Shown one piece after another: positions 1 through 64,000 of a stretch of 64,000 nt of DNA; position 1 is the first letter of the stretch; each line of letters begins with the position of its first letter. The notes under the pieces were generated by a model that worked only from the letters and a program-made list of their open reading frames with translations, made no database searches and was not told the DNA's origin. Source of the DNA: Adhaeribacter aerolatus (lineage in GTDB: Bacteria; Bacteroidota; Bacteroidia; Cytophagales; Hymenobacteraceae); contig NZ_BJYS01000019.1 in assembly GCF_007991635.1 (NCBI RefSeq), positions 62,001-126,000 on the forward strand, written 5' to 3'. The translations under genes and the position numbers were made by a program.

Positions 1-528
1 CCAAACTAATTGCTGCGAGGCGAACAGGGTAGTGCCTAATAAGTTAGCGCCCATATCCATCCAACTCCAACCGGTGCCAGGAATCGCAAAATGCCCGTCT
101 AAATATTCTTTGGTGGTTAGGTAAGCCAAACTACCAGTACTGGCCAGTATAACCGATTGTTGCGGCGAAAAACCAGCCCAATTGCCTAAACCGTGTAATA
201 GACGGGTAGTAGTATAAGACAGATAAGCATGCTCCGATTTATCCATTTGCCGCCAGGCGCCACCATCGTTTACAGTTTTAAATTTCTTCTCGTAAACGTA
301 GTCATTAGATTTGGTCAGGAGGTAAAGGGAACCTCCCAAGACAGCAATCGCCAGTCCGCCGGCCAGCCATTTTCGGCCATTTTGCGTCTGTTTATTAAAC
401 TGGTCCGTTTGCAGCACCGCTGAATCGGCTGTTGTCGGATTTGAAGCAGGTGACTGGTTACCGGTAAGTTGGGCCAGCGCGTTTTTCAGCAGGCAGCCTA
501 ATAAGGCGGTTAGTAAAAGTTTTTTCAA
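1..528 (-). CDS. DUF2279 family protein, 3' end beyond the window
   Basis: The minus strand is open from a TTG at 528 to the window edge, about 176 codons, so the C-terminus is missing. The first ~20 residues (LKKLLLTALLGCLLKNALAQ) look like a Sec signal peptide. A second hydrophobic stretch follows near residues 55-70 (WLAGGLAIAVLGGSLYLL). The rest (KSEHAYLSYTTTRLLHG, TKEYLDGHF, SWMDMGANLLG) resembles the DUF2279/YfiM group of envelope proteins of unknown role. No in-frame ATG lies just upstream, so the TTG is the best start. Family assignment is from remembered motif resemblance. Confidence 0.6.
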   Translation of the reverse strand, partial: MKKLLLTALLGCLLKNALAQLTGNQSPASNPTTADSAVLQTDQFNKQTQNGRKWLAGGLAIAVLGGSLYLLTKSNDYVYEKKFKTVNDGGAWRQMDKSEHAYLSYTTTRLLHGLGNWAGFSPQQSVILASTGSLAYLTTKEYLDGHFAIPGTGWSWMDMGANLLGTTLFASQQLVW

Positions 529-847
529 GAAAATGAAGTTTTATAATATTTGGCTGAAGTTAAAGATTTTACAATTATAAATTACGTGGCACTATTTTGA
601 TTAGTAGCAACGTTGAAAAATTACCATTTAAATGATTGTATCTCGGTTAGTTTTTTCGTCGGAAAGTTTATATGTAATAAGGCTATTACTCTAAAAGGAA
701 TAGTTCAAGACAATATCATCAGCCAGAGAGCGGCATCGCTGCGCCGAAACCAAAAAATGAGGGTATCGTTAGGGGAAAAGATAACCGGACGTGAAGAGAA
801 CAAGCGTTTTGCCGAAATTTAGCAGCCGAATTAATTCAAAAAAAATA
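529..847. other. Intergenic region between divergent genes
   Basis: This spacer separates the minus-strand DUF2279 gene from the plus-strand dioxygenase gene. It is AT-rich, with no convincing hairpin or TAnnTTTG element. A 69-codon frame with a TTG start crosses it but has no recognisable features. The dioxygenase could start upstream at 791, which would shorten the spacer. Confidence 0.4.
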
Positions 848-1711
848 ATGAGAGAAGAAGGCCTGACAGCAGAAAATATAAGCCCAACGGATACCGCTAC
901 TACTTATGATGTTGCCGAAATAATGGAAGGTTTGTACGGCAATGGCATCATTGCCTTAAAAGGAGCTTTTAGCCAGGAGTGGGTACAGCAACTCGATGAG
1001 GACATCCGGGTGTTGTACCAAGAAGCCTTGCAGCGGCCTGGCGGGGCAGTTGGGCGCGGACCCAAACGGCATTACGTCGAAATTCATCCGGAAGATATTC
1101 GGGGCTTTTTAGAATTGGCTACCCACCCTTGGGTAATGGCCGTTAGTGAGGCAGTGTTGGGGCCAAACTATAAAATTGTGGAAATTGGATTTGACATTCC
1201 GAATCCGGGGGCAGTAAATCAGCCCTGGCATCGCGATTTTCCCGCTCCCGCAGATACTATTGTTGGCCGCCGGTTAAATTCCCTCGCCTTTAACATTACT
1301 ACTGTAGATGTTTACGAAGACATGGGGCCTTTTGAAGTAGCACCCGGAACCCAGTGGGATTTACCCCTGAATTTCGAACACGAAATGTTCCCGCCTAAAG
1401 AAAGTTATTCCCGATATGAACAGCGGGCACAACGTAAAATGCCTGAAATAGGTGATATTTCCGCCCGGTCAGCGTTAACCATTCACCGGGGTACGGCCAA
1501 CTATTCGGATAAGATGCGGCCGACCCTGGTATTGGGGGTAGATGCTCCGGGCGCTAACAACGCCGAACGCCACGATCTACAAATTACCAAAGCCTATTTT
1601 GAAAAACTTCCCGAAAGTTTAAAACAACACCTGACTTACCGCCTGGTAGAAGAACTGGAACCCATTTTTCAGGCCCATTCTATTGAAGGTTTAATGATGG
1701 GCGAAGCTTAA
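848..1711 (+). CDS. Phytanoyl-CoA dioxygenase (PhyH) family protein
   Basis: A predicted soluble Fe(II)/2-oxoglutarate-dependent oxygenase of the PhyH fold. Numbering from the upstream start at 791, the iron-binding HxD is WHRD (H147, D149), the distal histidine is in LTIHRG (H232), and R243 (KMRPT) is placed to bind 2-oxoglutarate. Length (~287 aa) is normal for the family. I prefer the ATG at 848 (MREEGL) because the extra 19 residues from 791 are basic and non-conserved in character, but either start is possible. The substrate cannot be read from sequence; members hydroxylate varied small molecules. It appears to be a single-gene unit. Confidence 0.82.
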   Translation: MREEGLTAENISPTDTATTYDVAEIMEGLYGNGIIALKGAFSQEWVQQLDEDIRVLYQEALQRPGGAVGRGPKRHYVEIHPEDIRGFLELATHPWVMAVSEAVLGPNYKIVEIGFDIPNPGAVNQPWHRDFPAPADTIVGRRLNSLAFNITTVDVYEDMGPFEVAPGTQWDLPLNFEHEMFPPKESYSRYEQRAQRKMPEIGDISARSALTIHRGTANYSDKMRPTLVLGVDAPGANNAERHDLQITKAYFEKLPESLKQHLTYRLVEELEPIFQAHSIEGLMMGEA

Positions 1712-1912
1712 TATAAAATGCTTATAAAATAAACAAACAGATTTATAGGGCTTTAGCTTAAAAATAATAAAGTTTAGCATGAGGGTTCAGGAAGCTGGTA
1801 GTTATAAAGGTGCTCATGAGAAATACTGCTCCAGTGAGCAAAAATTTTGTAAATTCTTTTATAAATATTAGATTTTACCTTTATTATTAATCTCAAATTA
1901 GAATGTGATTAC

Positions 1913-2119
1913 ATGGTAGAAGATTTTGAGGAAGCGCCGGCTTCGGATGAACAGATCCTGGTGAACAAAGGAATATTAGAAGAAATGCTTTTGTATATTC
2001 AGGAAAGTGAGGTGATAATTGACGCACACGAGGGCCAGGGCCGGACTTGGGAGGAGTTGGTAAAAATTTATGCCCTGCCCGATGTGTATTATAAGATTAA
2101 AAATATTCTGAAAAAATAG
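1913..2119 (+). CDS. Small acidic hypothetical protein
   Basis: A 68-residue protein that I do not recognise. The N-terminal half is acidic (EDFEEAPASDEQ) and is followed by a predicted helix (ILEEMLLYIQESEVIIDAHEG). The C-terminus is lysine-rich (YYKIKNILKK). It has no signal peptide and no membrane segment. It sits alone, 200 bp after the PhyH gene and convergent with the protease gene. Codon use resembles its neighbours, so it is probably real, but no homology supports it. Confidence 0.5.
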   Translation: MVEDFEEAPASDEQILVNKGILEEMLLYIQESEVIIDAHEGQGRTWEELVKIYALPDVYYKIKNILKK

Positions 2120-2193
2120 CCTTATAAAGCACTGATTTTCAGGGTAAATTAAGTTAGGAAAAATGATTTGGCTAATTAATGTGAAAACATAGC

Positions 2194-3483
2194 TTATATA
2201 CGTTTTTTCAGCGTTACAAAGCGGTAAATTAATTCCCCTTCCCGTCGTAAAATCATAAGCAGCCGGAAATTATCGCGTGTATGCAGTAATTTATCTATTT
2301 GGGAAATGGTTAAGGCGTGGGCCGAGCCCGAATTTATAAATAAAATTTCATCATTTACTTTTAAATCGGCGTCAGCGGCCGGCGAACCGGGTTCTACCTT
2401 GCTGATAACGTACCGGTTATAACCTTCGCCCACCGCCATTATTTCAATGCCGCACATATCGTGTTCAAAAGAATCGCGATAAAAGCTGTTGGGCCTTAAG
2501 GTAAGTGAGCTGCGGTAATAATCAATAATAACGTTAAACCGTTTCAGCACTTCATTCCCCACATTACCGTTTCGCTCCACAGATTTAATTACTTTGGAGC
2601 CCACATCCAGGTGATCAGGGAAAGAAGTAAGTACATTATTCATTTTAAATTTATTGATCTCCAAACTTCGCACCCGGCCCAAGTAACCCCGGATGGTACC
2701 GCTTAAGCCAGTACCTAATTGGGTCCGGAGCGCTGGTTCGGGTAATTTTATGGCGGGATTTGAGCCTTGTTCCAGCGAAATGGCATGCCCCGCACCCGTA
2801 TCCAGAATCATGCGGGCATTTAAACGGGTAGAATCGTTCATGGTAACATTGGCATAGATATAAGGCTTCTGATCGTCCAGTTCAAAAGGTATCCGAACGC
2901 CATCACGCTTTTTGTAACTAAAGTTCTGGGGCGGATACAAGGTTAAGCTGGTTTCGGTAAAATTAACGCGGACGACAAAGCTATTGAAGAACTGGTAACC
3001 CAATATACCATAGATAGGCATGCCCACGTAAGAAGAAAGGTTAAACACATCTTCCGAAAGAATGGTTAAGGCCAGGCTCGGTGCTGTAACATCCGATATT
3101 TTAACTTTTATATTGGAAACAATGTAGGCTTTCAGATCGGCCTGATCACTGCCGGCACCGGTTATTTTAATTTCCTTTCCTTTTTTTAGTTCCAGCGTTT
3201 CCAACAAGCTGGGGTCCGTAATTATGCCGCTGCCTACGCCGGTATCCAGCACAAAATTAAAAGGACCTTTATCGTTGAGGTAAACCGGTACGATAATCAG
3301 GTTGCGGTGGAGGGTAAACTTAACGGCCAGTTTCTTCCGGGGCTTATCAAATTTAAAATATTCCTGCGCCTGGCTGGGTGGTGAAAACAAAAAAATGAAG
3401 ATCAGCAAAAAGAAGCAGCAAACAAACCAAAACTGGTTATGAGCTCCTATCCGGGATAGAATATGCAGGCTGCCCGTACTCAT
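2194..3483 (-). CDS. Retropepsin-like aspartyl protease with PDZ domain
   Basis: A 429-residue envelope protein. An N-terminal hydrophobic segment (residues ~19-37, ending PPSQAQ) looks like a signal peptide or anchor. Two aspartic protease half-domains follow, each with a D-T-G: FVLDTGVGSG (D80) and MILDTGAGH (D228). A PDZ domain occupies roughly residues 345-425 (SKVEPGSPAADADLKVND). This order, two pepsin-like lobes then PDZ, is common in Bacteroidota secreted proteases of unknown substrate. PDZ probably helps substrate selection. The ATG at 3483 gives a complete signal segment. It is transcribed alone. Confidence 0.82.
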   Translation of the reverse strand: MSTGSLHILSRIGAHNQFWFVCCFFLLIFIFLFSPPSQAQEYFKFDKPRKKLAVKFTLHRNLIIVPVYLNDKGPFNFVLDTGVGSGIITDPSLLETLELKKGKEIKITGAGSDQADLKAYIVSNIKVKISDVTAPSLALTILSEDVFNLSSYVGMPIYGILGYQFFNSFVVRVNFTETSLTLYPPQNFSYKKRDGVRIPFELDDQKPYIYANVTMNDSTRLNARMILDTGAGHAISLEQGSNPAIKLPEPALRTQLGTGLSGTIRGYLGRVRSLEINKFKMNNVLTSFPDHLDVGSKVIKSVERNGNVGNEVLKRFNVIIDYYRSSLTLRPNSFYRDSFEHDMCGIEIMAVGEGYNRYVISKVEPGSPAADADLKVNDEILFINSGSAHALTISQIDKLLHTRDNFRLLMILRREGELIYRFVTLKKRI

Positions 3484-3902
3484 ACTAGTTTTGGTTAATT
3501 ATCTGGTGTATTTTTAGATAGATACAACTGCCGGTTTGTATTCTTTTAAATTTAACCTTTTGGGGCCGTTTATTCAAATATTATTATACCTAAAGATAAA
3601 TGCATTTTAAATAAATATTGCCCGGTAGAGCAAAGCCTTGATGGCGGCCTTGAATAACTAACAGTATAGGTTAAAGTAAGCTAAATTAAATATTAGAAAT
3701 TGAGAAAGTTATAAGTTCTATTAATTATACGTTTAGAATAAAATAACCTAACAAAAAGAATAAATATATTCCTTCTATTTTTCCCAGAATATTCATGCCT
3801 TATTTACTTATAAGATAAACTGGGAAATTGCCGCATACGGGCACATGCAAAGACAAGGCAGTATTTGCTTTAATGCTTTATGTTTTGGTTAGTCGCAAAT
3901 AT
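3484..3902. other. Intergenic region between two minus-strand genes
   Basis: About 420 bp, strongly AT-rich, between the BNR-repeat gene and the protease gene. It should hold the protease promoter at its low-coordinate-distal side and the 3' end of the BNR transcript. I see no clear GC-rich terminator hairpin and no gene. Confidence 0.4.
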
Positions 3903-6824
3903 TTACTTAGCCGGGGGCACTAAACCTTGTATTACAAAGTCCTGGGTTACGCGGGTTCCGGCAGCTTCCAACGCTACCAGGTATTTGCCAGGGCGCAGGT
4001 ATTGTTTACCGCTATCTGTTGCCATTAATTTAATTTCGGTTACTTCTTTTTTTCGCACCTCGTTCAGGTAACGCTGGTACTTTTCCTGTTCAGCATCGGT
4101 TACACTTAAATCATAAACGGCGTAGTTCAGTCCTATTTCGCCGGTATCGCTGAATGTCTTCAGCACCAGGCCATTTTCAGTGGTTATTTTCAGGTTAACC
4201 GGACCGGCATTTTTCAGAAAGTAAGGAATAACTATTTGGGGCTCCAGTGGTTTTTGCCAGGTATAGCTTTTATGTCCCCAGTCAGGAGAATACGTCTGGT
4301 TGCGAATCAGGAAAGCATGGAGCGGCTTTTGAAGGATAAATTCGGTTAGCTGCTGCACGTGTTCTAAAGAAGCAATGTAAATGGAGCGGCCGTGGGTGCC
4401 AATAATCAGATCGTTATCGCGCGGATGCACGACCAAATCGTGGACAGCTACGGCCGGCAAATCTTTAGCCAAACGCATAAAACTTTTGCCCTGGTCCAGA
4501 GAAAGATAAACGCCATGGTCGGTGCCTACATACAAAATATTGGCGTTACGTGGGTCTTCTTTTACAACATTAATAGGTTCAAAAGGTAAGTTCTGACCTA
4601 ATGGCAGCCAGTTTTTACCGTAGTCTTCCGATACGTAGAGGTAAGGCCGGAAATCGTCCCAGCGGTAGCCGTTCAGGGCTGCGTAAACCCGACCCTTTTG
4701 AAAACTTGATGCGGTAATACGGCTGACCCACCTATTCTGAGGTAGCTTATCCGAAATGCAGGTCCATTTATTTCCACCGTCTTCCGAAACCTGAATGACA
4801 CCGTCGTCGGAACCGGTATATAGTAGTCCAAATTTAAGCGGTGATTCGTCAATGGTGGTTAAGGTACCGTAGCCCACATCGCCGGACCGCCCCCCGCTCG
4901 TCAGGTCGCCCGAAAGGGTTTGCATGTCTTCGCCTTTTTTTAACGACCGGTGAAATTTATGCGAGCCCAGGTATATAACATCCTGGTTGTGGCGGGAAAG
5001 GTGGATGGGCGTTTGCCAGTTAAACCGTAAGGGCCGCTCACCTAATTCGTGTTTGGGCTGAATAGACAAACGTTCACCGGTTTTTTTATTAAGCCGGAAA
5101 TAATTGCCGTATTGGGTGCCGGTATATATAGTGGCGTTGTCGCGGGTGTCTACGGCTACCTGCATGCCATCGCCGCCCAGTAGTCTTTTGTAGGGATAGT
5201 TGCCTTCCTGGTGCCAGGCCGCACCGGCGCGGTAGGTGTTGGGGCCATACCAAACGCCATTATCCTGCAAGCCGCCATAAACATTGTAAGGCTGTTCCAT
5301 ATCTACCGCTACGCTATAAAATTGACCTACTTCCGGCGAATTGGCTTTCAGCCAGGTGGCGCCATCATCGTACGAAATATTTATGCCCCCATCGTTGCCA
5401 TTAACCAAGTGACCGGGCCGATTAGCGTTTACCCACAACGCATGGTGGTCGGCGTGGACATTGGGCGCATCCAACGCAGTAAAATTTTTTCCGCCATCTT
5501 CCGACTTTAAAAGCGGTACGCCTAAAAGATAGAGTTTATCTGGTTGTTGCGGGGCCACCCGGATTTGCCCGAAATAATAGCCGAAGGAGTGATACATACC
5601 GTCCATGTAATTCAAATGCGATTTGCGCCAGGTCTTGCCGGCATCGTCGGAACGGTAAATTTCGGCGCCAATTACGGGCCTGTCATACATCAGCGTATTC
5701 GCATCCTCCAGGTACTCTACCAAGGCAGCCGGTTTAATTAAGTCGCGTTGCACCTGGGTTTTAATATAATTGGCCGAATATTTTTTCGGGAAATAATTTA
5801 CTTCCAGAAATGCGGTTAACGCCTGGTCAGAAATATTCAGGAATTCTGCTTTTGATAGCGTACGGAGCTGATTCCGGGTTAGTTGGTCGGTATTTGCTTC
5901 ATTAGGGTCAGCGACGCGGCGGCCTTGGTTATCCACTAAGGCATACAAAATATTAGTGTTAGTAGGGTAGAGGGCTAAGCCAATCCGGCCCACATGTTCG
6001 CCGGTGGGAAAACCGCTGTTCGGGGTAGATAATTTTACCCAGGAATTACCACCATCGGTGCTTTTATAAATGCCCGATCCGGCGCCACCTTCGACAAAAT
6101 CCCAGGCCCGGCGGGTGCGTTCCCAGGTAGCAGCGTACAAAATATTGGGGTCTTTAACATCTATTTCCAGATCAATACCGCCGGTATTCTCGTTGATGAA
6201 TAACGTTTGCTGCCAGGTTTTACCGCCATCGGTAGTTTTGTAAAGTCCGCGTTCCGGATTAGGTGAGTACAAATGGCCCAATGCTGCTACCCAGGCAACC
6301 TGCGGATTTTGCGGGTGCAACACAATGCGGCCAATATGGTGCGATTCGGGTAAGCCCAAGTATTGCCAGCTTTGGCCTTTATCGCTGCTCTTGTAAATTC
6401 CGGTACCCGCATAAGAAGAACGGCTGGAATTATTTTCGCCGGTACCCACCCAAATGGTTTCGGTCTGCCAGTCCACGGCAATGTCGCCAATGGTCATGAC
6501 GGCTTCCCGGTCGAAGACGGGCGTAAAAGAGATGCCGTTATTTTGGGTTTTCCATAAACCGCCCGAAGCGTAAGCCACGTAAAAATGGGTCGGATCGGTT
6601 AGGGAAACATTAACATCAACCACCCGGCCACTCATAATAGTGGGTCCCACGGAGCGTACCGGCACATTTAGTAACAGCGATTCGGAAGTTAATTTTTGCC
6701 GCTGCGTAAACCCTTGCAACCGGTCGGCCGCTTTCGTAGCAGCCGGTTGTTTTTCCTTTTGCTGGGCAGATGCCGGGCCGGTTATTATAATTAAATGGAG
6801 GACGCTTAGCCAAAAATATTTCAT
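3903..6824 (-). CDS. Secreted BNR/Asp-box repeat (sortilin-like beta-propeller) protein
   Basis: A large secreted protein (973 aa from the ATG at 6824). A TTG three codons upstream is less likely because MKYFWLSVLHLIIITGPASA is a complete signal peptide from the ATG. It carries at least nine Asp-box/BNR motifs spread over its length, e.g. SSDKGQSW, TTDGGKTW, STDGGNSW, SDDAGKTW, SYDDGATW, SEDGGNKW and SEDYGKNW. This is typical of multi-bladed propellers of the sortilin/VPS10 or photosystem-stability-factor type. Such proteins are often annotated as glycosyl hydrolases in Bacteroidota, but no catalytic residues are evident. A C-terminal beta-rich tail (~residues 860-973) may be an accessory domain. 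Confidence 0.85.
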   Translation of the reverse strand: MKYFWLSVLHLIIITGPASAQQKEKQPAATKAADRLQGFTQRQKLTSESLLLNVPVRSVGPTIMSGRVVDVNVSLTDPTHFYVAYASGGLWKTQNNGISFTPVFDREAVMTIGDIAVDWQTETIWVGTGENNSSRSSYAGTGIYKSSDKGQSWQYLGLPESHHIGRIVLHPQNPQVAWVAALGHLYSPNPERGLYKTTDGGKTWQQTLFINENTGGIDLEIDVKDPNILYAATWERTRRAWDFVEGGAGSGIYKSTDGGNSWVKLSTPNSGFPTGEHVGRIGLALYPTNTNILYALVDNQGRRVADPNEANTDQLTRNQLRTLSKAEFLNISDQALTAFLEVNYFPKKYSANYIKTQVQRDLIKPAALVEYLEDANTLMYDRPVIGAEIYRSDDAGKTWRKSHLNYMDGMYHSFGYYFGQIRVAPQQPDKLYLLGVPLLKSEDGGKNFTALDAPNVHADHHALWVNANRPGHLVNGNDGGINISYDDGATWLKANSPEVGQFYSVAVDMEQPYNVYGGLQDNGVWYGPNTYRAGAAWHQEGNYPYKRLLGGDGMQVAVDTRDNATIYTGTQYGNYFRLNKKTGERLSIQPKHELGERPLRFNWQTPIHLSRHNQDVIYLGSHKFHRSLKKGEDMQTLSGDLTSGGRSGDVGYGTLTTIDESPLKFGLLYTGSDDGVIQVSEDGGNKWTCISDKLPQNRWVSRITASSFQKGRVYAALNGYRWDDFRPYLYVSEDYGKNWLPLGQNLPFEPINVVKEDPRNANILYVGTDHGVYLSLDQGKSFMRLAKDLPAVAVHDLVVHPRDNDLIIGTHGRSIYIASLEHVQQLTEFILQKPLHAFLIRNQTYSPDWGHKSYTWQKPLEPQIVIPYFLKNAGPVNLKITTENGLVLKTFSDTGEIGLNYAVYDLSVTDAEQEKYQRYLNEVRKKEVTEIKLMATDSGKQYLRPGKYLVALEAAGTRVTQDFVIQGLVPPAK

Positions 6825-6977
6825 GCGGGGCAATGCCTGATTACTTTTACAAGTATAGGCGTTTAATCCGTATTTAAAATAGCTCCGGGTACCGGCAACA
6901 ACTAATTTAACTAGCGGAAATATTATTTAAAGCCTTACCCTAACTATTTGCCTGGTTTAATTTCTAATTTCTGTTAT

Positions 6978-8342
6978 TTACCCAATCCAAATAGTTTTTT
7001 GGTTAATAAATTCCCGGATGCCCACATAGGAAAGCTCGCGGCCGTAGCCCGATTTTTTAATGCCGCCAAATGGAATACCTGGCGCAGACTGTACCATGGC
7101 ATTAATAAAAACATTTCCGGATTCTATCTGCCGGGCCAGCTTTTCGCCTTTATTTAAATCCTGCGTAAAAATGGTAGCGCCCAGGCCGTACTTGTGATCG
7201 TTGGCAATCCGGATGGCTTCCGCTTCGTCTTTTACCACAAACACCAGCGCTACCGGGCCAAACAGTTCGTCTTCATAAGCCGGCATGCCGGGTTTTATAT
7301 CGGTCAGAATCATGGGGTGGAAATAGGCATCCCCGGGATTGCGGTGGCCACCATTTAAGTATATTTTAGCTCCTTTGGCTACCGATTCATCTACCTGTTT
7401 CTGCAAATCTTCGGCTAAATCGCGGCGCGCCAGGGGGCCATAGTCGCAAGCTTCATCCATCAGGTCTCCCGTTCTTTTGGATTCCATCAGTGCTTTCATT
7501 TTTTGCAGAAAAGTCTCCGCTACCGGTTCGACGACCATAAACCTTTTAGCTGCAATACAGCTTTGGCCGGTATTTATCAGGCGGGAGTTAACGGCGGTTT
7601 CCACGGCTTTGTCCAGGTCGGCATCGGCCAAGACAAGAAACGGATCGCTGCCGCCCAGTTCCAATACTGTTTTTTTAATTTCGCGGCCCGCCACTTGCGC
7701 CACGCTGGAACCGGCCCCTTCGCTGCCGGTTAAAGTAACCGCTTTAATGCGCTCATCCTGAATAACTTTTTCTACTTTATCCGAAGGAATTAATAAAGTG
7801 GTAAACGCGCCTTCGGGGAAGCCGGCCTGACGGAAAACAGCTTCGATAGCTAATGCACATTGGGGTACGTTGGAGGCATGTTTCAGAATACCCACGTTGC
7901 CGGCCATCAGGGCCGGAGCCGCAAACCGGAACACCTGCCAGTACGGGAAATTCCAGGGCATAACCGCCAGCACCGCCCCTAAAGGCTCGTAAGACACAAA
8001 ACTGCGGGAGGCTTCCGTTTCCATTATTTCGTCTTGTAGAAATTTCTCCGCGTGTTGGGCATAGTACCGGCACACAGCCGCGCATTTATTTATTTCCGAA
8101 GTTGCCTGCTTAATTGGTTTTCCCATTTCCAGAGTCATGAGCTCGGCGTAATGTCGGTTGTCTTTCTCTAGTAAATCGGCGCATTTATTCATTAGCTGGG
8201 TCCGCTCGGCAAATGAAGTTTGGCGCCAGCTTCTGAAAGTTTCATCGGCTTGATGTAACGCTTTTTCCAGGGCAGCATCCGTCAGGTACTCGTAGGTTTT
8301 CAGAACAGAATTATTAGCGGGATTAATAGATTTTATAGCCAT
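6978..8342 (-). CDS. NAD(P)-dependent aldehyde dehydrogenase, succinate-semialdehyde dehydrogenase type
   Basis: A 454-residue cytosolic aldehyde dehydrogenase. The visible active-site elements are oxyanion asparagine N131 (MPWNF), the cofactor loop TLTGSEGAG (~204-212), general base E228 (LELGG) and nucleophile C262 (TGQSCIAAKR). The short length and the GQSCIAAKR motif match the succinate-semialdehyde dehydrogenase subgroup (GabD/YneI-like), which oxidises succinate semialdehyde to succinate. The exact substrate is inferred. It is transcribed alone and divergently from the ECF sigma gene, with 164 bp between them. Confidence 0.88.
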   Translation of the reverse strand: MAIKSINPANNSVLKTYEYLTDAALEKALHQADETFRSWRQTSFAERTQLMNKCADLLEKDNRHYAELMTLEMGKPIKQATSEINKCAAVCRYYAQHAEKFLQDEIMETEASRSFVSYEPLGAVLAVMPWNFPYWQVFRFAAPALMAGNVGILKHASNVPQCALAIEAVFRQAGFPEGAFTTLLIPSDKVEKVIQDERIKAVTLTGSEGAGSSVAQVAGREIKKTVLELGGSDPFLVLADADLDKAVETAVNSRLINTGQSCIAAKRFMVVEPVAETFLQKMKALMESKRTGDLMDEACDYGPLARRDLAEDLQKQVDESVAKGAKIYLNGGHRNPGDAYFHPMILTDIKPGMPAYEDELFGPVALVFVVKDEAEAIRIANDHKYGLGATIFTQDLNKGEKLARQIESGNVFINAMVQSAPGIPFGGIKKSGYGRELSYVGIREFINQKTIWIG

Positions 8343-8506
8343 GGTTTTACAGAAATTAGCATTGAGATGCCGGTATGACTTTTTGCCGGAATATTTAATT
8401 AAATTTTAAACAAAAAAGTAAATGATTAGTTATAGGTTCTGTAGTTACTCATCTATTTTATTTAGGTTTCTAAATATTCTCTATATTCGCACTTAAACTA
8501 ATACGT

Positions 8507-9055
8507 TTGTCCCGCCACGAAAACATAGCTTTTTCTGAAGAAGACCTGATACAAAGGTTGCAACAAAGGGAAGATGCCGCGCTTACGCTTCTGTACGAGC
8601 GGTATTCGGCGGCGCTGTATGGCGTAATTCTCCGGATTGTTAAAACCGAAGAAGTGGCCGAAGATGTGATGCAGGAAACTTTTGTTAAAATCTGGTTTTC
8701 TATTGGGCAATACAACAAAGAAAAAGGACGACTTTTTACCTGGCTGGTAAATATTGCCCGTCATGCGGCTATCGATAAAATCCGGTCGAAGGAATTTCGC
8801 GTAGGTCTCAAAAATAAACCAATACAAGATAGCCCGGTAAACCAGTTGCACTCCAGTTATGAGGTGCGCCCGGAGCACATTGGGATTAAAGATATGGTTG
8901 GCAAATTAAACCCCGATCAGAAGAAAATTATCGATATGATGTATTTTGACGGGTATACCCAAAGCGAAGTAGCCGAAGAACTGGATATTCCACTTGGTAC
9001 CGTTAAAACCAGGGCCAGGGCCGCAATAAAATTTCTGACCAAATTATTAAGTTAA
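8507..9055 (+). CDS. ECF-type RNA polymerase sigma factor
   Basis: A 182-residue sigma-70 family protein. Region 2 covers ~residues 20-90 (LLYERYSAALYGVILRIV, EDVMQETFVKIW, FTWLVNIARHAAIDKIRS). Region 4 covers ~128-178 (QKKIIDMMYFDGYTQSEVAEELDIPLGTVKTR, a helix-turn-helix). The start is a TTG at 8507; a likely -7 element TATATTCG (8482-8489, one mismatch to TAnnTTTG) lies just upstream. It is followed 18 bp later by its probable anti-sigma factor, an arrangement typical of ECF sigma factors held inactive at the membrane. The inducing signal is not evident. Confidence 0.92.
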   Translation: MSRHENIAFSEEDLIQRLQQREDAALTLLYERYSAALYGVILRIVKTEEVAEDVMQETFVKIWFSIGQYNKEKGRLFTWLVNIARHAAIDKIRSKEFRVGLKNKPIQDSPVNQLHSSYEVRPEHIGIKDMVGKLNPDQKKIIDMMYFDGYTQSEVAEELDIPLGTVKTRARAAIKFLTKLLS

Positions 9056-9073
9056 AGAGAAGTAAAGATTAGA

Positions 9074-9934
9074 TTGAATATAGAGGAATATATATCGTCG
9101 GGGGTGCTGGAGCTTTACGCGGCCGGTGCGCTTTCCGCGGCCGAAACAGCCGACGTAGAGCGATTGGCGACGCAATATCCGGAAATCAGGGCCGAATTAG
9201 ATTTAATATTAAATACAATGGACGAATATGCCGCCTTACACGCGGTAAATCCGCCTGCCACTTTAAAAAACAAGGTATTACAGGCAGTAAAACAGCACGG
9301 TAGTAGCCAACTGCACACAAATAACTTACCTAAGGATTTTGCGGAAGCGCCTGATAATGGCCGTATTATACCCATAAACCGGTCAGCCAATCAGGCCGCC
9401 GCCAGTGCGGCTTTTAAATGGCTCGTGGCTGCCTCATTAATTTTGTTAATTTTAAGCAATGCCCTAAGTTTTTACTTTTATCAGAAATGGCAAAATTCTG
9501 ATGAAAGCTTGCAAATTGCGCTGAACACCCAGCGGCAATATGCCCAAAATTACCAGCGCGTTCAGCAGCAATTATCGCTTAACCAGCAAGTGCTGGTTTT
9601 ATTAAGCGATGCGAATACCTTACGCATTGAACTGAAAGGGGTAGAAAAATCTCCGGAATCGAAGGTAACGGTATACTGGCACCGCCTGACCAAGGATGTT
9701 TATTTAAATGTAAACAATCTGCCCGAACCGCCTGCAAATAAACAATACCAGTTATGGGCCCTGGTAGATGGCAAACCCTTAGATGCCGGCGTAGTAAACG
9801 GCAGTGATGTTGCCAACCAACTGCACCACATGAAAGACGTGCAGCAGGCCCAGGCTTTTGCCATTACCCTGGAGCCTAAGGGCGGCAGCATTAGCCCGAC
9901 CCTCGAAGAAATGTACGTGATGGGTAAAATATAA
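9074..9934 (+). CDS. Anti-sigma factor, RskA/anti-sigma-K family
   Basis: A 286-residue single-pass membrane protein. The N-terminal cytosolic part (residues 1-110; SSGVLELYAAGALSAAE) resembles the zinc-free anti-sigma-K N-domain that binds the sigma factor. One transmembrane helix spans ~115-136 (WLVAASLILLILSNALSFYF). A short coiled segment follows, then the extracytoplasmic RskA domain (~180-286, with YQLWALVDGKPLDAG). The start is TTG at 9074. Its position directly after the sigma gene indicates it controls that sigma factor, presumably by regulated proteolysis as in other RskA systems (inference). Confidence 0.88.
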   Translation: MNIEEYISSGVLELYAAGALSAAETADVERLATQYPEIRAELDLILNTMDEYAALHAVNPPATLKNKVLQAVKQHGSSQLHTNNLPKDFAEAPDNGRIIPINRSANQAAASAAFKWLVAASLILLILSNALSFYFYQKWQNSDESLQIALNTQRQYAQNYQRVQQQLSLNQQVLVLLSDANTLRIELKGVEKSPESKVTVYWHRLTKDVYLNVNNLPEPPANKQYQLWALVDGKPLDAGVVNGSDVANQLHHMKDVQQAQAFAITLEPKGGSISPTLEEMYVMGKI

Positions 9935-10036
9935 TATTAATTCAATAGCACTTATTTTACCGAAAGAACAAGGTAAATTATTAGGCACTTCGATACCTTA
10001 GTGGGTAAATAATTCTTGTGAAATTTTGCTTTTGTT

Positions 10037-10909
10037 ATGGCGCGAAGTAAACGTTGTTATAATATTTATTTGCCCGGTTTAATTTGGCTGCTCCTGTTAG
10101 GTTTAGGAAGTTGTACCAGCCGGGCTGAACAAAATAAGCTTTCAGCAGAACAGCAGACCTGTTTTAATCCGGAATGGGCACAAAATAAGCATTGGGATGA
10201 TGGCTTAGCCGAAGTAGCTATTTACCAGGCCGAAAGAGTAGTGTATAACAAGCCTCGTTCCTTCGAATACGTATTGATTACGGTTAAAGAAGATTTTAAC
10301 CAGGCCTTCAATGTAAAAACCGATAATTATAATCGGTCCGATTTATTCCCGGTAATGAAGGTGAACCAGTTTTGCCGAATTCCTACCGACAATTATCCTT
10401 ATCATTACCTGACCTCCTTATTTTTCCGACGCGAGAACCCGGTTCAGGTGCATAAAATAACAAGCTCTTCGCAGGAGTGGTGCGGCAATACATTTAAAGC
10501 CATAACCCAGGCAGGAAACAATTTTAATTATTCCTTTAATTCTTATTGGGACGAACAAGGTACCGGGGAGCTAACGTTACCCGGTGATTTACTATTCGAA
10601 GATCAGTTACCTTATACCTTGCGCAGCCTTCGTTTTAAAGACGGCTTAACTTTAAAAGCGCCGATAGCCGAGCTTCTGCAAACGAATAAAGCGAATAAAC
10701 CTGCTGTCTACCCGGCTACAATCACGGTTCATTCCGATATTGGTTCTACGCCAAATTTATGGTTAGTAAGCGTAAAACTTTCGGCGGAGAAGGAGAATAA
10801 ATATTTCTTTCGAAAAGAATATCCGCATATACTGGAAAAACAACAAACCTGGGATGGCCGGCAGTTGCAGTTAAAAGAAGTTACGCGCTATGCCTACTGG
10901 CAAAAATAA
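10037..10909 (+). CDS. Hypothetical lipoprotein
   Basis: A 290-residue protein of unknown function. A signal peptide with a lipobox (LLGLGSC, C26) indicates a lipoprotein. The mature part includes HWDDGLAEVAIYQAERVVYNKPR and many aromatic residues, suggesting a beta-rich periplasmic domain. Similar proteins occur in Bacteroidota, but I cannot name a domain securely. It lies 24 bp upstream of the PBP4 gene on the same strand and is probably cotranscribed, which hints at an envelope role. Start ATG at 10037. Confidence 0.75.
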   Translation: MARSKRCYNIYLPGLIWLLLLGLGSCTSRAEQNKLSAEQQTCFNPEWAQNKHWDDGLAEVAIYQAERVVYNKPRSFEYVLITVKEDFNQAFNVKTDNYNRSDLFPVMKVNQFCRIPTDNYPYHYLTSLFFRRENPVQVHKITSSSQEWCGNTFKAITQAGNNFNYSFNSYWDEQGTGELTLPGDLLFEDQLPYTLRSLRFKDGLTLKAPIAELLQTNKANKPAVYPATITVHSDIGSTPNLWLVSVKLSAEKENKYFFRKEYPHILEKQQTWDGRQLQLKEVTRYAYWQK

Positions 10910-10933
10910 ATTTAAGTCTTCGGATAAATTATA

Positions 10934-12292
10934 ATGCCTAAAATTACTTTTGAGTGGCGGTTGCTGCCTCTGGTGTTTCTTCTCTTTTCTTTGGCCTGTA
11001 AAACCACTAAGCCCACCGTTCAGGCGCCGCCTAATATTCCGGCTGTACCGCCATACGGACCAGCTACCATCAAACAACAAGTGGCGGAGTCGTTGGTGTT
11101 GCAGCAAAGCTTTGTTGGCTTTGCCCTTTACGATCCGCAGCTAAACCAAATGGTGGTGGCGCACAACGCAGATAAATATTTAGTGCCGGCCTCTAATACC
11201 AAGTTGTTTACCTTGTACGCCAGCCTTAAAATACTGCCGGATTCAATTCCGGCTTTGAAATATGCCGTAAAAGGCGATTCGCTGCTGTTCTGGGGTACCG
11301 GCGATCCTACTTTTACCCACATGGATTTGCAGAACACCATTGCTTATGATTTCCTGAAAAATCGCCGTGAAAAACTTTATTACCTAGAGGCGCCGTTTGC
11401 CAGTACGCCTTTTGCGGTTAATTGGAGTTGGGATGATTATAATTATTATTACCAGCCGGAGCGGAATATATTTCCGATCCACGGCAATGTTGTAAGGTTC
11501 TCCCGGAAAGCCGAAGGCCCATATGCTACTGCACCCCGTATATTTAAAAAGGAAATCAGAACCGATACGGCTTTGCACCAGCAGCGGGATGCTTTCCGGC
11601 GTGCCTGGCGTACCAATGAGTTTACTTTTTACCCCAAACACGCCAATCCAGCTTTTTCTGTAGAAGTACCATTTATTACTTCGCCCGAGCTGACTGTGAA
11701 ATTATTAGCCGATACCTTAAAACGGCCGGTAAAATGGGTTAAAAGAGCAATACCCCGGGAATACCAAACCTTAACCGGTTTACCAACCGATTCGGTATTA
11801 AAGCGGATGCTGCAGGTAAGCGATAATTTGCTAGCCGAACAATTGATGATTTTGTGCTCCGGTAAGCTGTCGGATACGTTATCGGTAGAGCGGGGAATAA
11901 AATACGCGCTTAAAACGTACCTGGCTGATTTACCGGATACGCCGGTGTGGGTAGACGGCTCGGGACTTTCGAGTATGAATCTGTTTACGCCCCGCAGCAT
12001 TATATTTTTGCTGCAGAAGTTGTTGCAGGAACGTCCGCCGGAGAAATTATTGCCGCTGCTGGCAGCGGGTGGCCGGCCGGGCACTTTCCGGAATATTTAT
12101 AAAGCCGAGGTACCATTTGTTTTTGGTAAATCCGGGTCTTTGTCGCATGTGCACAACCAAAGTGGTTACCTGCTTACCAAAAGCGGCAAACTATTACTAT
12201 ATAGCTTCCTGAACAATAATTACCAGGTTCCTACGGCCGATATCCGCAACGAAATGGTCCGGATTGTTACTGAAATCCACGAAAAATATTAA
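10934..12292 (+). CDS. dacB: D-alanyl-D-alanine carboxypeptidase/endopeptidase, PBP4 (peptidase S13) family
   Basis: A 452-residue peptidoglycan hydrolase. The lipobox FSLAC (C22) suggests an outer-envelope lipoprotein. The three penicillin-binding motifs are present: SxxK as SNTK (S87, K90), SxN as SDN (S296-N298), and the K-T/S-G triad as KSG (K399). PBP4-family enzymes trim the terminal D-Ala or cleave cross-links in the periplasm. It probably forms an operon with the preceding lipoprotein gene. The 3' end faces the alpha/beta hydrolase gene, with 42 bp between them. Confidence 0.9.
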   Translation: MPKITFEWRLLPLVFLLFSLACKTTKPTVQAPPNIPAVPPYGPATIKQQVAESLVLQQSFVGFALYDPQLNQMVVAHNADKYLVPASNTKLFTLYASLKILPDSIPALKYAVKGDSLLFWGTGDPTFTHMDLQNTIAYDFLKNRREKLYYLEAPFASTPFAVNWSWDDYNYYYQPERNIFPIHGNVVRFSRKAEGPYATAPRIFKKEIRTDTALHQQRDAFRRAWRTNEFTFYPKHANPAFSVEVPFITSPELTVKLLADTLKRPVKWVKRAIPREYQTLTGLPTDSVLKRMLQVSDNLLAEQLMILCSGKLSDTLSVERGIKYALKTYLADLPDTPVWVDGSGLSSMNLFTPRSIIFLLQKLLQERPPEKLLPLLAAGGRPGTFRNIYKAEVPFVFGKSGSLSHVHNQSGYLLTKSGKLLLYSFLNNNYQVPTADIRNEMVRIVTEIHEKY

Positions 12293-12334
12293 TCTACCGG
12301 TTGATTAAAGATATCAATTATAAATTTAACTTAT

Positions 12335-13183
12335 CTATTGGATAAACTTGTAAATCAGGTTGTTTATCTGGTGCGGATTTTCGTGGTGCAACCAGTGCGT
12401 AGCGTTGGGCAGAAAAACCAATTCGCCGTTCCGGCACTTATCTTTACTCGGAGTTGCCATTTCGGCACTCAGGAAAGAGTCTTTTTTGCCCCATAATATA
12501 AGGGTAGGTACAGTAATGGGTTCCGGCGAATGGTAGGGGTGGTATTTATAAGCCCGGTACCAGTTTAACATCGCTTTTAGAGCCCCGGGTTTTCGCCAGG
12601 CTTCTTTGTATTGCAAAAAATCTTCTTTCGAGAAGGTATATTTTAAAGCCGATTTTTGTAAGGTGGTTTTTAGTAATTTATAGTTAAAAGCGCGGTTACT
12701 AATTTCGGGTAAAAAAGGCAACTGAAAAAAAGCCGCGTACATACTTTTAAATAATTGCTTTGGGTGGCGGCGCAAATAATTATGAAAAACCTCCGGGTGC
12801 GGCATATTTAATATCACCAGCTTTTCCAGTAGTTTCGGGTATTGCGCCGCTACCGCCCAGGCAACGGCCCCGCCCCAATCGTGACCAACTAAAATAATTT
12901 TATCGGTAGTTTGCCGGCGGATAAAAGAAACAACATCGGCAGTCAGGTGGGGAAGGGTATACGCTTTTACGCCGGCCGGCTTGCTGCTGCGGTTGTAACC
13001 CCGTTGATCGGGAGCCATGGCCCGGTAGCCTTTATCGCCAAAGAAAGGCAATTGTTGGTGCCAGGCATACCAATGTTCCGGAAAGCCATGTAAGAAAATA
13101 ATTACCTTTCCGTCCGGATCGCCTGCTTCTGCCGCGTTTAAATATATTCCGTTAACCTCGTGTAATTTTTCTCTTATGCGCAT
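12335..13183 (-). CDS. Alpha/beta hydrolase, epoxide hydrolase-like
   Basis: A 282-residue alpha/beta-hydrolase. From the ATG at 13183 the visible features are the oxyanion HGFPEHWYAW (~32-41), the nucleophile elbow GHDWGG with D102, and a C-terminal catalytic histidine in LPNATHW (H263). An aspartate nucleophile with HGFPE is characteristic of soluble epoxide hydrolases and haloalkane dehalogenases. The frame stays open upstream to 13462, but that extension would overlap the thioesterase gene on the other strand and is Cys/aromatic-rich, so I use the internal ATG. Substrate unknown. Confidence 0.85.
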   Translation of the reverse strand: MRIREKLHEVNGIYLNAAEAGDPDGKVIIFLHGFPEHWYAWHQQLPFFGDKGYRAMAPDQRGYNRSSKPAGVKAYTLPHLTADVVSFIRRQTTDKIILVGHDWGGAVAWAVAAQYPKLLEKLVILNMPHPEVFHNYLRRHPKQLFKSMYAAFFQLPFLPEISNRAFNYKLLKTTLQKSALKYTFSKEDFLQYKEAWRKPGALKAMLNWYRAYKYHPYHSPEPITVPTLILWGKKDSFLSAEMATPSKDKCRNGELVFLPNATHWLHHENPHQINNLIYKFIQ

Positions 13184-13382
13184 AAGCCTATATTCTTTTA
13201 ATTTAAATACCGGGATACGCGCACAGCTCATGCTGGGTTTAATACCATTAACTTGCGAAACAAACAGATATCTTAAAACGCCTAAAGGCTTGGTGGTGCT
13301 TACCTCGAAAAAAGTATTAACATAAACTGGGCCGTAATGCCGTATACAGGTCAAAAATAAAATTCTGATATAGCAGAAATAT

Positions 13383-13781
13383 ATGAAGCAAGATGCCGAA
13401 AAGTTTAGCCTGGCCATTAACGTGCAGGAACAGGATATAGATGAATTGGGCCACGTAAACAATGTGGTTTACCTGCGTTGGGTACAGGAAGTAGCTACCG
13501 CCCACTGGAACCATGCCGCTCCTGCCGGCCTGCAGGAAATGTATACCTGGGTGGTAATCCGGCACGAAATAGATTATTTTTATCCGGCTTTTTTGGGTGA
13601 TAATATTATTGGTTATACTTGGGTAGGGGAGCATCAGGGTGCTAAATTCGTCCGGTTTGTAAAGCTTTGCCAAGCCGGCAGCGGAAAAGTACTGGCCGAG
13701 GCCAAAACAACCTGGTGCCTGCTGGATGCTAAAACCAAACGGCCCCGCCGGATCGAACAGGATGTTTTAAGTATTCTATAG
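13383..13781 (+). CDS. Acyl-CoA thioesterase, 4HBT hotdog fold (YbgC-like)
   Basis: A 132-residue hotdog-fold protein. The motif DIDELGHVNNVVYLRW near residues 18-33 contains the aspartate and the G-H-V-N-N that mark 4-hydroxybenzoyl-CoA thioesterase/YbgC relatives, which hydrolyse acyl-CoA thioesters. Length is typical. Physiological substrate unknown. It is transcribed divergently from the alpha/beta hydrolase, about 200 bp away. Confidence 0.85.
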   Translation: MKQDAEKFSLAINVQEQDIDELGHVNNVVYLRWVQEVATAHWNHAAPAGLQEMYTWVVIRHEIDYFYPAFLGDNIIGYTWVGEHQGAKFVRFVKLCQAGSGKVLAEAKTTWCLLDAKTKRPRRIEQDVLSIL

Positions 13782-13810
13782 ATTAATATTTATCCTGCTT
13801 AGACACACGA

Positions 13811-13827
13811 TTTTGCACCGTGCAAAA
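13811..13827. promoter_or_regulatory. Perfect inverted repeat, possible operator
   Basis: TTTTGCAC and GTGCAAAA flank a single base: an 8+1+8 perfect inverted repeat. It lies between the thioesterase and AGE epimerase genes. It is not followed by a T-run, so it may be a protein-binding site rather than a terminator. Confidence 0.35.
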
Positions 13828-13852
13828 GTAAATTGCAAGGAGCCCTAAACGG

Positions 13853-13868
13853 TCTTTATTGATAAAGA
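13853..13868. promoter_or_regulatory. Perfect 16-bp palindrome, possible operator
   Basis: TCTTTAT and ATAAAGA flank TG, giving a 7+2+7 perfect inverted repeat. It lies 130 bp upstream of the AGE epimerase start and 26 bp after the preceding inverted repeat. It could bind a dimeric regulator of the epimerase gene (inference). Confidence 0.3.
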
Positions 13869-13997
13869 GCATGAAACCGAAGCAAGAATACAAACACGTA
13901 TTGTTGTTTTTAAATTTTAGTTTAATCAGACTTAAAAAGCTGTTATTTCTTTTATCTTTAACAACTGCTAGTTTCCCTAAAATTATAATCTAAAAAT

Positions 13998-15608
13998 ATG
14001 AAGCGCATTTACTTTGTAAGTGGCACCATCCTGATGCTGGCGGTGTTGGGTTTGTTTTCTTTCAAACTCATCTGGCAAGACAACCGGGCAGCTCTGGCAG
14101 CGTCCCTGGATAAATCTATCCGGACCGAGATGCTGAATAAATGGTATCCGCAGGCCGTGGACAAGGAATATGGTGGTTTTCTGAGTACTTTTACGTATGA
14201 TTTTAAACCCACCGGCGATCAGGATAAAATGATTGTTACCCAAGCGCGGCACACCTGGTCGAATGCCAAAGCAGCTATTTTGTACCCCGAGGTGGAACAT
14301 TATAAAATCAGTGCGGCCCACGGTTTTGCTTTTCTGAAAAACGTGATGTGGGACAAAACTTACGGTGGTTTTTATACGCTGGTCGATCGGCAAGGCAATG
14401 TAAAAAAAGGCAGTTTTGCCCCAAAAGAAGCTTACGGCAATGCTTTCGGCATCTATGCGTTGGCGGCTTATTACCAGGCTTCCGGCGACACCAGCGCTTT
14501 AAACCTGGCGCAGAAAGCATTTGGCTGGCTCGAAAAGAACAGCCACGATCCGGTGTACAAAGGATATTTTCAGCACCTGGAGCGTGACGGCCAACCCATC
14601 CGGAGAACAAAAGAAGTGCCGTCTACTTCTGATTTAGGTTACAAAGACCAGAACAGTTCTATTCATTTGCTCGAAGCCTTTACGGAACTTTATCAGGTTT
14701 GGCCCAACCCTTTGCTGCGACAGCGGTTACAGGAAATGCTTTACCTGATACGAGACAAAATTACCGCGCCGCCGGGCTACTTGATTTTGTTTTTGCAGCC
14801 CAACTGGCAACCGGTTTCCTTCCGCGATTCGTCGGAAGCTGTTATTCTGAAGCACCGCAACCTGGACCACGTTTCATTTGGGCACGATGTAGAAACTGCT
14901 TACTTAATGCTGGAAGCTTCGCATGTGCTGGGTATGAAAGATGATGTTACTACCATGACGGTAGCCAAACGCATGGTAGACCACGCGCTGCGCCATGGCT
15001 GGGATAACCAGGTGGGCGGTTTTTACGACGAAGGGTATTATTATAAAGGAAATCCTAAACTAACCATTATCCGGGATACCAAGAACTGGTGGGCACAGGC
15101 CGAAGGTTTGAATACGTTGCTGCTGATGGCTGACCATTATCCCAAAGAGAGTATGGATTATTTCGGGAAATTTCAGACGCTCTGGCGCTACATAGATAAA
15201 TATTTAATAGATCACGAACACGGCGATTGGTACCCGGGCGGATTAGATAAGGAACCGCAACTAAAAACTGCCTTAAAAGGCCAAATCTGGAAGGGCAATT
15301 ACCACCAGTTCCGGTCGTTGGCTAATTGCGTGCAGCGCCTGCAAGCCGATAAAGTACCACCGTCCGTGCCAGGTAAGTTAACGGCCAACACCCAGAATAA
15401 TAAGTTGGTGCTAACCTGGGAAGCGGCCCGCGACAATAAAACTATGCTGGGCTATCATATTTACCAAAGCGGGCAGCGCATTGGTTTCACTCCTTTAACC
15501 TCATTTACCATTTCGGGTAGTAAAAACTTGAAAGGCCGGAAACTATCGGTTCGGGCTGTAGATTGGCAAGGAAATTTATCGGTCGCCGCCGATCAGGTAG
15601 TTTTATAA
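13998..15608 (+). CDS. AGE family epimerase/isomerase with C-terminal fibronectin-like domain
   Basis: A 536-residue protein. A hydrophobic N-terminus (~residues 4-25, IYFVSGTILMLAVLGLFSF) acts as signal or anchor. The (alpha/alpha)6 barrel of the N-acylglucosamine 2-epimerase superfamily covers ~30-450. Characteristic elements are RHTWSNAKAAIL, GKYGN-type YGNAFGIYALAAY, FGHDVETAYLMLEAS, NWWAQAEGLNTLLLM and GNYHQFRSLANC, which provide the conserved His/Trp active-site residues. A C-terminal ~85-residue beta domain (LTWEAARDNKTMLGYHIYQSG) resembles fibronectin type III. It probably acts on exported or periplasmic sugars; mannobiose 2-epimerase is one possibility, unproven. Confidence 0.82.
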   Translation: MKRIYFVSGTILMLAVLGLFSFKLIWQDNRAALAASLDKSIRTEMLNKWYPQAVDKEYGGFLSTFTYDFKPTGDQDKMIVTQARHTWSNAKAAILYPEVEHYKISAAHGFAFLKNVMWDKTYGGFYTLVDRQGNVKKGSFAPKEAYGNAFGIYALAAYYQASGDTSALNLAQKAFGWLEKNSHDPVYKGYFQHLERDGQPIRRTKEVPSTSDLGYKDQNSSIHLLEAFTELYQVWPNPLLRQRLQEMLYLIRDKITAPPGYLILFLQPNWQPVSFRDSSEAVILKHRNLDHVSFGHDVETAYLMLEASHVLGMKDDVTTMTVAKRMVDHALRHGWDNQVGGFYDEGYYYKGNPKLTIIRDTKNWWAQAEGLNTLLLMADHYPKESMDYFGKFQTLWRYIDKYLIDHEHGDWYPGGLDKEPQLKTALKGQIWKGNYHQFRSLANCVQRLQADKVPPSVPGKLTANTQNNKLVLTWEAARDNKTMLGYHIYQSGQRIGFTPLTSFTISGSKNLKGRKLSVRAVDWQGNLSVAADQVVL

Positions 15609-15670
15609 TACGGCTCTTTCCTGAGCCCCGGCTTGGTAAGTTCTATTGGGTTCTATTCTAAACCAAAAAG

Positions 15671-15698
15671 GCCTCAACGTTAGCGATGAGGCTTTTTT
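15671..15698 (+). terminator. Rho-independent terminator after the AGE epimerase gene
   Basis: The stem GCCTCA/TGAGGC with a 10-nt loop is followed by a T-run, 62 bp past the stop codon. Five A's precede the stem, so it could also work on the opposite strand. Confidence 0.75.
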
Positions 15699-16088
15699 AG
15701 GTATGAAAACATAAACAGGGATTGTGGAACGTGTAAGGCTATATAATAAAGTAAACGGGTGGATTTAAGGTTTAAGTAATAAATTGCTCAATATTGTTTA
15801 TCAGTATTCAATAAAAATAAATAACTGATTTAGTTATAACTCTCCTTTTAAATAAATATAAATATTAAAATCTATTCTGCTTTTACGGTTTAAATATTAG
15901 TCTCTTACTCGTCTTTAGTTTTAACAATGCTTTAAAAGGTACATCTACTAACAGGTCGTAATAAGAGAGCAAATGGTTGCCTGAATATAAAAATTTACCA
16001 AAGCATATTTTTCATAACAGCTTTTACCGGTAGGCTGCCGATGAAAAAACGTTCTAAATTTTGAGAGCCGAACTATTGCAAATCATCT
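15699..16088. other. Intergenic region between convergent genes
   Basis: The AT-rich spacer between the epimerase terminator and the 3' end of the GH2 gene. I see no gene and no further strong hairpin. Confidence 0.4.
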
Positions 16089-17921
16089 TTAAGTTTGGGA
16101 ACGGGAGTTGAGTAAGCCGGCCGGTACGGTTAGTTCACCGGTATGCGAATCAATCAGGCCATTGCGTTCGTCTTCAATGTTGGTGGCCTGGGTATAAACA
16201 TCGCCTGCAATGGGCCGCAGCCGCAATTCTTTTTTAAATTGCCGGATGCGTTCGGTCCGTTCTTCCGAATCTTTTGGACCGCCGTAATCCGGGAAACCAA
16301 AACCACCCCATTCACTTACCACCAGCGGTACTTGTCCCCGGTAAAAAAACGGGTCGCCTACTACCAGCGGGTGCGCGGCCACGCCCTCCATTTGTCCGTT
16401 CGATAGTTGGTCCAGCAATTCCTGCCACCGGGGTAAATCCGGGGTGTAAAGGTGGGCGGTTAATAAATCCGATTTAAGCTTGCCCTCCTGTGAAACATGT
16501 TTCCAGCCATCGTTATCTACCACCAGAAACTGCGGGTGATTGATGAGCATGTAATGGTACATCTGAATAATATATTCTCTTGTAGCCGGGTTCGTAGCAA
16601 TATCTTCCGCGCCCCAATCTTCGTTGTACAAGCTCCAGATAATAACCGAAGGATTGGTTTCGATTAAAGCTAACATCCGGAGCAGTTCGGCTTGGTGGTT
16701 TTGCCGGCTCAGTTGTGTAGAACTATGCGGACTGGGTACTTCTACCCACAGTAACAACCCAATTTCATCAGCCAGGTTATAAATACGCGGATCCACGCCC
16801 GCAATATGTACCCGGACCAGGTTGCAACCCAACTCTTTCATGGCGTACATGTGTCGCCTCATTTCTTCGAAGGTAGCCGTGCCCGGCTGGTATAGGATGC
16901 CGTCGAGGTAAATTTGCTGGTTATTCAGGTAGATATAGCGGCCCCTCGATTCTACTTTCCGCAGTCCGAAATGTGCCTGAATAGCCGCCGAGTAGCCATT
17001 AGCATCAATTAATTCGGCCACCAGGCAGTAAAGATTAGGTTCTTCCGGCGACCATAACCGCGCTCCCGGCACTTCCATCACCAAGCGTTGCATTTTCTGG
17101 CCGCCCTCCAGGTGCAGCACAAATTCCGAAGTAGCCAGTGGTTGGGTATGCTCTTTGTTTTGTTCAAAAACATTAAGCCGGATGGTATATTGACCCGGAT
17201 CATGAATGCGGGTGGTAAAATTAAACCGGACCAGGTAGTCCTCTACTACGCTTACCACACCTACCCGCGACCGCAGGCGGTTGCGTTCGATGGTTTCGAG
17301 CCAGACGCTGCGCACCGCCCCCGTGTGGGTTTGGTACCAGATGCCGCCGCGCTTATAAATGTGCGATTCTTGTTTACCTCTTGGTATTTCGGCATCCAGC
17401 GAATCGGCAATCCGTACGGTCAGTCGGTTTACCGGTAAAAGCATTTCCTCGTCCAGCTCGTAAGAAAAAGAAGTATATTCACCATAATGTATTTCCTGGC
17501 CCTCGATGGTGGAAAGCAAATTACCGTTTAGCCATACCCGTGTTTCATAACCGCAGGCCCCAAAAGTAATCTGGAACATCATTTGTTTAGCGTCTTCCTC
17601 CGGTTCGGGCAAGGTAAATTCCCGCTCGTACCAAACTACCACGTCGTCTTGCCAGGCTTTTTGCTGGTGGTCTTTGGCTTCAGCCAGGTGGGCTTCTACG
17701 GAGCCGGGCCACGAAGCAGTATGTTCGTACTGATGTCCCAGGTACCACTTTTCTGCTAAACCCCGATCTGCCGCATCATAAGCAAAATGCCATTCCCCAT
17801 CGAGTAATAAAAAGGAGTTGGTACGCAATACCGCTCGCGGCAAGGGATTGGTTTCTTCTTCCGGCGCTATTAATTCTTCTTTACTTTCTGATAAAGCTAA
17901 ATTAGGAAATTTGGCATCCAT
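16089..17921 (-). CDS. Glycoside hydrolase family 2 protein
   Basis: A 610-residue GH2 enzyme with the usual order: N-terminal jelly-roll sugar-binding domain (~residues 35-215), an Ig-like domain (~220-325), and a TIM barrel (~330-600). The acid/base is E434 in WSLYNEDWG and the nucleophile is E537 in SEWGG. GH2 covers beta-galactosidases, beta-mannosidases and beta-glucuronidases. The compact size without C-terminal domains resembles the glucuronidase-like subgroup, but specificity is undetermined. There is no obvious signal peptide, so it is probably cytoplasmic. Convergent with the AGE epimerase gene. Confidence 0.87.
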   Translation of the reverse strand: MDAKFPNLALSESKEELIAPEEETNPLPRAVLRTNSFLLLDGEWHFAYDAADRGLAEKWYLGHQYEHTASWPGSVEAHLAEAKDHQQKAWQDDVVVWYEREFTLPEPEEDAKQMMFQITFGACGYETRVWLNGNLLSTIEGQEIHYGEYTSFSYELDEEMLLPVNRLTVRIADSLDAEIPRGKQESHIYKRGGIWYQTHTGAVRSVWLETIERNRLRSRVGVVSVVEDYLVRFNFTTRIHDPGQYTIRLNVFEQNKEHTQPLATSEFVLHLEGGQKMQRLVMEVPGARLWSPEEPNLYCLVAELIDANGYSAAIQAHFGLRKVESRGRYIYLNNQQIYLDGILYQPGTATFEEMRRHMYAMKELGCNLVRVHIAGVDPRIYNLADEIGLLLWVEVPSPHSSTQLSRQNHQAELLRMLALIETNPSVIIWSLYNEDWGAEDIATNPATREYIIQMYHYMLINHPQFLVVDNDGWKHVSQEGKLKSDLLTAHLYTPDLPRWQELLDQLSNGQMEGVAAHPLVVGDPFFYRGQVPLVVSEWGGFGFPDYGGPKDSEERTERIRQFKKELRLRPIAGDVYTQATNIEDERNGLIDSHTGELTVPAGLLNSRSQT

Positions 17922-18466
17922 AAGGGTTGAGGCTATAAGGGGTTTAAACAGCGCAGAGACTTGGCTTTGCTATCAGATGCTACTACGTAAAGCAAGTGTA
18001 ATATGGTTGTAATAATATATTAGTTCAGAATAATGTCTATGCATTCATCAGATAAATATTTCTTTATAAAAAATTGAAGTAGATAAAGCGGTGAAAGATG
18101 GCAGTCCTATTGTGCTAGTCGAAACATCTTTTATCTTCTCGATTATAGAGCTAACCAGAACCTTGGATCAGTTTAGGATTTAAAAATTTATTTCTAAAGT
18201 TTAGTTTTTAGATGATAATACCTTTAGCTTAAGTTTAGTATAAATTGCCTAAATATTTAATATTCAGTTTTTTAATAAAATAATACCAAATCTCATAAAT
18301 GCTCTTCCCTAACAGAAAGATGGCTATACTGGTTGCACAAATCTCACAGGTCTTTAAGACCTGTGAGGTTTTAATCTATGGCAAGTTTATGCGAGTTGCT
18401 ATAAACTGGTTAATCAAGAATAATAAATATCCAGACTAACCGGTTCCGGCTTTACTAATTATAGAT
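17922..18466. other. Intergenic region holding one strong palindrome
   Basis: 545 bp between two minus-strand genes, very AT-rich. It holds the GH2 promoter region and the palindrome at 18343-18367. No gene is visible. Confidence 0.4.
18343..18367. repeat. Perfect 25-bp palindromic element
   Basis: CTCACAGGTCTT and AAGACCTGTGAG flank a single T: a 12+1+12 perfect inverted repeat. A short T-run (TTTT) follows. It lies about 100 bp past the stop of the aldo/keto reductase gene on the minus strand. It may be a terminator or a dispersed REP-like repeat. Confidence 0.5.
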
Positions 18467-19414
18467 CTAGGCGCTGGCCTGGTTTAACTCCTTGAGGGCC
18501 GCCTCATCTAAACGCATAGTGGCTGCTTTTAAAAGGGAATGAAGTTGCGTTAAATTAGTGGCGCTAGCGATTGGGGCCGTGATGCTGGGGCGGGCAATGA
18601 GCCAGGCAATAGAAATGCTGGCCGGGTCGGTATTATAGCGGGCAGCAACTTCATCCAACGCCGCCAGAATCCGGAAGCCCCGATAGTTTAAATATTTTTT
18701 GTTGCCACCTCCACGTTTGCTTTTAGCTAAATCTGCTTCGGAGCGGTATTTACCGGTTAAAAAGCCGCTGGCCAGGGCAAAGTAGCTGATCACCCCCAGG
18801 TTTTCCTGCTGGCAGATAGGTTCCAGGGCTTCTTCATAATCTTTCCGGTTATACAAATTATACTCTGGCTGCAGACTTATATACCGGGGTAAATTATTAT
18901 CCCGGCTAACTTGCAAGGCTTCCTGCAGCCGTTCGGGACTAAAGTTAGAGGCGCCTATGGCTCTTATTTTGCCGGCCCTTATTAATTCATCGTAAGCTGC
19001 CAACGTTTCTTCCATAGGTATACTCGGATCATCGTAGTGTGATTGGTATAAATCTATGTAATCGGTTTGCAGCCGTTGCAATGACTCATCGCATGACTTT
19101 AATATATGCGCTTTCGATAAGCCTTTTACGCCCGGCGCCATTTCGCCACCTACTTTAGAAGCAATAATAACTTTATCGCGGCCGCCGTGTTTCTGCAGCC
19201 ATTTGCCAATGATGGTTTCGGATTCGCCACCTTCATGGCCCGGCACCCACGACGAATAGGTATCGGCAGTATCAATTAAATTAAAACCCGCATCTGTAAA
19301 AGTATCTAACAAATCAAAGGAGATAGATTCATCTACTGTCCAGCCAAAAACATTACCGCCAAAAGCCAGTGGGGCTACTTCCAGCCCGGAGTTACCTAAT
19401 TTTCTTTTTTCCAT
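18467..19414 (-). CDS. Aldo/keto reductase
   Basis: A 315-residue NADPH-dependent oxidoreductase with a TIM barrel. The visible elements are the N-terminal KRKLGNSGLEVAPLAFGG, the catalytic Asp/Tyr region DTADTYSSW, the lysine in IIASKVGG and the histidine in YQSHYDD, in standard AKR tetrad order. The C-terminal cofactor loop includes SITAPIASATN. I start at the ATG at 19414 (MEKRKLG), which matches the usual family N-terminus; the frame continues 11 codons upstream. Substrate unknown. It follows the M1 peptidase gene on the same strand. Confidence 0.9.
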   Translation of the reverse strand: MEKRKLGNSGLEVAPLAFGGNVFGWTVDESISFDLLDTFTDAGFNLIDTADTYSSWVPGHEGGESETIIGKWLQKHGGRDKVIIASKVGGEMAPGVKGLSKAHILKSCDESLQRLQTDYIDLYQSHYDDPSIPMEETLAAYDELIRAGKIRAIGASNFSPERLQEALQVSRDNNLPRYISLQPEYNLYNRKDYEEALEPICQQENLGVISYFALASGFLTGKYRSEADLAKSKRGGGNKKYLNYRGFRILAALDEVAARYNTDPASISIAWLIARPSITAPIASATNLTQLHSLLKAATMRLDEAALKELNQASA

Positions 19415-19522
19415 TTTAACTTTTGTTTTAAGACTAGGTCTACGCACAAAAGCAGGGCTGGATTTAAAGCCGGCTAAAATTTGGTAATCGGAAAAAGAAT
19501 GCAGCAGTATATATTACTAAAT

Positions 19523-22168
19523 TTAATGGGCTTTTACGGTGTTAGAAAGCAGTTCTTCGGCCCGGAAAAGATTATGGGTAGCTTGCAATATTTTGGCTTT
19601 GAGTTTTGGGTTATAATGGGGGTTATCTTGTAAGAACTGGCGCACGGCCTTGGCAGCGGCGGTACTTTGGTAAGCGCCAAGGCTAGCCTGCAGCCAGCTG
19701 GCCGGAAAAAAAATATCGCCGGTAAGTTGTATTTGTTGCAGCAGTTCCAGGCTGGCCGGCAAATATTTAACCGAAGCGTTCTGCCGGAGTGGGTGGTGAA
19801 GATATTCCAAAGCCGAAACGACCCAGGCTTCCTGTTCGCGGTTATGCTCATCTTTCAAGGAATTAAAAAAGGAGTCGCGCTGACTTTGGTCACCGGATAA
19901 GGCCGGCCATAAATAGCGAAAGCGCTTTTTCCGGTCCGGGTTCTGAATGCGTTCGTATTGTGTTTCCAGCAGAGTAGGTGTCTGGGGATAATCCTGCACA
20001 GCCAGAGCCAGGGCTAAAGCCGTGAAATCATCTTCGGTAAGTTTAACCCCGGCCGGGGCTTGTTGTTTCTGCCAGATTTGGTAAATTTTATCTTGCGCCG
20101 CTTTGGTTAAGGAAATATGCTGGTAGGCCTTAAACAATAGCTTTTTATTATTAGGTGCTTTCTGCCGAATCATCGCCTGCCAGAGTGTATTTTCTAAGGT
20201 ATTGGCTACAATGTGCCGCTGTTCCGGTAAGGTAAACTGCCAGTAAAGCTGGCTCAGTTGGTTGGTGAGTAATTTCAAATTTAGTTCTTCGGTTTCTAAA
20301 GCGGCTCCGGCTGCATAAAGCCGGAGCAATTCAGCTGGTTTAACCCGGCGGCCCCGCAGCATATTCTCGTAAAGGTTAATCAGAGCGGAGGCCCGGCTTA
20401 CCGGGTTCTTGATCGTGAATAAATTGGGCAGCATTTTGGTATCTACCGGAAACAAACCGTATCCCAGCCCGGTAGGGTTAAATAAAAGGTAATCCGGAAC
20501 AGGCTTACCCGCCGCTTCCGGAATAATTATTTCGCGTTTGTTCAGGTGCACCAGTATATCTTCGGTATGGTTAGGGTAAACCAGCGAAACCGTAAACTGC
20601 TGCGGCCAAATCCGGTCAGAGCCGTCTTCGCCTTTCTGGGAAATTATTAGTTTGCTTATTTTATTTTGCTGGTTAAGCAATTCGTAGGAAATTTCCGGCC
20701 GGCCTGGTTCACTTACCCACACCTGGCTCCATTGCGCTAAATTGATAGGCGTATGGGTATCTAATAGCTGAATTAATTCGGGCCAGGAGGCGTTGCCGTT
20801 TGCATATTTTTTTAAATATTCCCGGATTCCCTGCCGAAAATTATCTGGCCCCATCAATAACTCCAGTTGCCGCATAACAATGGGTGCTTTGTGGTAAATA
20901 ATATTGCCGTACAGGGTACCGGCCTCCTGTAAATTAGTTAGCGGTTGCCGGATAGGATTGGCGCCTGCTGTCCGATCTACGCTATAGGCGGCTAGGTAAT
21001 GGTCCGTTAAAAATTTCAGGTCGAAGTCGGAGGTTGCCCCGGTTTGCTGGGTTATTTTATCGGCCATAAAGTTGGCAAATACCTCTTTCATCCAAACATC
21101 GTTGAACCACCGCATGGTAACCAGGTCGCCAAACCACATGTGGGCCGTTTCGTGGGCAATCAGATTAGAGCGGTTATTTTTCTGGTCCTGGGTAGCGCCT
21201 TCATCAAGAAACAGGGAAGCCGCTTTGTATTGAATGGCTCCTACGTGTTCCATGCCGTTGTACTGAAAATCCGGAATCGCCACAAAATCGAATTTCTGGA
21301 AAGGGTAGGGTAGTTGGGTGTAATCCGTTAAAAAAGTCAGAGCATCGTGGTGCAGCTTAAATATCGGGTTCAGGCTCTCGGCTATTTTTTGCTGGTCCGT
21401 TTCGCGATGGTAAAAGTGCATGGGGCGCCCGTTCTGGGTTTGGGATAAGTGTCGGAATTTACCGGCCGCAAAAGAAAACAGATAGGTGCTAATGGTATCG
21501 GTAGTGCCAAAATTAAGCGTCTTGTTTGCGCTAGTTATGCTGGAGTCTTGTAGGGCCGCATTAGTCAACGCTTGCCAGGAGCGGGGTAAGGTAAGGGTTA
21601 GCTTAAAAGTAGCTTTTAAATCGGGCTGGTCGAAGCAAGGAAAAACCGTGCGGGCCCGGTCGGGTACGAGCAAGGTATACAGGTAGTCTTCGTTGCGGTT
21701 AAGCGATAAATTGCCGGCCGCAAAAGAAATATAAATTTCGTTTTTTCCTGTTTTTAAATATTTCGGCGAAACGATTAGGTGTTCCTGTTCAAACATAACC
21801 GGAATATCCCGGCCATTTACTTTTACCTGCGCTAAGTTTTCTCTTTTTTCTTTAAAATCTAGCTGTAGCGGTTTTTCTTTTTCTTGCAGTTCAAAAGTAA
21901 TGGTTTCGGTGGCCGGAATAGGTTCGTTTTTAGAAGCTGGAATTTGAAAAGCCAATTGATAAGAGATATTCCGGATGACTTGTTTCCGATAGGTGGCCAA
22001 CGTTTGCGATATGCCGGGTTCTACGGGCAAGTGACTGGCCTTCTTCACTTGGTTGATACAGGCATTTAAAAGAATAATAAGAAGTAAAAACGAATACCGC
22101 AGTAGTATCAATTTGGTAAGAGTAAGAAATTTGCGCACCAAGTTAGGTTTTGAACGGGTTAAGCGCAT
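19523..22168 (-). CDS. M1 family aminopeptidase, lipoprotein
   Basis: An 881-residue zinc metallopeptidase. The N-terminal hydrophobic stretch ends in a lipobox (ILLNAC, C37), so it is likely a lipoprotein. The zinc site is HETAH (H339, E340, H343) with the third ligand E362 in KEVFANF, 19 residues on. The exopeptidase motif, usually GAMEN, reads NGMEH (~304-308). M1 enzymes release N-terminal amino acids; the envelope location suggests use of external peptides. The C-terminal ~300 residues are helical, as in ERAP/APN. Monocistronic by spacing. Confidence 0.9.
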   Translation of the reverse strand: MRLTRSKPNLVRKFLTLTKLILLRYSFLLLIILLNACINQVKKASHLPVEPGISQTLATYRKQVIRNISYQLAFQIPASKNEPIPATETITFELQEKEKPLQLDFKEKRENLAQVKVNGRDIPVMFEQEHLIVSPKYLKTGKNEIYISFAAGNLSLNRNEDYLYTLLVPDRARTVFPCFDQPDLKATFKLTLTLPRSWQALTNAALQDSSITSANKTLNFGTTDTISTYLFSFAAGKFRHLSQTQNGRPMHFYHRETDQQKIAESLNPIFKLHHDALTFLTDYTQLPYPFQKFDFVAIPDFQYNGMEHVGAIQYKAASLFLDEGATQDQKNNRSNLIAHETAHMWFGDLVTMRWFNDVWMKEVFANFMADKITQQTGATSDFDLKFLTDHYLAAYSVDRTAGANPIRQPLTNLQEAGTLYGNIIYHKAPIVMRQLELLMGPDNFRQGIREYLKKYANGNASWPELIQLLDTHTPINLAQWSQVWVSEPGRPEISYELLNQQNKISKLIISQKGEDGSDRIWPQQFTVSLVYPNHTEDILVHLNKREIIIPEAAGKPVPDYLLFNPTGLGYGLFPVDTKMLPNLFTIKNPVSRASALINLYENMLRGRRVKPAELLRLYAAGAALETEELNLKLLTNQLSQLYWQFTLPEQRHIVANTLENTLWQAMIRQKAPNNKKLLFKAYQHISLTKAAQDKIYQIWQKQQAPAGVKLTEDDFTALALALAVQDYPQTPTLLETQYERIQNPDRKKRFRYLWPALSGDQSQRDSFFNSLKDEHNREQEAWVVSALEYLHHPLRQNASVKYLPASLELLQQIQLTGDIFFPASWLQASLGAYQSTAAAKAVRQFLQDNPHYNPKLKAKILQATHNLFRAEELLSNTVKAH

Positions 22169-22397
22169 CTAAAATAAAAAATAATTATCTAAAATATCTA
22201 TTTTATAAACGGGTTTGGACGGAAGGTAGGCTATTGATTTTCTGCTATGCTACTGCTCTTTTTCGGTTTAATGAATGGCTATTTAAAAATAATAATGGCT
22301 AATTTTATCTAAAGTCAATTTTAGGTGGATTAATATTAACCTCTTATTATCAATTTGTAAAGGAAATTTATTGAATATTAAATATTATCTAAAAGAA

Positions 22398-22431
22398 ACA
22401 GCCTTCACTTTTCTGGTAAAATGAAGGCTGT
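22398..22431 (-). terminator. Terminator downstream of glutamate dehydrogenase
   Basis: The 10-bp stem ACAGCCTTCA/TGAAGGCTGT is followed, reading the minus strand, by TTTCTTTT. It lies 27 bp past the gdhA stop codon. Confidence 0.75.
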
Positions 22432-22457
22432 AAAACTTTATAAAATAGAATATAATT

Positions 22458-23879
22458 TTAAGGAAAAATACCCAGCGATAAATAGCTGACCGATATTTTT
22501 TGAATAGCATCAAAAAAGGCGGCTGTCCGCAAATCGTTAATACCGGGGTTGCGGTGCATCACATCCCTGATTTCGTGGTAAGCTAGAATCATAGTATCTT
22601 CCAGGCCTGACCGTACCAAATCTACTTCGTCGGCCCCGTGAATAAGCATTTGCCTTTCTTTGGCGCTGATGGTATGACCGGTGTGCTGCTCAATGGTATC
22701 CACAATGCGGCGCAAACTGGCTTCTTCGGCCCGTTTACCCATGCGGCCAAACCGTACGTTTGATAAGTTCTTCAGCCATTCGAAATAAGAAACAGTAACC
22801 CCACCGGCATTCAGGTATAAATCAGGAATGATAAAAATACCTTTTTGCAGTAATATTTTTTCGCCTTCCTGGGTAATTGGTCCGTTAGCACCTTCGGCAA
22901 TTATTTTGGCTTGTATGGTAGCAGCATTACGGTGGTCAATTTGGTTTTCGAGGGCGGCCGGCAACAGAATATCGCACTCGTAGGCAAGTAAGTCTAAAGA
23001 GTTAGCAATGTTAGTGGCATCCGGGAAATCTAGAATAGAACCGGTGTTTTTTCGGTGCAGAAAAGCCGCTTCTAAGTCTATGCCGTCTTTGTTAAATATG
23101 CCGCCTTCGCGTTCGGCAATGCCAATGATGATGACCCCTTCCTGCTGGCAGAAATGCGTGGCATGGTACCCCACGTTACCCAAACCCTGCACAATCATGC
23201 GTTTGCCGCTTAAACCCGGCGAGATGCCTAACTGGTTCAGGATTTCGGTGTCTTGTAAAGCTTCACGCAAACCGTAAAATATTCCCAAACCTGTAGCTTC
23301 GGTCCGGCCGCGGATACCGCCCTGGCCCACCGGCTTACCGGTTACGGAGCCCAAAGCATTGGTTTCGCCGTGTTTAAAAGTATGGTAGGTATCGGCGATC
23401 CAGGCCATTTCGCGGCTGCCGGTGCCGTAATCGGGAGCCGGTACATCTACGCCCGGACCAATTAAATTTTTCTTGATAAGCTCACTGGCGTAGCGCCGGG
23501 TTACTTTTTCCAATACCTCTACCGGCGTGGTGCGAGGGTTAATTTTAACGCCACCCTTGGCGCCGCCAAAAGGTACATCTACCAGGGCGCATTTAAAAGT
23601 CATAAGGGTAGCCAGGGCAATTACCTCGTCTTCGTCAACGTGCATGCTGTAGCGGATACCGCCTTTGGTAGGTAATTTGTGGTGACTGTGCTGGGCGCGG
23701 ATGCCTTCGTACACCACTACTTTTCCGTCTACTTCTACCGGAAAGTTTACTTTGTAAACGCTGTTGCAAATTTTAATTTGTTCCAGAATGCCTGAGTCCA
23801 GATTGGTGTGGCGGGCGGCCTGATCATAATAATGGTGAACACTGTTTAAAAATTGTTTTCCCTCGCTTTCTTGATTCAT
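22458..23879 (-). CDS. gdhA: Glutamate dehydrogenase (Glu/Leu/Phe/Val dehydrogenase family)
   Basis: A 473-residue enzyme interconverting glutamate and 2-oxoglutarate plus ammonia. Motifs in order: substrate-binding KGGIRYS, catalytic-lysine region DVPFGGAKGGVKINP, the aspartate region PAPDYGTG, and the Rossmann fingerprint VQGLGNVGYH. It is longer than the ~420 aa bacterial average; extra residues are mainly C-terminal. The call as glutamate-specific rather than branched-chain is by similarity of the KGGIRYS/PAPDYGTG set. It is transcribed alone and divergently from the six-hairpin glycosidase gene. Confidence 0.88.
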   Translation of the reverse strand: MNQESEGKQFLNSVHHYYDQAARHTNLDSGILEQIKICNSVYKVNFPVEVDGKVVVYEGIRAQHSHHKLPTKGGIRYSMHVDEDEVIALATLMTFKCALVDVPFGGAKGGVKINPRTTPVEVLEKVTRRYASELIKKNLIGPGVDVPAPDYGTGSREMAWIADTYHTFKHGETNALGSVTGKPVGQGGIRGRTEATGLGIFYGLREALQDTEILNQLGISPGLSGKRMIVQGLGNVGYHATHFCQQEGVIIIGIAEREGGIFNKDGIDLEAAFLHRKNTGSILDFPDATNIANSLDLLAYECDILLPAALENQIDHRNAATIQAKIIAEGANGPITQEGEKILLQKGIFIIPDLYLNAGGVTVSYFEWLKNLSNVRFGRMGKRAEEASLRRIVDTIEQHTGHTISAKERQMLIHGADEVDLVRSGLEDTMILAYHEIRDVMHRNPGINDLRTAAFFDAIQKISVSYLSLGIFP

Positions 23880-24044
23880 AGTTTATGTGGAATTGGTGTG
23901 GCACTATAGTAACGCGTAGCCGTTGGTATTGTTATAAATTTAAGGTTTAGCACAATTGCTGGTAAGATAAGTAGTTTAAGGTATAATTTGTAGCAGGGCT
24001 ATTATAAGCATTAATGCGGTTAATCCGTTAATTTCGCATAACCA

Positions 24045-26765
24045 ATGCTTAAAAGTTCGTATAGAACCCAAAATATAATTTTGATTCCTTTAAAACCTTT
24101 TATGCCGGCAGCGCCAACTTCGAAGTATTCCGCCAGTAAGCCTATTTTTAAATCCGAACGTTACACGGTGTTGCCTGACCGGGTGATGCAGGAAATTTTT
24201 GAAGCCTGCGCATTGTCACGGACCGAACTTATCTCGAATTACAAAAGTCCTACCAATAGCCACCAACCACCACGCATTTATTTTAAATTTAGCCTGAACG
24301 GGTTAGATAACGAAATGGCGTGGGGCGAAGATCACATTATTCATTGTCGTTCAACCGACGGCATCTGCGTATCTCCCATCATAAAGTTTGGCGAGCGGTA
24401 TATCGATGACTCTCATCTGTCTTTGGATGCCGTATTGGCCCCGCATACCACATTAAAACTGCGCTTAGATTTACGGGAGGTATTAGACGCCTTCCGGCAA
24501 AAAGGTTTTTACACCACCTATAACGGCACCAAAATTTACCGCCAGGAGTTTAAGGGCGCTTTTGTAGCGGGCAGTATGCCGCCCTTGTCCTGGAATTTCG
24601 ACCGCTTGGGTTACCAGAAAGATATGCAGTTGCACGATGCCGACGGCGATGGTATTTACGACATCACGCTTACCCTTAATCCGCCGGACGAGCCCGACGT
24701 GCCGCTCCGCCGTTGGGAATTAAGCCGCGATATTTCAGCTTATCCGCAGTACAAATCAGATTATGTGTTGCTGGATGCCTTGTATAATTTATCGCTCGAA
24801 GAGATGGAGAAAGATGTGGAGCCGGATAATACTTTCCGGACCGGGCTGGAATGGGCCGGCGTCTGGACCCGCGATGTAAGTTACAGTGCTATTCTGGCTA
24901 TGGCTTTGCTGCGGCCCGATATTGCCCAAAATAGTTTGCTGCATAAAGTCCGGAACAATCGCATTATACAAGATACGGGCACCGGCGGAGCTTACCCGGT
25001 TTCTACGGACCGACAGATTTGGGCTGTAGCCGCCTGGGAAATTTTTAAAGTAACCGGCGACCAGGAGTGGCTCCGGACAGCTTACGCAATTATTAAGCAA
25101 ACGCTCGTGGACGATGAACATAATATTTACGATAGCGAAACTGGCCTGGTGCAAGGCGAATCTTCTTTCCTGGACTGGCGGGAACAAACTTACCCCGAAT
25201 GGATGCAGCCGGCCGATATTTACGAATCGTTTTGTTTGAGTACCAATGCGGTACACTATGGCGCTAACTTCGTGTTGGCCCAAATGGCAACCCTGTTGGG
25301 TGATAATGCAACTGCGGGAAAATATGCTGCTATAGCGGCCAAAATCAAAACCAGCATTAATGCCTATTTCTGGTTGCCGGAGAAAAACTATTATGGCCAA
25401 TATTTATACGGCCGGTTATTTAAAATTTTATCGCCGCGGGCCGATGCTTTAGGAGAAGCGCTGTGCGTGTTGTTTGACATTGCCGAACCTGAACAGCAAC
25501 AGTTAATTATAGAAAATACGCCGGTAGGGGCGTTTGGTATTCCTTGTATATCTCCTCAGATTCCGGCTATTCCGCCTTACCATAACAATGCCGTTTGGCC
25601 TTTTGTACAGGCTTTCTGGTCGCTGGCTGTGGCCAAAACTGGTAACCAAACTGCTTTAATTCACAATTCAAGCGCCATTTACCGATCTACCGCTTTATTT
25701 CTGACGAATAAAGAAAACTTTGTAGCTACCGATGGGGATTTTGCCGGGACGGTTATTAATTCGGACGAGATGTTGTGGAGTTTATCGGGTAACCTGAGTC
25801 TGGTTTATAAAGTATTGTTCGGGTTAACTTTCACAACCGATAAATTAATATTGCAGCCCTTTGTATCAGAAGCTTTAAAAGGCAGTCACCAGCTTACGAA
25901 TTTTCATTACCGACAGGCTATTCTTAATATTTATCTGAGTGGCTTTGGGAACAAAATAAAATCTATCAGTCTGGATGATCAAATACTGGATAAACCTGAA
26001 ATTCCAGCTTCGCTGACGGGACTCCACGATATCCGGATTACCCTAGCTGATGAAACCCCGGAAGCTCTAAAGATTAATTTATCCTGCGAGGCTTTTTCTC
26101 CGGCTACTCCGCAGGTTACCTTGCAAGAAAATCTGCTTTCGTGGCAGCCGGTACCTAACGCCGTGTTCTATAAAATTATCAAAAACGGGCGTGAAGTTGC
26201 TAAAATTGGGGCAGAGCAGTTAAGTATCTTATTGCAGGAAGCGGGGGAATATCAGGTAATAGCCGTGGATAAAAATAATTACGAGTCTTTTGCGAGCGAA
26301 CCTTTAACTAGGCTCCCGACCGAAAATATATGGCTCTACGAAGCAGAAGACTTCACCGAGAAGGCAGATTTTGGCAGTACTGCTTATTCCGGTACTGGTT
26401 ACGTAGAAATCAGCCGGAACCTCAACACGCAACTTTGTTTTAATCTTAATCTGCCTGCCGCTGGTAAATATGCCTTAGATTTTCGGTATGCCAATGGCAA
26501 TGGCCCCATCAATACCAATAACAAATGCGCTTTGCGTACGCTAAAAACCAAATCGCATTTACTGGGAACGGTGGTGTTTCCGCAGCGGGGCGATCAGCAT
26601 TGGTCGGATTGGGGCTTTAGCAACGCTATCGTAACTTATTTAACGGCGGGAGAACAGCAGCTTTGCCTTTCATTTGATCCGGCCAATGAAAACATGGATG
26701 GAGAAATAAACCAGGCCTTGCTGGATTATTTACGAATTATTAAACTTCTGGAGGATGGCGTTTAA
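24045..26765 (+). CDS. Six-hairpin glycosidase-like protein with C-terminal carbohydrate-binding-like domain
   Basis: A 906-residue protein. An N-terminal beta domain is followed by an (alpha/alpha)6 toroid (~residues 270-620; GLEWAGVWTRDVSYSAILA, ESSFLDWREQTYPEWM). The acidic residues of that core fit the GH63/GH15-type clan. The C-terminus (~760-900; WLYEAEDFTEKADFG, GTGYVEISRN) resembles a CBM6/35-like domain. An ATG at 24102 (MPAAPTS) is an alternative start, since the first 19 residues are not signal-like. Likely an alpha-glycosidase; specificity unknown. Convergent with the porin-like gene, with a shared terminator between. Confidence 0.75.
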   Translation: MLKSSYRTQNIILIPLKPFMPAAPTSKYSASKPIFKSERYTVLPDRVMQEIFEACALSRTELISNYKSPTNSHQPPRIYFKFSLNGLDNEMAWGEDHIIHCRSTDGICVSPIIKFGERYIDDSHLSLDAVLAPHTTLKLRLDLREVLDAFRQKGFYTTYNGTKIYRQEFKGAFVAGSMPPLSWNFDRLGYQKDMQLHDADGDGIYDITLTLNPPDEPDVPLRRWELSRDISAYPQYKSDYVLLDALYNLSLEEMEKDVEPDNTFRTGLEWAGVWTRDVSYSAILAMALLRPDIAQNSLLHKVRNNRIIQDTGTGGAYPVSTDRQIWAVAAWEIFKVTGDQEWLRTAYAIIKQTLVDDEHNIYDSETGLVQGESSFLDWREQTYPEWMQPADIYESFCLSTNAVHYGANFVLAQMATLLGDNATAGKYAAIAAKIKTSINAYFWLPEKNYYGQYLYGRLFKILSPRADALGEALCVLFDIAEPEQQQLIIENTPVGAFGIPCISPQIPAIPPYHNNAVWPFVQAFWSLAVAKTGNQTALIHNSSAIYRSTALFLTNKENFVATDGDFAGTVINSDEMLWSLSGNLSLVYKVLFGLTFTTDKLILQPFVSEALKGSHQLTNFHYRQAILNIYLSGFGNKIKSISLDDQILDKPEIPASLTGLHDIRITLADETPEALKINLSCEAFSPATPQVTLQENLLSWQPVPNAVFYKIIKNGREVAKIGAEQLSILLQEAGEYQVIAVDKNNYESFASEPLTRLPTENIWLYEAEDFTEKADFGSTAYSGTGYVEISRNLNTQLCFNLNLPAAGKYALDFRYANGNGPINTNNKCALRTLKTKSHLLGTVVFPQRGDQHWSDWGFSNAIVTYLTAGEQQLCLSFDPANENMDGEINQALLDYLRIIKLLEDGV

Positions 26766-26827
26766 GTTCCTGCGGTAATATTTACGAAAATGTAATATTT
26801 GATTAAGGATTATTGAATATTTCAGAA

Positions 26828-26855
26828 AAAGCCCCGGTTTAGCGGCCGGGGCTTT
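26828..26855. terminator. Bidirectional terminator between convergent genes
   Basis: AAAGCCCCGG and CCGGGGCTTT form a perfect 10-bp stem with an 8-nt loop. It lies between the glycosidase stop (26765) and the porin-like stop (26862). The A and T flanks suit both directions. Confidence 0.85.
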
Positions 26856-26861
26856 CTGGTT

Positions 26862-27455
26862 TTAGTGCGTATGGCGGGCTTTATTGTAGTTTATCAGGTA
26901 AAATATTCCTATTTGGCCCAGGTGGTTTTTTAAAGGTGTCCGGGGCGGTACGTCGTTAATATTGGTTAACCCAAACAGCCAACGGAAATCAGCACCCAAA
27001 CCCGAACTGCTTATAAAACTTAGTCCGGTAGCCAGCGAAAAATCAACGGCCTCGTAGTTTTCTTTAACGTTAAACCGGTTATCATCCTGATCCTGGCGTT
27101 TAGCACCTACCAAAAAGCCAACCTGTGGGCCGGCCTCTAGCCGGAAGCCATCGCCGAACATGTATTGGCCCATTACTGGTACCGTAATGTAATTTATGTG
27201 GTGTTTAACTTCTGAATTTTGTAGCTTGGCACCTTGGTTAGAATATAATAATTCTGGTTGTATGGCAATCTGGCGGGTTATATGAATATGCGCCAGGCCG
27301 CCCACGTGCAGCCCCAGTTTATAATCGAAATTATCCTGGTTTTTAAGTTTTAAAGTAGAAGCATTAAAACCGCCTTTCAGGCCAAAATGGGTCCGCTGGG
27401 CCTGCACCAGGGTAAAAGAGAAAACAGCGATGGTAAAAAGAAAAATTTTTTTCAT
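26862..27455 (-). CDS. PorT-like outer membrane beta-barrel protein
   Basis: A 197-residue outer membrane protein. The signal peptide MKKIFLFTIAVFSFTLVQA starts at the ATG at 27455; the frame extends 10 codons further upstream, but that would bury the signal sequence. The mature part has alternating strands and barrel-type motifs (THFGLKGGFNAS, KLGLHVGGLAH, LEAGPQVGFLVGAK, ATGLSFISSSGLG, WLFGLTNI) of the PorT/OMP-b-brl family in Bacteroidota. Role unknown; many are uncharacterised barrels. Confidence 0.85.
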   Translation of the reverse strand: MKKIFLFTIAVFSFTLVQAQRTHFGLKGGFNASTLKLKNQDNFDYKLGLHVGGLAHIHITRQIAIQPELLYSNQGAKLQNSEVKHHINYITVPVMGQYMFGDGFRLEAGPQVGFLVGAKRQDQDDNRFNVKENYEAVDFSLATGLSFISSSGLGADFRWLFGLTNINDVPPRTPLKNHLGQIGIFYLINYNKARHTH

Positions 27456-27812
27456 AGTTGTAAAAGATTTATCGGGCATTTGCACCTACATCACGCATAT
27501 CCCGAAAAAAGGTTAATATTTTGTAAAGGGATAGTTAAACAAAGAGTACTTTGTTTGGCGGCAAAGTTATCGATTAAGTTTTAAGCGGGCCTAAATCTGG
27601 ACGGAAGAAATTTACTGAATTATTTTTTTCTAATATGGGATAGCTATTTAATGAGATTGACCACAACAGGTCCAGACCTTAGCCCGAAATAGTGGAATAA
27701 ACTATTAACTTTAGCGGGCCTAAATACCGGGCGAATAGACGATATAAATAAATATTATTAACCGCTCATAAGGGTTATTTCGTTTGAAGAAGATAACCGC
27801 TGAAATAAAATC
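27456..27812. promoter_or_regulatory. Divergent intergenic region with a 13-bp direct repeat
   Basis: It separates the porin-like gene and galT. AGCGGGCCTAAAT occurs twice, at 27584-27596 and 27713-27725, 129 bp apart in the same orientation. These GC-rich words stand out in AT-rich sequence and might be regulator sites. No gene is visible. Confidence 0.35.
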
Positions 27813-28838
27813 ATGAATGCATTTGATCTGACCGAACACCCGCACCGCCGCTTTAATGCTTTAACCGGCGAATGGATTTTAGTATCGCCACACCGTTCCA
27901 AGCGACCCTGGCAAGGCCAGCAGGAAGATATTCCGAAAGAAGAACGACCACAGTACGATCCTAAATGTTACTTGTGCCCCGGCAACGTACGGGCCAATGG
28001 CGAGTACAACCCGCCTTACACCCAAACCTTTGTTTTTGATAACGATTTTGGTGCATTGCAGGCCAACGTGCCACTGGGTGACTTCCGGAAAGGAGAATTA
28101 TTAAAAGCCGAAGCCGAACGGGGCATTTGCCGGGTAATTTGCTTTTCGCCGCGCCACGACCTAACCTTAACCGATATGGAAGTGGGAGAAATTAAGAAAG
28201 TGGTAGATGTGTGGCAGCGGGAATATCAGGAATTAGGCGCGCTCGACTTTATTAATTACGTACAGATATTTGAAAACAAAGGCACCGTGATGGGTAGCAG
28301 CAACCCGCACCCGCACGGCCAGATTTGGGCCCAGAGCACTGTGCCGGTAGAGCCCGCGAAGGAAACCGTACAGCAATTGGCGTATTACAAAGCGCACGGC
28401 CGGAGCTTACTCGCCGATTATTTGGTTTTGGAGCAGGAAGAAAAGCAGCGTATTGTACTGGAAACCGATGCTTTTGTGGCATTGGTGCCTTTTTGGGCGG
28501 TGTGGCCTTTCGAGACTATTATAATTCCCAAGCGCCATTTTGGCAATATTTTAGAAATGAACGAGGCCGAAAAAAACGACTTTGCGGCCATAATAAAAGC
28601 CCTCTCTACGCTTTACGATAAATTATTTGGCGTTTCGTTCCCGTACTCGGCGGGTATGCACCAAAGCCCTACCGATGGGCAGGAACACCCCGAATGGCAT
28701 TTTCACATGCACTTTTATCCCCCGCTGTTACGGTCGGCCACTGTTAAAAAGTTTATGGTGGGGTACGAAATGCTAGGCAATCCGCAACGTGATATTACCG
28801 CCGAGTGGGCCGCCGAGCGGCTGCGGAGCCTGAAATAA
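27813..28838 (+). CDS. galT: UDP-glucose--hexose-1-phosphate uridylyltransferase
   Basis: A 341-residue Leloir pathway enzyme. It transfers UMP from UDP-glucose to galactose-1-phosphate, giving UDP-galactose and glucose-1-phosphate. It has the catalytic HPHGQ motif ([11 protein letters not shown], ~residues 167-177), whose second histidine becomes uridylylated. The zinc-site region starts at CYLCPGN (~residues 53-59), and [10 protein letters not shown] lies near the C-terminus. No galK or galM is adjacent in this window. It is followed by a terminator. Confidence 0.95.
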
Positions 28839-28938
28839 ACAGGAGTTTCAGCTAGCGGTTTCGGCTTGGTTAATACGTATAAAAATAGTTTATCTGCGCT
28901 GGTTTAGTTAAGCTTGCAGCAGATGGTTTAAAGATAAG

Positions 28939-28971
28939 ATGCCCTGGTTCGGACTGAATCGGGGCATTTTT
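28939..28971 (+). terminator. Terminator after galT
   Basis: ATGCCC pairs with GGGCAT, and inner pairs extend the stem; TTTTT follows. It is ~100 bp past the galT stop. Confidence 0.7.
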
Positions 28972-31166
<2,195 letters not shown>

Positions 31167-31190
31167 AAAGTAAACAGCTTTCGTTTTATA

Positions 31191-31219
31191 AAAAGCTTGC
31201 CCACCCGGCAAGCTTTTTT
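31191..31219 (+). terminator. Terminator after gyrB
   Basis: AAAAGCTTGCC and GGCAAGCTTTT form an 11-bp stem followed by T's, 25 bp past the stop codon. Confidence 0.88.
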
Positions 31220-31358
31220 TATAATATAATTAAATAAAGTTTGCACGTATAATAGGTTAATTCGCATCTTTAAAACCTTATTCAGAGAATAAATTTACAA
31301 CTTTCGGGTTGTAGATAGCAGGCAAACAATACCGCAAAAGCCAAACAGTAGCGTAACT

Positions 31359-33458
31359 ATGGAGTTAAATAAAGTTTCGGATCAAATCAGAAAGAGTAAG
31401 TATATCAGCCGTGATCTAAGCTGGATTCGGTTTAATTACCGGGTATTGGATCAGGCCAAGAGTACGGAACGGGGATTATTTGATGCCTTAAAATTTTTAG
31501 CCATAACCGCCTCTAACCTGGATGAGTTTTTTATGATCCGGGTGGGCAGCTTGTATAATTATATAGATTACGGTAAAGAAAGAGTAGATTACTCGGGCTT
31601 ACGGGAATTGCCATTCCGGCGTAAACTCCTGGAATTTGCCCACCGCTTGGTAACCGATGTTTACCTGACCTTTGAAGAATGGAAGCTGCAGTTTAATAAA
31701 AGCGGATTTAGTATTTGTAAAATAGATGATTTAACCGAAGGCGAACAGCGGAAAGCCAGTCGGTTTTATTTTAACACTATTTTCCCGATGCTGACGCCCA
31801 TGGTTTACGATAACTACCATGGTTTTCCGTTGCTGATGAACCAGGCCCTTATTTTTGGGGTAATTACCAAAAGTAACGATGATGCCAAACTGCAGAACCG
31901 CTTAACTTTTATTCAGATTCCGCAGAATTTGTCCCGGTTTTTTGAAATTCAGCGGAAAGATAAACTGCTTTTTGTGCCGATAGAAGAAATTATCCGGTGG
32001 CAAATCGAAACGCTCTTCCGGAATGTTGAAATAGTATCTATTGATTTATTCCGGATAACCCGGAACGGCGATTTTACTTTAGAAGAAAGCGACGACATTG
32101 ATGCCGATTTTATTAACGAAATAAAAATAAAGCTCAAAACACGTAAAAAAGGCCGGGTAGTACGGGTTGAAATGGAAAAAAATCCGTCGCCGGTGCTTTT
32201 AAAAGGCTTAAAAGAGCGTTGGAACATTGATAATGCCAATATTTTTATAATTAATAATTTGCTGGATCTGAAAAGTTTGTGGCAAATAATCCGGCACACC
32301 AATTTCCTGGATAAATTAACCCGCCAGCCCAACCCGGTGAACCCCATTGGCTTACCCGATTCAGAGCACAGCGATTTATTTGAGGTACTAAAGCAGAAAG
32401 ATGTATTACTGCATCATCCGTTTAACAGCATTGAGCCCGTGGTACAACTGTTAGAGCGCGCTGCCGAAGACCCGAATGTTCTGGCTATCAAACAAACTAT
32501 TTACCGCCTGGCCGATCAGTCGCGGGTAACCGCTGCCTTGCTCAAAGCCGCTGAAAACGGGAAACACGTTTCGGTTTTGTTTGAAGTAAAAGCCCGATTC
32601 GACGAAGAACGGAATATTAAAGAAGGGGAGAAGTTGGAAAAAGCCGGATGCTTTGTTATTTACGGCATCAGCAAGTATAAAACCCATACCAAAATGCTCA
32701 TGATCATCCGGAAAGAAGGCGAGAAGGTAACCCGGTATGTGCATATTGGCAGCGGTAATTACAATGAGCAAACCAGCCGCTTGTACACCGATATCAGTTT
32801 GTTAACCACCGACGAAACCTACGCCCACGATGTATCGGAGTTTTTTAACGTTATCACCGGCCATTCTTTCCCAAATGATTACCAATACCTGATTACGGCG
32901 CCGAAAGATATGCGTCACCAAATTCTGGAACTCATCCGCACCGAAGCCGAGAATGCCCGTAATGGTTTACCCAGCGGTATTGTAATGAAAATGAATTCGC
33001 TGGAAGACAAAGAAATTATTGACGAATTTTACAAAGCCTCCAAAGACGGGGTGCCCATTAAATTAATTGTGCGGGGCATTTGCTGTTTGCGGCCGCAGCG
33101 CCAGGAACTGAGCGAAAATATTTCGGTTATCTCTATTGTAGGCGAGTTTCTGGAGCACACCCGCTTGTTTTATTTTCATAACAACGGCGAACCCAAAGTA
33201 TACGGCGGCAGCGCCGATATGATGGTGCGCAGTTTCGACCGCCGCATTGAGGCTCTTTTTTTAATTGTAGACCAAAACGTTAAGCGGGAAGCCATGAAAA
33301 TATTACTGTATAATTTAAAAGATAACCAGAATACTTACATCATGCGCGAAGATGGCGCCTACATAAAAAAACGCGAACCCGAAGAAGAAGCCTTTAATAT
33401 TCACCGGGAGTTTTACCACATGCAAATTGCCCCCGACGAAGAAATAAAGTTGTTTTAG
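31359..33458 (+). CDS. ppk1: Polyphosphate kinase 1
   Basis: A 699-residue enzyme that reversibly polymerises the ATP gamma-phosphate into polyphosphate at the membrane. The N-terminal domain has YISRDLSWIRFNYRVLDQA and NLDEFFMIRVG. The first catalytic domain has HHPFNSIEPVV, AIKQTIYRLADQSRV, and the phospho-accepting histidine in YKTHTKMLMI. The second has HNNGEPKVYGGSADMM and RRIEALF. Length is typical. It is followed by its own terminator and is probably monocistronic. Confidence 0.96.
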   Translation: MELNKVSDQIRKSKYISRDLSWIRFNYRVLDQAKSTERGLFDALKFLAITASNLDEFFMIRVGSLYNYIDYGKERVDYSGLRELPFRRKLLEFAHRLVTDVYLTFEEWKLQFNKSGFSICKIDDLTEGEQRKASRFYFNTIFPMLTPMVYDNYHGFPLLMNQALIFGVITKSNDDAKLQNRLTFIQIPQNLSRFFEIQRKDKLLFVPIEEIIRWQIETLFRNVEIVSIDLFRITRNGDFTLEESDDIDADFINEIKIKLKTRKKGRVVRVEMEKNPSPVLLKGLKERWNIDNANIFIINNLLDLKSLWQIIRHTNFLDKLTRQPNPVNPIGLPDSEHSDLFEVLKQKDVLLHHPFNSIEPVVQLLERAAEDPNVLAIKQTIYRLADQSRVTAALLKAAENGKHVSVLFEVKARFDEERNIKEGEKLEKAGCFVIYGISKYKTHTKMLMIIRKEGEKVTRYVHIGSGNYNEQTSRLYTDISLLTTDETYAHDVSEFFNVITGHSFPNDYQYLITAPKDMRHQILELIRTEAENARNGLPSGIVMKMNSLEDKEIIDEFYKASKDGVPIKLIVRGICCLRPQRQELSENISVISIVGEFLEHTRLFYFHNNGEPKVYGGSADMMVRSFDRRIEALFLIVDQNVKREAMKILLYNLKDNQNTYIMREDGAYIKKREPEEEAFNIHREFYHMQIAPDEEIKLF

Positions 33459-33555
33459 TTAAAAGAACAAAAAACGTTACACACCAAATGAGGGTATTTT
33501 GATAACAATATGCAAGCCAGTTAGCGGTTTTTGATTTAGAGCAGAATGGTCTTTT

Positions 33556-33590
33556 AAAATCCGTATGGCACTTTGGTGCCGGATTTTATT
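33556..33590 (+). terminator. Terminator after ppk1
   Basis: AAAATCC pairs with GGATTTT, with an inner GGCAC/GTGCC stem; T-rich sequence follows. A perfect -7 element TATCTTTG (33601-33608) lies directly after it and probably starts the CLC-HPP transcript. Confidence 0.65.
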
Positions 33591-33665
33591 TTGTGCTTCC
33601 TATCTTTGCGGCCTTTACGAAGTAAAAACATGCCAAAGAGAAGTTAGAACAAGCGGAAAAAAACC

Positions 33666-35552
33666 ATGGAAAATAATATTCCGGATAAAGGAATTCCTAT
33701 AGCTGTTTCCTTAACATCAACTTTAGAAGCTGAAAATATGCGGCCGCAAATAGCGCCGGATAAAAAGAGGCTTTTAATAATGGCGGCTTTAGCGGTAGTA
33801 ATAGCCATTTGCATCAGCTTTATCTCTAAGTTATTAGTCTATTTAATTGACCTGGTAACGCATATTTCTTTTTACGGTAATTTATCGGTCGAGCCGGTAA
33901 GTCCGGCCCATCACCAACTGGGTTTATTCGTAATAGTAGTGCCGGCCATTGGCGGGGTAATTATTGGGTTAATGGCTTTATACGGTTCTAAAGCTATTCG
34001 CGGGCACGGTATTCCCGAGGCCATGGAGCAGGTTTTAACCAACCAGAGCCGAATAAAGCCCTCTATTACCTATTTAAAGCCTATTTCTTCCGCCATTTCT
34101 ATCGGCACCGGTGGCCCTTTTGGTGCTGAAGGGCCCATCATTGCCACGGGTGGCGCCTTAGGTTCTACCCTGGGCCAGCTATTAAATATTACCCATATCG
34201 AGCGCAAAATATTACTGGCTGCCGGCGCTACAGCTGGTATGTCTGCTATTTTCGGCAGTCCGGTGGCGGCTATATTTTTGGCCATAGAACTCCTGCTGTT
34301 CGAGTTTTCACCCCGTTCCATTATTCCGGTTGCGCTGGCTTGTATAACCGGGGCCGCCGGGCACCATTTCTTATTCGAAGGTGGCCCGGTTTTTCCCATC
34401 GATACGCTAATTGGGATACCTTCTAATCCGGCGTTGGTAGGGTATAGTGCTATTGGCATTGTAGTGGGGCTGCTGTCGGTGGTGGTAACCAAACTGGTTT
34501 ACCTGGTGGAAGATGCCTTCGAAAAGCTACCGGTTCATTGGATGTGGTGGCCGGCCATTGGCGGCCTGGGCGTTGGCGTAGTTGGCTATTTCGCGCCGCG
34601 TACGTTAGGCGTCGGTTATGAAAATATTACCGATATTCTATCGGGCAATATTCCGGTGCAGTTAGTTTTATCGCTGGGTTTATTAAAATTTGTTTCCTGG
34701 GTAATTGCGTTGGGCAGCGGCACCTCGGGCGGCACCTTGGCGCCTTTGTTAACGATTGGCGCGGCAGCCGGGGCTTTGCTGGGCAGCATTATTATTTTTC
34801 TTTTTCCGGAAGCGGGGGTTACACTCATCCTGGCTGCTTTGGTGGGCATGTCGGCGATGTTTGCCGGCGCCTCCCGGGCCTTAATTACTTCTATTATTTT
34901 TGCCATCGAAACCACCTCACAATCCAACGCCTTGTTGCCGCTGCTGGCTTCCTGCACCGGTTCTTATTTTGTTTCTTTTTTCCTGATGGAAAATACAATC
35001 ATGACCGAGAAGATTGCCCGCCGGGGCGTAAAAACGCCGCATTCCTACGAGCCGGATATTTTAGAGAAAGTAACGATTGGTCAGGTAATACAGGAAAACC
35101 GGCTGGCCTTAGGTGCCGAAAACCGCATTGGTGAAGTACGGGAATGGCTGGAAAAAGAGCAGGAATACAATAGCAATTTTTTTGTAATCGTAAATCCTGA
35201 CCAAACGTTTAAAGGCATCATCAGTTCCTCTAATTTGTACAGCAGCCATCACCATTCCGAAACTTTAATTGGCTCCCTTATAAAACGCCTGCCGGTTTCA
35301 GTTTCGGCTAATAGCAGCCTGCGGATGGCCGTAGAAATAATGGCCAAAGAAAATGTGGACGTACTACCGGTGGTATCGCGGGAGAATACCATTATGGGGG
35401 TGCTGACTTATAAAGATATTATTGGGGCCTATAAAAAAAGCCTGGACGAGCACGAAAAGCAAGTCGCCAATCTTTCGCTTAAAAATTATAGTCTGAAAAT
35501 TTTACAGCACGGACAAAAACTGATTACTACGGTAAAAAAAGGCTCAAAATAA
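33666..35552 (+). CDS. CLC family chloride channel/transporter with CBS domains
   Basis: A 628-residue membrane protein of the CLC family, which moves Cl- or other anions such as nitrate and fluoride, often in exchange for H+. About ten membrane helices cover residues 35-450. The selectivity motif is GTGGPFGAEGP, with the gating glutamate at E155 and a second signature GSGTSGGTLAP. Two CBS domains follow (~460-600; PVVSRENTIMGVLTYKDI), which usually bind nucleotides and tune gating. The gene precedes the HPP gene by 37 bp, so they are probably cotranscribed. Anion specificity cannot be read here; nitrate or nitrite is conceivable given the neighbourhood. Confidence 0.92.
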   Translation: MENNIPDKGIPIAVSLTSTLEAENMRPQIAPDKKRLLIMAALAVVIAICISFISKLLVYLIDLVTHISFYGNLSVEPVSPAHHQLGLFVIVVPAIGGVIIGLMALYGSKAIRGHGIPEAMEQVLTNQSRIKPSITYLKPISSAISIGTGGPFGAEGPIIATGGALGSTLGQLLNITHIERKILLAAGATAGMSAIFGSPVAAIFLAIELLLFEFSPRSIIPVALACITGAAGHHFLFEGGPVFPIDTLIGIPSNPALVGYSAIGIVVGLLSVVVTKLVYLVEDAFEKLPVHWMWWPAIGGLGVGVVGYFAPRTLGVGYENITDILSGNIPVQLVLSLGLLKFVSWVIALGSGTSGGTLAPLLTIGAAAGALLGSIIIFLFPEAGVTLILAALVGMSAMFAGASRALITSIIFAIETTSQSNALLPLLASCTGSYFVSFFLMENTIMTEKIARRGVKTPHSYEPDILEKVTIGQVIQENRLALGAENRIGEVREWLEKEQEYNSNFFVIVNPDQTFKGIISSSNLYSSHHHSETLIGSLIKRLPVSVSANSSLRMAVEIMAKENVDVLPVVSRENTIMGVLTYKDIIGAYKKSLDEHEKQVANLSLKNYSLKILQHGQKLITTVKKGSK

Positions 35553-35589
35553 GTGGCCTGGTACCGGTTCCGACTGATTATTAGCTTAC

Positions 35590-36174
35590 ATGAACAAAAA
35601 GTTAAAAAAGCACTTGCGGCTGGCCCGTTTTATTTTTTACAAAGAGACCTTAGTCGATTCCAAAGAACATTTATGGACCTTTATCGGATCATTTACCGGC
35701 ATTGGCTTAATTGGGCTGCTGCACAGCGCTTATCTTACGCCGGCCGATAATATTTTTCTGATTGGTTCCTTTGGCGCTTCCTCCGTCCTCATTTACGGCA
35801 TCATTAACAGTCCGCTGGCCCAGCCCCGGAATTTAATAGGCGGGCACCTGATTAGCGCCCTGATAGGCGTGACCGTTCACCAGTTAATTCCGCAGGAAGT
35901 CTGGTTAGCGGCCGCACTTTCGGTTTCGCTCTCGATTGTGCTGATGCAGATAACCAAAACCCTGCATCCGCCCGGTGGCGCCACCGCTCTGATTGCCAAT
36001 ATAGGCTCGGCAAAAATTACAAGTTTAGGCTATCTGTATGTATTAAATCCGGTATTATCCGGAGCCGTTATTTTGTTGTTGGTGGCCCTCGTATTTAATA
36101 ATGTAACACCCCGCCGCAGCTATCCCATTAATAAAAAATGGTACCGCATCTGGAAAAGAAAATACCGGCACTAA
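35590..36174 (+). CDS. HPP family membrane protein
   Basis: A 194-residue protein with four to five membrane helices (e.g. FIGSFTGIGLIGLLHSAYL, VWLAAALSVSLSIVLMQI, AVILLLVALVF). It has the family signature LHPPGGATAL (~residues 126-135). HPP proteins in chloroplasts and cyanobacteria have been linked to nitrite transport; other members are uncharacterised. Here it follows the CLC gene by 37 bp and lies just upstream of the nos operon, which fits a role in nitrogen-oxyanion movement, but this is inference. Start ATG at 35590. Confidence 0.87.
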   Translation: MNKKLKKHLRLARFIFYKETLVDSKEHLWTFIGSFTGIGLIGLLHSAYLTPADNIFLIGSFGASSVLIYGIINSPLAQPRNLIGGHLISALIGVTVHQLIPQEVWLAAALSVSLSIVLMQITKTLHPPGGATALIANIGSAKITSLGYLYVLNPVLSGAVILLLVALVFNNVTPRRSYPINKKWYRIWKRKYRH

Positions 36175-36505
36175 CCAGATGTCTACTTTAAATTATTTCA
36201 AGCCAGTATCATTTTCTTCCTGCGGGTTACCTGTAGGCGGATGAAGTTTTCTCTAACTGATATTTAATATTAATCAGCAGGCCTCTCTATAATTATCAGC
36301 AAGTAGTTTTAGGGATCAGCGTTGCCATTTCCACGCATTCAAATCAGCGCCAGCTATTTTTTAGAAATTTTTTTCAACTATCGTATTCATTGGCTTTTCT
36401 TCTGAAATCATTCTGCAGCGGCAAAACAATAATACAAACCATCCGTGGTAAAGTGCTAGTAACCAAGGTATAATGAGTAGATTATTGCTGCGGCCTACCT
36501 AAACA
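36175..36505. other. Intergenic region upstream of the nos promoter
   Basis: About 330 bp between the HPP stop and the nos promoter boxes. AT-rich; no gene and no strong terminator hairpin seen. Confidence 0.4.
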
Positions 36506-36570
36506 TGATATTAATCATCAATAAAAGAGATTAATATCTTCTATAATTATTCTAATGCCCTTTACATTTG
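36506..36570 (+). promoter_or_regulatory. nos operon promoter with two FNR/CRP-like boxes
   Basis: The distal box TGATATTAATCA (36506-36517) has TGAT/ATCA arms. The proximal box AGATTAATATCT (36528-36539) has AGAT/ATCT arms. Their centres are 22 bp apart. A perfect Bacteroidota -7 element TACATTTG spans 36563-36570. The proximal centre is 29.5 bp and the distal centre 51.5 bp upstream of the -7 start, so the proximal box would lie near -42, the class II activator position. The norB promoter has the same geometry. Confidence 0.7.
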
Positions 36571-36624
36571 TTCTGTAACTAGTGGCCCAAAAAAGGGGTA
36601 AATAGCTACTTAACGCAATAAAAT

Positions 36625-37149
36625 ATGAGAAAGCAAATTTCAAAACATCACAATTTACGCTGGAAAAAACTCCTTAATCCAGCGTTGGGGCTAGCCCTGA
36701 GTTGTTTCTTTTTCGTGAGTTGCTCTTCGGGCAGTAACGAGAAAAACACCCAGAGCGAGCAGGAAAACGCCGCCACCGAAAGTCCGGCTGCCGCAGCAGC
36801 ACCCGCTGCCGATGAAGGTACCGGTATTGGTCCTGTAAAAAACGTAAGTCTGGGCGCTGAAATTGACCAGGCTTTGGCTGACAAGGGAAAAGCGGTTTTC
36901 GAGAGCAAATGTACCGCCTGCCACAAGTTTGGCGAACGCTACGTAGGTCCGGATTTGGCCGGGGTAACCGAACGTCGCAAGCCCGAATGGATTATGAACA
37001 TGGTTCTGAATCCGCAGGAAATGGTACAGCAGGACCCTACCGCCAAAGAATTGCTCGGGGAGTTCATGACCCAAATGCCCAACCAGAACTTAACCGAAGA
37101 CGAAGCACGGTCCGTGCTGGAATATTTCCGGACTCAAACTAAGAAGTAA
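36625..37149 (+). CDS. Monohaem cytochrome c lipoprotein, first gene of the nos operon
   Basis: A 174-residue protein with a lipobox (FFVSC, C33) and a low-complexity Ala/Glu linker (~36-68), suggesting tethering to the outer face of the inner membrane. It has one haem c site, CTACH (C96, C99, H100), and a probable methionine axial ligand M151 (QMPNQN). Cytochromes c at this position in clade II nos clusters are thought to carry electrons to NosZ. It is 22 bp upstream of nosZ, and the -7 element is ~55 bp before its ATG. Confidence 0.9.
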   Translation: MRKQISKHHNLRWKKLLNPALGLALSCFFFVSCSSGSNEKNTQSEQENAATESPAAAAAPAADEGTGIGPVKNVSLGAEIDQALADKGKAVFESKCTACHKFGERYVGPDLAGVTERRKPEWIMNMVLNPQEMVQQDPTAKELLGEFMTQMPNQNLTEDEARSVLEYFRTQTKK

Positions 37150-37171
37150 ACCTAAACCAGTAATAAACATC

Positions 37172-39175
37172 ATGAAAAAACTAACCACATCAGTCTTAAC
37201 CGGTGCCGGTTGCCTGCTCCTGGGAACGCTTGCCCTGACCAATTGTCAGAAATCTGCACTCAGCAACGATTCGGCCATTGGTGCCGACGGCGATGCCGCT
37301 AAAAAAGTTTACGTAGCTCCGGGCAAGCACGACGAATATTACGCTTACCTTTCCGGCGGTTTTAACGGCCAGGTAGACGTATACGGGTTGCCCTCAGGCC
37401 GGTTGCTAAAAGTAATTCCGGTATTTTCGCAAAACCCCGAAAACGGCTACGGCTACAACGAAGAAACCAAGCCTATGCTGCAAACCTCGTTCGGCCAGAT
37501 TCCGTGGGACGATTTGCACCACCCCAAATTATCGCGCACCGACGGTAAGCCCGATGGCCGCTGGTTATTTGTAAACGGCAACAATACCCCCCGGATTGCC
37601 CGCTTAGACTTGACCACCTTCGAAACGGCCGAAATAATTGAGATTCCGAATAGCGCTGGCCAGCACTGCTCGCCGTACCCGACAGATAATACCGAATACG
37701 TAGTGGCCGGTACCCGCTTTGCCGTACCCATTGCCGATAATGGTGGCATTGAGGATGTACCGCTTGATACGTATAAAGACAAATTCCGGGCTTCGCTTTC
37801 TTTTATAAAAGTAGATAAAAACACCGGCCACATGGATATTGACTTCCAGATTCTGGTGCCCGGTTTCGACTTCGACTTAGCTAATGGGGGTAAAGGCCCG
37901 TCTGCTGACTGGATGTTCTTTACTTCTTATAACACCGAGAAAGCCGGTACCCTGAAAGAAATGGGCGCATCGCAGAACGATAAAGACTATTTAGCCGCCA
38001 TTAACTGGAAAAAAGCTGCCGAATATGCCCGGCAGGGCAAAGCCCGCGAAATACCGGCTAATTATTACCACAACATGATGGATGAAAAAACGCATACAGC
38101 GGTTTCTACCCAGAAGAAAACGGTACGGGTATTATTGCCCGAAGATTGCCCCGGCATGATGTACCTGATTCCGGTGCCAAAATCGCCACACGGCGTTGAC
38201 GTAGACCCTACCGGCGAAAATATTGTGGTAAGTGGTAAACTGGCGGCTGTTATTCCGGTGCACTCTTATTCTAAAATGATAAAAGCCATCGAGAATAAAT
38301 CTTATGATAATACCATTAGCGGCATCCCCGTGCTGAAATACGAAAGTGTGCTGGCCGGCGAAGTACAAAAACCAGGTTTAGGACCACTGCACACCGAGTT
38401 CGACAACAAAGGCAATGCGTATACCTCCATGTTCGTGTCTTCAGAAGTGGTAAAATGGAACGTTAAATCACGCGAAGTTTTAGATCGGATTCCGGTATAT
38501 TATTCAATCGGTCACTTAATGATACCGGGCGGCGATACCCAGAACCCCGACGGTAAATATTTACTGGCCATGAATAAAATTACCAAAGACCGTTATCTGC
38601 CTACCGGTCCGGAACTGGCCCAAACTGCCCAGCTAATTGATATCAGCGGCGATAAAATGAAAATGCTGCTCGATTTCCCTACTTTTGGCGAACCGCACTA
38701 CGCCCAGGCCATTAAAGCCGATATGGTAGCGAAAAATTCGAAAAAATTCTACCGCCTCGATGAAAATAAACACCCGCATGCCACTATTAAAGAGGCTGAT
38801 GCCCGGGTGGAACGTAAAGGCAACCAGGTTCACGTGTACATGACCGCCATTCGCAGCCACTTAGCGCCGGATAATATTGAAGGTATCCACCTGGGTGATG
38901 AGGTTTACTTCCACGTAACCAACCTGGAGCAAGACTGGGACGTACCGCACGGCTTTGCCGTAATGGGTAACCAAAACGCCGAACTGCTGGTGATGCCTGG
39001 CCAAACCAGAACCCTGAAATGGGTACCTACCAAAACCGGGGTAACACCGTTCTACTGCACCGACTTCTGCTCGGCCTTACACCAGGAAATGCAGGGTTAT
39101 GCCCGGGTTTCTCCAAAAGGTGCCAACACACCGGTTAAATTCTGGCTGGGCGAGAAAAAGAAACCCGCCATTTAA
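37172..39175 (+). CDS. nosZ: Nitrous oxide reductase, Sec-dependent clade II type
   Basis: A 667-residue copper enzyme reducing N2O to N2 in the periplasm. The N-terminus (MKKLTTSVLTGAG, then LALTNC) is a Sec signal with a lipobox-like cysteine and no twin arginine, typical of clade II (atypical) NosZ. The seven-bladed propeller contains CuZ histidines in DDLHHP, GQHCSP, SPHGVD, GPLHTEF, IGHLMIP and GEPHYAQ. The C-terminal cupredoxin has the CuA ligands CTDFCSALHQEM (C629, C633, H637, M640). All expected ligands are visible, so it should be active. It needs NosDFY and NosL, which follow. Confidence 0.97.
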   Translation: MKKLTTSVLTGAGCLLLGTLALTNCQKSALSNDSAIGADGDAAKKVYVAPGKHDEYYAYLSGGFNGQVDVYGLPSGRLLKVIPVFSQNPENGYGYNEETKPMLQTSFGQIPWDDLHHPKLSRTDGKPDGRWLFVNGNNTPRIARLDLTTFETAEIIEIPNSAGQHCSPYPTDNTEYVVAGTRFAVPIADNGGIEDVPLDTYKDKFRASLSFIKVDKNTGHMDIDFQILVPGFDFDLANGGKGPSADWMFFTSYNTEKAGTLKEMGASQNDKDYLAAINWKKAAEYARQGKAREIPANYYHNMMDEKTHTAVSTQKKTVRVLLPEDCPGMMYLIPVPKSPHGVDVDPTGENIVVSGKLAAVIPVHSYSKMIKAIENKSYDNTISGIPVLKYESVLAGEVQKPGLGPLHTEFDNKGNAYTSMFVSSEVVKWNVKSREVLDRIPVYYSIGHLMIPGGDTQNPDGKYLLAMNKITKDRYLPTGPELAQTAQLIDISGDKMKMLLDFPTFGEPHYAQAIKADMVAKNSKKFYRLDENKHPHATIKEADARVERKGNQVHVYMTAIRSHLAPDNIEGIHLGDEVYFHVTNLEQDWDVPHGFAVMGNQNAELLVMPGQTRTLKWVPTKTGVTPFYCTDFCSALHQEMQGYARVSPKGANTPVKFWLGEKKKPAI

Positions 39176-39195
39176 TAGATAACATTTAAATTCTT

Positions 39196-39228
39196 GTACC
39201 CAGGTTGCTTACAAAGCAGCCTGGGTAC
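39196..39228 (+). other. Strong hairpin between nosZ and nosL
   Basis: GTACCCAGG pairs with CCTGGGTAC, and TTGCTT with AAGCAG, giving about 15 bp of stem with a 3-4 nt loop. There is no T-run; A-rich sequence follows. It lies between genes of one apparent operon, so it may stabilise the nosZ mRNA 3' end or lower downstream expression rather than terminate fully. Confidence 0.6.
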
Positions 39229-39246
39229 TAATAAAAAAACAAGGCC

Positions 39247-40293
39247 ATGAAAAAGACCTCCACCATTTTATTACTGTTAAGCAGTGCTTTTTTAGCGGCT
39301 ATCTTTTTTGTGCCATTGTGGCATATTCGCCTGGAAGCGCCGCAATATCCCGGCGGACTCGACATGTACATCTGGATCCACCAGATTACCGGCACCGACG
39401 AATTTACCTTACAAAATATTAATATTCTGAATCACTACGTAGGCATGGAAGCCATTAAACCCGGCTCTTTTGTGGAATTAAATATTATGCCTTACGTGCT
39501 CATGGGTTTAATATTATTAAGTGTGGGCGTTTTATTCTGGCGTAACCGGAAAGCTTTGGTTGCTTATACTGCTTTATTAATAATTGCCGGTACTGTTGGC
39601 CTGGCAGATTTTTATTACTGGATTCAGGAATTCGGTAATAACCTCAGCCCGCTGGCGCCTATTAAAGTTCCGGGCATGACTTATTCGCCGCCGTTTTTAG
39701 GCATTAAAACTTTGCTAAACATTACGGCTTCTTCATTTCCGGATTTCGGCGGGTACTTTTTTGGCATAGCCGTGCTGTTATTGTTTTTAGCTATTTATTT
39801 TGCCTTTAAAAAAGAGACTAAAAGCGAAACTTTACCACTAACGTCATTCGGTAAGATTAGCGCCGTAACTACCAGCTTGCTATTATTTTCCTGTTCCGTA
39901 GAACCGCAGCCTATTGCCTACGGTAGCGATAGTTGTGATCATTGCCGCATGACCATTTCGGATAATCGGTACGGAGCCGAATTGGTTACCTCAAAAGGTA
40001 AAGCTTTTAAATTTGATTCGGCCGAATGCCTGGCGGCTTATGTGAACGAGCAAAAAAATACAGAAGCCGCCCTGTTGCTGGTAACCGATTATAACCGGCC
40101 CGGAGAATTTGTTAACGCGGCTGAAGCCATCTTTCTGCAGAGCGAGCAGCAACCCAGCCCCATGGGCCTGAACCTGACCGCCTTTGCTGACCAAAATACC
40201 GCTGCCGAAATAGCCCGCGAAAAATCCGGCCAACTGCTGCACTGGGCCGAGGTGCTGCAACTGGCTGCCGGCCAGGCCAAGCAAATGATGTAA
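39247..40293 (+). CDS. nosL: Membrane protein fused to NosL copper chaperone domain
   Basis: A 348-residue two-part protein. Residues 1-190 hold about four to five membrane helices (ILLLLSSAFLAAIFFVPLW, YVLMGLILLSVGVLF, LVAYTALLIIAGTVGLA, FFGIAVLLLFLAIYFAF). Residues ~216-348 are a NosL domain with the copper-binding CDHCRM motif (C230, C233, M235). NosL delivers Cu(I) for the NosZ CuZ site. Just before the NosL part is an internal lipobox-like LLLFSC (C216), so this looks like a joining of a polytopic protein and a lipoprotein NosL that are separate elsewhere. Continuous frame, no stop between them. Confidence 0.88.
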   Translation: MKKTSTILLLLSSAFLAAIFFVPLWHIRLEAPQYPGGLDMYIWIHQITGTDEFTLQNINILNHYVGMEAIKPGSFVELNIMPYVLMGLILLSVGVLFWRNRKALVAYTALLIIAGTVGLADFYYWIQEFGNNLSPLAPIKVPGMTYSPPFLGIKTLLNITASSFPDFGGYFFGIAVLLLFLAIYFAFKKETKSETLPLTSFGKISAVTTSLLLFSCSVEPQPIAYGSDSCDHCRMTISDNRYGAELVTSKGKAFKFDSAECLAAYVNEQKNTEAALLLVTDYNRPGEFVNAAEAIFLQSEQQPSPMGLNLTAFADQNTAAEIAREKSGQLLHWAEVLQLAAGQAKQMM

Positions 40294-40441
40294 AATATTT
40301 AAGAACTAAACAGATAGATTAATACCTAACCAGAAGACCTTTTCAATTTTGAAGGTAAAATAGGGTTAATTTGAATCTAACATATCTAATCTAATCGTGT
40401 TCCATCCAGGATTAACCGGAAGGGCAACATCCAACTAAAAA

Positions 40442-41722
40442 ATGACAACATTTCCCCAACATAGCAGAAACTTTTTATTTACCGTGCTGGCCCTGGTGCT
40501 GCCGGTTCTGTTGGGGGCAGCAACTATTCTCGCCAAAACCCTTACGGTGAGTCCCACCGGAAAAATCCGGTCGGTAAAAGAGGCCGTGCGGTTGGCGCAG
40601 CCCTACGATACCATTTGGGTTAATGCCGGAATATACCACGAAAACGAAATTACTATAGATAAACCGCTGGCCATTATTGGCCGGCAACAGGCGGTACTGG
40701 ATGCCAGGTTTAAAAAAGGCATTTTCTCGGTAATGGCGGAAAATGTATTAATTGCGGGCCTTACCCTCCAGAACGTAGAAGAAAGCTTTACCAAAAATTA
40801 TGCAGCGGTGCGGGTGCGCGGCGGCGGCCACGTAACGGTACGGAATAATACCATTTTAAATTCTTATTACGGCGTATACCTGGAGCAAACCGATAGCTGC
40901 ACCGTGAGCCACAATTTAATTCGTGGCAATGCCAAACAAGAATCTACTTCCGGCAATGCTATTCATTTATGGCGGACCGACCATATAAATATTGTATCGA
41001 ATAAAGTATCGGGCCACCGCGACGGTATTTACCTGGAAACATCCAGCAACAGTACCATCACCGGTAATATCAGCCAGAACAACTTGCGTTATGGTTTGCA
41101 TTTTATGTTTTCCGATAACAACAGCTACCAGCGCAATCAGTTTATGCGCAACGGATCGGGTATTGCCGTTATGTACTCCCGCAATATTATCATGACTGAT
41201 AATTTATTTGAGGAAAACTGGGGTGCGGCCGCTTACGGCATTCTGCTGAAAGATATTACCGACGGCTACATAGAACGGAATATTTTCCGGCAAAACACCA
41301 CCGGTATTTACGCCGAAGGTTCTTCGCGGCTTCTTCTCAAAAACAACGAGTTCCGGAACAATGGCTGGGCCGTGCGCCTGTTGGGCAGCAGCGAAGACTT
41401 AACCTTTGAGCAAAATAACTTTATCGGGAATACTTTCGAAATTAGTACCAGCACCAATTACAGCAGCCACAATACTTTCCGGGCCAATTACTGGAGCAGC
41501 TATACCGGCTACGACCTAGACAAGGACGGCACCGGCGATGTACCGCACAAACCGGTGAAACTATTTTCTTACCTGCTCGAAGATATACCAACTTCGGTGG
41601 TGTTGCTGCGCAGCTTGTTTATAGATTTGCTGGAGCTGATGGAAAAGGTGGCCCCGGTGCTTACCCCCGAAAACGTACTGGATAACGAGCCCAGTACCCG
41701 TTTAAACGTTTGGAAGTCATGA
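40442..41722 (+). CDS. nosD: Nitrous oxide reductase maturation protein NosD
   Basis: A 426-residue periplasmic right-handed beta-helix protein. An N-terminal signal segment (LALVLPVLLGAATILA) is followed by parallel-beta repeats such as GNAIHLWRTDHINIVSNKVSGHRDGIYLE-type coils, with regularly spaced Asn and Gly, and a C-terminal YWSSYTGYDLDKDGTGDVPH. NosD works with the NosFY ABC transporter to supply sulfur for the Cu4S2 CuZ centre of NosZ. Its stop overlaps the nosF start (ATGA at 41719-41722), indicating translational coupling. Confidence 0.94.
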   Translation: MTTFPQHSRNFLFTVLALVLPVLLGAATILAKTLTVSPTGKIRSVKEAVRLAQPYDTIWVNAGIYHENEITIDKPLAIIGRQQAVLDARFKKGIFSVMAENVLIAGLTLQNVEESFTKNYAAVRVRGGGHVTVRNNTILNSYYGVYLEQTDSCTVSHNLIRGNAKQESTSGNAIHLWRTDHINIVSNKVSGHRDGIYLETSSNSTITGNISQNNLRYGLHFMFSDNNSYQRNQFMRNGSGIAVMYSRNIIMTDNLFEENWGAAAYGILLKDITDGYIERNIFRQNTTGIYAEGSSRLLLKNNEFRNNGWAVRLLGSSEDLTFEQNNFIGNTFEISTSTNYSSHNTFRANYWSSYTGYDLDKDGTGDVPHKPVKLFSYLLEDIPTSVVLLRSLFIDLLELMEKVAPVLTPENVLDNEPSTRLNVWKS

Positions 41723-42456
41723 TAGAAATAAGAAATATAGCCAAGGCATTTGGTAAGTTACAGGTGCTCAATGGTATTGATATAAGCCTGGAGAAAGGAA
41801 AAATATATGCTTTTCTGGGTCCTAATGGCTCCGGCAAAACTACGCTCATTAAAAGCATATTGGGTTTAACCCAACCCGATAAGGGAGAAATATTTATTCA
41901 AGACGAAAACATAAAAGATAACTGGCGCTACAAAAGCCGCATTGGTTACATGCCGCAGATTGCCCGGTTTCCTGAGAACCTGAATATGATGGAATTATTT
42001 CGCATGACCATGGATATCCGGAAGACGCCTGCCAACGAAGAAAAATATATTTCTTATTTTAACCTGGAAGACGCGCGCGATAAAAAGCTTAAAAACCTAT
42101 CGGGTGGCACCAAACAAAAAGTAAATGCCGTTCTGGCCTTTATGTTTAACCCCGATATCCTCATTTTTGATGAACCATCGGTGGGTCTGGACCCGGTATC
42201 GCACCTGAAGCTGAAAGATTTGATACGCGAAGAACGTGATAAGGGCAAAACCATTTTGCTGACCACGCACATATTGAGCGAAGTAGAAGAACTGGCCGAT
42301 GAAGTAATATTCCTGCTCGAAGGCAAGATATACTTTAAAGGCACAGTGCAAAACCTGGTGCAAACCCAGAATGAGCGCAACCTCGAACGAGCCATTGCCC
42401 AACTATTGCTGCAATCCGAAAAAAAAACTAAAAAGCTTAATCTAAAAGCGGCATGA
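41719..42456 (+). CDS. nosF: ABC transporter ATP-binding protein NosF
   Basis: A 245-residue ABC ATPase. It has Walker A GPNGSGKTT (~residues 35-43), Q-loop region YMPQIARFP, signature LSGGTKQK, Walker B ILIFDEPSVGLDP and the switch histidine in LLTTHILSE. It pairs with NosY to power sulfur-species export to NosD during CuZ assembly. The ATG at 41719 overlaps the nosD stop; a start three codons upstream is possible but less coupled. The 3' end overlaps the nosY start by 4 bp. Confidence 0.95.
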   Translation: MIEIRNIAKAFGKLQVLNGIDISLEKGKIYAFLGPNGSGKTTLIKSILGLTQPDKGEIFIQDENIKDNWRYKSRIGYMPQIARFPENLNMMELFRMTMDIRKTPANEEKYISYFNLEDARDKKLKNLSGGTKQKVNAVLAFMFNPDILIFDEPSVGLDPVSHLKLKDLIREERDKGKTILLTTHILSEVEELADEVIFLLEGKIYFKGTVQNLVQTQNERNLERAIAQLLLQSEKKTKKLNLKAA

Positions 42457-43241
42457 ACTCTTTAACCAAAATAATTAAATATTCTTTTTACGACACCTGG
42501 CGAAGCTGGTGGGCGCTGCTCTACGGCTTGTTTTTTCTCGTAATTTCGGTTACGCTGCTGTACTTCTCCGGCGATTTTAACAAAGCCCTGGTCAGTTTGC
42601 TGAATATTATACTATTGCTGGTGCCCCTAATCAGCACCGTGTTTGGGGTGATGTACGCTTATAACTCCCGCGAATTTACCGAACTGTTACTGGCTCAACC
42701 TCTTAAGCGCAATAATATTTTTCTGGGCCAGTATTTAGGCTTAACCTTGTCGCTGATGTTAAGCCTGGGTTTAGGTTTAGGCATTGCTTTTATATTATTT
42801 GCCGGCACCGCCGAAGAGAGCGTGCATTTGGGTATGCTCACGCTGTGCGGCGCTTTGCTTACCGCTATTTTTACCGGTCTGGCTTTTCTGGTATCGGTAT
42901 TGTTCGAAGACCGGGTAAAAGGTTTTGGCATTGCTATCCTGATTTGGCTTTTTGCCGCGGTTATTTACGATGGCTTGCTGCTGGCCTTCCTGGTTATTTT
43001 CAACGATTACCCTTTAGAGAAAGCCACCATCGGCCTGACTTTATTCAACCCCATTGATTTGTCGCGTATTCTGATTTTACTGCGTTTGGAAACGGCTGCC
43101 TTGCTGGGCTACACCGGTGCCGTATTTAATAAATTTTTCGGTACAGCGTCAGGTATGGCGGTGTCGCTGGGGGCTTTGTTGCTATGGATAATAATTCCCC
43201 TGGTAATATTCCTGCGAAAAGTACAACATAAAGATTTTTAA
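42453..43241 (+). CDS. nosY: ABC transporter permease NosY
   Basis: A 262-residue polytopic protein with six predicted membrane helices (WALLYGLFFLVISVTLLYF, LVSLLNIILLLVPLISTVFG, YLGLTLSLMLSLGLGLGIAF, LLTAIFTGLAFLVSVLF, GIAILIWLFAAVIYDGLLLAF, AVSLGALLLWIIIPLVIFL). It is the membrane partner of NosF in NosZ maturation. It starts within the nosF stop (ATGA overlap). Closest relatives by layout are ABC-2-type permeases. Confidence 0.93.
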   Translation: MNSLTKIIKYSFYDTWRSWWALLYGLFFLVISVTLLYFSGDFNKALVSLLNIILLLVPLISTVFGVMYAYNSREFTELLLAQPLKRNNIFLGQYLGLTLSLMLSLGLGLGIAFILFAGTAEESVHLGMLTLCGALLTAIFTGLAFLVSVLFEDRVKGFGIAILIWLFAAVIYDGLLLAFLVIFNDYPLEKATIGLTLFNPIDLSRILILLRLETAALLGYTGAVFNKFFGTASGMAVSLGALLLWIIIPLVIFLRKVQHKDF

Positions 43242-43356
43242 AATAGTAATTAGAAATAATTAGGGCACGCTATAAATAAGCTAGATTAATAGCTGGTGTA
43301 GTTTATTATGGAAGGATAAGTTTATAATGTAAATAGAAATTAATCATTTAACCCCG

Positions 43357-43599
43357 ATGAAAAAAGTAGTTCTATTATTAAGCAGCGTCTTCGTATTTGC
43401 CTGCGGCGACAATGCTAAAAATACAGCCGGCGAGGAAGTTGATGGTAATATTAACTCCGCCGAACACGTGGAAGAAAATACCCACGAGAACAGGTCGCCC
43501 CAGTTAAGCGAAGATCCCGGTCCTGATAACCGTTTTGAAGTGGATACGATTAGTTCGGCCGAAAGCGCCAAAGAACAAAGTCAAAAGTCTTCTGAGTAA
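43357..43599 (+). CDS. Small acidic lipoprotein
   Basis: An 80-residue protein with a clear lipoprotein signal (MKKVVLLLSSVFVFAC, C16). The mature part is short, hydrophilic and acidic, rich in Glu, Asn and Ser, and probably disordered. I do not recognise it. It lies 115 bp after nosY on the same strand and before a strong terminator, so it may be the last gene of the nos operon or a separate short unit. Confidence 0.7.
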   Translation: MKKVVLLLSSVFVFACGDNAKNTAGEEVDGNINSAEHVEENTHENRSPQLSEDPGPDNRFEVDTISSAESAKEQSQKSSE

Positions 43600-43612
43600 T
43601 TTATAATTAAAA

Positions 43613-43652
43613 AATAATCCTGCCGCTTACATAACCGGCAGGATTATTTTTT
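43613..43652 (+). terminator. Terminator closing the nos region
   Basis: AATAATCCTGCCG and CGGCAGGATTATT form a 13-bp perfect stem with a 10-nt loop and a T-run, 14 bp past the small lipoprotein stop. Confidence 0.9.
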
Positions 43653-43828
43653 TATAGCTTAGAGGGGTCTTACATTTTTGTACAACAGCTCTGAAAACTT
43701 AATTATTGTAAAACCTATTCTCTAACCATAACTGCATTCCTCTATAGAATAGACTTTCCAGGCCATAATTTACATAAGCAACAACTATTTGGTGAAGGAT
43801 AAAAATATTTCTTTTTAGCGGAGCTCTT

Positions 43829-45616
43829 TTAGGTTAATAGTAACTGCTCTTTGCTTTGGTTTAATTGCGCCTGCATTTGTTCCTGTTCCGCTTTTCCGGT
43901 AAATATTTGGGGTATTATTTCTTCGTAGTAGGAGATACCCTGGAGTAGATTCTGGCGGAATGCCTGCAAATATTTCTGTTGCTTGTCGGTTACCGGTGGT
44001 ACTTGTTCTGCAACCAGGTTCCGGAAATAATCGAGGTACATTTTTAATTCGTTCAGGAATAGGTGTGGCCGGTGAGTTTGGTTGAGCAGGTTGGTGCGGC
44101 CGTAAATATGATCTACCATCTGGGCCAAAGAAAAAACACCGGAGAAATAAGCCAGGTTAGGGCCGGGGCAAATAGCCACGGGACGATTTTCGGGTTTCCG
44201 GCCAATTTGGAGCACCTGCAAAGCTGCGTTGGCCAAACCATCGCACAAGCATTCTTTGGCAAGTACTTTTTGAGCTTTTTCCTGGTACTCAGCTACGGGT
44301 AAGTCCAAAGCCTGCAACTGGTTAAGTTTTAATTTCTGGTATTTACGCGAAGCCGTGCAGATGGGCGTTTCGGTAAACTCGGTGTTAGATACCAGGTACT
44401 TTTTGGTGCAGGGGCTACCAGGCCGGTCACGGCCGATGCGGTATTCTTTTACTTCTTCGCTGCTGGTGTTCCGCAAGGCGTTAAACGGCACGCCCAAAGG
44501 CGAAATAGGACTCAGGTATAAATCCTCGGCGCGGGCTTGCACCAGTTTTTCCAGGGTATCGGCATCTATGGTGGTGGCTTCGGGCACGAGCAGGAAAGGC
44601 GTTCCCCAACCGGTGGCTTCTACCCCGTAATATTCGATTAAGAAGTTTTGTTCGGCGGCAGTGCCGATGCCCCCCTGTACGGTTACCCGCTGATCCGGCA
44701 CCACTGATGCAACCGGTAATCCTTTTTGGGTAAGGGCCGACTGGTACATTCCGAATAATTCTTTTTGCAGGCTTTGCCGGTTTTGTTTAAACTCTTCCAA
44801 AATGGGGCCTAATAAATATCCATCGGTGGCAAAGGCGTGGCCGCCGCAATTTAAACCCGATTCGATCCGGAACTCCGAAACCCAGATTCCTTTTTTAGCC
44901 AATATCTTGCCCTGCACCAGCGCCGAGCGGTAATCACTCACTTTTATAATTACTTTTTTGCGGAAGTTACCAGCCGCATCTGGCTGAAAATCGGCAAACT
45001 GGTCGAGGTAAGCGTAAAGCCGCATATTCATACCCGCCGAAAACACCACCGATGCCGCAACCGAACTGTTGGCAAAACCCCGTAGCGCTGCCAGCGCGTC
45101 GGAATATTCCGGAGGCAACGGCTCACCGTTTTTCCGGTAGTTGGTTTTATCTAATTTGGTCATAATATTTACATCAATGGCGCCGGGCTGCACCATGGCA
45201 CGTAAAGCGTCCTCCGCCTGCTTTATCTCTTCCGGATTCGAAAGTTGCAGCATTTGTAAATATTGCGCTTTAACGGGTGAGGTGTCGGGCAGTAATGTAA
45301 AATATTTGGTCAGGTCCGATTCCGGGGTAAAAGGTTGGCGCCTCAAATTTTCGGTTTGGGCCAAAACCAATTTGTCTAATAAATTCAGGTAGGCCGTAAC
45401 ACGCCGGGCCCGGAAATCTTCCTGATCGGTACCAATGGGGGTAAAGGGTTCTTCGTTAAGCCGGCTGTAATATTCCCGCATTTGTTCCAGCAAGGTATCA
45501 TCGCTTAGCGACAACACCGAGGAAATGCCGTAACGGGCCACTTTCAACGGCGTATCAATAGAAAAAGCAAGTCCCATAACCGGGATGTGGAAGGTGTGTA
45601 GGCGGGTTGGTTGCAT
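43829..45616 (-). CDS. Unrecognised protein with nitronate monooxygenase-like barrel and Cys-rich C-terminal region
   Basis: A 595-residue soluble protein I cannot name. Parts resemble the FMN-binding nitronate monooxygenase/2-nitropropane dioxygenase barrel: start FHIPVMGLAFSIDTPLKVARYG, then NCGGHAFATDG (cf. GxEAGGHxG; residues 257-266), VQGGIGTA (313-320) and GVEATGWGTPFLLVPEAT (331-348). A family-atypical insertion lies at ~45-170. The C-terminal third has cysteines C403, C420, C456, C458 and C483, which could hold a metal or Fe-S centre. No signal peptide. Its upstream region carries the same two-box promoter layout as nos and norB, so a role in NO/N2O metabolism is inferred. Reaction unknown. 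Confidence 0.72.
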   Translation of the reverse strand: MQPTRLHTFHIPVMGLAFSIDTPLKVARYGISSVLSLSDDTLLEQMREYYSRLNEEPFTPIGTDQEDFRARRVTAYLNLLDKLVLAQTENLRRQPFTPESDLTKYFTLLPDTSPVKAQYLQMLQLSNPEEIKQAEDALRAMVQPGAIDVNIMTKLDKTNYRKNGEPLPPEYSDALAALRGFANSSVAASVVFSAGMNMRLYAYLDQFADFQPDAAGNFRKKVIIKVSDYRSALVQGKILAKKGIWVSEFRIESGLNCGGHAFATDGYLLGPILEEFKQNRQSLQKELFGMYQSALTQKGLPVASVVPDQRVTVQGGIGTAAEQNFLIEYYGVEATGWGTPFLLVPEATTIDADTLEKLVQARAEDLYLSPISPLGVPFNALRNTSSEEVKEYRIGRDRPGSPCTKKYLVSNTEFTETPICTASRKYQKLKLNQLQALDLPVAEYQEKAQKVLAKECLCDGLANAALQVLQIGRKPENRPVAICPGPNLAYFSGVFSLAQMVDHIYGRTNLLNQTHRPHLFLNELKMYLDYFRNLVAEQVPPVTDKQQKYLQAFRQNLLQGISYYEEIIPQIFTGKAEQEQMQAQLNQSKEQLLLT

Positions 45617-45947
45617 CTTAGAGAAATTTAAATTAGTTTGGTAAAGACAAGAATCAGAATTAGCCTATTATATAAATTATTATATAAATAGATGCGTCGT
45701 CGCCTTGCCGGTTCCGAAAGGTAGCGTGGTTAATATGGTTCTGGCATGACCAGGATTAGTAGCCCGGTTGATATCCATCATTGTTTTTTAAATTAGGCGT
45801 TTCTATACCGGGCGGGTTTAGCATTATCTGATGCGGGTTACATTATTTTATGATCAAAGTCCTTTTACAGATGGCCGGCTTCGGGTAATTTGCCTTCGTT
45901 TCTGATGCCGGAATAAAGGGTCAGGGCGGTTTATATTATTTAAAAAC
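45617..45947. other. Divergent intergenic region
   Basis: 331 bp between the flavoprotein-like gene (minus) and the polytopic membrane protein gene (plus). It holds the minus-strand two-box promoter at 45716-45780. I see no convincing -7 element for the plus-strand gene and no small gene. Confidence 0.45.
45716..45780 (-). promoter_or_regulatory. Two-box FNR/CRP-like promoter for the flavoprotein-like gene
   Basis: Distal box TGATATCCATCA (45769-45780), preceded by T, gives near-perfect TTGAT/ATCAT arms. A weaker proximal box, read on the minus strand as TAATCCTGGTCA (45747-45758), is centred 22 bp closer. The minus-strand -7 element TACCTTTC (45723 down to 45716) has one mismatch to TAnnTTTG. 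Distances of 29.5 and 51.5 bp match the nos and norB promoters exactly. Confidence 0.55.
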
Positions 45948-47234
45948 GTGAAAAATACCTGGCTTAAAACAGCACTTCTTAATTTTGTCGTAGTTGCCTT
46001 GCTGGGTTTATTTCTGCGTTGGTTTATGGTTTCGCCGCCAGTTGGTTTTAACTATAAATACCTGCTCCACGCGCATTCGCACATAGCTATTCTGGGTTGG
46101 CTGTTTTCGGCCTTCTTTGTGGCTTTGCTGGGCGCTTACCTACCGGAAAAAAATCGGAATAATAAAATTTACCGGTGGCAGTTCTGGCTGGGACAATTAA
46201 CGGTGGTGGGTATGTTGTGTAGTTTTCCGGTGCAGGGCTACGGGCTTTATTCGATTGTATTTTCTACCCTGCATATTTTTATCAGTTATTGGTTTATTTA
46301 CCAATTTTTAAAGGATAGCCGTAAGGAAAGCCTTATTAAAAGCCAGCATTTAATTTCCTTTAAATTTATTAAAGCTTCGCTATATTTTCTGGCGCTATCC
46401 ACGCTGGGTCCCTGGGCAATGGGGCCGATAATGGCTACCGGCGGCAGCGGCAGCCATTTGTATTACAATGCCATTTATTTTTATCTGCATTTTCAGTACA
46501 ATGGCTGGCTTAGTTTTGCCGCGCTTGGTTTGCTGTTCTGGTTACTGGAGAAAAAACAAGTGCCTTTTAGTCGGGCCGACGCTAGCTGGTTTTTTAATTT
46601 ATTCTTCTGGGCCTGCCTGCCCGGTTATTTATTGTCGGTGCTATGGATTAAACCGCCGGCCATTATTTACTACCTGGCCGGATTAGCCGCCGTGATGCAA
46701 GTTATTGGCTTGCTCTTATTTTTACGTTTGCTTTACCGGCACCGCCTGGCTATTAGTCGGCTTTTTACCGGTTGGAGCAGTATCTTCTTTTCTTTGGCGA
46801 TTATCTGTTTTACTTTAAAGATAATAATGCAACTAGCTACGGCCATTCCTTTTATGGCCGATTTGGCTTACTCCGTACGCAATTTTATAATCGGCTATTT
46901 GCACCTGGTATTAATTGGCTTTGTCACCTTCTTTTTGTTCGCCTACTTTATTCAGCAGGGGCAATTTAGCATTTACCGTAAGGTTAGCCGCTGGGGCTTA
47001 GGTATATTTATCGCCGGTTTTTTTCTGAGCGAAACCTTATTATTTATGCAAGGTCTGTTTTTCTGGGCGGGTTGGGGTATGCTGCCGGAATATTTTCGTC
47101 TGCTGTTCTGGGTAAGTACTTTGTTGCCAATCGGACTGATTCTTTTTCTGGCCGGACAGCAGGGAAATAAAACAATTACGGAAAGTAAAATCAAAATCCA
47201 TAAAAATGCGTTTAATCCGGTTTCCAGACATTGA
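45948..47234 (+). CDS. Polytopic His-containing membrane protein, haem-copper/NnrS-like
   Basis: A 428-residue protein with about twelve membrane helices and a GTG start. Histidines fall inside or at the ends of helices: HAHSHIAILGW (H41, H43, H45), YFYLHFQYNGW and GYLHLVLIGF. Such spacing resembles haem- or copper-binding helices of the haem-copper oxidase and NnrS groups, but the full catalytic ligand set of an oxidase or NorB is not apparent. Its place in the NO/N2O island, divergent from the flavoprotein-like gene, suggests an NO-related membrane function. Function unknown. Confidence 0.7.
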   Translation: MKNTWLKTALLNFVVVALLGLFLRWFMVSPPVGFNYKYLLHAHSHIAILGWLFSAFFVALLGAYLPEKNRNNKIYRWQFWLGQLTVVGMLCSFPVQGYGLYSIVFSTLHIFISYWFIYQFLKDSRKESLIKSQHLISFKFIKASLYFLALSTLGPWAMGPIMATGGSGSHLYYNAIYFYLHFQYNGWLSFAALGLLFWLLEKKQVPFSRADASWFFNLFFWACLPGYLLSVLWIKPPAIIYYLAGLAAVMQVIGLLLFLRLLYRHRLAISRLFTGWSSIFFSLAIICFTLKIIMQLATAIPFMADLAYSVRNFIIGYLHLVLIGFVTFFLFAYFIQQGQFSIYRKVSRWGLGIFIAGFFLSETLLFMQGLFFWAGWGMLPEYFRLLFWVSTLLPIGLILFLAGQQGNKTITESKIKIHKNAFNPVSRH

Positions 47235-47344
47235 TATGGAAGTCAATCTAACTAACGAAACAAGATTAAATGGTCTGCTGAATATTTTATTGTTTGATAA
47301 ACAATATTTCGCAAGCTCTTGTCTTAAGTTTTGCTATACACTTA

Positions 47345-47647
47345 TCAGGCTTTATCTTTAATTAATAAAAAAATGCTTTCTTCCACCCCGGTTACTTCGT
47401 GAGGAATGGTGGGAGGAATATCAAAAGTATTCAGCGCTGCAACCTGGGTGGTAGTACCTTCCATTTCGAAGGCAATAAGTCCTTTTAAAACAATAAGCAG
47501 GGCAGGGGTGGCGCTGAAATGTTTTTTTAATATTTGCCCCTTTTTAAGGCCTATTACTATTGTGTGTTGCTTATCTGTATTTTTCAGTTGCAAAGTGGCG
47601 GGTTTGTCGTCTTTAAATTCGAGTTGTTCCGGAATATTCATTTTCAT
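47345..47647 (-). CDS. Small cupin-domain protein
   Basis: A 100-residue single-domain cupin. Possible metal-contact histidines lie in KKHFSATPALLIVLKG and in IPPTIPHEVTG. Function unknown; small cupins act as sensors, isomerases or dioxygenases. Two further cupin-containing genes occur nearby (48362-49081 and 50330-50605) with a similar strand pattern in LLIVLKGLIAFEME and PHEV, suggesting related domains. The start could be residue 3 (MNIPEQL). Confidence 0.75.
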   Translation of the reverse strand: MKMNIPEQLEFKDDKPATLQLKNTDKQHTIVIGLKKGQILKKHFSATPALLIVLKGLIAFEMEGTTTQVAALNTFDIPPTIPHEVTGVEESIFLLIKDKA

Positions 47648-47737
47648 ACAGGTATTTTTTAAATTAGATTATCTTTATTAGAATAGTTTTTTTTCGGTAA
47701 TAAAAATTAAATAAGAGATATATCAGCAGAAACATCT

Positions 47738-48265
47738 CTATCCTGAGCTTTGTGACTCCGGATGCATTGCCAGGTAGGCGGCAGTGTAAGGGTGCTCCCG
47801 GGCAACACCGGCCTGCATAATGTGCATCACCGCCCACCCACTTGCCTTCAAATTATCCGAAATAATAGCCCGGTGGCACCGCCACCATACTGCTTCCGAA
47901 CACATATAGGCCGTCCGCTGCTGCGCTGCTATTGTGGTAAGTTGCGCCATACCTTCTGCAAATGCTTCTGTTTCCGTATAATCGGCATAGCCCCGGAAAG
48001 CTTCGTTCCGCCATACCGTGTTAGCTGAGTCGGGGCGGGGTTTACGGCGGCCGCCCAACGCCTCTTCGGCCAGGTAATTAATGCCGGCTGCGGGCAAGTA
48101 CTCTTCCAGTGTCGATTTATTAAAATGCGGATATTTCTTAGAGCCCGGATACCGGCGGACATCCACCAGCAGCTCAATCCGAAAGGATCCCAAGGTAGCT
48201 AAAAACTCCTCCGGGCTGCGGGTAGAGTGTCCAATGGTCCAGATGGTGGGGCTGTTTTTCTCCAT
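47738..48265 (-). CDS. DUF488 family protein
   Basis: A 175-residue protein with the DUF488 signature IWTIGHSTRSPEEF at the N-terminus, LLVDVRRYPGSKKYPHF, and the conserved Cys/His segment YMCSEAVWWRCHR. The family has no established biochemical role. It lies between two cupin genes on the same strand and is probably cotranscribed with one or both. Confidence 0.85.
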   Translation of the reverse strand: MEKNSPTIWTIGHSTRSPEEFLATLGSFRIELLVDVRRYPGSKKYPHFNKSTLEEYLPAAGINYLAEEALGGRRKPRPDSANTVWRNEAFRGYADYTETEAFAEGMAQLTTIAAQQRTAYMCSEAVWWRCHRAIISDNLKASGWAVMHIMQAGVAREHPYTAAYLAMHPESQSSG

Positions 48266-48361
48266 GTTTAGATTATGGTTCGTAAAATAATCGGGCGATG
48301 GCTAACTTTTTCAGTTGAGTTTACCGGCATCCACCGGGCAACATTGAAATACAGAGCCTTT

Positions 48362-49081
48362 TTATTTACTTATGGCCAAGGTTAACAAAAAAACTGATTC
48401 TTCACGGGCGAGTACGCTGTGCGGAATACCGGCATGTAGCGCCAGCATTTGCCCTGCGCCCAATTCAAATGACTGCTCCGCTGTCGAAAAACTTATCTGT
48501 CCCTCCAGCACCTGTACACTTATAACACCCGGGGCGGTATGGGTTTTCATTTCGGCGCCGGCATGGAGGGCAACCAGTACCAGGCGCATACCATCGGATT
48601 TAAATATGGTAATGGCATTCCGGTCGCTGGTCTGCCAGGCTTTTTCCTGTTTTATTTGTTCCCGGAAAGCGGATAAGTTCATCTCTATTACCGAGGCATC
48701 CAGGGGGCGGTCGCCGGCCGGGCGTTGCGGGGTTGCATCATTGGCTTTTATCTCTTTTATAGCTTTGGCGGGAGCGACAGTAGCATCATGCAATGCTTTG
48801 ACCATATCCGAAGCCATTTCGTCGCTGTAAATACCATAGCCGTTTACTAAAGTGCCTTTTAAACCGTGTTTGTCCGAGGAAATGGCATATACCACCGCTT
48901 CGTCGCCGGGGTCCGAAAGACCTTCGAACCGGTAGTGCGCATCTACAACAAATTCGTTTGGATAAACCTGCAAGGAGTTGCCGTGGCATACCAAACAATT
49001 ATCCTGTAGGTTGAAGTCTACGTTATAGCCATCTTTTTTAAGCTTTTCTAAAACTTCCGAAAGGGTGGTCATCGTGTTCAT
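48362..49081 (-). CDS. Two-domain protein: short Bacteroidota domain plus cupin
   Basis: A 239-residue fusion. Residues 1-~100 (TLSEVLEKLKKDGYNVDFNL, CLVCHGNSLQVYPNEF, YRFEGLSDPGDEAVVYAISS) match a short Bacteroidota family often labelled as phosphoribosylpyrophosphate synthetase, although it has no such catalytic motif. Residues ~125-239 form a cupin (ALHAGAEMKTHTAPGVISVQVLEGQ, ALHAGIPHSVLA) with three histidines that could bind metal. The N-domain C-x-x-C-H (CLVCH) would be a haem c site only if exported, and there is no signal peptide. Function unknown. Confidence 0.75.
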   Translation of the reverse strand: MNTMTTLSEVLEKLKKDGYNVDFNLQDNCLVCHGNSLQVYPNEFVVDAHYRFEGLSDPGDEAVVYAISSDKHGLKGTLVNGYGIYSDEMASDMVKALHDATVAPAKAIKEIKANDATPQRPAGDRPLDASVIEMNLSAFREQIKQEKAWQTSDRNAITIFKSDGMRLVLVALHAGAEMKTHTAPGVISVQVLEGQISFSTAEQSFELGAGQMLALHAGIPHSVLAREESVFLLTLAISK

Positions 49082-49243
49082 AGAAATAATTTTAGATTAT
49101 ATAAAATTGCTTTTTAGTCTTAAAAAAACGGTGAAAATAATTGTAATAGCCGACAGATAAAGCTGGTCCTGAATTTCCTGGGCTTTGCTTGCTACTGGCA
49201 CCAACCGGTTGCTTATTTGTTTGGTACAGCGGTTAATATTATT

Positions 49244-49678
49244 TTAAAAATTCTTAATAAAAGAGGTTCCTTCCTGCAAAGCGGAAGCTAATTGCCGGAT
49301 GGTGGTTTCCTGAAATACCTGGCGCAGCGTTTCGCGGGCAGCTTTAAATTTGTCGTGCATGGGGCAGGGGTGAAGTTCAGAGCATCTTTTTAGACCCAGG
49401 CCACACTCGCGGAACACCGCCATGCCGTCGATGGCATTTACAATATTGATAACCGGCTGCTCCAGTTGAAAATCTTCGATGTAAAAACCACCATATGGCC
49501 CTTTGAGCGACGTGATAATGCGGTGCTTGTTTAATACCTGCAGAATTTTGGCTGTGAAGGCTTCCGGGGCATCTACTTCCCGGGCTATTTCTTTTACATT
49601 CAGCTTTTGGTTTTTATCAGCTTGCGAAGCCACAAAAATAGCCGCCCGTATTCCGTATTTACATGCTTTCGATATCAT
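49244..49678 (-). CDS. Rrf2 family transcriptional regulator
   Basis: A 144-residue winged-helix regulator. The N-terminal helix-turn-helix (KEIAREVDAPEAFTAKILQVLNKH-type segment, residues 29-52) and wing (SLKGPYGGFYI) precede three conserved cysteines C92, C99 and C105 in ECGLGLKRCSELHPCPMH. Rrf2 proteins such as NsrR and IscR bind a [2Fe-2S] or [4Fe-4S] cluster through three such cysteines; NsrR senses NO. The position next to hemerythrin and globin genes favours an NO sensor. A paralogue with the same cysteine numbering is at 62465-62965. Confidence 0.9.
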   Translation of the reverse strand: MISKACKYGIRAAIFVASQADKNQKLNVKEIAREVDAPEAFTAKILQVLNKHRIITSLKGPYGGFYIEDFQLEQPVINIVNAIDGMAVFRECGLGLKRCSELHPCPMHDKFKAARETLRQVFQETTIRQLASALQEGTSFIKNF

Positions 49679-49714
49679 CTTGTCTGTTTATGGCCCGTTT
49701 TGTGCTAAATTATT

Positions 49715-49732
49715 AAGGTAAATAAGGTAAAA
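49715..49732 (-). promoter_or_regulatory. Tandem 9-bp repeats upstream of the Rrf2 gene
   Basis: AAGGTAAAT is followed directly by AAGGTAAAA on the plus strand, ~37 bp before the Rrf2 start. The GGTAA half-site also makes up the palindrome before the second Rrf2 gene (62443-62456). A possible autoregulatory operator. Confidence 0.35.
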
Positions 49733-49844
49733 TCTGCCGGTGGCCGGTTATATTGATGCCCTGTTTTTGAATATTTCAATAGTAGCCGAAGTCTTTCAGT
49801 CGCCCCGTTCTAATTTTCAAGGAGTGGTTAATGGTCGCCCGCAG

Positions 49845-50327
49845 TTACTTTATCCAAAACTCATCCGGAAAAGTATCTTTTGCCTGGGTTTCATGCGATT
49901 GGGCTAAGATTGCACCAATAGAAATTAATTCCTGCTCATCCAGTACCGCTTCCAGGTGCGGAAACAGTTCTCTTTCTTCAAAACGGATATGGGCATCTAA
50001 CTGGTCGGCTAATTGGTTTAACAAATCCGGAGTCGGGCCCGAAGTGCTGCTTTCTACCTGCCGAATGAGGTTGCTAAGCTCCCGGTGTTGTTTCACTGCT
50101 TTCCCGCAGTAATCGTCGTTCACCTTTTCGAACAGAAGTTCCTCTTCCTCCCGAAAGTGCTGCCGGAGATGATTATCCCAGAAATAAGCCACATACGGCT
50201 GAATCCGACTGGTATCAACCTGCTTGCGAAGGCCATGCCGTATTTTCCAGCAAAACAAAAGGCCGGTATGATGTTCTTGAGATAAGCTAACGATATGCTT
50301 ACTGCGTTTGATCGGTTTTCTTTCCAT
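49845..50327 (-). CDS. Hemerythrin domain-containing protein
   Basis: A 160-residue four-helix-bundle protein. Likely di-iron ligands are H19 or H20 (SQEHH), H57 with E61 (HFREEE), H81 (KQHREL) and H113 with E117 (HIRFEERE), the same spacing style as YtfE-type repair proteins. Possible roles are NO or O2 binding or iron-centre repair. It ends 2 bp before the start side of the neighbouring cupin gene, so the two are probably cotranscribed. A relative is at 59285-59788. Confidence 0.87.
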   Translation of the reverse strand: MERKPIKRSKHIVSLSQEHHTGLLFCWKIRHGLRKQVDTSRIQPYVAYFWDNHLRQHFREEEELLFEKVNDDYCGKAVKQHRELSNLIRQVESSTSGPTPDLLNQLADQLDAHIRFEERELFPHLEAVLDEQELISIGAILAQSHETQAKDTFPDEFWIK

Positions 50328-50329
50328 GT

Positions 50330-50605
50330 TTATTTTTCGTTGAACTCGATGTTTGCATCGGCCGCTAATACTACAAAGGCCCTGAAGTCCGATAAAATTT
50401 CCAGGGTATGCGGCTCGCGGGCTGGTATCGGGAAAGTAGCGCCGGGCTGCAATATTTGTTCTTTAGTAGTTAGACTTAGCCGGGCCTCACCACTTACTAC
50501 CATTATAAAGGCATCCGACGTTGCATAATGCCGGGGCATAATTTTGCCGGCGGGCAGCGTAATTTGCAATATTTTATAACTGGCATTTTTATGAATTTCT
50601 TCCAT
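50330..50605 (-). CDS. Small cupin-domain protein
   Basis: A 91-residue single cupin domain, with histidines in IMPRHYATSDAF and REPHTLEIL that could bind a metal. It sits in a tight minus-strand set with the hemerythrin, cytochrome c and globin genes. Function unknown; the context suggests a stress or NO-response accessory role. Confidence 0.75.
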   Translation of the reverse strand: MEEIHKNASYKILQITLPAGKIMPRHYATSDAFIMVVSGEARLSLTTKEQILQPGATFPIPAREPHTLEILSDFRAFVVLAADANIEFNEK

Positions 50606-50675
50606 TTGTATTTTTTAAGCCTTTTACCTTTTTCTTTTAACCGGCTAAAGACTATGCTCCTGACACAGTATTTTA

Positions 50676-51113
50676 TTACGGTACTTCTTTCAGGGAAAGA
50701 ATATAGCTAACCATTATTTTAGCTTCTTCATTACTCACCTTGGGGTGAGCACTCATAACTGCCCGGCCCCAGGAACCACTGCCACCGCTCATTACCCGCT
50801 GGGCCAGCATTTCTATATAAACGCGCTGGACCGGGTACCTTTTGGCTATATCTTTAAAAGCCGGTCCTACCGATTTTTTATCTTCTTTGTGGCACGTATA
50901 ACAATCTGAATAAGCAATCAGTACTTCGCCTTTTTGGGCCACCGCAACCGGTATTGTATCATTTTCGCCTGGAATAGCCCGGATATAATCAATTTTTTTT
51001 CGTTCATTTTTAATTTCCGGTTTATTGCAGGCAACGGCCCAAATACTGTTTAACAATAAACAAAGCCCAAAGTACAGGTGATACTTTCTTTTTCTTTGGT
51101 CATCTACAGGCAT
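50676..51113 (-). CDS. Monohaem cytochrome c lipoprotein
   Basis: A 145-residue protein with a signal and lipobox (IWAVAC, C29) and one haem c site CYTCH (C71, C74, H75). M120 (AVMSAHP) is the likely axial methionine. The GPAFKDIAKRY segment is typical of class I cytochromes c. It lies 3 bp after the globin gene on the same strand. It may carry electrons to or from NO-related enzymes; the partner is unknown. Confidence 0.88.
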   Translation of the reverse strand: MPVDDQRKRKYHLYFGLCLLLNSIWAVACNKPEIKNERKKIDYIRAIPGENDTIPVAVAQKGEVLIAYSDCYTCHKEDKKSVGPAFKDIAKRYPVQRVYIEMLAQRVMSGGSGSWGRAVMSAHPKVSNEEAKIMVSYILSLKEVP

Positions 51114-51116
51114 CTT

Positions 51117-51512
51117 CTAAATCAGGGTATATTTAGTATTTACTTGGCTGTCGTGGATGCGGCGTTCAAAAGTATTGGCCATGATTAAAGCTCTTCTTTT
51201 GGCTTCTTCGGCCATCGGCCCGGTAAAGTGCTTATCCACCGTTTTGATAAAGAGGCTTAACCACCTTGCAAAATGTTCGGCTTCTACGGGCATGGTAGCG
51301 TGTTTGGCAAAAGGGTTGCCCGTATATCCTTTTACCCCAAACAAAGCGGCATTCCAGAACGTGTACATCTTTTCCAAGTGCGGAACCCAATATGTAGAAA
51401 GCCGGAAGTTAAAGATGGGAGCCAATAAGTCATCCTCGGCTACTTTTGAGTAGAAATCATCTACCATCAGCTTAATATCCTCTATTCCGGCTATATCAGG
51501 TTTGCTGCCCAT
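51117..51512 (-). CDS. Group III truncated haemoglobin
   Basis: A 131-residue globin of the 2-over-2 type. Features are the B-helix tyrosine (DDFYSKV, Y21), the W-x-x-x-L pattern YTFWNAALFG (~50-59), GNPFAKHATMP (~65-75), and the probable proximal histidine in AEHFARWLSLF (H80). Group III members bind O2 or NO in the cytosol, and several are linked to NO detoxification. It is the first gene of a minus-strand run with the cytochrome c gene 3 bp downstream. Confidence 0.9.
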   Translation of the reverse strand: MGSKPDIAGIEDIKLMVDDFYSKVAEDDLLAPIFNFRLSTYWVPHLEKMYTFWNAALFGVKGYTGNPFAKHATMPVEAEHFARWLSLFIKTVDKHFTGPMAEEAKRRALIMANTFERRIHDSQVNTKYTLI

Positions 51513-51954
51513 AACTAAAATTTAAACCTTCTTTGTTTTTTGCTCCTGTTTTATTCGATGAATAATTTCATTTTAAGCACGCTGCCAATTTATGAATGCG
51601 GCATTACACTTATAAAGGAAGTGCTTTAACTAGTTCGCACCGGTATTAAGTAAGTGGACCAATGGCTTCATTCAATCAACTAAGAAAAGCGTTGCTTAAG
51701 GTGCTATATGGTAAAAGTAAGTAATAAATTCTAAAAAAGGCAATATTATCCGAAATAGCTTTGCTCTGGATAGCATAATATATGCTTTAATTCGATAAGG
51801 TATGACCGAAAGCTTAACCTTAAATAATTAAGCAGCCGGACGATATATTTTATTAATTAAAGGAAATATTACCTCGGTGTAGGTGTGCTATTTTGAATGA
51901 AAAATTCGTCTTGAGCCATTAACCTTAAAAAGATCTAGATTCCTATTAAAGTAA
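51513..51954. other. Intergenic region between the globin and nrdJ genes
   Basis: About 440 bp. Upstream of the globin start there is an FNR-like inverted repeat TGAATAATTTCA (51559-51570), but without a -7 element at the spacing seen elsewhere. A 6+3+6 palindrome AGCATA-ATA-TATGCT spans 51772-51786. No gene is visible. Confidence 0.4.
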
Positions 51955-51993
51955 AAGGCTCCGGTCCAGTTGCTTCTGAACCGGAGCTTTTTA
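51955..51993 (-). terminator. Terminator downstream of nrdJ
   Basis: CTCCGGT pairs with ACCGGAG around a ~15-nt loop, with A/T runs on both flanks. It is ~30 bp past the nrdJ stop; edges are approximate. Confidence 0.75.
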
Positions 51994-52019
51994 AAATTAC
52001 TCCCACAAATAAGGTTAAC

Positions 52020-55000
52020 TTAACTGCAGCCCAAACTAGTGCCGCAATTTAAACATTTATAACAGGTACCCGACCGAATGGTTAGATGACCGCAGGAAGG
52101 ACAGGCCGGCGCATCGCCCATTAAAGCGGCCAGCACCTGCTGGGTTTGTTCAAAAAGTAGCGCTTGCGGTTTTTCGCCGTTAACCGCTATTGGTTTAGCC
52201 TGCAGGTTGCTATCGGTGGTGTCAGGCATTGGTTTGCGGTGGCTCGGAGTTTGCGGCGGCTGATCGCTAGTTTTGTCCGGTACCACGTGCACCAAATCCA
52301 GGCGGTTCAGATATTCGAAGCCCAGTAACCGGAAAATAAAATCAGTGATAGAAGTGGCATTTTTAATATTAGGATGCTCTACCGGGCCCGCCGGTTCAAA
52401 ACGGGTAAAAGTAAACCGGCTTACAAACTCATCCAGCGGTACCCCATATTGCAGCCCCAGCGATACCGAAATAGCAAAACAATTGAGCAGCGACCGGAAA
52501 GAAGCACCTTCTTTGTACATATCAATAAATATTTCACCTAAGGTACCATCCTGGTACTCACCCGTCCGGATGTAGATGGTATGGCCGTCTATCTTGGCTT
52601 TCTGGGTAAAGCCGTTCCTTTTATCGGGCAGCCGTTTGCGTTTGACAATATCTGATAAGGCACGTTTAAAGCGGGTATCTTTCGATTCGGTAATAAGTGC
52701 GCGGGCGGCTTCCAGCACCTGTTCTTCGGTTAACATTCGCGGTGAGTCGGGTGCGGCCGGCTCGGAAGAAATTTCTGCTAGGGCAGCGGTTTTGTCCGGT
52801 TTAACGGCTTTCTTGCTACTTAGCGGTTGCGATAATTTGCTGCCGTCGCGGTAAACCGAACAGGCTTTTAGCCCCAGTTGCCAGGCTTGTAAGTTGCAAT
52901 TGGCTACATCGTCGGCCGTGCTTTCGGCGGGCAGGTTAATGGTTTTGGAAATGGCCCCGGAAATAAAGGGCTGAACGGCAGCCATCATGCGCAAGTGCCC
53001 GCTGGGTTTAATAAAACGGGTGCCGCGGTTGCCGCATTTATTTGCACAATCAAAAACCGGGTAGTGTTCTGGTTTTAAGTGGGGGGCTCCTTCTATGGTC
53101 AGAGTACCGCATATATAAATATTGGCCTCTTCTATTTGTCCTTCCGAAAGTTTCCAATACCGGAGCAAATCGAAACCGGGTTGTTCGTAATCCTGGTGTT
53201 TAATGCCCAGCCGCTGCAGGCAAGCCTCGCCCAATACATGCTGGTTAAAGGCAAACCGGATATCAAAAGCGGTAGCCAGATTTTGTTCGAGTTTGGCGAT
53301 TTCGGTTAAGTTAAGGCCTTGTTGCTGCAAAAAAGTATCATTTACTCCGGGGGCCTGACGCAACGAACCGGTACCCCGGACATAGGCTACAATATCTGTA
53401 ATTTCGGTTTCGGAGTACCCGAACTGGCGGAGGGCTACCGGAACGGCGTGGTTAATAATTTTGAAATAGCCGCCGCCGGCTAATTTTTTAAATTTTACCA
53501 GGGCAAAATCCGGTTCTACCCCGGTGGTGTCGCAATCCATCAGCAGCCCGATGGTGCCGGTAGGAGCAATAACCGTAGTTTGGGCATTGCGGTAGCCGTA
53601 TTGTTCACCGGCGGCCAGGGCTTCATCCCAAACCTGCTGCGCGGCTTGCAGCAAATAAGCCGGCGCCAGGCTGCTGTCTATCCGGGCGGGCGAAATAGTC
53701 AGGCTCTGAAAAGCGACATCATCGGAATAGGTAGCAGCCCGGTGGTTGCGAATTACCCGGAGCATCGCTTCCTGGTTTTCCGGGAATTTGTCAAACGGGC
53801 CCAGGTAGGTGGCCATCTCAGCGGATGTTCTATATGCTGTACCGGTCATGATGGCGGTTATAGCGGCGGCCATTGTACGGGCTTCAGAACTGTCGTAAGG
53901 CAAGCCCTTTACCATTAACAAAGCGCCCAGATTCGCGTAACCAAGTCCAATGGTGCGGTAGTCAAACGATCGCTGGGCAACTTCCGGCGACGGGAATTGG
54001 GCCATTAAAACCGATATTTCCAAAATAATGGTCCAGATGCGGCAGGCATGTTCAAAAGCCGGTACGTCAAACTCCTGTTTCTGCTCGTTGTAAAATTTTC
54101 GCAGGTTTAAGGAGGCCAGGTTACAGGCCGTATCGTCCAGGAACATATATTCAGAGCAGGGATTGGAGGCCCGGATAGGTCCGCCGGCCGGGCAAGTATG
54201 CCATTCATTGATAGTGGAATCGAACTGCACCCCGGGATCGGCGCAAGACCAGGCTGCCTGGTTTAGTTCCTGCCACAATTGCTGGGCGGGTATCTTTTTA
54301 ACGATGCGGCCATCGGTGCGGGCTTTTAAATCCCAATCTTCCTGGTTTTGCAGGGCGGTAAAAAAGGCATTCGGAATCCGGACGGAATTATTAACGTTTT
54401 GCCCCGAAACGGTGCGGTAGGCTTCTCCTTCGTAATCGGCCGGGTAACCGGCCGCCAGCAAAGCCGCCACTTTCTGCTCTTCTGCCACCTTCCAGTTAAT
54501 AAAATCCGCTATTTCGGGATGGTCGATATCCAGCGAAACCATTTTGGCGGCCCGGCGCGTGGTGCCGCCCGATTTAATAGCGCCCGCTGCCCGGTCGGCT
54601 ACTTTCAGGAAAGACAACAAACCCGATGAATAACCGCCGCCGGATAGTTTTTCGTTAGCGCCCCGGATGGCCGAAAAATTAGAACCCACACCCGAACCGT
54701 ACTTAAAAATACGGGCTTCGCGCACCAATAAATCCATAATGCCCCCTTTGTTTACCAGGTCGTCTTTTACCGATAATATAAAGCAGGCGTGGGGTTGCGG
54801 ATGCTCATACGCCGATTCCGATGGCGTTAATGTACCCGAATCCGGATCTACGTAAAAATGGCCCTGCGACTCGCCTGAAATATCATAACTGTGATGGAGG
54901 CCGGTGTTAAACCATTGCGGCGAATTGGGTGCAGCATACTGCCCCAATAGCATGTAAACTGTTTCGTCGTAGAAAATATCGGCATCAGCCGGGGAGGCGA

Positions 55001-55328
55001 AGTAGCCGTGCCGCAAACCCCAATACCGCCAGCAGGCCGCCATCCGGTGCACCACCTGCTTAACAGAAGTTTCGGCCCCGAGGGAGCCGTCTGGTTGCGG
55101 TACGCCTGTTTTTCGGAAATATTTCTGAGCCAGAATATCGGTAGCAATCTGCGACCAGGCTTCAGGCACTTCTATATGGTGCATCTCAAACACGATTTCG
55201 CCGGATGGGTTACGAATAACGGAGGCTCTTTTAACGAACCGGAAGGCTGCGTAAGCAGGCAGGTGATCCTGGGTAAAATGCCGGTTAATTTTTAAGCCCG
55301 CAACGGCAGCGGAAGTTTGGTTTTTCAT
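52020..55328 (-). CDS. nrdJ: Adenosylcobalamin-dependent (class II) ribonucleotide reductase
   Basis: An 1102-residue enzyme making deoxyribonucleotides with a B12-derived radical. Visible elements are ANSPQWFNTGLHHSY near residue 135, the active-site block NPCSEYMFLDDTACNLASLNL-type sequence (~390-410), PTGTIGLLMDCDTTGVEP (~590), and a C-terminal zinc-ribbon with CPSCGH...CYKCLNCG and a final Cys that can relay electrons. A long C-terminal region with an insert precedes the ribbon. Unlike class I enzymes it needs no oxygen and no tyrosyl radical, and so should tolerate anoxia and NO, which fits its place beside norB. I saw no convincing cobalamin riboswitch upstream. Confidence 0.94.
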   Translation of the reverse strand: MKNQTSAAVAGLKINRHFTQDHLPAYAAFRFVKRASVIRNPSGEIVFEMHHIEVPEAWSQIATDILAQKYFRKTGVPQPDGSLGAETSVKQVVHRMAACWRYWGLRHGYFASPADADIFYDETVYMLLGQYAAPNSPQWFNTGLHHSYDISGESQGHFYVDPDSGTLTPSESAYEHPQPHACFILSVKDDLVNKGGIMDLLVREARIFKYGSGVGSNFSAIRGANEKLSGGGYSSGLLSFLKVADRAAGAIKSGGTTRRAAKMVSLDIDHPEIADFINWKVAEEQKVAALLAAGYPADYEGEAYRTVSGQNVNNSVRIPNAFFTALQNQEDWDLKARTDGRIVKKIPAQQLWQELNQAAWSCADPGVQFDSTINEWHTCPAGGPIRASNPCSEYMFLDDTACNLASLNLRKFYNEQKQEFDVPAFEHACRIWTIILEISVLMAQFPSPEVAQRSFDYRTIGLGYANLGALLMVKGLPYDSSEARTMAAAITAIMTGTAYRTSAEMATYLGPFDKFPENQEAMLRVIRNHRAATYSDDVAFQSLTISPARIDSSLAPAYLLQAAQQVWDEALAAGEQYGYRNAQTTVIAPTGTIGLLMDCDTTGVEPDFALVKFKKLAGGGYFKIINHAVPVALRQFGYSETEITDIVAYVRGTGSLRQAPGVNDTFLQQQGLNLTEIAKLEQNLATAFDIRFAFNQHVLGEACLQRLGIKHQDYEQPGFDLLRYWKLSEGQIEEANIYICGTLTIEGAPHLKPEHYPVFDCANKCGNRGTRFIKPSGHLRMMAAVQPFISGAISKTINLPAESTADDVANCNLQAWQLGLKACSVYRDGSKLSQPLSSKKAVKPDKTAALAEISSEPAAPDSPRMLTEEQVLEAARALITESKDTRFKRALSDIVKRKRLPDKRNGFTQKAKIDGHTIYIRTGEYQDGTLGEIFIDMYKEGASFRSLLNCFAISVSLGLQYGVPLDEFVSRFTFTRFEPAGPVEHPNIKNATSITDFIFRLLGFEYLNRLDLVHVVPDKTSDQPPQTPSHRKPMPDTTDSNLQAKPIAVNGEKPQALLFEQTQQVLAALMGDAPACPSCGHLTIRSGTCYKCLNCGTSLGCS

Positions 55329-55547
55329 AAATTTTTATTTAGGTGTGACATTAATCTGGCGCTACCTGGTTTGAGCGCCGAGGAAGCCGCCGGAAGGTTT
55401 TACTTAGTAGATATATCCCAATAGCATTTTTACCGGGACTATTTAAGCGGATAAGTAAGGTAATAGTATCCGCCAGCAAAGTATATAATATTTATAAAGA
55501 TAAAAATACCTTTTTGTCGGCTTTAATTAAAAATTAAATCTTAGCTC
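55329..55547. other. nrdJ upstream part of the divergent nrdJ-norB spacer
   Basis: About 220 bp. It contains an inverted repeat GCGGATA/TATCCGC with a 13-nt loop (55447-55473). No cobalamin riboswitch consensus and no gene recognised. Confidence 0.4.
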
Positions 55548-55612
55548 TGATAAATATCACAAAAACAGATGATTGTTGTCATAAACCAGATTTCAGGACC
55601 TTTTTACCTTTG
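55548..55612 (+). promoter_or_regulatory. norB promoter with two FNR/CRP-like boxes
   Basis: The distal box TGATAAATATCA (55548-55559) has perfect TGAT/ATCA arms. The proximal box TGATTGTTGTCA (55570-55581) is centred 22 bp downstream. A perfect -7 element TACCTTTG spans 55605-55612. Distances of 29.5 and 51.5 bp to the -7 element equal those of the nos promoter. The predicted leader is ~140 nt. Confidence 0.72.
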
Positions 55613-55758
55613 AAAAATCAGGGAAATCCGGATTAAACTTATTCATCCTAAAGAAAGTGAAACAGCCAACCGCATATCGATTCAACTGGGTTGCTGCCTG
55701 TTTTCCCGGCATCACAGATAAGCTTTTACTATTCTATTCATCATAAATTAATATTGTT

Positions 55759-58110
55759 ATGAAATACACCAGGTTATGGCTGGGATTCATCGCCGTAATA
55801 GTCGGTTCCTTTGCTGTTTTAGGGTATTATGGTTCGGAAATCTACCGGAAGGCGCCACCTATTCCGGATAAGGTTGTTACAGATTCGGGTCAGGTATTAT
55901 TTACCGGGCAGGATATTAAAGACGGACAAAATGTCTGGCAATCGATGGGAGGGCAGGAGGTAGGTTCGGTTTGGGGCCACGGCGCCTACCAGGCACCCGA
56001 CTGGACCGCTGAATGGCTGCACAAAGAGGCGATATTTATGCTGGATGCCTGGGCCAAAGCCGAAAAAGGCAAAAACTTTGCTTCTCTGGATGTCGAAAGC
56101 AAAGCTGGTTTGGAAGCTCGCCTCCAAGCGCAAATCCGTCAGAATACTTACGACCAGCAAGCCGGCACTCTTACCGTATCAGATGGGCGGGCGGCGGCCA
56201 TTGCCGACGTAAGCCGTTATTATACGGGCTTATTTACGAACGATGCGGCCATGGCCGAATACCGTGAAGCTTACGCTATTCCGGATAACAGCATTAAAGA
56301 CCCGGAACGGATGCGCCAGATGAATGCCTTTTTCTTTTGGGCATCCTGGGCCTGCGTAACCGAACGCCCCGGCGAAAAAATATCGTACACAAATAACTGG
56401 CCGCACGAAAAATTAGTCGGTAATGAACCCAGCAGCGACCTTATTATCTGGACCGGCTTTAGCGTAATTGTATTAATTGCCGGGGTGGGTTTATTGGCCT
56501 ATTATTATGCCTCTAATAAAGAAGAAGAGCTGGATATTAGCAAGCTGCCGCAGAAAGACCCATTACTGGGACTGGAGCCAACACCCTCAATGCGCGCAAC
56601 GCTTAAATATTTCTGGACGGTTACTGCCTTAATATTGGTACAAGTAATGATGGGGGTAGTTACGGCACACTACGGCGTAGAAGGGCAGGCGCTGTACGGT
56701 TTGCCGTTGGCCGAGATTTTACCTTACTCCATCTCCCGGACCTGGCACGTGCAACTGGCTATTTTCTGGATTGCGACTTCCTGGCTGGCCACCGGTTTAT
56801 TTATTGCCCCGGCTGTTTCGGGCCACGAACCTAAATTTCAACGGGCCGGCGTTAACTTTTTGTTTATTGCCTTGCTTATTATTGTGGTAGGTTCTTTGGC
56901 CGGACAGTGGTTTGGCGTCATGCAGAAACTGGGCCTGGTCGAAAATTTCTGGTTTGGGCACCAGGGCTACGAATACGTTGATTTAGGGCGTTTCTGGCAA
57001 ATATTCCTGCTGGTAGGCTTGTTTTTGTGGCTGTTCCTGATGACCCGGGCCATTTGGCCGGCGTTTAAAAAAGATGCCGAAGGCCGCCATTTACTGGGAA
57101 TGTTCCTGATTTCGTCGGTAGCCATTGCGGTATTCTACGGCGCCGGTTTAATGTGGGGCCGCCAAACCAACCTGGCTATTGCCGAGTACTGGCGCTGGTG
57201 GGTAGTGCATCTGTGGGTAGAAGGCTTCTTCGAAGTATTTGCAACCGTGGTAATTGCCTTTTTATTCGTGCGTATGGGCTTACTGCGCACCAAAATTGCC
57301 ACGCCCACGGTTTTATTTTCCACCATTATATTCCTCTTCGGCGGCATAATCGGTACATTTCACCACCTGTATTTCAGCGGTACGCCTACATCGGTACTGG
57401 CCCTGGGCGCCACCTTTAGCGCCCTGGAAGTAGTACCCCTGGTATTAATTGGTTTCGAAGCTTACCATAATTTAGAACTAAGCCGTTCTACCTCCTGGAT
57501 TAAAGCCTATAAATGGCCCATCTACTGCTTTATTGCGGTGGCATTCTGGAACTTGGTGGGAGCAGGTATTTTTGGCTTCGTTATCAATCCGCCCATTGCC
57601 TTGTATTATATGCAAGGATTAAATACTACTCCGGTTCACGGCCACACTGCTTTGTTTGGCGTGTACGGTGTATTAGGTATTGGTTTAATGTTATTCGCCC
57701 TGAAAGGCATGGCTGCCCGCAATGTTTGGAAAGATGGCGTTATCAGCTTTGCCTTCTGGAGTATCAATATTGGTTTGGGCCTGATGGTTATAATCAGTGT
57801 GCTGCCGATTGGCTTGCTGCAAACCTGGGCGAGTGTAGAACACGGCTTGTGGTACGCCCGCTCCATGGAATTCATGCAAACCGATACCATGGAAATATTG
57901 CGCTGGCTAAGGGTAATTGGCGACACCATTTTTGCCCTGGGTGTGGTAGCATTGGCCTGGTTCGTAGTCGGATTAAAGACCGGCTGGTCTTTGCACCCTC
58001 ATACTGATATTTCACCGGAAAATTACCCGACCGTTAAACCGGCTGGTGAAGCCTCTCTGGTTAATAAAAAAAGAAAAAGCCTGAGCAACCAGAAAATCAA
58101 AGAGGCCTGA
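55759..58110 (+). CDS. norB: Quinol-dependent nitric oxide reductase (qNOR)
   Basis: A 783-residue single-chain NO reductase (2 NO to N2O) of the inner membrane. An N-terminal helix and large periplasmic domain (GQNVWQSMGGQEVGSVWGHGAYQAPDW) replace the NorC subunit and lack a haem c motif, as expected for quinol enzymes. The following 12-helix NorB core carries haem and FeB histidines, e.g. SRTWHVQLAIFWIATSW, WWVVHLWVEGFFEV, GTFHHLYFSG and TPVHGHTALFGVYG. Length fits qNOR. Its product N2O would feed NosZ at the other end of the island. Confidence 0.96.
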   Translation: MKYTRLWLGFIAVIVGSFAVLGYYGSEIYRKAPPIPDKVVTDSGQVLFTGQDIKDGQNVWQSMGGQEVGSVWGHGAYQAPDWTAEWLHKEAIFMLDAWAKAEKGKNFASLDVESKAGLEARLQAQIRQNTYDQQAGTLTVSDGRAAAIADVSRYYTGLFTNDAAMAEYREAYAIPDNSIKDPERMRQMNAFFFWASWACVTERPGEKISYTNNWPHEKLVGNEPSSDLIIWTGFSVIVLIAGVGLLAYYYASNKEEELDISKLPQKDPLLGLEPTPSMRATLKYFWTVTALILVQVMMGVVTAHYGVEGQALYGLPLAEILPYSISRTWHVQLAIFWIATSWLATGLFIAPAVSGHEPKFQRAGVNFLFIALLIIVVGSLAGQWFGVMQKLGLVENFWFGHQGYEYVDLGRFWQIFLLVGLFLWLFLMTRAIWPAFKKDAEGRHLLGMFLISSVAIAVFYGAGLMWGRQTNLAIAEYWRWWVVHLWVEGFFEVFATVVIAFLFVRMGLLRTKIATPTVLFSTIIFLFGGIIGTFHHLYFSGTPTSVLALGATFSALEVVPLVLIGFEAYHNLELSRSTSWIKAYKWPIYCFIAVAFWNLVGAGIFGFVINPPIALYYMQGLNTTPVHGHTALFGVYGVLGIGLMLFALKGMAARNVWKDGVISFAFWSINIGLGLMVIISVLPIGLLQTWASVEHGLWYARSMEFMQTDTMEILRWLRVIGDTIFALGVVALAWFVVGLKTGWSLHPHTDISPENYPTVKPAGEASLVNKKRKSLSNQKIKEA

Positions 58111-58279
58111 TTTATTTAATCCGGTCTTTTTACGAAGGCTCACTTTAAATAAAATATTGCCTTATTCAACTCAAAACAATATATTAATAAAAAAAGAGTT
58201 AAATATCTTTTATTATTTCAAAATAAGTTTTACCTTTATATACCTAGTAAAACAAGTAATCTTCTAACCGTAATAATTC

Positions 58280-59230
58280 ATGGAAACCATTGATTTTTTA
58301 GACGTAACCGTAATAGAACCCCGCTTAAAGCACCCCACTATTTTTAACCGTTTCGACAACCTGACTGGCGGCGAAAGTTTGGTAATTCACAACGACCACG
58401 ACCCAAAACCGCTGTATTACCAACTGCTGGGCGAGCGGGGCAATATTTTTAAATGGGAATATTTATCCCAGGGTCCGGAAATTTGGGAAGTACGCATTAC
58501 TAAGCTTACCCCGGAGGAAGGCGAAACCATAGGCGAACTGGTAACCAAAGATTACCGGAAAGCCGAAATATTTAAAAAGTATGGGCTGGATTTCTGCTGC
58601 GGCGGTAAAAAATCGGTGGCGCGGGCTTGCGCAGAAAAAGGTATAAACCCGGTTCTGGTAGAACAGGAATTAAACGCCCTCACCGAAACACCGGTAGCCC
58701 GCACCCAGAATTTTAATGCCTGGGATTTAAGCTTTTTGGCCGATTATATTGAAAATACCCACCATACCTATGTGCGCGAAAGCTTGCCTGCCTTATCGGA
58801 ATATACTACTAAAATTGCCCGGGTACACGGCGAGCGCCATCCGGAACTAATAGAGATAGCCCGGCACTTTGTCGCCATTGCAGCTGAGTTGAACGCCCAC
58901 ATGCCCAAAGAAGAACGGGTTTTATTTCCGTACATCCGGCGGTTAAACGAGGCCGATAAATCTGGCGCTACTTTGGTAAAGCCCGGCTTTGGCAGTATCC
59001 AAAACCCGATAAACATGATGGAAATGGAACACGAAGCAGCCGGCAGCTCACTGGAAGCCATCCGGGAATTGAGTAACAATTATACCGTACCCGCTGATGG
59101 CTGCACCACGTACCGCCTGGCTTTTGCCAAACTGCAGGAATTTGAAAGCGACCTGCACCAGCACATTCACCTGGAAAACAATATTTTGTTCCCGAAAGCT
59201 ATTGAGCTGGAGCAGAAAGTTTTCTCCTGA
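58280..59230 (+). CDS. ric: Iron-sulfur cluster repair protein RIC (ScdA/YtfE) with N-terminal DUF2249 domain
   Basis: A 316-residue cytosolic protein. Residues 1-~75 form a DUF2249 domain (FNRFDNLTGGESLVIHNDHDP). The ScdA N-domain follows with FKKYGLDFCCGGKKSVARAC (~95-115), then a hemerythrin-like domain (~145-316; NTHHTYVRESL, HMPKEERVLFPYI, MEMEHEAAG, HQHIHLENNILFP). RIC proteins restore Fe-S clusters damaged by NO or oxidants. The DUF2249 fusion is an addition to the basic YtfE plan. It lies 170 bp after norB; TACCTTTA at 58231-58238 may give it its own promoter. Confidence 0.92.
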   Translation: METIDFLDVTVIEPRLKHPTIFNRFDNLTGGESLVIHNDHDPKPLYYQLLGERGNIFKWEYLSQGPEIWEVRITKLTPEEGETIGELVTKDYRKAEIFKKYGLDFCCGGKKSVARACAEKGINPVLVEQELNALTETPVARTQNFNAWDLSFLADYIENTHHTYVRESLPALSEYTTKIARVHGERHPELIEIARHFVAIAAELNAHMPKEERVLFPYIRRLNEADKSGATLVKPGFGSIQNPINMMEMEHEAAGSSLEAIRELSNNYTVPADGCTTYRLAFAKLQEFESDLHQHIHLENNILFPKAIELEQKVFS

Positions 59231-59284
59231 ATATAATCGGGTTTTAAAACTTATTCTTTTTCTGGAAACCAAAACAAAATAATA

Positions 59285-59788
59285 ATGGAAACAATAGTTA
59301 AACCCCTGAAAAGACATCCTGAATTAGTCGCCCTGTCAAGGGAACATCATTTTGAGTTGCTTTTTTCCTGGAAAATAAAACAGGGGCTGGCCCGTAAGGT
59401 CGACAGCCGGATCATTCAGGATTATATTAACTATTTCTGGGACCATCATTTAGAAAGCCACCTGGAAAAAGAAGATAAAATTGTAGTGCAAATTTTATCG
59501 GAGGCAGATCCGATGCGGTTCCGGGTGCAACAAGACCACGACCTCATCCGAAGTGTTATTAACTACCTTTCCAGCTACCGGGAGAACATTGATTATGTGC
59601 TGAACACCTTACAAATTTTAGTTAAAGAGCACGTAAGGTTCGAAGAGCGGGTATTTTTCCCGTACCTGGAAAAGGTAGCTACTCCCGGCCAACTCATATT
59701 AGTGGGTCTGGAAATAGAAAAACACGCCGAAAAGCCAACCGACGATTTTGAACCGGCTTTCTGGTTTTCCCAGCCCGAAAATAATTAA
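59285..59788 (+). CDS. Hemerythrin domain-containing protein
   Basis: A 167-residue predicted four-helix bundle. Candidate di-iron ligands: H21 or H22 (SREHHFEL), H59 with E63 (HLEKED), H85 (QQDHDL), and H116 with E120 (HVRFEER). It is related to the 49845-50327 protein (shared SxEHHxxLLFxWKI and FWDxHL patterns). It probably binds NO or O2 or helps iron-centre repair next to RIC. It lies 54 bp after ric in the same operon. Confidence 0.88.
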   Translation: METIVKPLKRHPELVALSREHHFELLFSWKIKQGLARKVDSRIIQDYINYFWDHHLESHLEKEDKIVVQILSEADPMRFRVQQDHDLIRSVINYLSSYRENIDYVLNTLQILVKEHVRFEERVFFPYLEKVATPGQLILVGLEIEKHAEKPTDDFEPAFWFSQPENN

Positions 59789-59806
59789 TTAGAAGACACC
59801 TGACCC

Positions 59807-60643
59807 ATGAGCCAGTTAACGCCTCCCTTAAAAATTAATGCCGAAACCCGCATTTCAACCTTAATACGGGCAAATCCGGCTACCATTGAGGCCATAGCGT
59901 CCATTAACAAGCACTTTGAAAAGCTGCGCAACCCGCTGCTGCGCAAAGTGCTGGCCTCACGGGTAACCATTGCCGATGCCGCCCGCATTGGCGGCACCAG
60001 CGTGGAAGTATTTTTTGAAAAATTAAAAGCGCTCGGTTTTGTTTCTGAAAGGGCCGGCGCCGTAACCCCTAACCCGGTTACAGCGCCGCTACCCGATTTG
60101 CCGCCCGTAGGCTTAACCTTAGATGTACGGGAAGGTTTGCAGCAGGGGCTTGACCCATTTAAAGAAATAATGGCTGCTGCCGAAAACCTGCCGGCCGGCA
60201 AAAGCCTGTTAATTATTAATACTTTTGAACCCATTCCGCTGTACGCCATCCTGCGGAAAAAAGGATTTACCCATTACACCTGCCAGTCTGCCGATAACCT
60301 GGTGCATACGTATTTTTACCAGGCTGGTCCGGCGGTGGCGCCGGATAAGCCGCTCCCGAATGCAGAAAAACCTTTTAAAAACCTGTACCGGCAATACCAG
60401 CACAACCTGGTAGAACTGGATGTCCGGAACCTGGAAATGCCGCTGCCCATGATGACTATTCTGGAAGCAGTGCACAAACTTTTAGCGGGGCAGGCTTTGC
60501 TGGTGTACCATTGCCGGGTACCCCAGTATTTATTGCCCCAATTAGCCGAGAACGGGTTTGGCTGGGCTGTAGCCAACCCGTCTCCCGGCGAGGTGCGCCT
60601 GCTGATTTATAAATTACCTGGCCATGAACTTACTAACCGCTAA
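59807..60643 (+). CDS. DUF1858 plus tandem DUF2249 protein
   Basis: A 278-residue cytosolic protein in three parts. Residues ~5-75 resemble DUF1858 (ETRISTLIRANPATIEAI, ITIADAARIGG-type text). Two DUF2249 repeats follow: ~105-170 (LDVREGLQQGLDPF, LLIINTFEPIPLYAILRKKGF) and ~200-275 (LDVRNLEMPLPMMTILEAV, LLVYHCRVPQYLLPQLAENGF). DUF2249 is also fused to RIC here. These domains recur in denitrification and NO-response clusters, but their chemistry is not established. The 3' end overlaps the next gene by 20 bp. Confidence 0.85.
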   Translation: MSQLTPPLKINAETRISTLIRANPATIEAIASINKHFEKLRNPLLRKVLASRVTIADAARIGGTSVEVFFEKLKALGFVSERAGAVTPNPVTAPLPDLPPVGLTLDVREGLQQGLDPFKEIMAAAENLPAGKSLLIINTFEPIPLYAILRKKGFTHYTCQSADNLVHTYFYQAGPAVAPDKPLPNAEKPFKNLYRQYQHNLVELDVRNLEMPLPMMTILEAVHKLLAGQALLVYHCRVPQYLLPQLAENGFGWAVANPSPGEVRLLIYKLPGHELTNR

Positions 60644-61889
60644 ACCAACGCCTAAAGTAGTAGTGTTGCCGCATTTTGCTTTTGCAGCGCTTTCCTTTCT
60701 GTTTCTGGCTGTTCTGTTATTTTTCTCCAAGGAAGCTTTGGTTGCCCATTATTTTCACCCCAAGCTACTTACCCTTACCCACGTAGCCGTATTGGGTTGG
60801 GCTACCATGGTCATTTTCGGGTCTTTGTACCAGTTATTGCCGGTTATTTTGCAGGTGCCGTTGTACAGCGCCAGGCTGGCCTTATTTACCTTCGGCTTTC
60901 TGGCTGCCGGCACTTTATTGCTGTCGTACGCCTTCTGGACTTTTTCGGTAGGGCTGCCACTACACCTGGCCGCTTGTTTTTTGGTAATTGCCTTCCTGCT
61001 TTTTAACCTTAACCTGTTTCAAACCACCCGCCAAACCAAAACCTGGTCCGTAGAAGCAGATTTTATTTTAACCTCGGGCCTTTGGTTGCTGATAACGGGT
61101 ATTATCGGGTTGCTGATGGCCTTTAATTTTTCTTATCCGTTTCTGAAAGAATCGCACCTGCATTATTTAAAGTTACACGCCCACGTAGGCATGGCCGGCT
61201 GGTTTCTGTTGCTGATAATTGGTGTTGGTTCCAAATTGTTGCCCATGTTTTTGCTTACGCACAAACTGCCGGTTAATTTACTTTCGTGGAGTTATTACCT
61301 GATTAACCTGGGTTTACTGCTGTTCAGCGTCGATCATTTATTTCTGCACACGCCATACCAGGTGGTATACGGCCTGGCCATAGGCACTGGTATGTTCCTG
61401 TTCATCATATTTGTGGTAGTGGCTTACCGCCGCCGGTTGCGCAAAAAAGTAGACGCGGGCATGCAACTATCGTTAATAGCAGTGGTGCTGATGGCATTGC
61501 CGGTGGTGTTGGTGGTGGCCGTAAGTGAGCCGGTAATAATGCCCGAGAAAACCCGTTTGCAATGGTACCTGGTTTATGGCATTTCTATTTTCCTGGGTTT
61601 TATTTCGGCTTTAATATTAGGACAAACTTATAAAACACTGCCTTTTATTGTGTGGATGCACCGCTACCAGCACCTGGTGGGCAAACAGCCGGTGCCCCAA
61701 CCCAAAGATTTATATTCGGAACGCTGGGTGCAGTGGCAGAATATTAGTTATCTGTTGGGTTTTATTTCCTTACTGGCCGGCGTAGCGTGGGCACAACCCA
61801 TCCTGCTGCATACCGGCAGCGGTCTGTTTTTGCTGACCGCTATTATCTATAATATTAATGTATTTAAACTATTGGGCAAGGGCCTGTAA
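60624..61889 (+). CDS. Haem-copper oxidase subunit I-like membrane protein in the NO operon
   Basis: A 421-residue protein with about twelve membrane helices. Histidines sit in helix contexts that recall haem-copper or NnrS-type proteins: KLLTLTHVAVLGWATMV (H53), YLKLHAHVGMAGWF and VDHLFLHTPY. A complete oxidase active site (His for two haems plus CuB, with the conserved Tyr) is not evident, so it may be a NO-related haem/copper membrane protein rather than an enzyme subunit. Its start overlaps the preceding gene by 20 bp, implying translational coupling. It shares the HAH...GW style motif with the protein at 45948-47234. Confidence 0.78.
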   Translation: MNLLTAKPTPKVVVLPHFAFAALSFLFLAVLLFFSKEALVAHYFHPKLLTLTHVAVLGWATMVIFGSLYQLLPVILQVPLYSARLALFTFGFLAAGTLLLSYAFWTFSVGLPLHLAACFLVIAFLLFNLNLFQTTRQTKTWSVEADFILTSGLWLLITGIIGLLMAFNFSYPFLKESHLHYLKLHAHVGMAGWFLLLIIGVGSKLLPMFLLTHKLPVNLLSWSYYLINLGLLLFSVDHLFLHTPYQVVYGLAIGTGMFLFIIFVVVAYRRRLRKKVDAGMQLSLIAVVLMALPVVLVVAVSEPVIMPEKTRLQWYLVYGISIFLGFISALILGQTYKTLPFIVWMHRYQHLVGKQPVPQPKDLYSERWVQWQNISYLLGFISLLAGVAWAQPILLHTGSGLFLLTAIIYNINVFKLLGKGL

Positions 61890-61910
61890 CATTAAGAAAA
61901 GAATTTCACC

Positions 61911-62276
61911 ATGACACCGGAACAAAATTTTGGCGAGCATATCTACGAGTTGTTAAAGCAAGTAATAGACCCGGAAATTGGCTTAAACATTGTAGATTTG
62001 GGATTAGTATACGAAGTGGCTTTGGCAGAAGATAAAACCATAACTGTTACCATGACCTTAACTTCGCCCGGCTGCCCCATGGGCCAAATGATTACGGGTG
62101 CGGTTAACAACGTGCTGGAAAAGCATTACCCGGATTATAATATTAAAGTTGATTTGGTATGGATACCCATGTGGGATGCCGATATGATTTCGGAAGCCGG
62201 CCAGGCCCAGTTAAACGGCGGCTACCAGCCGCAGCAACGCGATCACGGCGGTAGCTTGTGGGACCGGTTTTTTTAG
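61911..62276 (+). CDS. MIP18/DUF59 family metal-sulfur cluster assembly factor
   Basis: A 121-residue protein of the SufT/PaaD-like MIP18 family. The visible elements are QVIDPEIGLNIVDLGLVYEV (~residues 16-35), TMTLTSPGCPMGQMI with the conserved cysteine (~48-62), and VDLVWIPMWDADMISE. Members help assemble or mature Fe-S proteins. It lies 21 bp after the haem-copper-like gene, so the norB-ric block appears to include Fe-S rebuilding as well as repair. Confidence 0.9.
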   Translation: MTPEQNFGEHIYELLKQVIDPEIGLNIVDLGLVYEVALAEDKTITVTMTLTSPGCPMGQMITGAVNNVLEKHYPDYNIKVDLVWIPMWDADMISEAGQAQLNGGYQPQQRDHGGSLWDRFF

Positions 62277-62442
62277 AAAAAGAAATTATTTACCTCTTCT
62301 CTTTAAATAAACCAACAGTTTCGAATTTTGCCAGTATACTTACCTCTGATTACACCGAATAAAAATCCGTTTAAGAATATTGCCTGATAGATTTTAGGAA
62401 ATGCTTTGCCAACGGGTACAGAAAATTTAATTAAAAATAATC

Positions 62443-62456
62443 GGGTAAGTTTACCC
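62443..62456 (+). promoter_or_regulatory. Palindrome upstream of the second Rrf2 gene, candidate operator
   Basis: GGGTAA and TTACCC flank GT: a 6+2+6 perfect palindrome ending 8 bp before the ATG at 62465. The position over the ribosome-binding region would allow repression. The GGTAA half-site recurs upstream of the Rrf2 gene at 49678. Confidence 0.4.
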
Positions 62457-62464
62457 CCAATGGT

Positions 62465-62965
62465 ATGTTAACGAAAACTTCCGAATATGCTTTGCGCTCC
62501 ATTGTTTACGTAGCGATGCAGGCAGCCGAAGGTAAAAAAATAGGGATTAAAGAAATAGCCAAGGAATTAGAATTGCCGCTGCATTTTATCGGTAAAATTT
62601 TACAGGATTTGGTGCGTAAAGGAATTATCGCTTCTATTAAAGGACCTAACGGCGGATTTTACCTGAGCCGTCCGGCCAGCGAAATAACCATTATGGAGGT
62701 GGTGCGCGTAATTGATGGCGTAGAAGCTTTTAAAAGATGTGGCTTGGGTTTAAAACATTGCTCCGACACCCACCCTTGCCCGCTGCACCACGATTTTAAA
62801 AAATACCGTGATGGTTTAGCTACCTTATTCTCTACCAAAACCATCCGGGATCTGGTGCAGGATATTCAGAATGGGCATGCATTCATTCGCAACCGCCCCG
62901 AAACAGCAGCAATGTCTTTTATGATATCACCGGATATAGATAAGTTGCCGGATGAAAATTTTTAA
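62465..62965 (+). CDS. Rrf2 family transcriptional regulator
   Basis: A 166-residue regulator. The helix-turn-helix (KEIAKELELPLHFIGKI, residues ~29-45) and wing (SIKGPNGGFYL) are followed by cysteines C92, C99 and C105 in RCGLGLKHCSDTHPCPLH. Spacing (7 and 6 residues) is close to IscR and NsrR, where three Cys hold an Fe-S cluster that NO can destroy. It closes the norB-ric-MIP18 block, consistent with an NO-responsive regulator. Paralogue of the protein at 49244-49678, with a longer C-terminus. Possible autoregulation through the palindrome just upstream. Confidence 0.91.
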   Translation: MLTKTSEYALRSIVYVAMQAAEGKKIGIKEIAKELELPLHFIGKILQDLVRKGIIASIKGPNGGFYLSRPASEITIMEVVRVIDGVEAFKRCGLGLKHCSDTHPCPLHHDFKKYRDGLATLFSTKTIRDLVQDIQNGHAFIRNRPETAAMSFMISPDIDKLPDENF

Positions 62966-62990
62966 ACGTTTAAATACTTTTTCGTTTTTC

Positions 62991-63025
62991 GCCCATAAAG
63001 CTTTTAAACTTTATGGGCTTTTTTT
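62991..63025 (+). terminator. Terminator after the second Rrf2 gene
   Basis: GCCCATAAAG and CTTTATGGGC form a 10-bp stem with an 8-nt loop and a T-run, 26 bp past the stop codon. It closes the NO island. Confidence 0.88.
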
Positions 63026-63159
63026 AATTCAAAAATATTCCGGCAGTTTCAGTTTGGGTTATTAACCAAAGTCCTCTCAGAATATTTAAGAAATATTTTT
63101 ACGGCTACTCCTTTCAGAACGGATTATTAACTATTATTCCTTAGTTTTTAATTACCGCC

Positions 63160-64000
63160 ATGAAAAGAGCCTTTTACCTTCTATTTGCTTTTTCTTTTTC
63201 TGCTGCTACTGCTCAAAATATAAAACCCTCCCCGGTCGGCCAATATCCGCCACCGGTCAGTTTTACCACCCAGAAAGACCACCAGCACATGCTGAAACAA
63301 TTAGGTATCAAGTCACTTAGGCCCGGCCCCAGTGGAAATCCTGCCGATCCGAATGCAGCCAATTACGACGAGGCTCTGGCTAATCCGTACCCGAATTTAC
63401 CCGAGGTATTAACTTTAAATAACGGCAAAAAAGTAACTACCCCAGCCATGTGGTGGAAGCAACGTCGCCCCGAAATTGTAGAAGCTTTTGAGAGAGAAGT
63501 ATTCGGCCGGGTACCTCCAAAAGTGCCTAAAGTGACCTGGAAAGTAGCCATAGCCGAAAGAGAAATGGTAGGTTTTATTCCGGTTAACGCCAAACAGTTA
63601 ATCGGGCAGGTAGATAATTCGGAATACCCCTTACTGGACGTAAATATTGCCATGACGGTGGTAACCCCGGCCAATGCCCAAGGTCCGGTACCGGTGCTGA
63701 TGATGTTTGGCCGCAGCGCTTTACCTGCCCCGGCCCAGCCACCCAAAGAAAGTTTAGAAAAGATAAACGCTGCTCTTAAAGAATTGCTGGTGAAAAGCGA
63801 TCCTTCGTTAAAAGCAGTTTTTGAACAATATCCGGCCTATAATCCTATTACATCTACTGCTGTTAATCCCTTTGGTCCGCCACCGGCCGGCGATCCGCCT
63901 ACCCCTAATCAATTACTGGCGGCCGGCTGGGGTTATGTTTTAATTGAACCCGGCACGATTCAGGCCGACAATGGCGCAGGCCTAACCAAAGGTATTATCG
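63160..64000 (+). CDS. CE15-like glucuronoyl esterase / acetylxylan esterase family protein, 3' end beyond the window
   Basis: An open frame from the ATG at 63160 to the window end (280 codons seen). A signal peptide MKRAFYLLFAFSFSAATAQ starts the protein. The segments LPEVLTLNNGKKVTTPAMWWKQRR and EAFEREVFGRVPPKVPKVTW, and later VPVLMMFGR and LLAAGWGYVLIEPG, resemble the N-terminal half of Bacteroidota CE15-type glucuronoyl esterases, which cut lignin-xylan ester links. The catalytic serine region lies beyond the window, so activity cannot be judged. Confidence 0.78.
   Translation, partial: MKRAFYLLFAFSFSAATAQNIKPSPVGQYPPPVSFTTQKDHQHMLKQLGIKSLRPGPSGNPADPNAANYDEALANPYPNLPEVLTLNNGKKVTTPAMWWKQRRPEIVEAFEREVFGRVPPKVPKVTWKVAIAEREMVGFIPVNAKQLIGQVDNSEYPLLDVNIAMTVVTPANAQGPVPVLMMFGRSALPAPAQPPKESLEKINAALKELLVKSDPSLKAVFEQYPAYNPITSTAVNPFGPPPAGDPPTPNQLLAAGWGYVLIEPGTIQADNGAGLTKGII

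Follow-up and report, generated by a model that had tools for sequence, protein, structure and literature searches.

The closest described relatives of the protein analyzed here belong to the nitronate-monooxygenase (NMO) superfamily. FabX of Helicobacter pylori is described as an acyl-ACP dehydrogenase/isomerase of this superfamily that carries FMN and a [4Fe-4S] cluster (PMC8626469). According to the same source, its FMN contacts include N99, E175, Q240 and T243, residue H182 is used in catalysis, and the cluster, held by C300, C304, C308 and C320, stores an electron. NGO1024 (Npd) of Neisseria gonorrhoeae is reported as an NMO-type protein that is induced in anaerobic growth of this denitrifier (PMC3032703), and is cited as essential to anaerobic unsaturated fatty acid synthesis (PMC11300592).

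The window, i.e. the whole stretch of 64,000 nucleotides of the Adhaeribacter aerolatus genome that was analyzed, contains a gene encoding a 595-aa protein, predicted to be a flavoprotein, together with a nos operon and a nitric oxide reductase gene. The distinguished features are as follows.

36506..36517, no strand assigned: the same FNR/DNR-type box as at 45769..45780, 119 bp 5′ of the first nos operon gene
36625..43241, plus strand: nos operon (cytochrome c, clade II nosZ, nosL, nosD, ABC ATPase and permease, the last assigned by position only)
43829..45616, minus strand: predicted FMN-barrel/multi-cysteine flavoprotein gene, 595 aa (ORF, family alignment, AlphaFold2 and Foldseek)
44168..44410, minus strand: C403-x16-C420-x35-C456-L-C458-x24-C483, candidate Fe-S site (alignment, conservation)
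44594..44680, minus strand: VQGGIGTA...GWGTPF, residues 313-341, candidate FMN-phosphate-binding strands 7/8 (alignment, conservation)
44594..45592, minus strand: predicted (beta/alpha) barrel, residues 9-341 (DSSP of the model; hhalign to the FabX-like family, which spans the barrel from residue ~112 onward)
44831..44851, minus strand: NCGGHAF, residues 256-262, candidate catalytic-histidine motif with the extra C257 (conservation, alignment to the FabX-like GGH)
45194..45415, minus strand: helical insertion, residues ~68-141, located between barrel strands 2 and 3 (AlphaFold2 model)
45769..45780, no strand assigned: FNR/DNR-type box TGATATCCATCA, intergenic between the flavoprotein gene and the divergent gene at 45948
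45948..47234, plus strand: divergent gene encoding a 428-aa membrane protein with a HAHSH motif, no Pfam or NCBIfam match
55548..55581, no strand assigned: two FNR/DNR-type boxes in the interval between the class II ribonucleotide reductase and qNOR genes
55759..58110, plus strand: qNOR-type nitric oxide reductase (PF22085 and COX1)
58280..62965, plus strand: NO-response-type genes (ScdA_N/hemerythrin, hemerythrin, DUF2249, COX1-like, Fe-S assembly and Rrf2)

The flavoprotein ORF begins with an ATG codon. All three motifs that a preceding sequence-only reading had quoted as NMO-like are present, starting at residues 256 (NCGGHAF), 313 (VQGGIGTA) and 331 (GVEATGWGTPF). The five C-terminal cysteines that it listed (403, 420, 456, 458 and 483) were placed correctly, and C257 of the NCGGH motif is a sixth. 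A large insertion had been claimed near residues 45-170; a helical insertion exists, but its best placement in the modelled barrel is at residues ~68-141, where, to judge by residue spacing, it is probably longer than its FabX counterpart. The NMO likeness itself is supported for the predicted barrel, which appears related to that superfamily, but the relation is remote, since no Pfam family (PF03060 included) was found at E up to 5 and no NCBIfam model at E up to 0.01.

The gene has a homologue of 89% identity in A. rhizoryzae DK36 and is present in 19 of 59 relatives. It was matched in 127 of 345 sampled Bacteroidota, 126 of which carry it at full length; the excluded genome (G344) has a C-terminal fragment only. 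The phylum labelled Calditrichota (that of locus L040 in genome G402) also gave matches, some of them partial or split, in 34 of 98 genomes. The gene is nearly always single-copy, with two full-length copies in genome G208 and extra fragments in G151 and G001; in the last, the intact gene lies elsewhere and a broken C-terminal remnant is found ~4.5 kb from nosZ.

In 75 distinct homologues, gathered from their loci without a motif filter and with Pontibacter over-represented, residues N150, E252, C257, G258, G259, H260, G315, G316, G336, P340, F341 and C403 are invariant. C420, C456, C458 and C483 are found in 74 of the 75, the remaining row having a gap there. Conservation of the six cysteines in 74-75 of 75 unfiltered homologues is thus not a matter of chance. 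H260 is also kept in 19/19 sequences of the family alignment A1. In a further set of 71 sequences, the motifs H.FH.PV.G and GGH had served for selection, which makes their conservation within it circular.

A protein search of the PDB gave a single match (E 0.92), with neither FabX nor any other relevant chain, and a profile search gave ten matches, all spurious (best E 1). The flavoprotein was not matched in the plasmid collection searched, nor was any match found at E 0.001 in the viral structure library. A search of the open-licence PMC literature by terms found no description of the family, which does not prove that none exists. The superfamily and the likely chemistry are already known, while the family, the insertion, the cysteine pattern and the regulon membership were not found in the libraries and literature searched.

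Structural relationships were explored with AlphaFold2 models built from alignments of 16-20 sequences. The model of the window protein (aligned with 19 homologues; pLDDT 73, pTM 0.73) shows the strand and helix order of a (beta/alpha) barrel, to which further helices are added at residues ~68-141, and is least confident at residues 337-411 and near the C-terminal cysteines. A second model, of a Maribellus homologue, reached pLDDT 64 and pTM 0.58. When the window model was compared with the PDB using Foldseek, ranks 1-5 were occupied by H. pylori FabX (E 6.8e-6 to 8.9e-5, probability 1.00), and the NMO-family nitroalkane oxidase 4qis stood at rank 9. Pyruvate phosphate dikinase and malate synthase are found between them in the ranking. 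With the Maribellus model, FabX took ranks 1-4 (best E 9.9e-4), followed by NMO 6bka at rank 5, several DAHP synthases, the enoyl reductase domain 4z38 at rank 10 and 2-nitropropane dioxygenase 2gjl at rank 21. TM-scores of the top FabX matches are low (0.31/0.46 for the window model and 0.24/0.37 for the Maribellus model), so the match is a statement about fold family and not a precise superposition. The FMN barrel expected by the sequence-only reading is compatible with these models of moderate or low confidence, which point to a (beta/alpha) barrel related to the NMO superfamily; bound FMN is predicted by analogy.

The NMO-superfamily matches would also suit an enzyme of nitrogen-oxide metabolism proper, that is, a nitronate, nitro or nitroso oxidase or reductase detoxifying products of NO chemistry, of the kind that had been proposed from the letters of the sequence. 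The closest structure, however, is that of an acyl-ACP enzyme, and NMO is devoid of the cysteine cluster.

Sequence intermediates were sought in 24 chosen genomes with PF03060 and then in the 345 genomes with three of those matches as queries. Two types of flavoprotein with a cysteine-rich end were found: an NMO type of ~500 aa (A3; L127, L129, L145 and L150-L165) in 16 of the 345 genomes, and a FabX-like type of ~420 aa (L166-L175) at ten loci of one Bacteroidota genus. To our knowledge, no function has been assigned to either. Like the window protein, both have GGH, GG(I/F/H)x and GT/AT(R/A)F motifs and a C...C...CLC arrangement near the C-terminus; unlike it, three A3 proteins are recognizable as PF03060, and the ~420-aa protein L167 by its FabX/FabK similarity, matching FabX at 6.6e-28 in the barrel region. 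The ~500-aa type never occurs alongside the flavoprotein gene (0/16 genomes); nosZ is present in 11 of these 16.

The profile of 71 homologues was aligned by hhalign with the ten ~420-aa proteins at 76.3%, with 286 columns in order. None of 40 block-shuffled controls reached 76% (best 14%), the reversed control gave 0.2%, and IMPDH, another barrel taken as a control, 0.3%. The pairings involve N150, DVNIMTKLDKTN with FLNCMEKLTMNN, SAGMNMR with AAGLNLR, ESGLNCGGH with EGPLAGGH, QGGIGTA with AGGIFTG, WGTPF with VATRF, and ECLCDGLAN with TCLCTGMAN. Values for other comparisons were 0.2% for the first one (alignment A1 against three sequences), 4.1% for the ~500-aa type by itself, and 53.5% and 31.9% for profiles in which the ~420-aa and the ~500-aa type, respectively, had been merged with NMO. 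NMO/FabK by itself, at just 1.9%, was set aside as the home family. The highest value, 96.8%, was obtained with a pooled profile, and was not relied on because its shuffled controls reached 98.9% (1/20 and 1/40, on 9 and 25 columns); the ~420-aa comparison, with its 0/40, was preferred.

A GGH motif followed, after the barrel, by C-x(12-19)-C-x(22-35)-C-L-C is common to the window protein, A3 and the ~420-aa type, which we group here as C...C...CLC flavoproteins; the two spacers are x16/x35 in the window protein, x19/x22 in L129 and x12/x25 in L167. Via the intermediate alignment, the asparagine and the histidine motif corresponding to those of FabX are kept in the window family, but the cysteine spacing is not. 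Because the C...C...CLC outline is common with the intermediates and the FabX spacing is absent, an Fe-S centre with a ligand pattern other than that of FabX is likely. The earlier suggestion of an Fe-S centre is supported in so far as the C-terminal cysteines are conserved and could accommodate one, the cluster itself being a prediction.

The neighbourhood of the flavoprotein gene was compared across genomes. A homologue of the 428-aa membrane protein was found in 15 of 20 stretches (the window and L021-L039), all of the Pontibacter/Adhaeribacter type; it lies directly beside the flavoprotein gene in four of the 20 (the window, L021, L023 and L033), and the two are usually separated by one to three genes in Pontibacter. 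In a distant family (L093), a homologue of 22% identity (BLASTP E 3e-5) follows the flavoprotein gene, upstream of which there are Rrf2 and ScdA-like genes. At L087, 25 bp separate the flavoprotein gene from the Rrf2 gene upstream of it, and ScdA-, DUF2249- and COX1-like genes belong to the same set; at L089 the flavoprotein gene is directly 3′ of nos genes. The neighbours at L087 and L093 would be in keeping with a nitro- or nitroso-acting enzyme. Most other distant stretches (20 examined) show no NO/N2O-type neighbour, and their adjacent genes vary widely. No fatty-acid-synthesis neighbours were recognized in the stretches examined. Four genes directly upstream in L035 and ~7 kb off in L038, presumably PaaABCD, are absent from the other 38 stretches, and this linkage was set aside.

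In at least 18 of the 61 genomes with both genes, nosZ and the flavoprotein gene are located 3-14 kb apart on one contig, a lower bound taken by eye from the coordinates. The same distance was observed in 6 of 14 genomes of the window's own family (genome G000 is counted in both sets), and closeness of the two genes was seen in five families.

Within the window, the pattern TGAY-N4-RTCA occurs at six sites, compared with a mean of 1.5 in shuffled sequences, none of 100 of which had six. Four sites are intergenic (those of nos, the flavoprotein gene and two at qNOR) and two intragenic. FNR/DNR-type boxes, for instance the DNR box TTGATnnnnATCAA given in PMC1274295, have this pattern as their core. 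It is present in 23 of the 67 distinct upstream regions of the flavoprotein gene that were scanned, each at most 300 bp long (200 dinucleotide shuffles, 0.86 +/- 1.0, maximum 5); 13 of the 23 are from the window's own family, and the count is partly post hoc because visual inspection of five of those sequences had suggested the pattern beforehand. In the 20 distant stretches, the box precedes 4 of 19 flavoprotein genes (L089-L092) versus 6 of 213 other ORFs (p 0.005); L093 is absent from the upstream counts, its start not having been found by pattern. A Pontibacter-dominated count with untrimmed starts gave 10/40 flavoprotein genes versus 55/509 other ORFs. FNR, CRP and HcpR-like boxes with fixed half-sites showed no clear excess in the upstream regions. 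TGAY-N4-RTCA is not enriched genome-wide (141 sites versus 229 for the backwards control), so the evidence rests on where the boxes stand.

The link to NO and N2O that had been drawn from the promoter is supported by these data: an operator-like box is common to the flavoprotein gene, nos and qNOR, and is joined by the closeness to nosZ and the co-occurrence described below. We infer that the flavoprotein gene is co-controlled with nosZ and qNOR by a putative FNR/DNR-type activator. The common box would also fit a nitro or nitroso enzyme.

Co-occurrence was assessed by counting only matches over the curated cut-offs. Among the 345 Bacteroidota, 61 genomes have the flavoprotein gene and nosZ, 65 the flavoprotein gene only, 52 nosZ only and 167 neither (p 4.9e-6), and 24 of the 33 qNOR genomes carry the flavoprotein gene. 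For nosZ or qNOR taken together the corresponding numbers are 77, 49, 58 and 161 (p 3.6e-10, odds ratio 4.4). Stratification by family, covering genomes among those listed with a family given, yielded odds ratios of 2.5 for nosZ (p 0.009), 3.2 for nosZ or qNOR (p 0.001) and 2.8 for qNOR alone (p 0.08). The association is real but loose: it is significant, yet 49 of 126 full-length carriers lack both clade II nosZ and qNOR (the two genes that the count covered), and none of the four genomes with L035, L038, L039 and L040 has a clade II NosZ over the cut-off. The expected restriction of homologues to genomes with NO/N2O genes was thus borne out as a statistical tendency and in part contradicted. 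The carriers with neither gene, together with the structural closeness to FabX, leave an enzyme acting on nitro or nitroso compounds without specific support, and we consider it unlikely.

As FabX is the first structural match of both models, the protein might instead perform a step of unsaturated-fatty-acid synthesis (the function of FabX, or of UfaA, which we take to be the name of NGO1024) when di-iron desaturases fail through lack of oxygen or through NO; the gonococcal protein, as cited above, would be a precedent. An aerobic desaturase (PF00487) is lacking in 25 of the 126 carriers; 19 of the 25 possess nosZ or qNOR, which would fit such a role. Against it, the desaturase is present in 101 of the 126 carriers, nosZ or qNOR is found without the flavoprotein gene in 21 of the 118 non-carriers that lack a desaturase, and the neighbourhoods hold no recognized fatty-acid-synthesis gene. 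This explanation therefore appears rather doubtful.

Simple replacement of the aerobic desaturase was also considered and not borne out. The desaturase is commoner in carriers than in non-carriers (101/126 versus 101/219, odds ratio 4.7), which speaks against a simple stand-in for growth without oxygen and suggests that carriers live aerobically or facultatively. This correlation is as strong as that with nosZ or qNOR, and neighbours differ widely across the 20 distant stretches, as would be expected if the gene served low-oxygen or aerobic respiration in general and its link to nosZ and qNOR reflected lifestyle and a broad FNR-type regulon. The family-level data point the other way. In the window's own family all 14 nosZ genomes carry the flavoprotein gene versus 3 of 23 without nosZ (14/3/0/20, p 1.1e-7); in family f41, among the genomes listed, the proportions are 22/22 and 8/18; and the flavoprotein gene is found near nosZ in several families, as noted above. 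A general role of this kind seems to us somewhat unlikely.

The explanation we favour, at a probability of about 0.5, is that the protein is a FabX-like FMN and Fe-S oxidoreductase of the NMO/FabK/FabX superfamily, belonging to a low-oxygen/NO regulon with nosZ and qNOR. Under low oxygen or nitric oxide, an FNR/DNR-type activator would switch on its transcription along with nosZ and qNOR. The protein would be cytoplasmic and consist of an enlarged barrel with a C-terminal Fe-S site, whose candidate ligands are C403, C420, C456 and C458, with C483 and/or C257 close by. H260 could take a proton from a substrate held at FMN, hydride or electrons would pass to FMN, and the Fe-S cluster might store electrons or relay them to an acceptor. 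The substrate may be an acyl-ACP or acyl-CoA, as for FabX and (as cited) NGO1024; this is a tentative guess by analogy.

A bolder proposal is that the family forms an undescribed FMN and Fe-S class, induced alongside NO/N2O respiration in denitrifying Bacteroidota and related organisms, that sustains acyl-thioester oxidation (e.g. for membrane unsaturation) without oxygen or when di-iron desaturases are poisoned by NO. Its Fe-S centre would hand the electrons on to a respiratory acceptor, perhaps by way of the divergently encoded HAHSH membrane protein; we regard this as quite improbable.

Whatever its substrate, this is a strongly conserved enzyme in about one third of the sampled Bacteroidota and Calditrichota, for which the copies of Pfam and NCBIfam used hold no model. 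If it is a FabX-type Fe-S flavoenzyme, it would represent a missing biochemical step in growth on nitrogen oxides and a candidate for membrane-lipid synthesis during denitrification in organisms with oxygen-dependent desaturases.

Compared with known systems, the window protein stands nearest to H. pylori FabX (HP0773; PDB 7e1q, 9lt5 and 9jsy), the top structural match of both models. The two have in common a barrel with a GGH histidine (H260 versus H182, related via the intermediate family and not directly) and a cysteine region C-terminal to the barrel. They differ in length (595 versus 363 aa), the window protein having extra helices and a longer C-terminus, and there is no direct sequence match between them. 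The FabX ligands, as given in PMC8626469, are spaced C-x3-C-x3-C-x11-C, whereas the window protein has C-x16-C-x35-C-x-C-x24-C. Nitronate monooxygenase and FabK (PF03060, TIGR03151) resemble the window protein in its predicted FMN-barrel superfamily and in the catalytic histidine motif, but lack its cysteine site, and no Pfam or NCBIfam match connects them. NGO1024 resembles it by description, as an NMO-type protein reported to be anaerobically induced (PMC3032703).

A flavoprotein of about 500 aa, resembling nitronate monooxygenase (NMO), was identified in 16 of the 345 sampled Bacteroidota genomes, none of which (0/16) also carries the window gene, which encodes the predicted FabX-like flavoprotein. 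The clade II nitrous oxide reductase gene nosZ is present in 11 of these 16 genomes. It is possible that the NMO-type protein acts as a functional stand-in for the product of the window gene. The NMO-type proteins (loci L127, L129, L145 and L150-L165) contain a C-terminal C...C...CLC arrangement.

In genome G001 a broken C-terminal fragment of the window gene (G001:C22:49434-49673, locus L020) lies about 4.5 kb from nosZ, and an intact copy is located on a different contig.

Two other genes were distinguished within the window:
45948-47234, membrane protein with an HAHSH motif, recurring near the window gene across loci
52020-55328, class II ribonucleotide reductase (B12-dependent), whose gene and the nitric oxide reductase gene qNOR are divergently oriented

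The membrane protein gave no Pfam or NCBIfam matches. Two FNR-type boxes are placed between the ribonucleotide reductase gene and qNOR.

In other genomes, homologues of the window gene are accompanied by four-gene sets in a Chlorobiota MAG (L035:5329-8324) and a Bacteroidetes MAG (L038:19087-21753), which we take to be paaABCD (phenylacetyl-CoA epoxidase). In Pontibacter (L022-L037) a divergent pair, clusters 10 and 11, assigned by eye as thioredoxin-like and proline-dehydrogenase-like, is found close to the homologue; an FNR-type box precedes 10/10 and 8/10 members, respectively.

The FabX-like flavoprotein encoded at loci L166-L175, from one Bacteroidota genus, is about 420 aa long and has a cysteine-rich tail (CLC...C..C) that is unlike the cluster motif of FabX.
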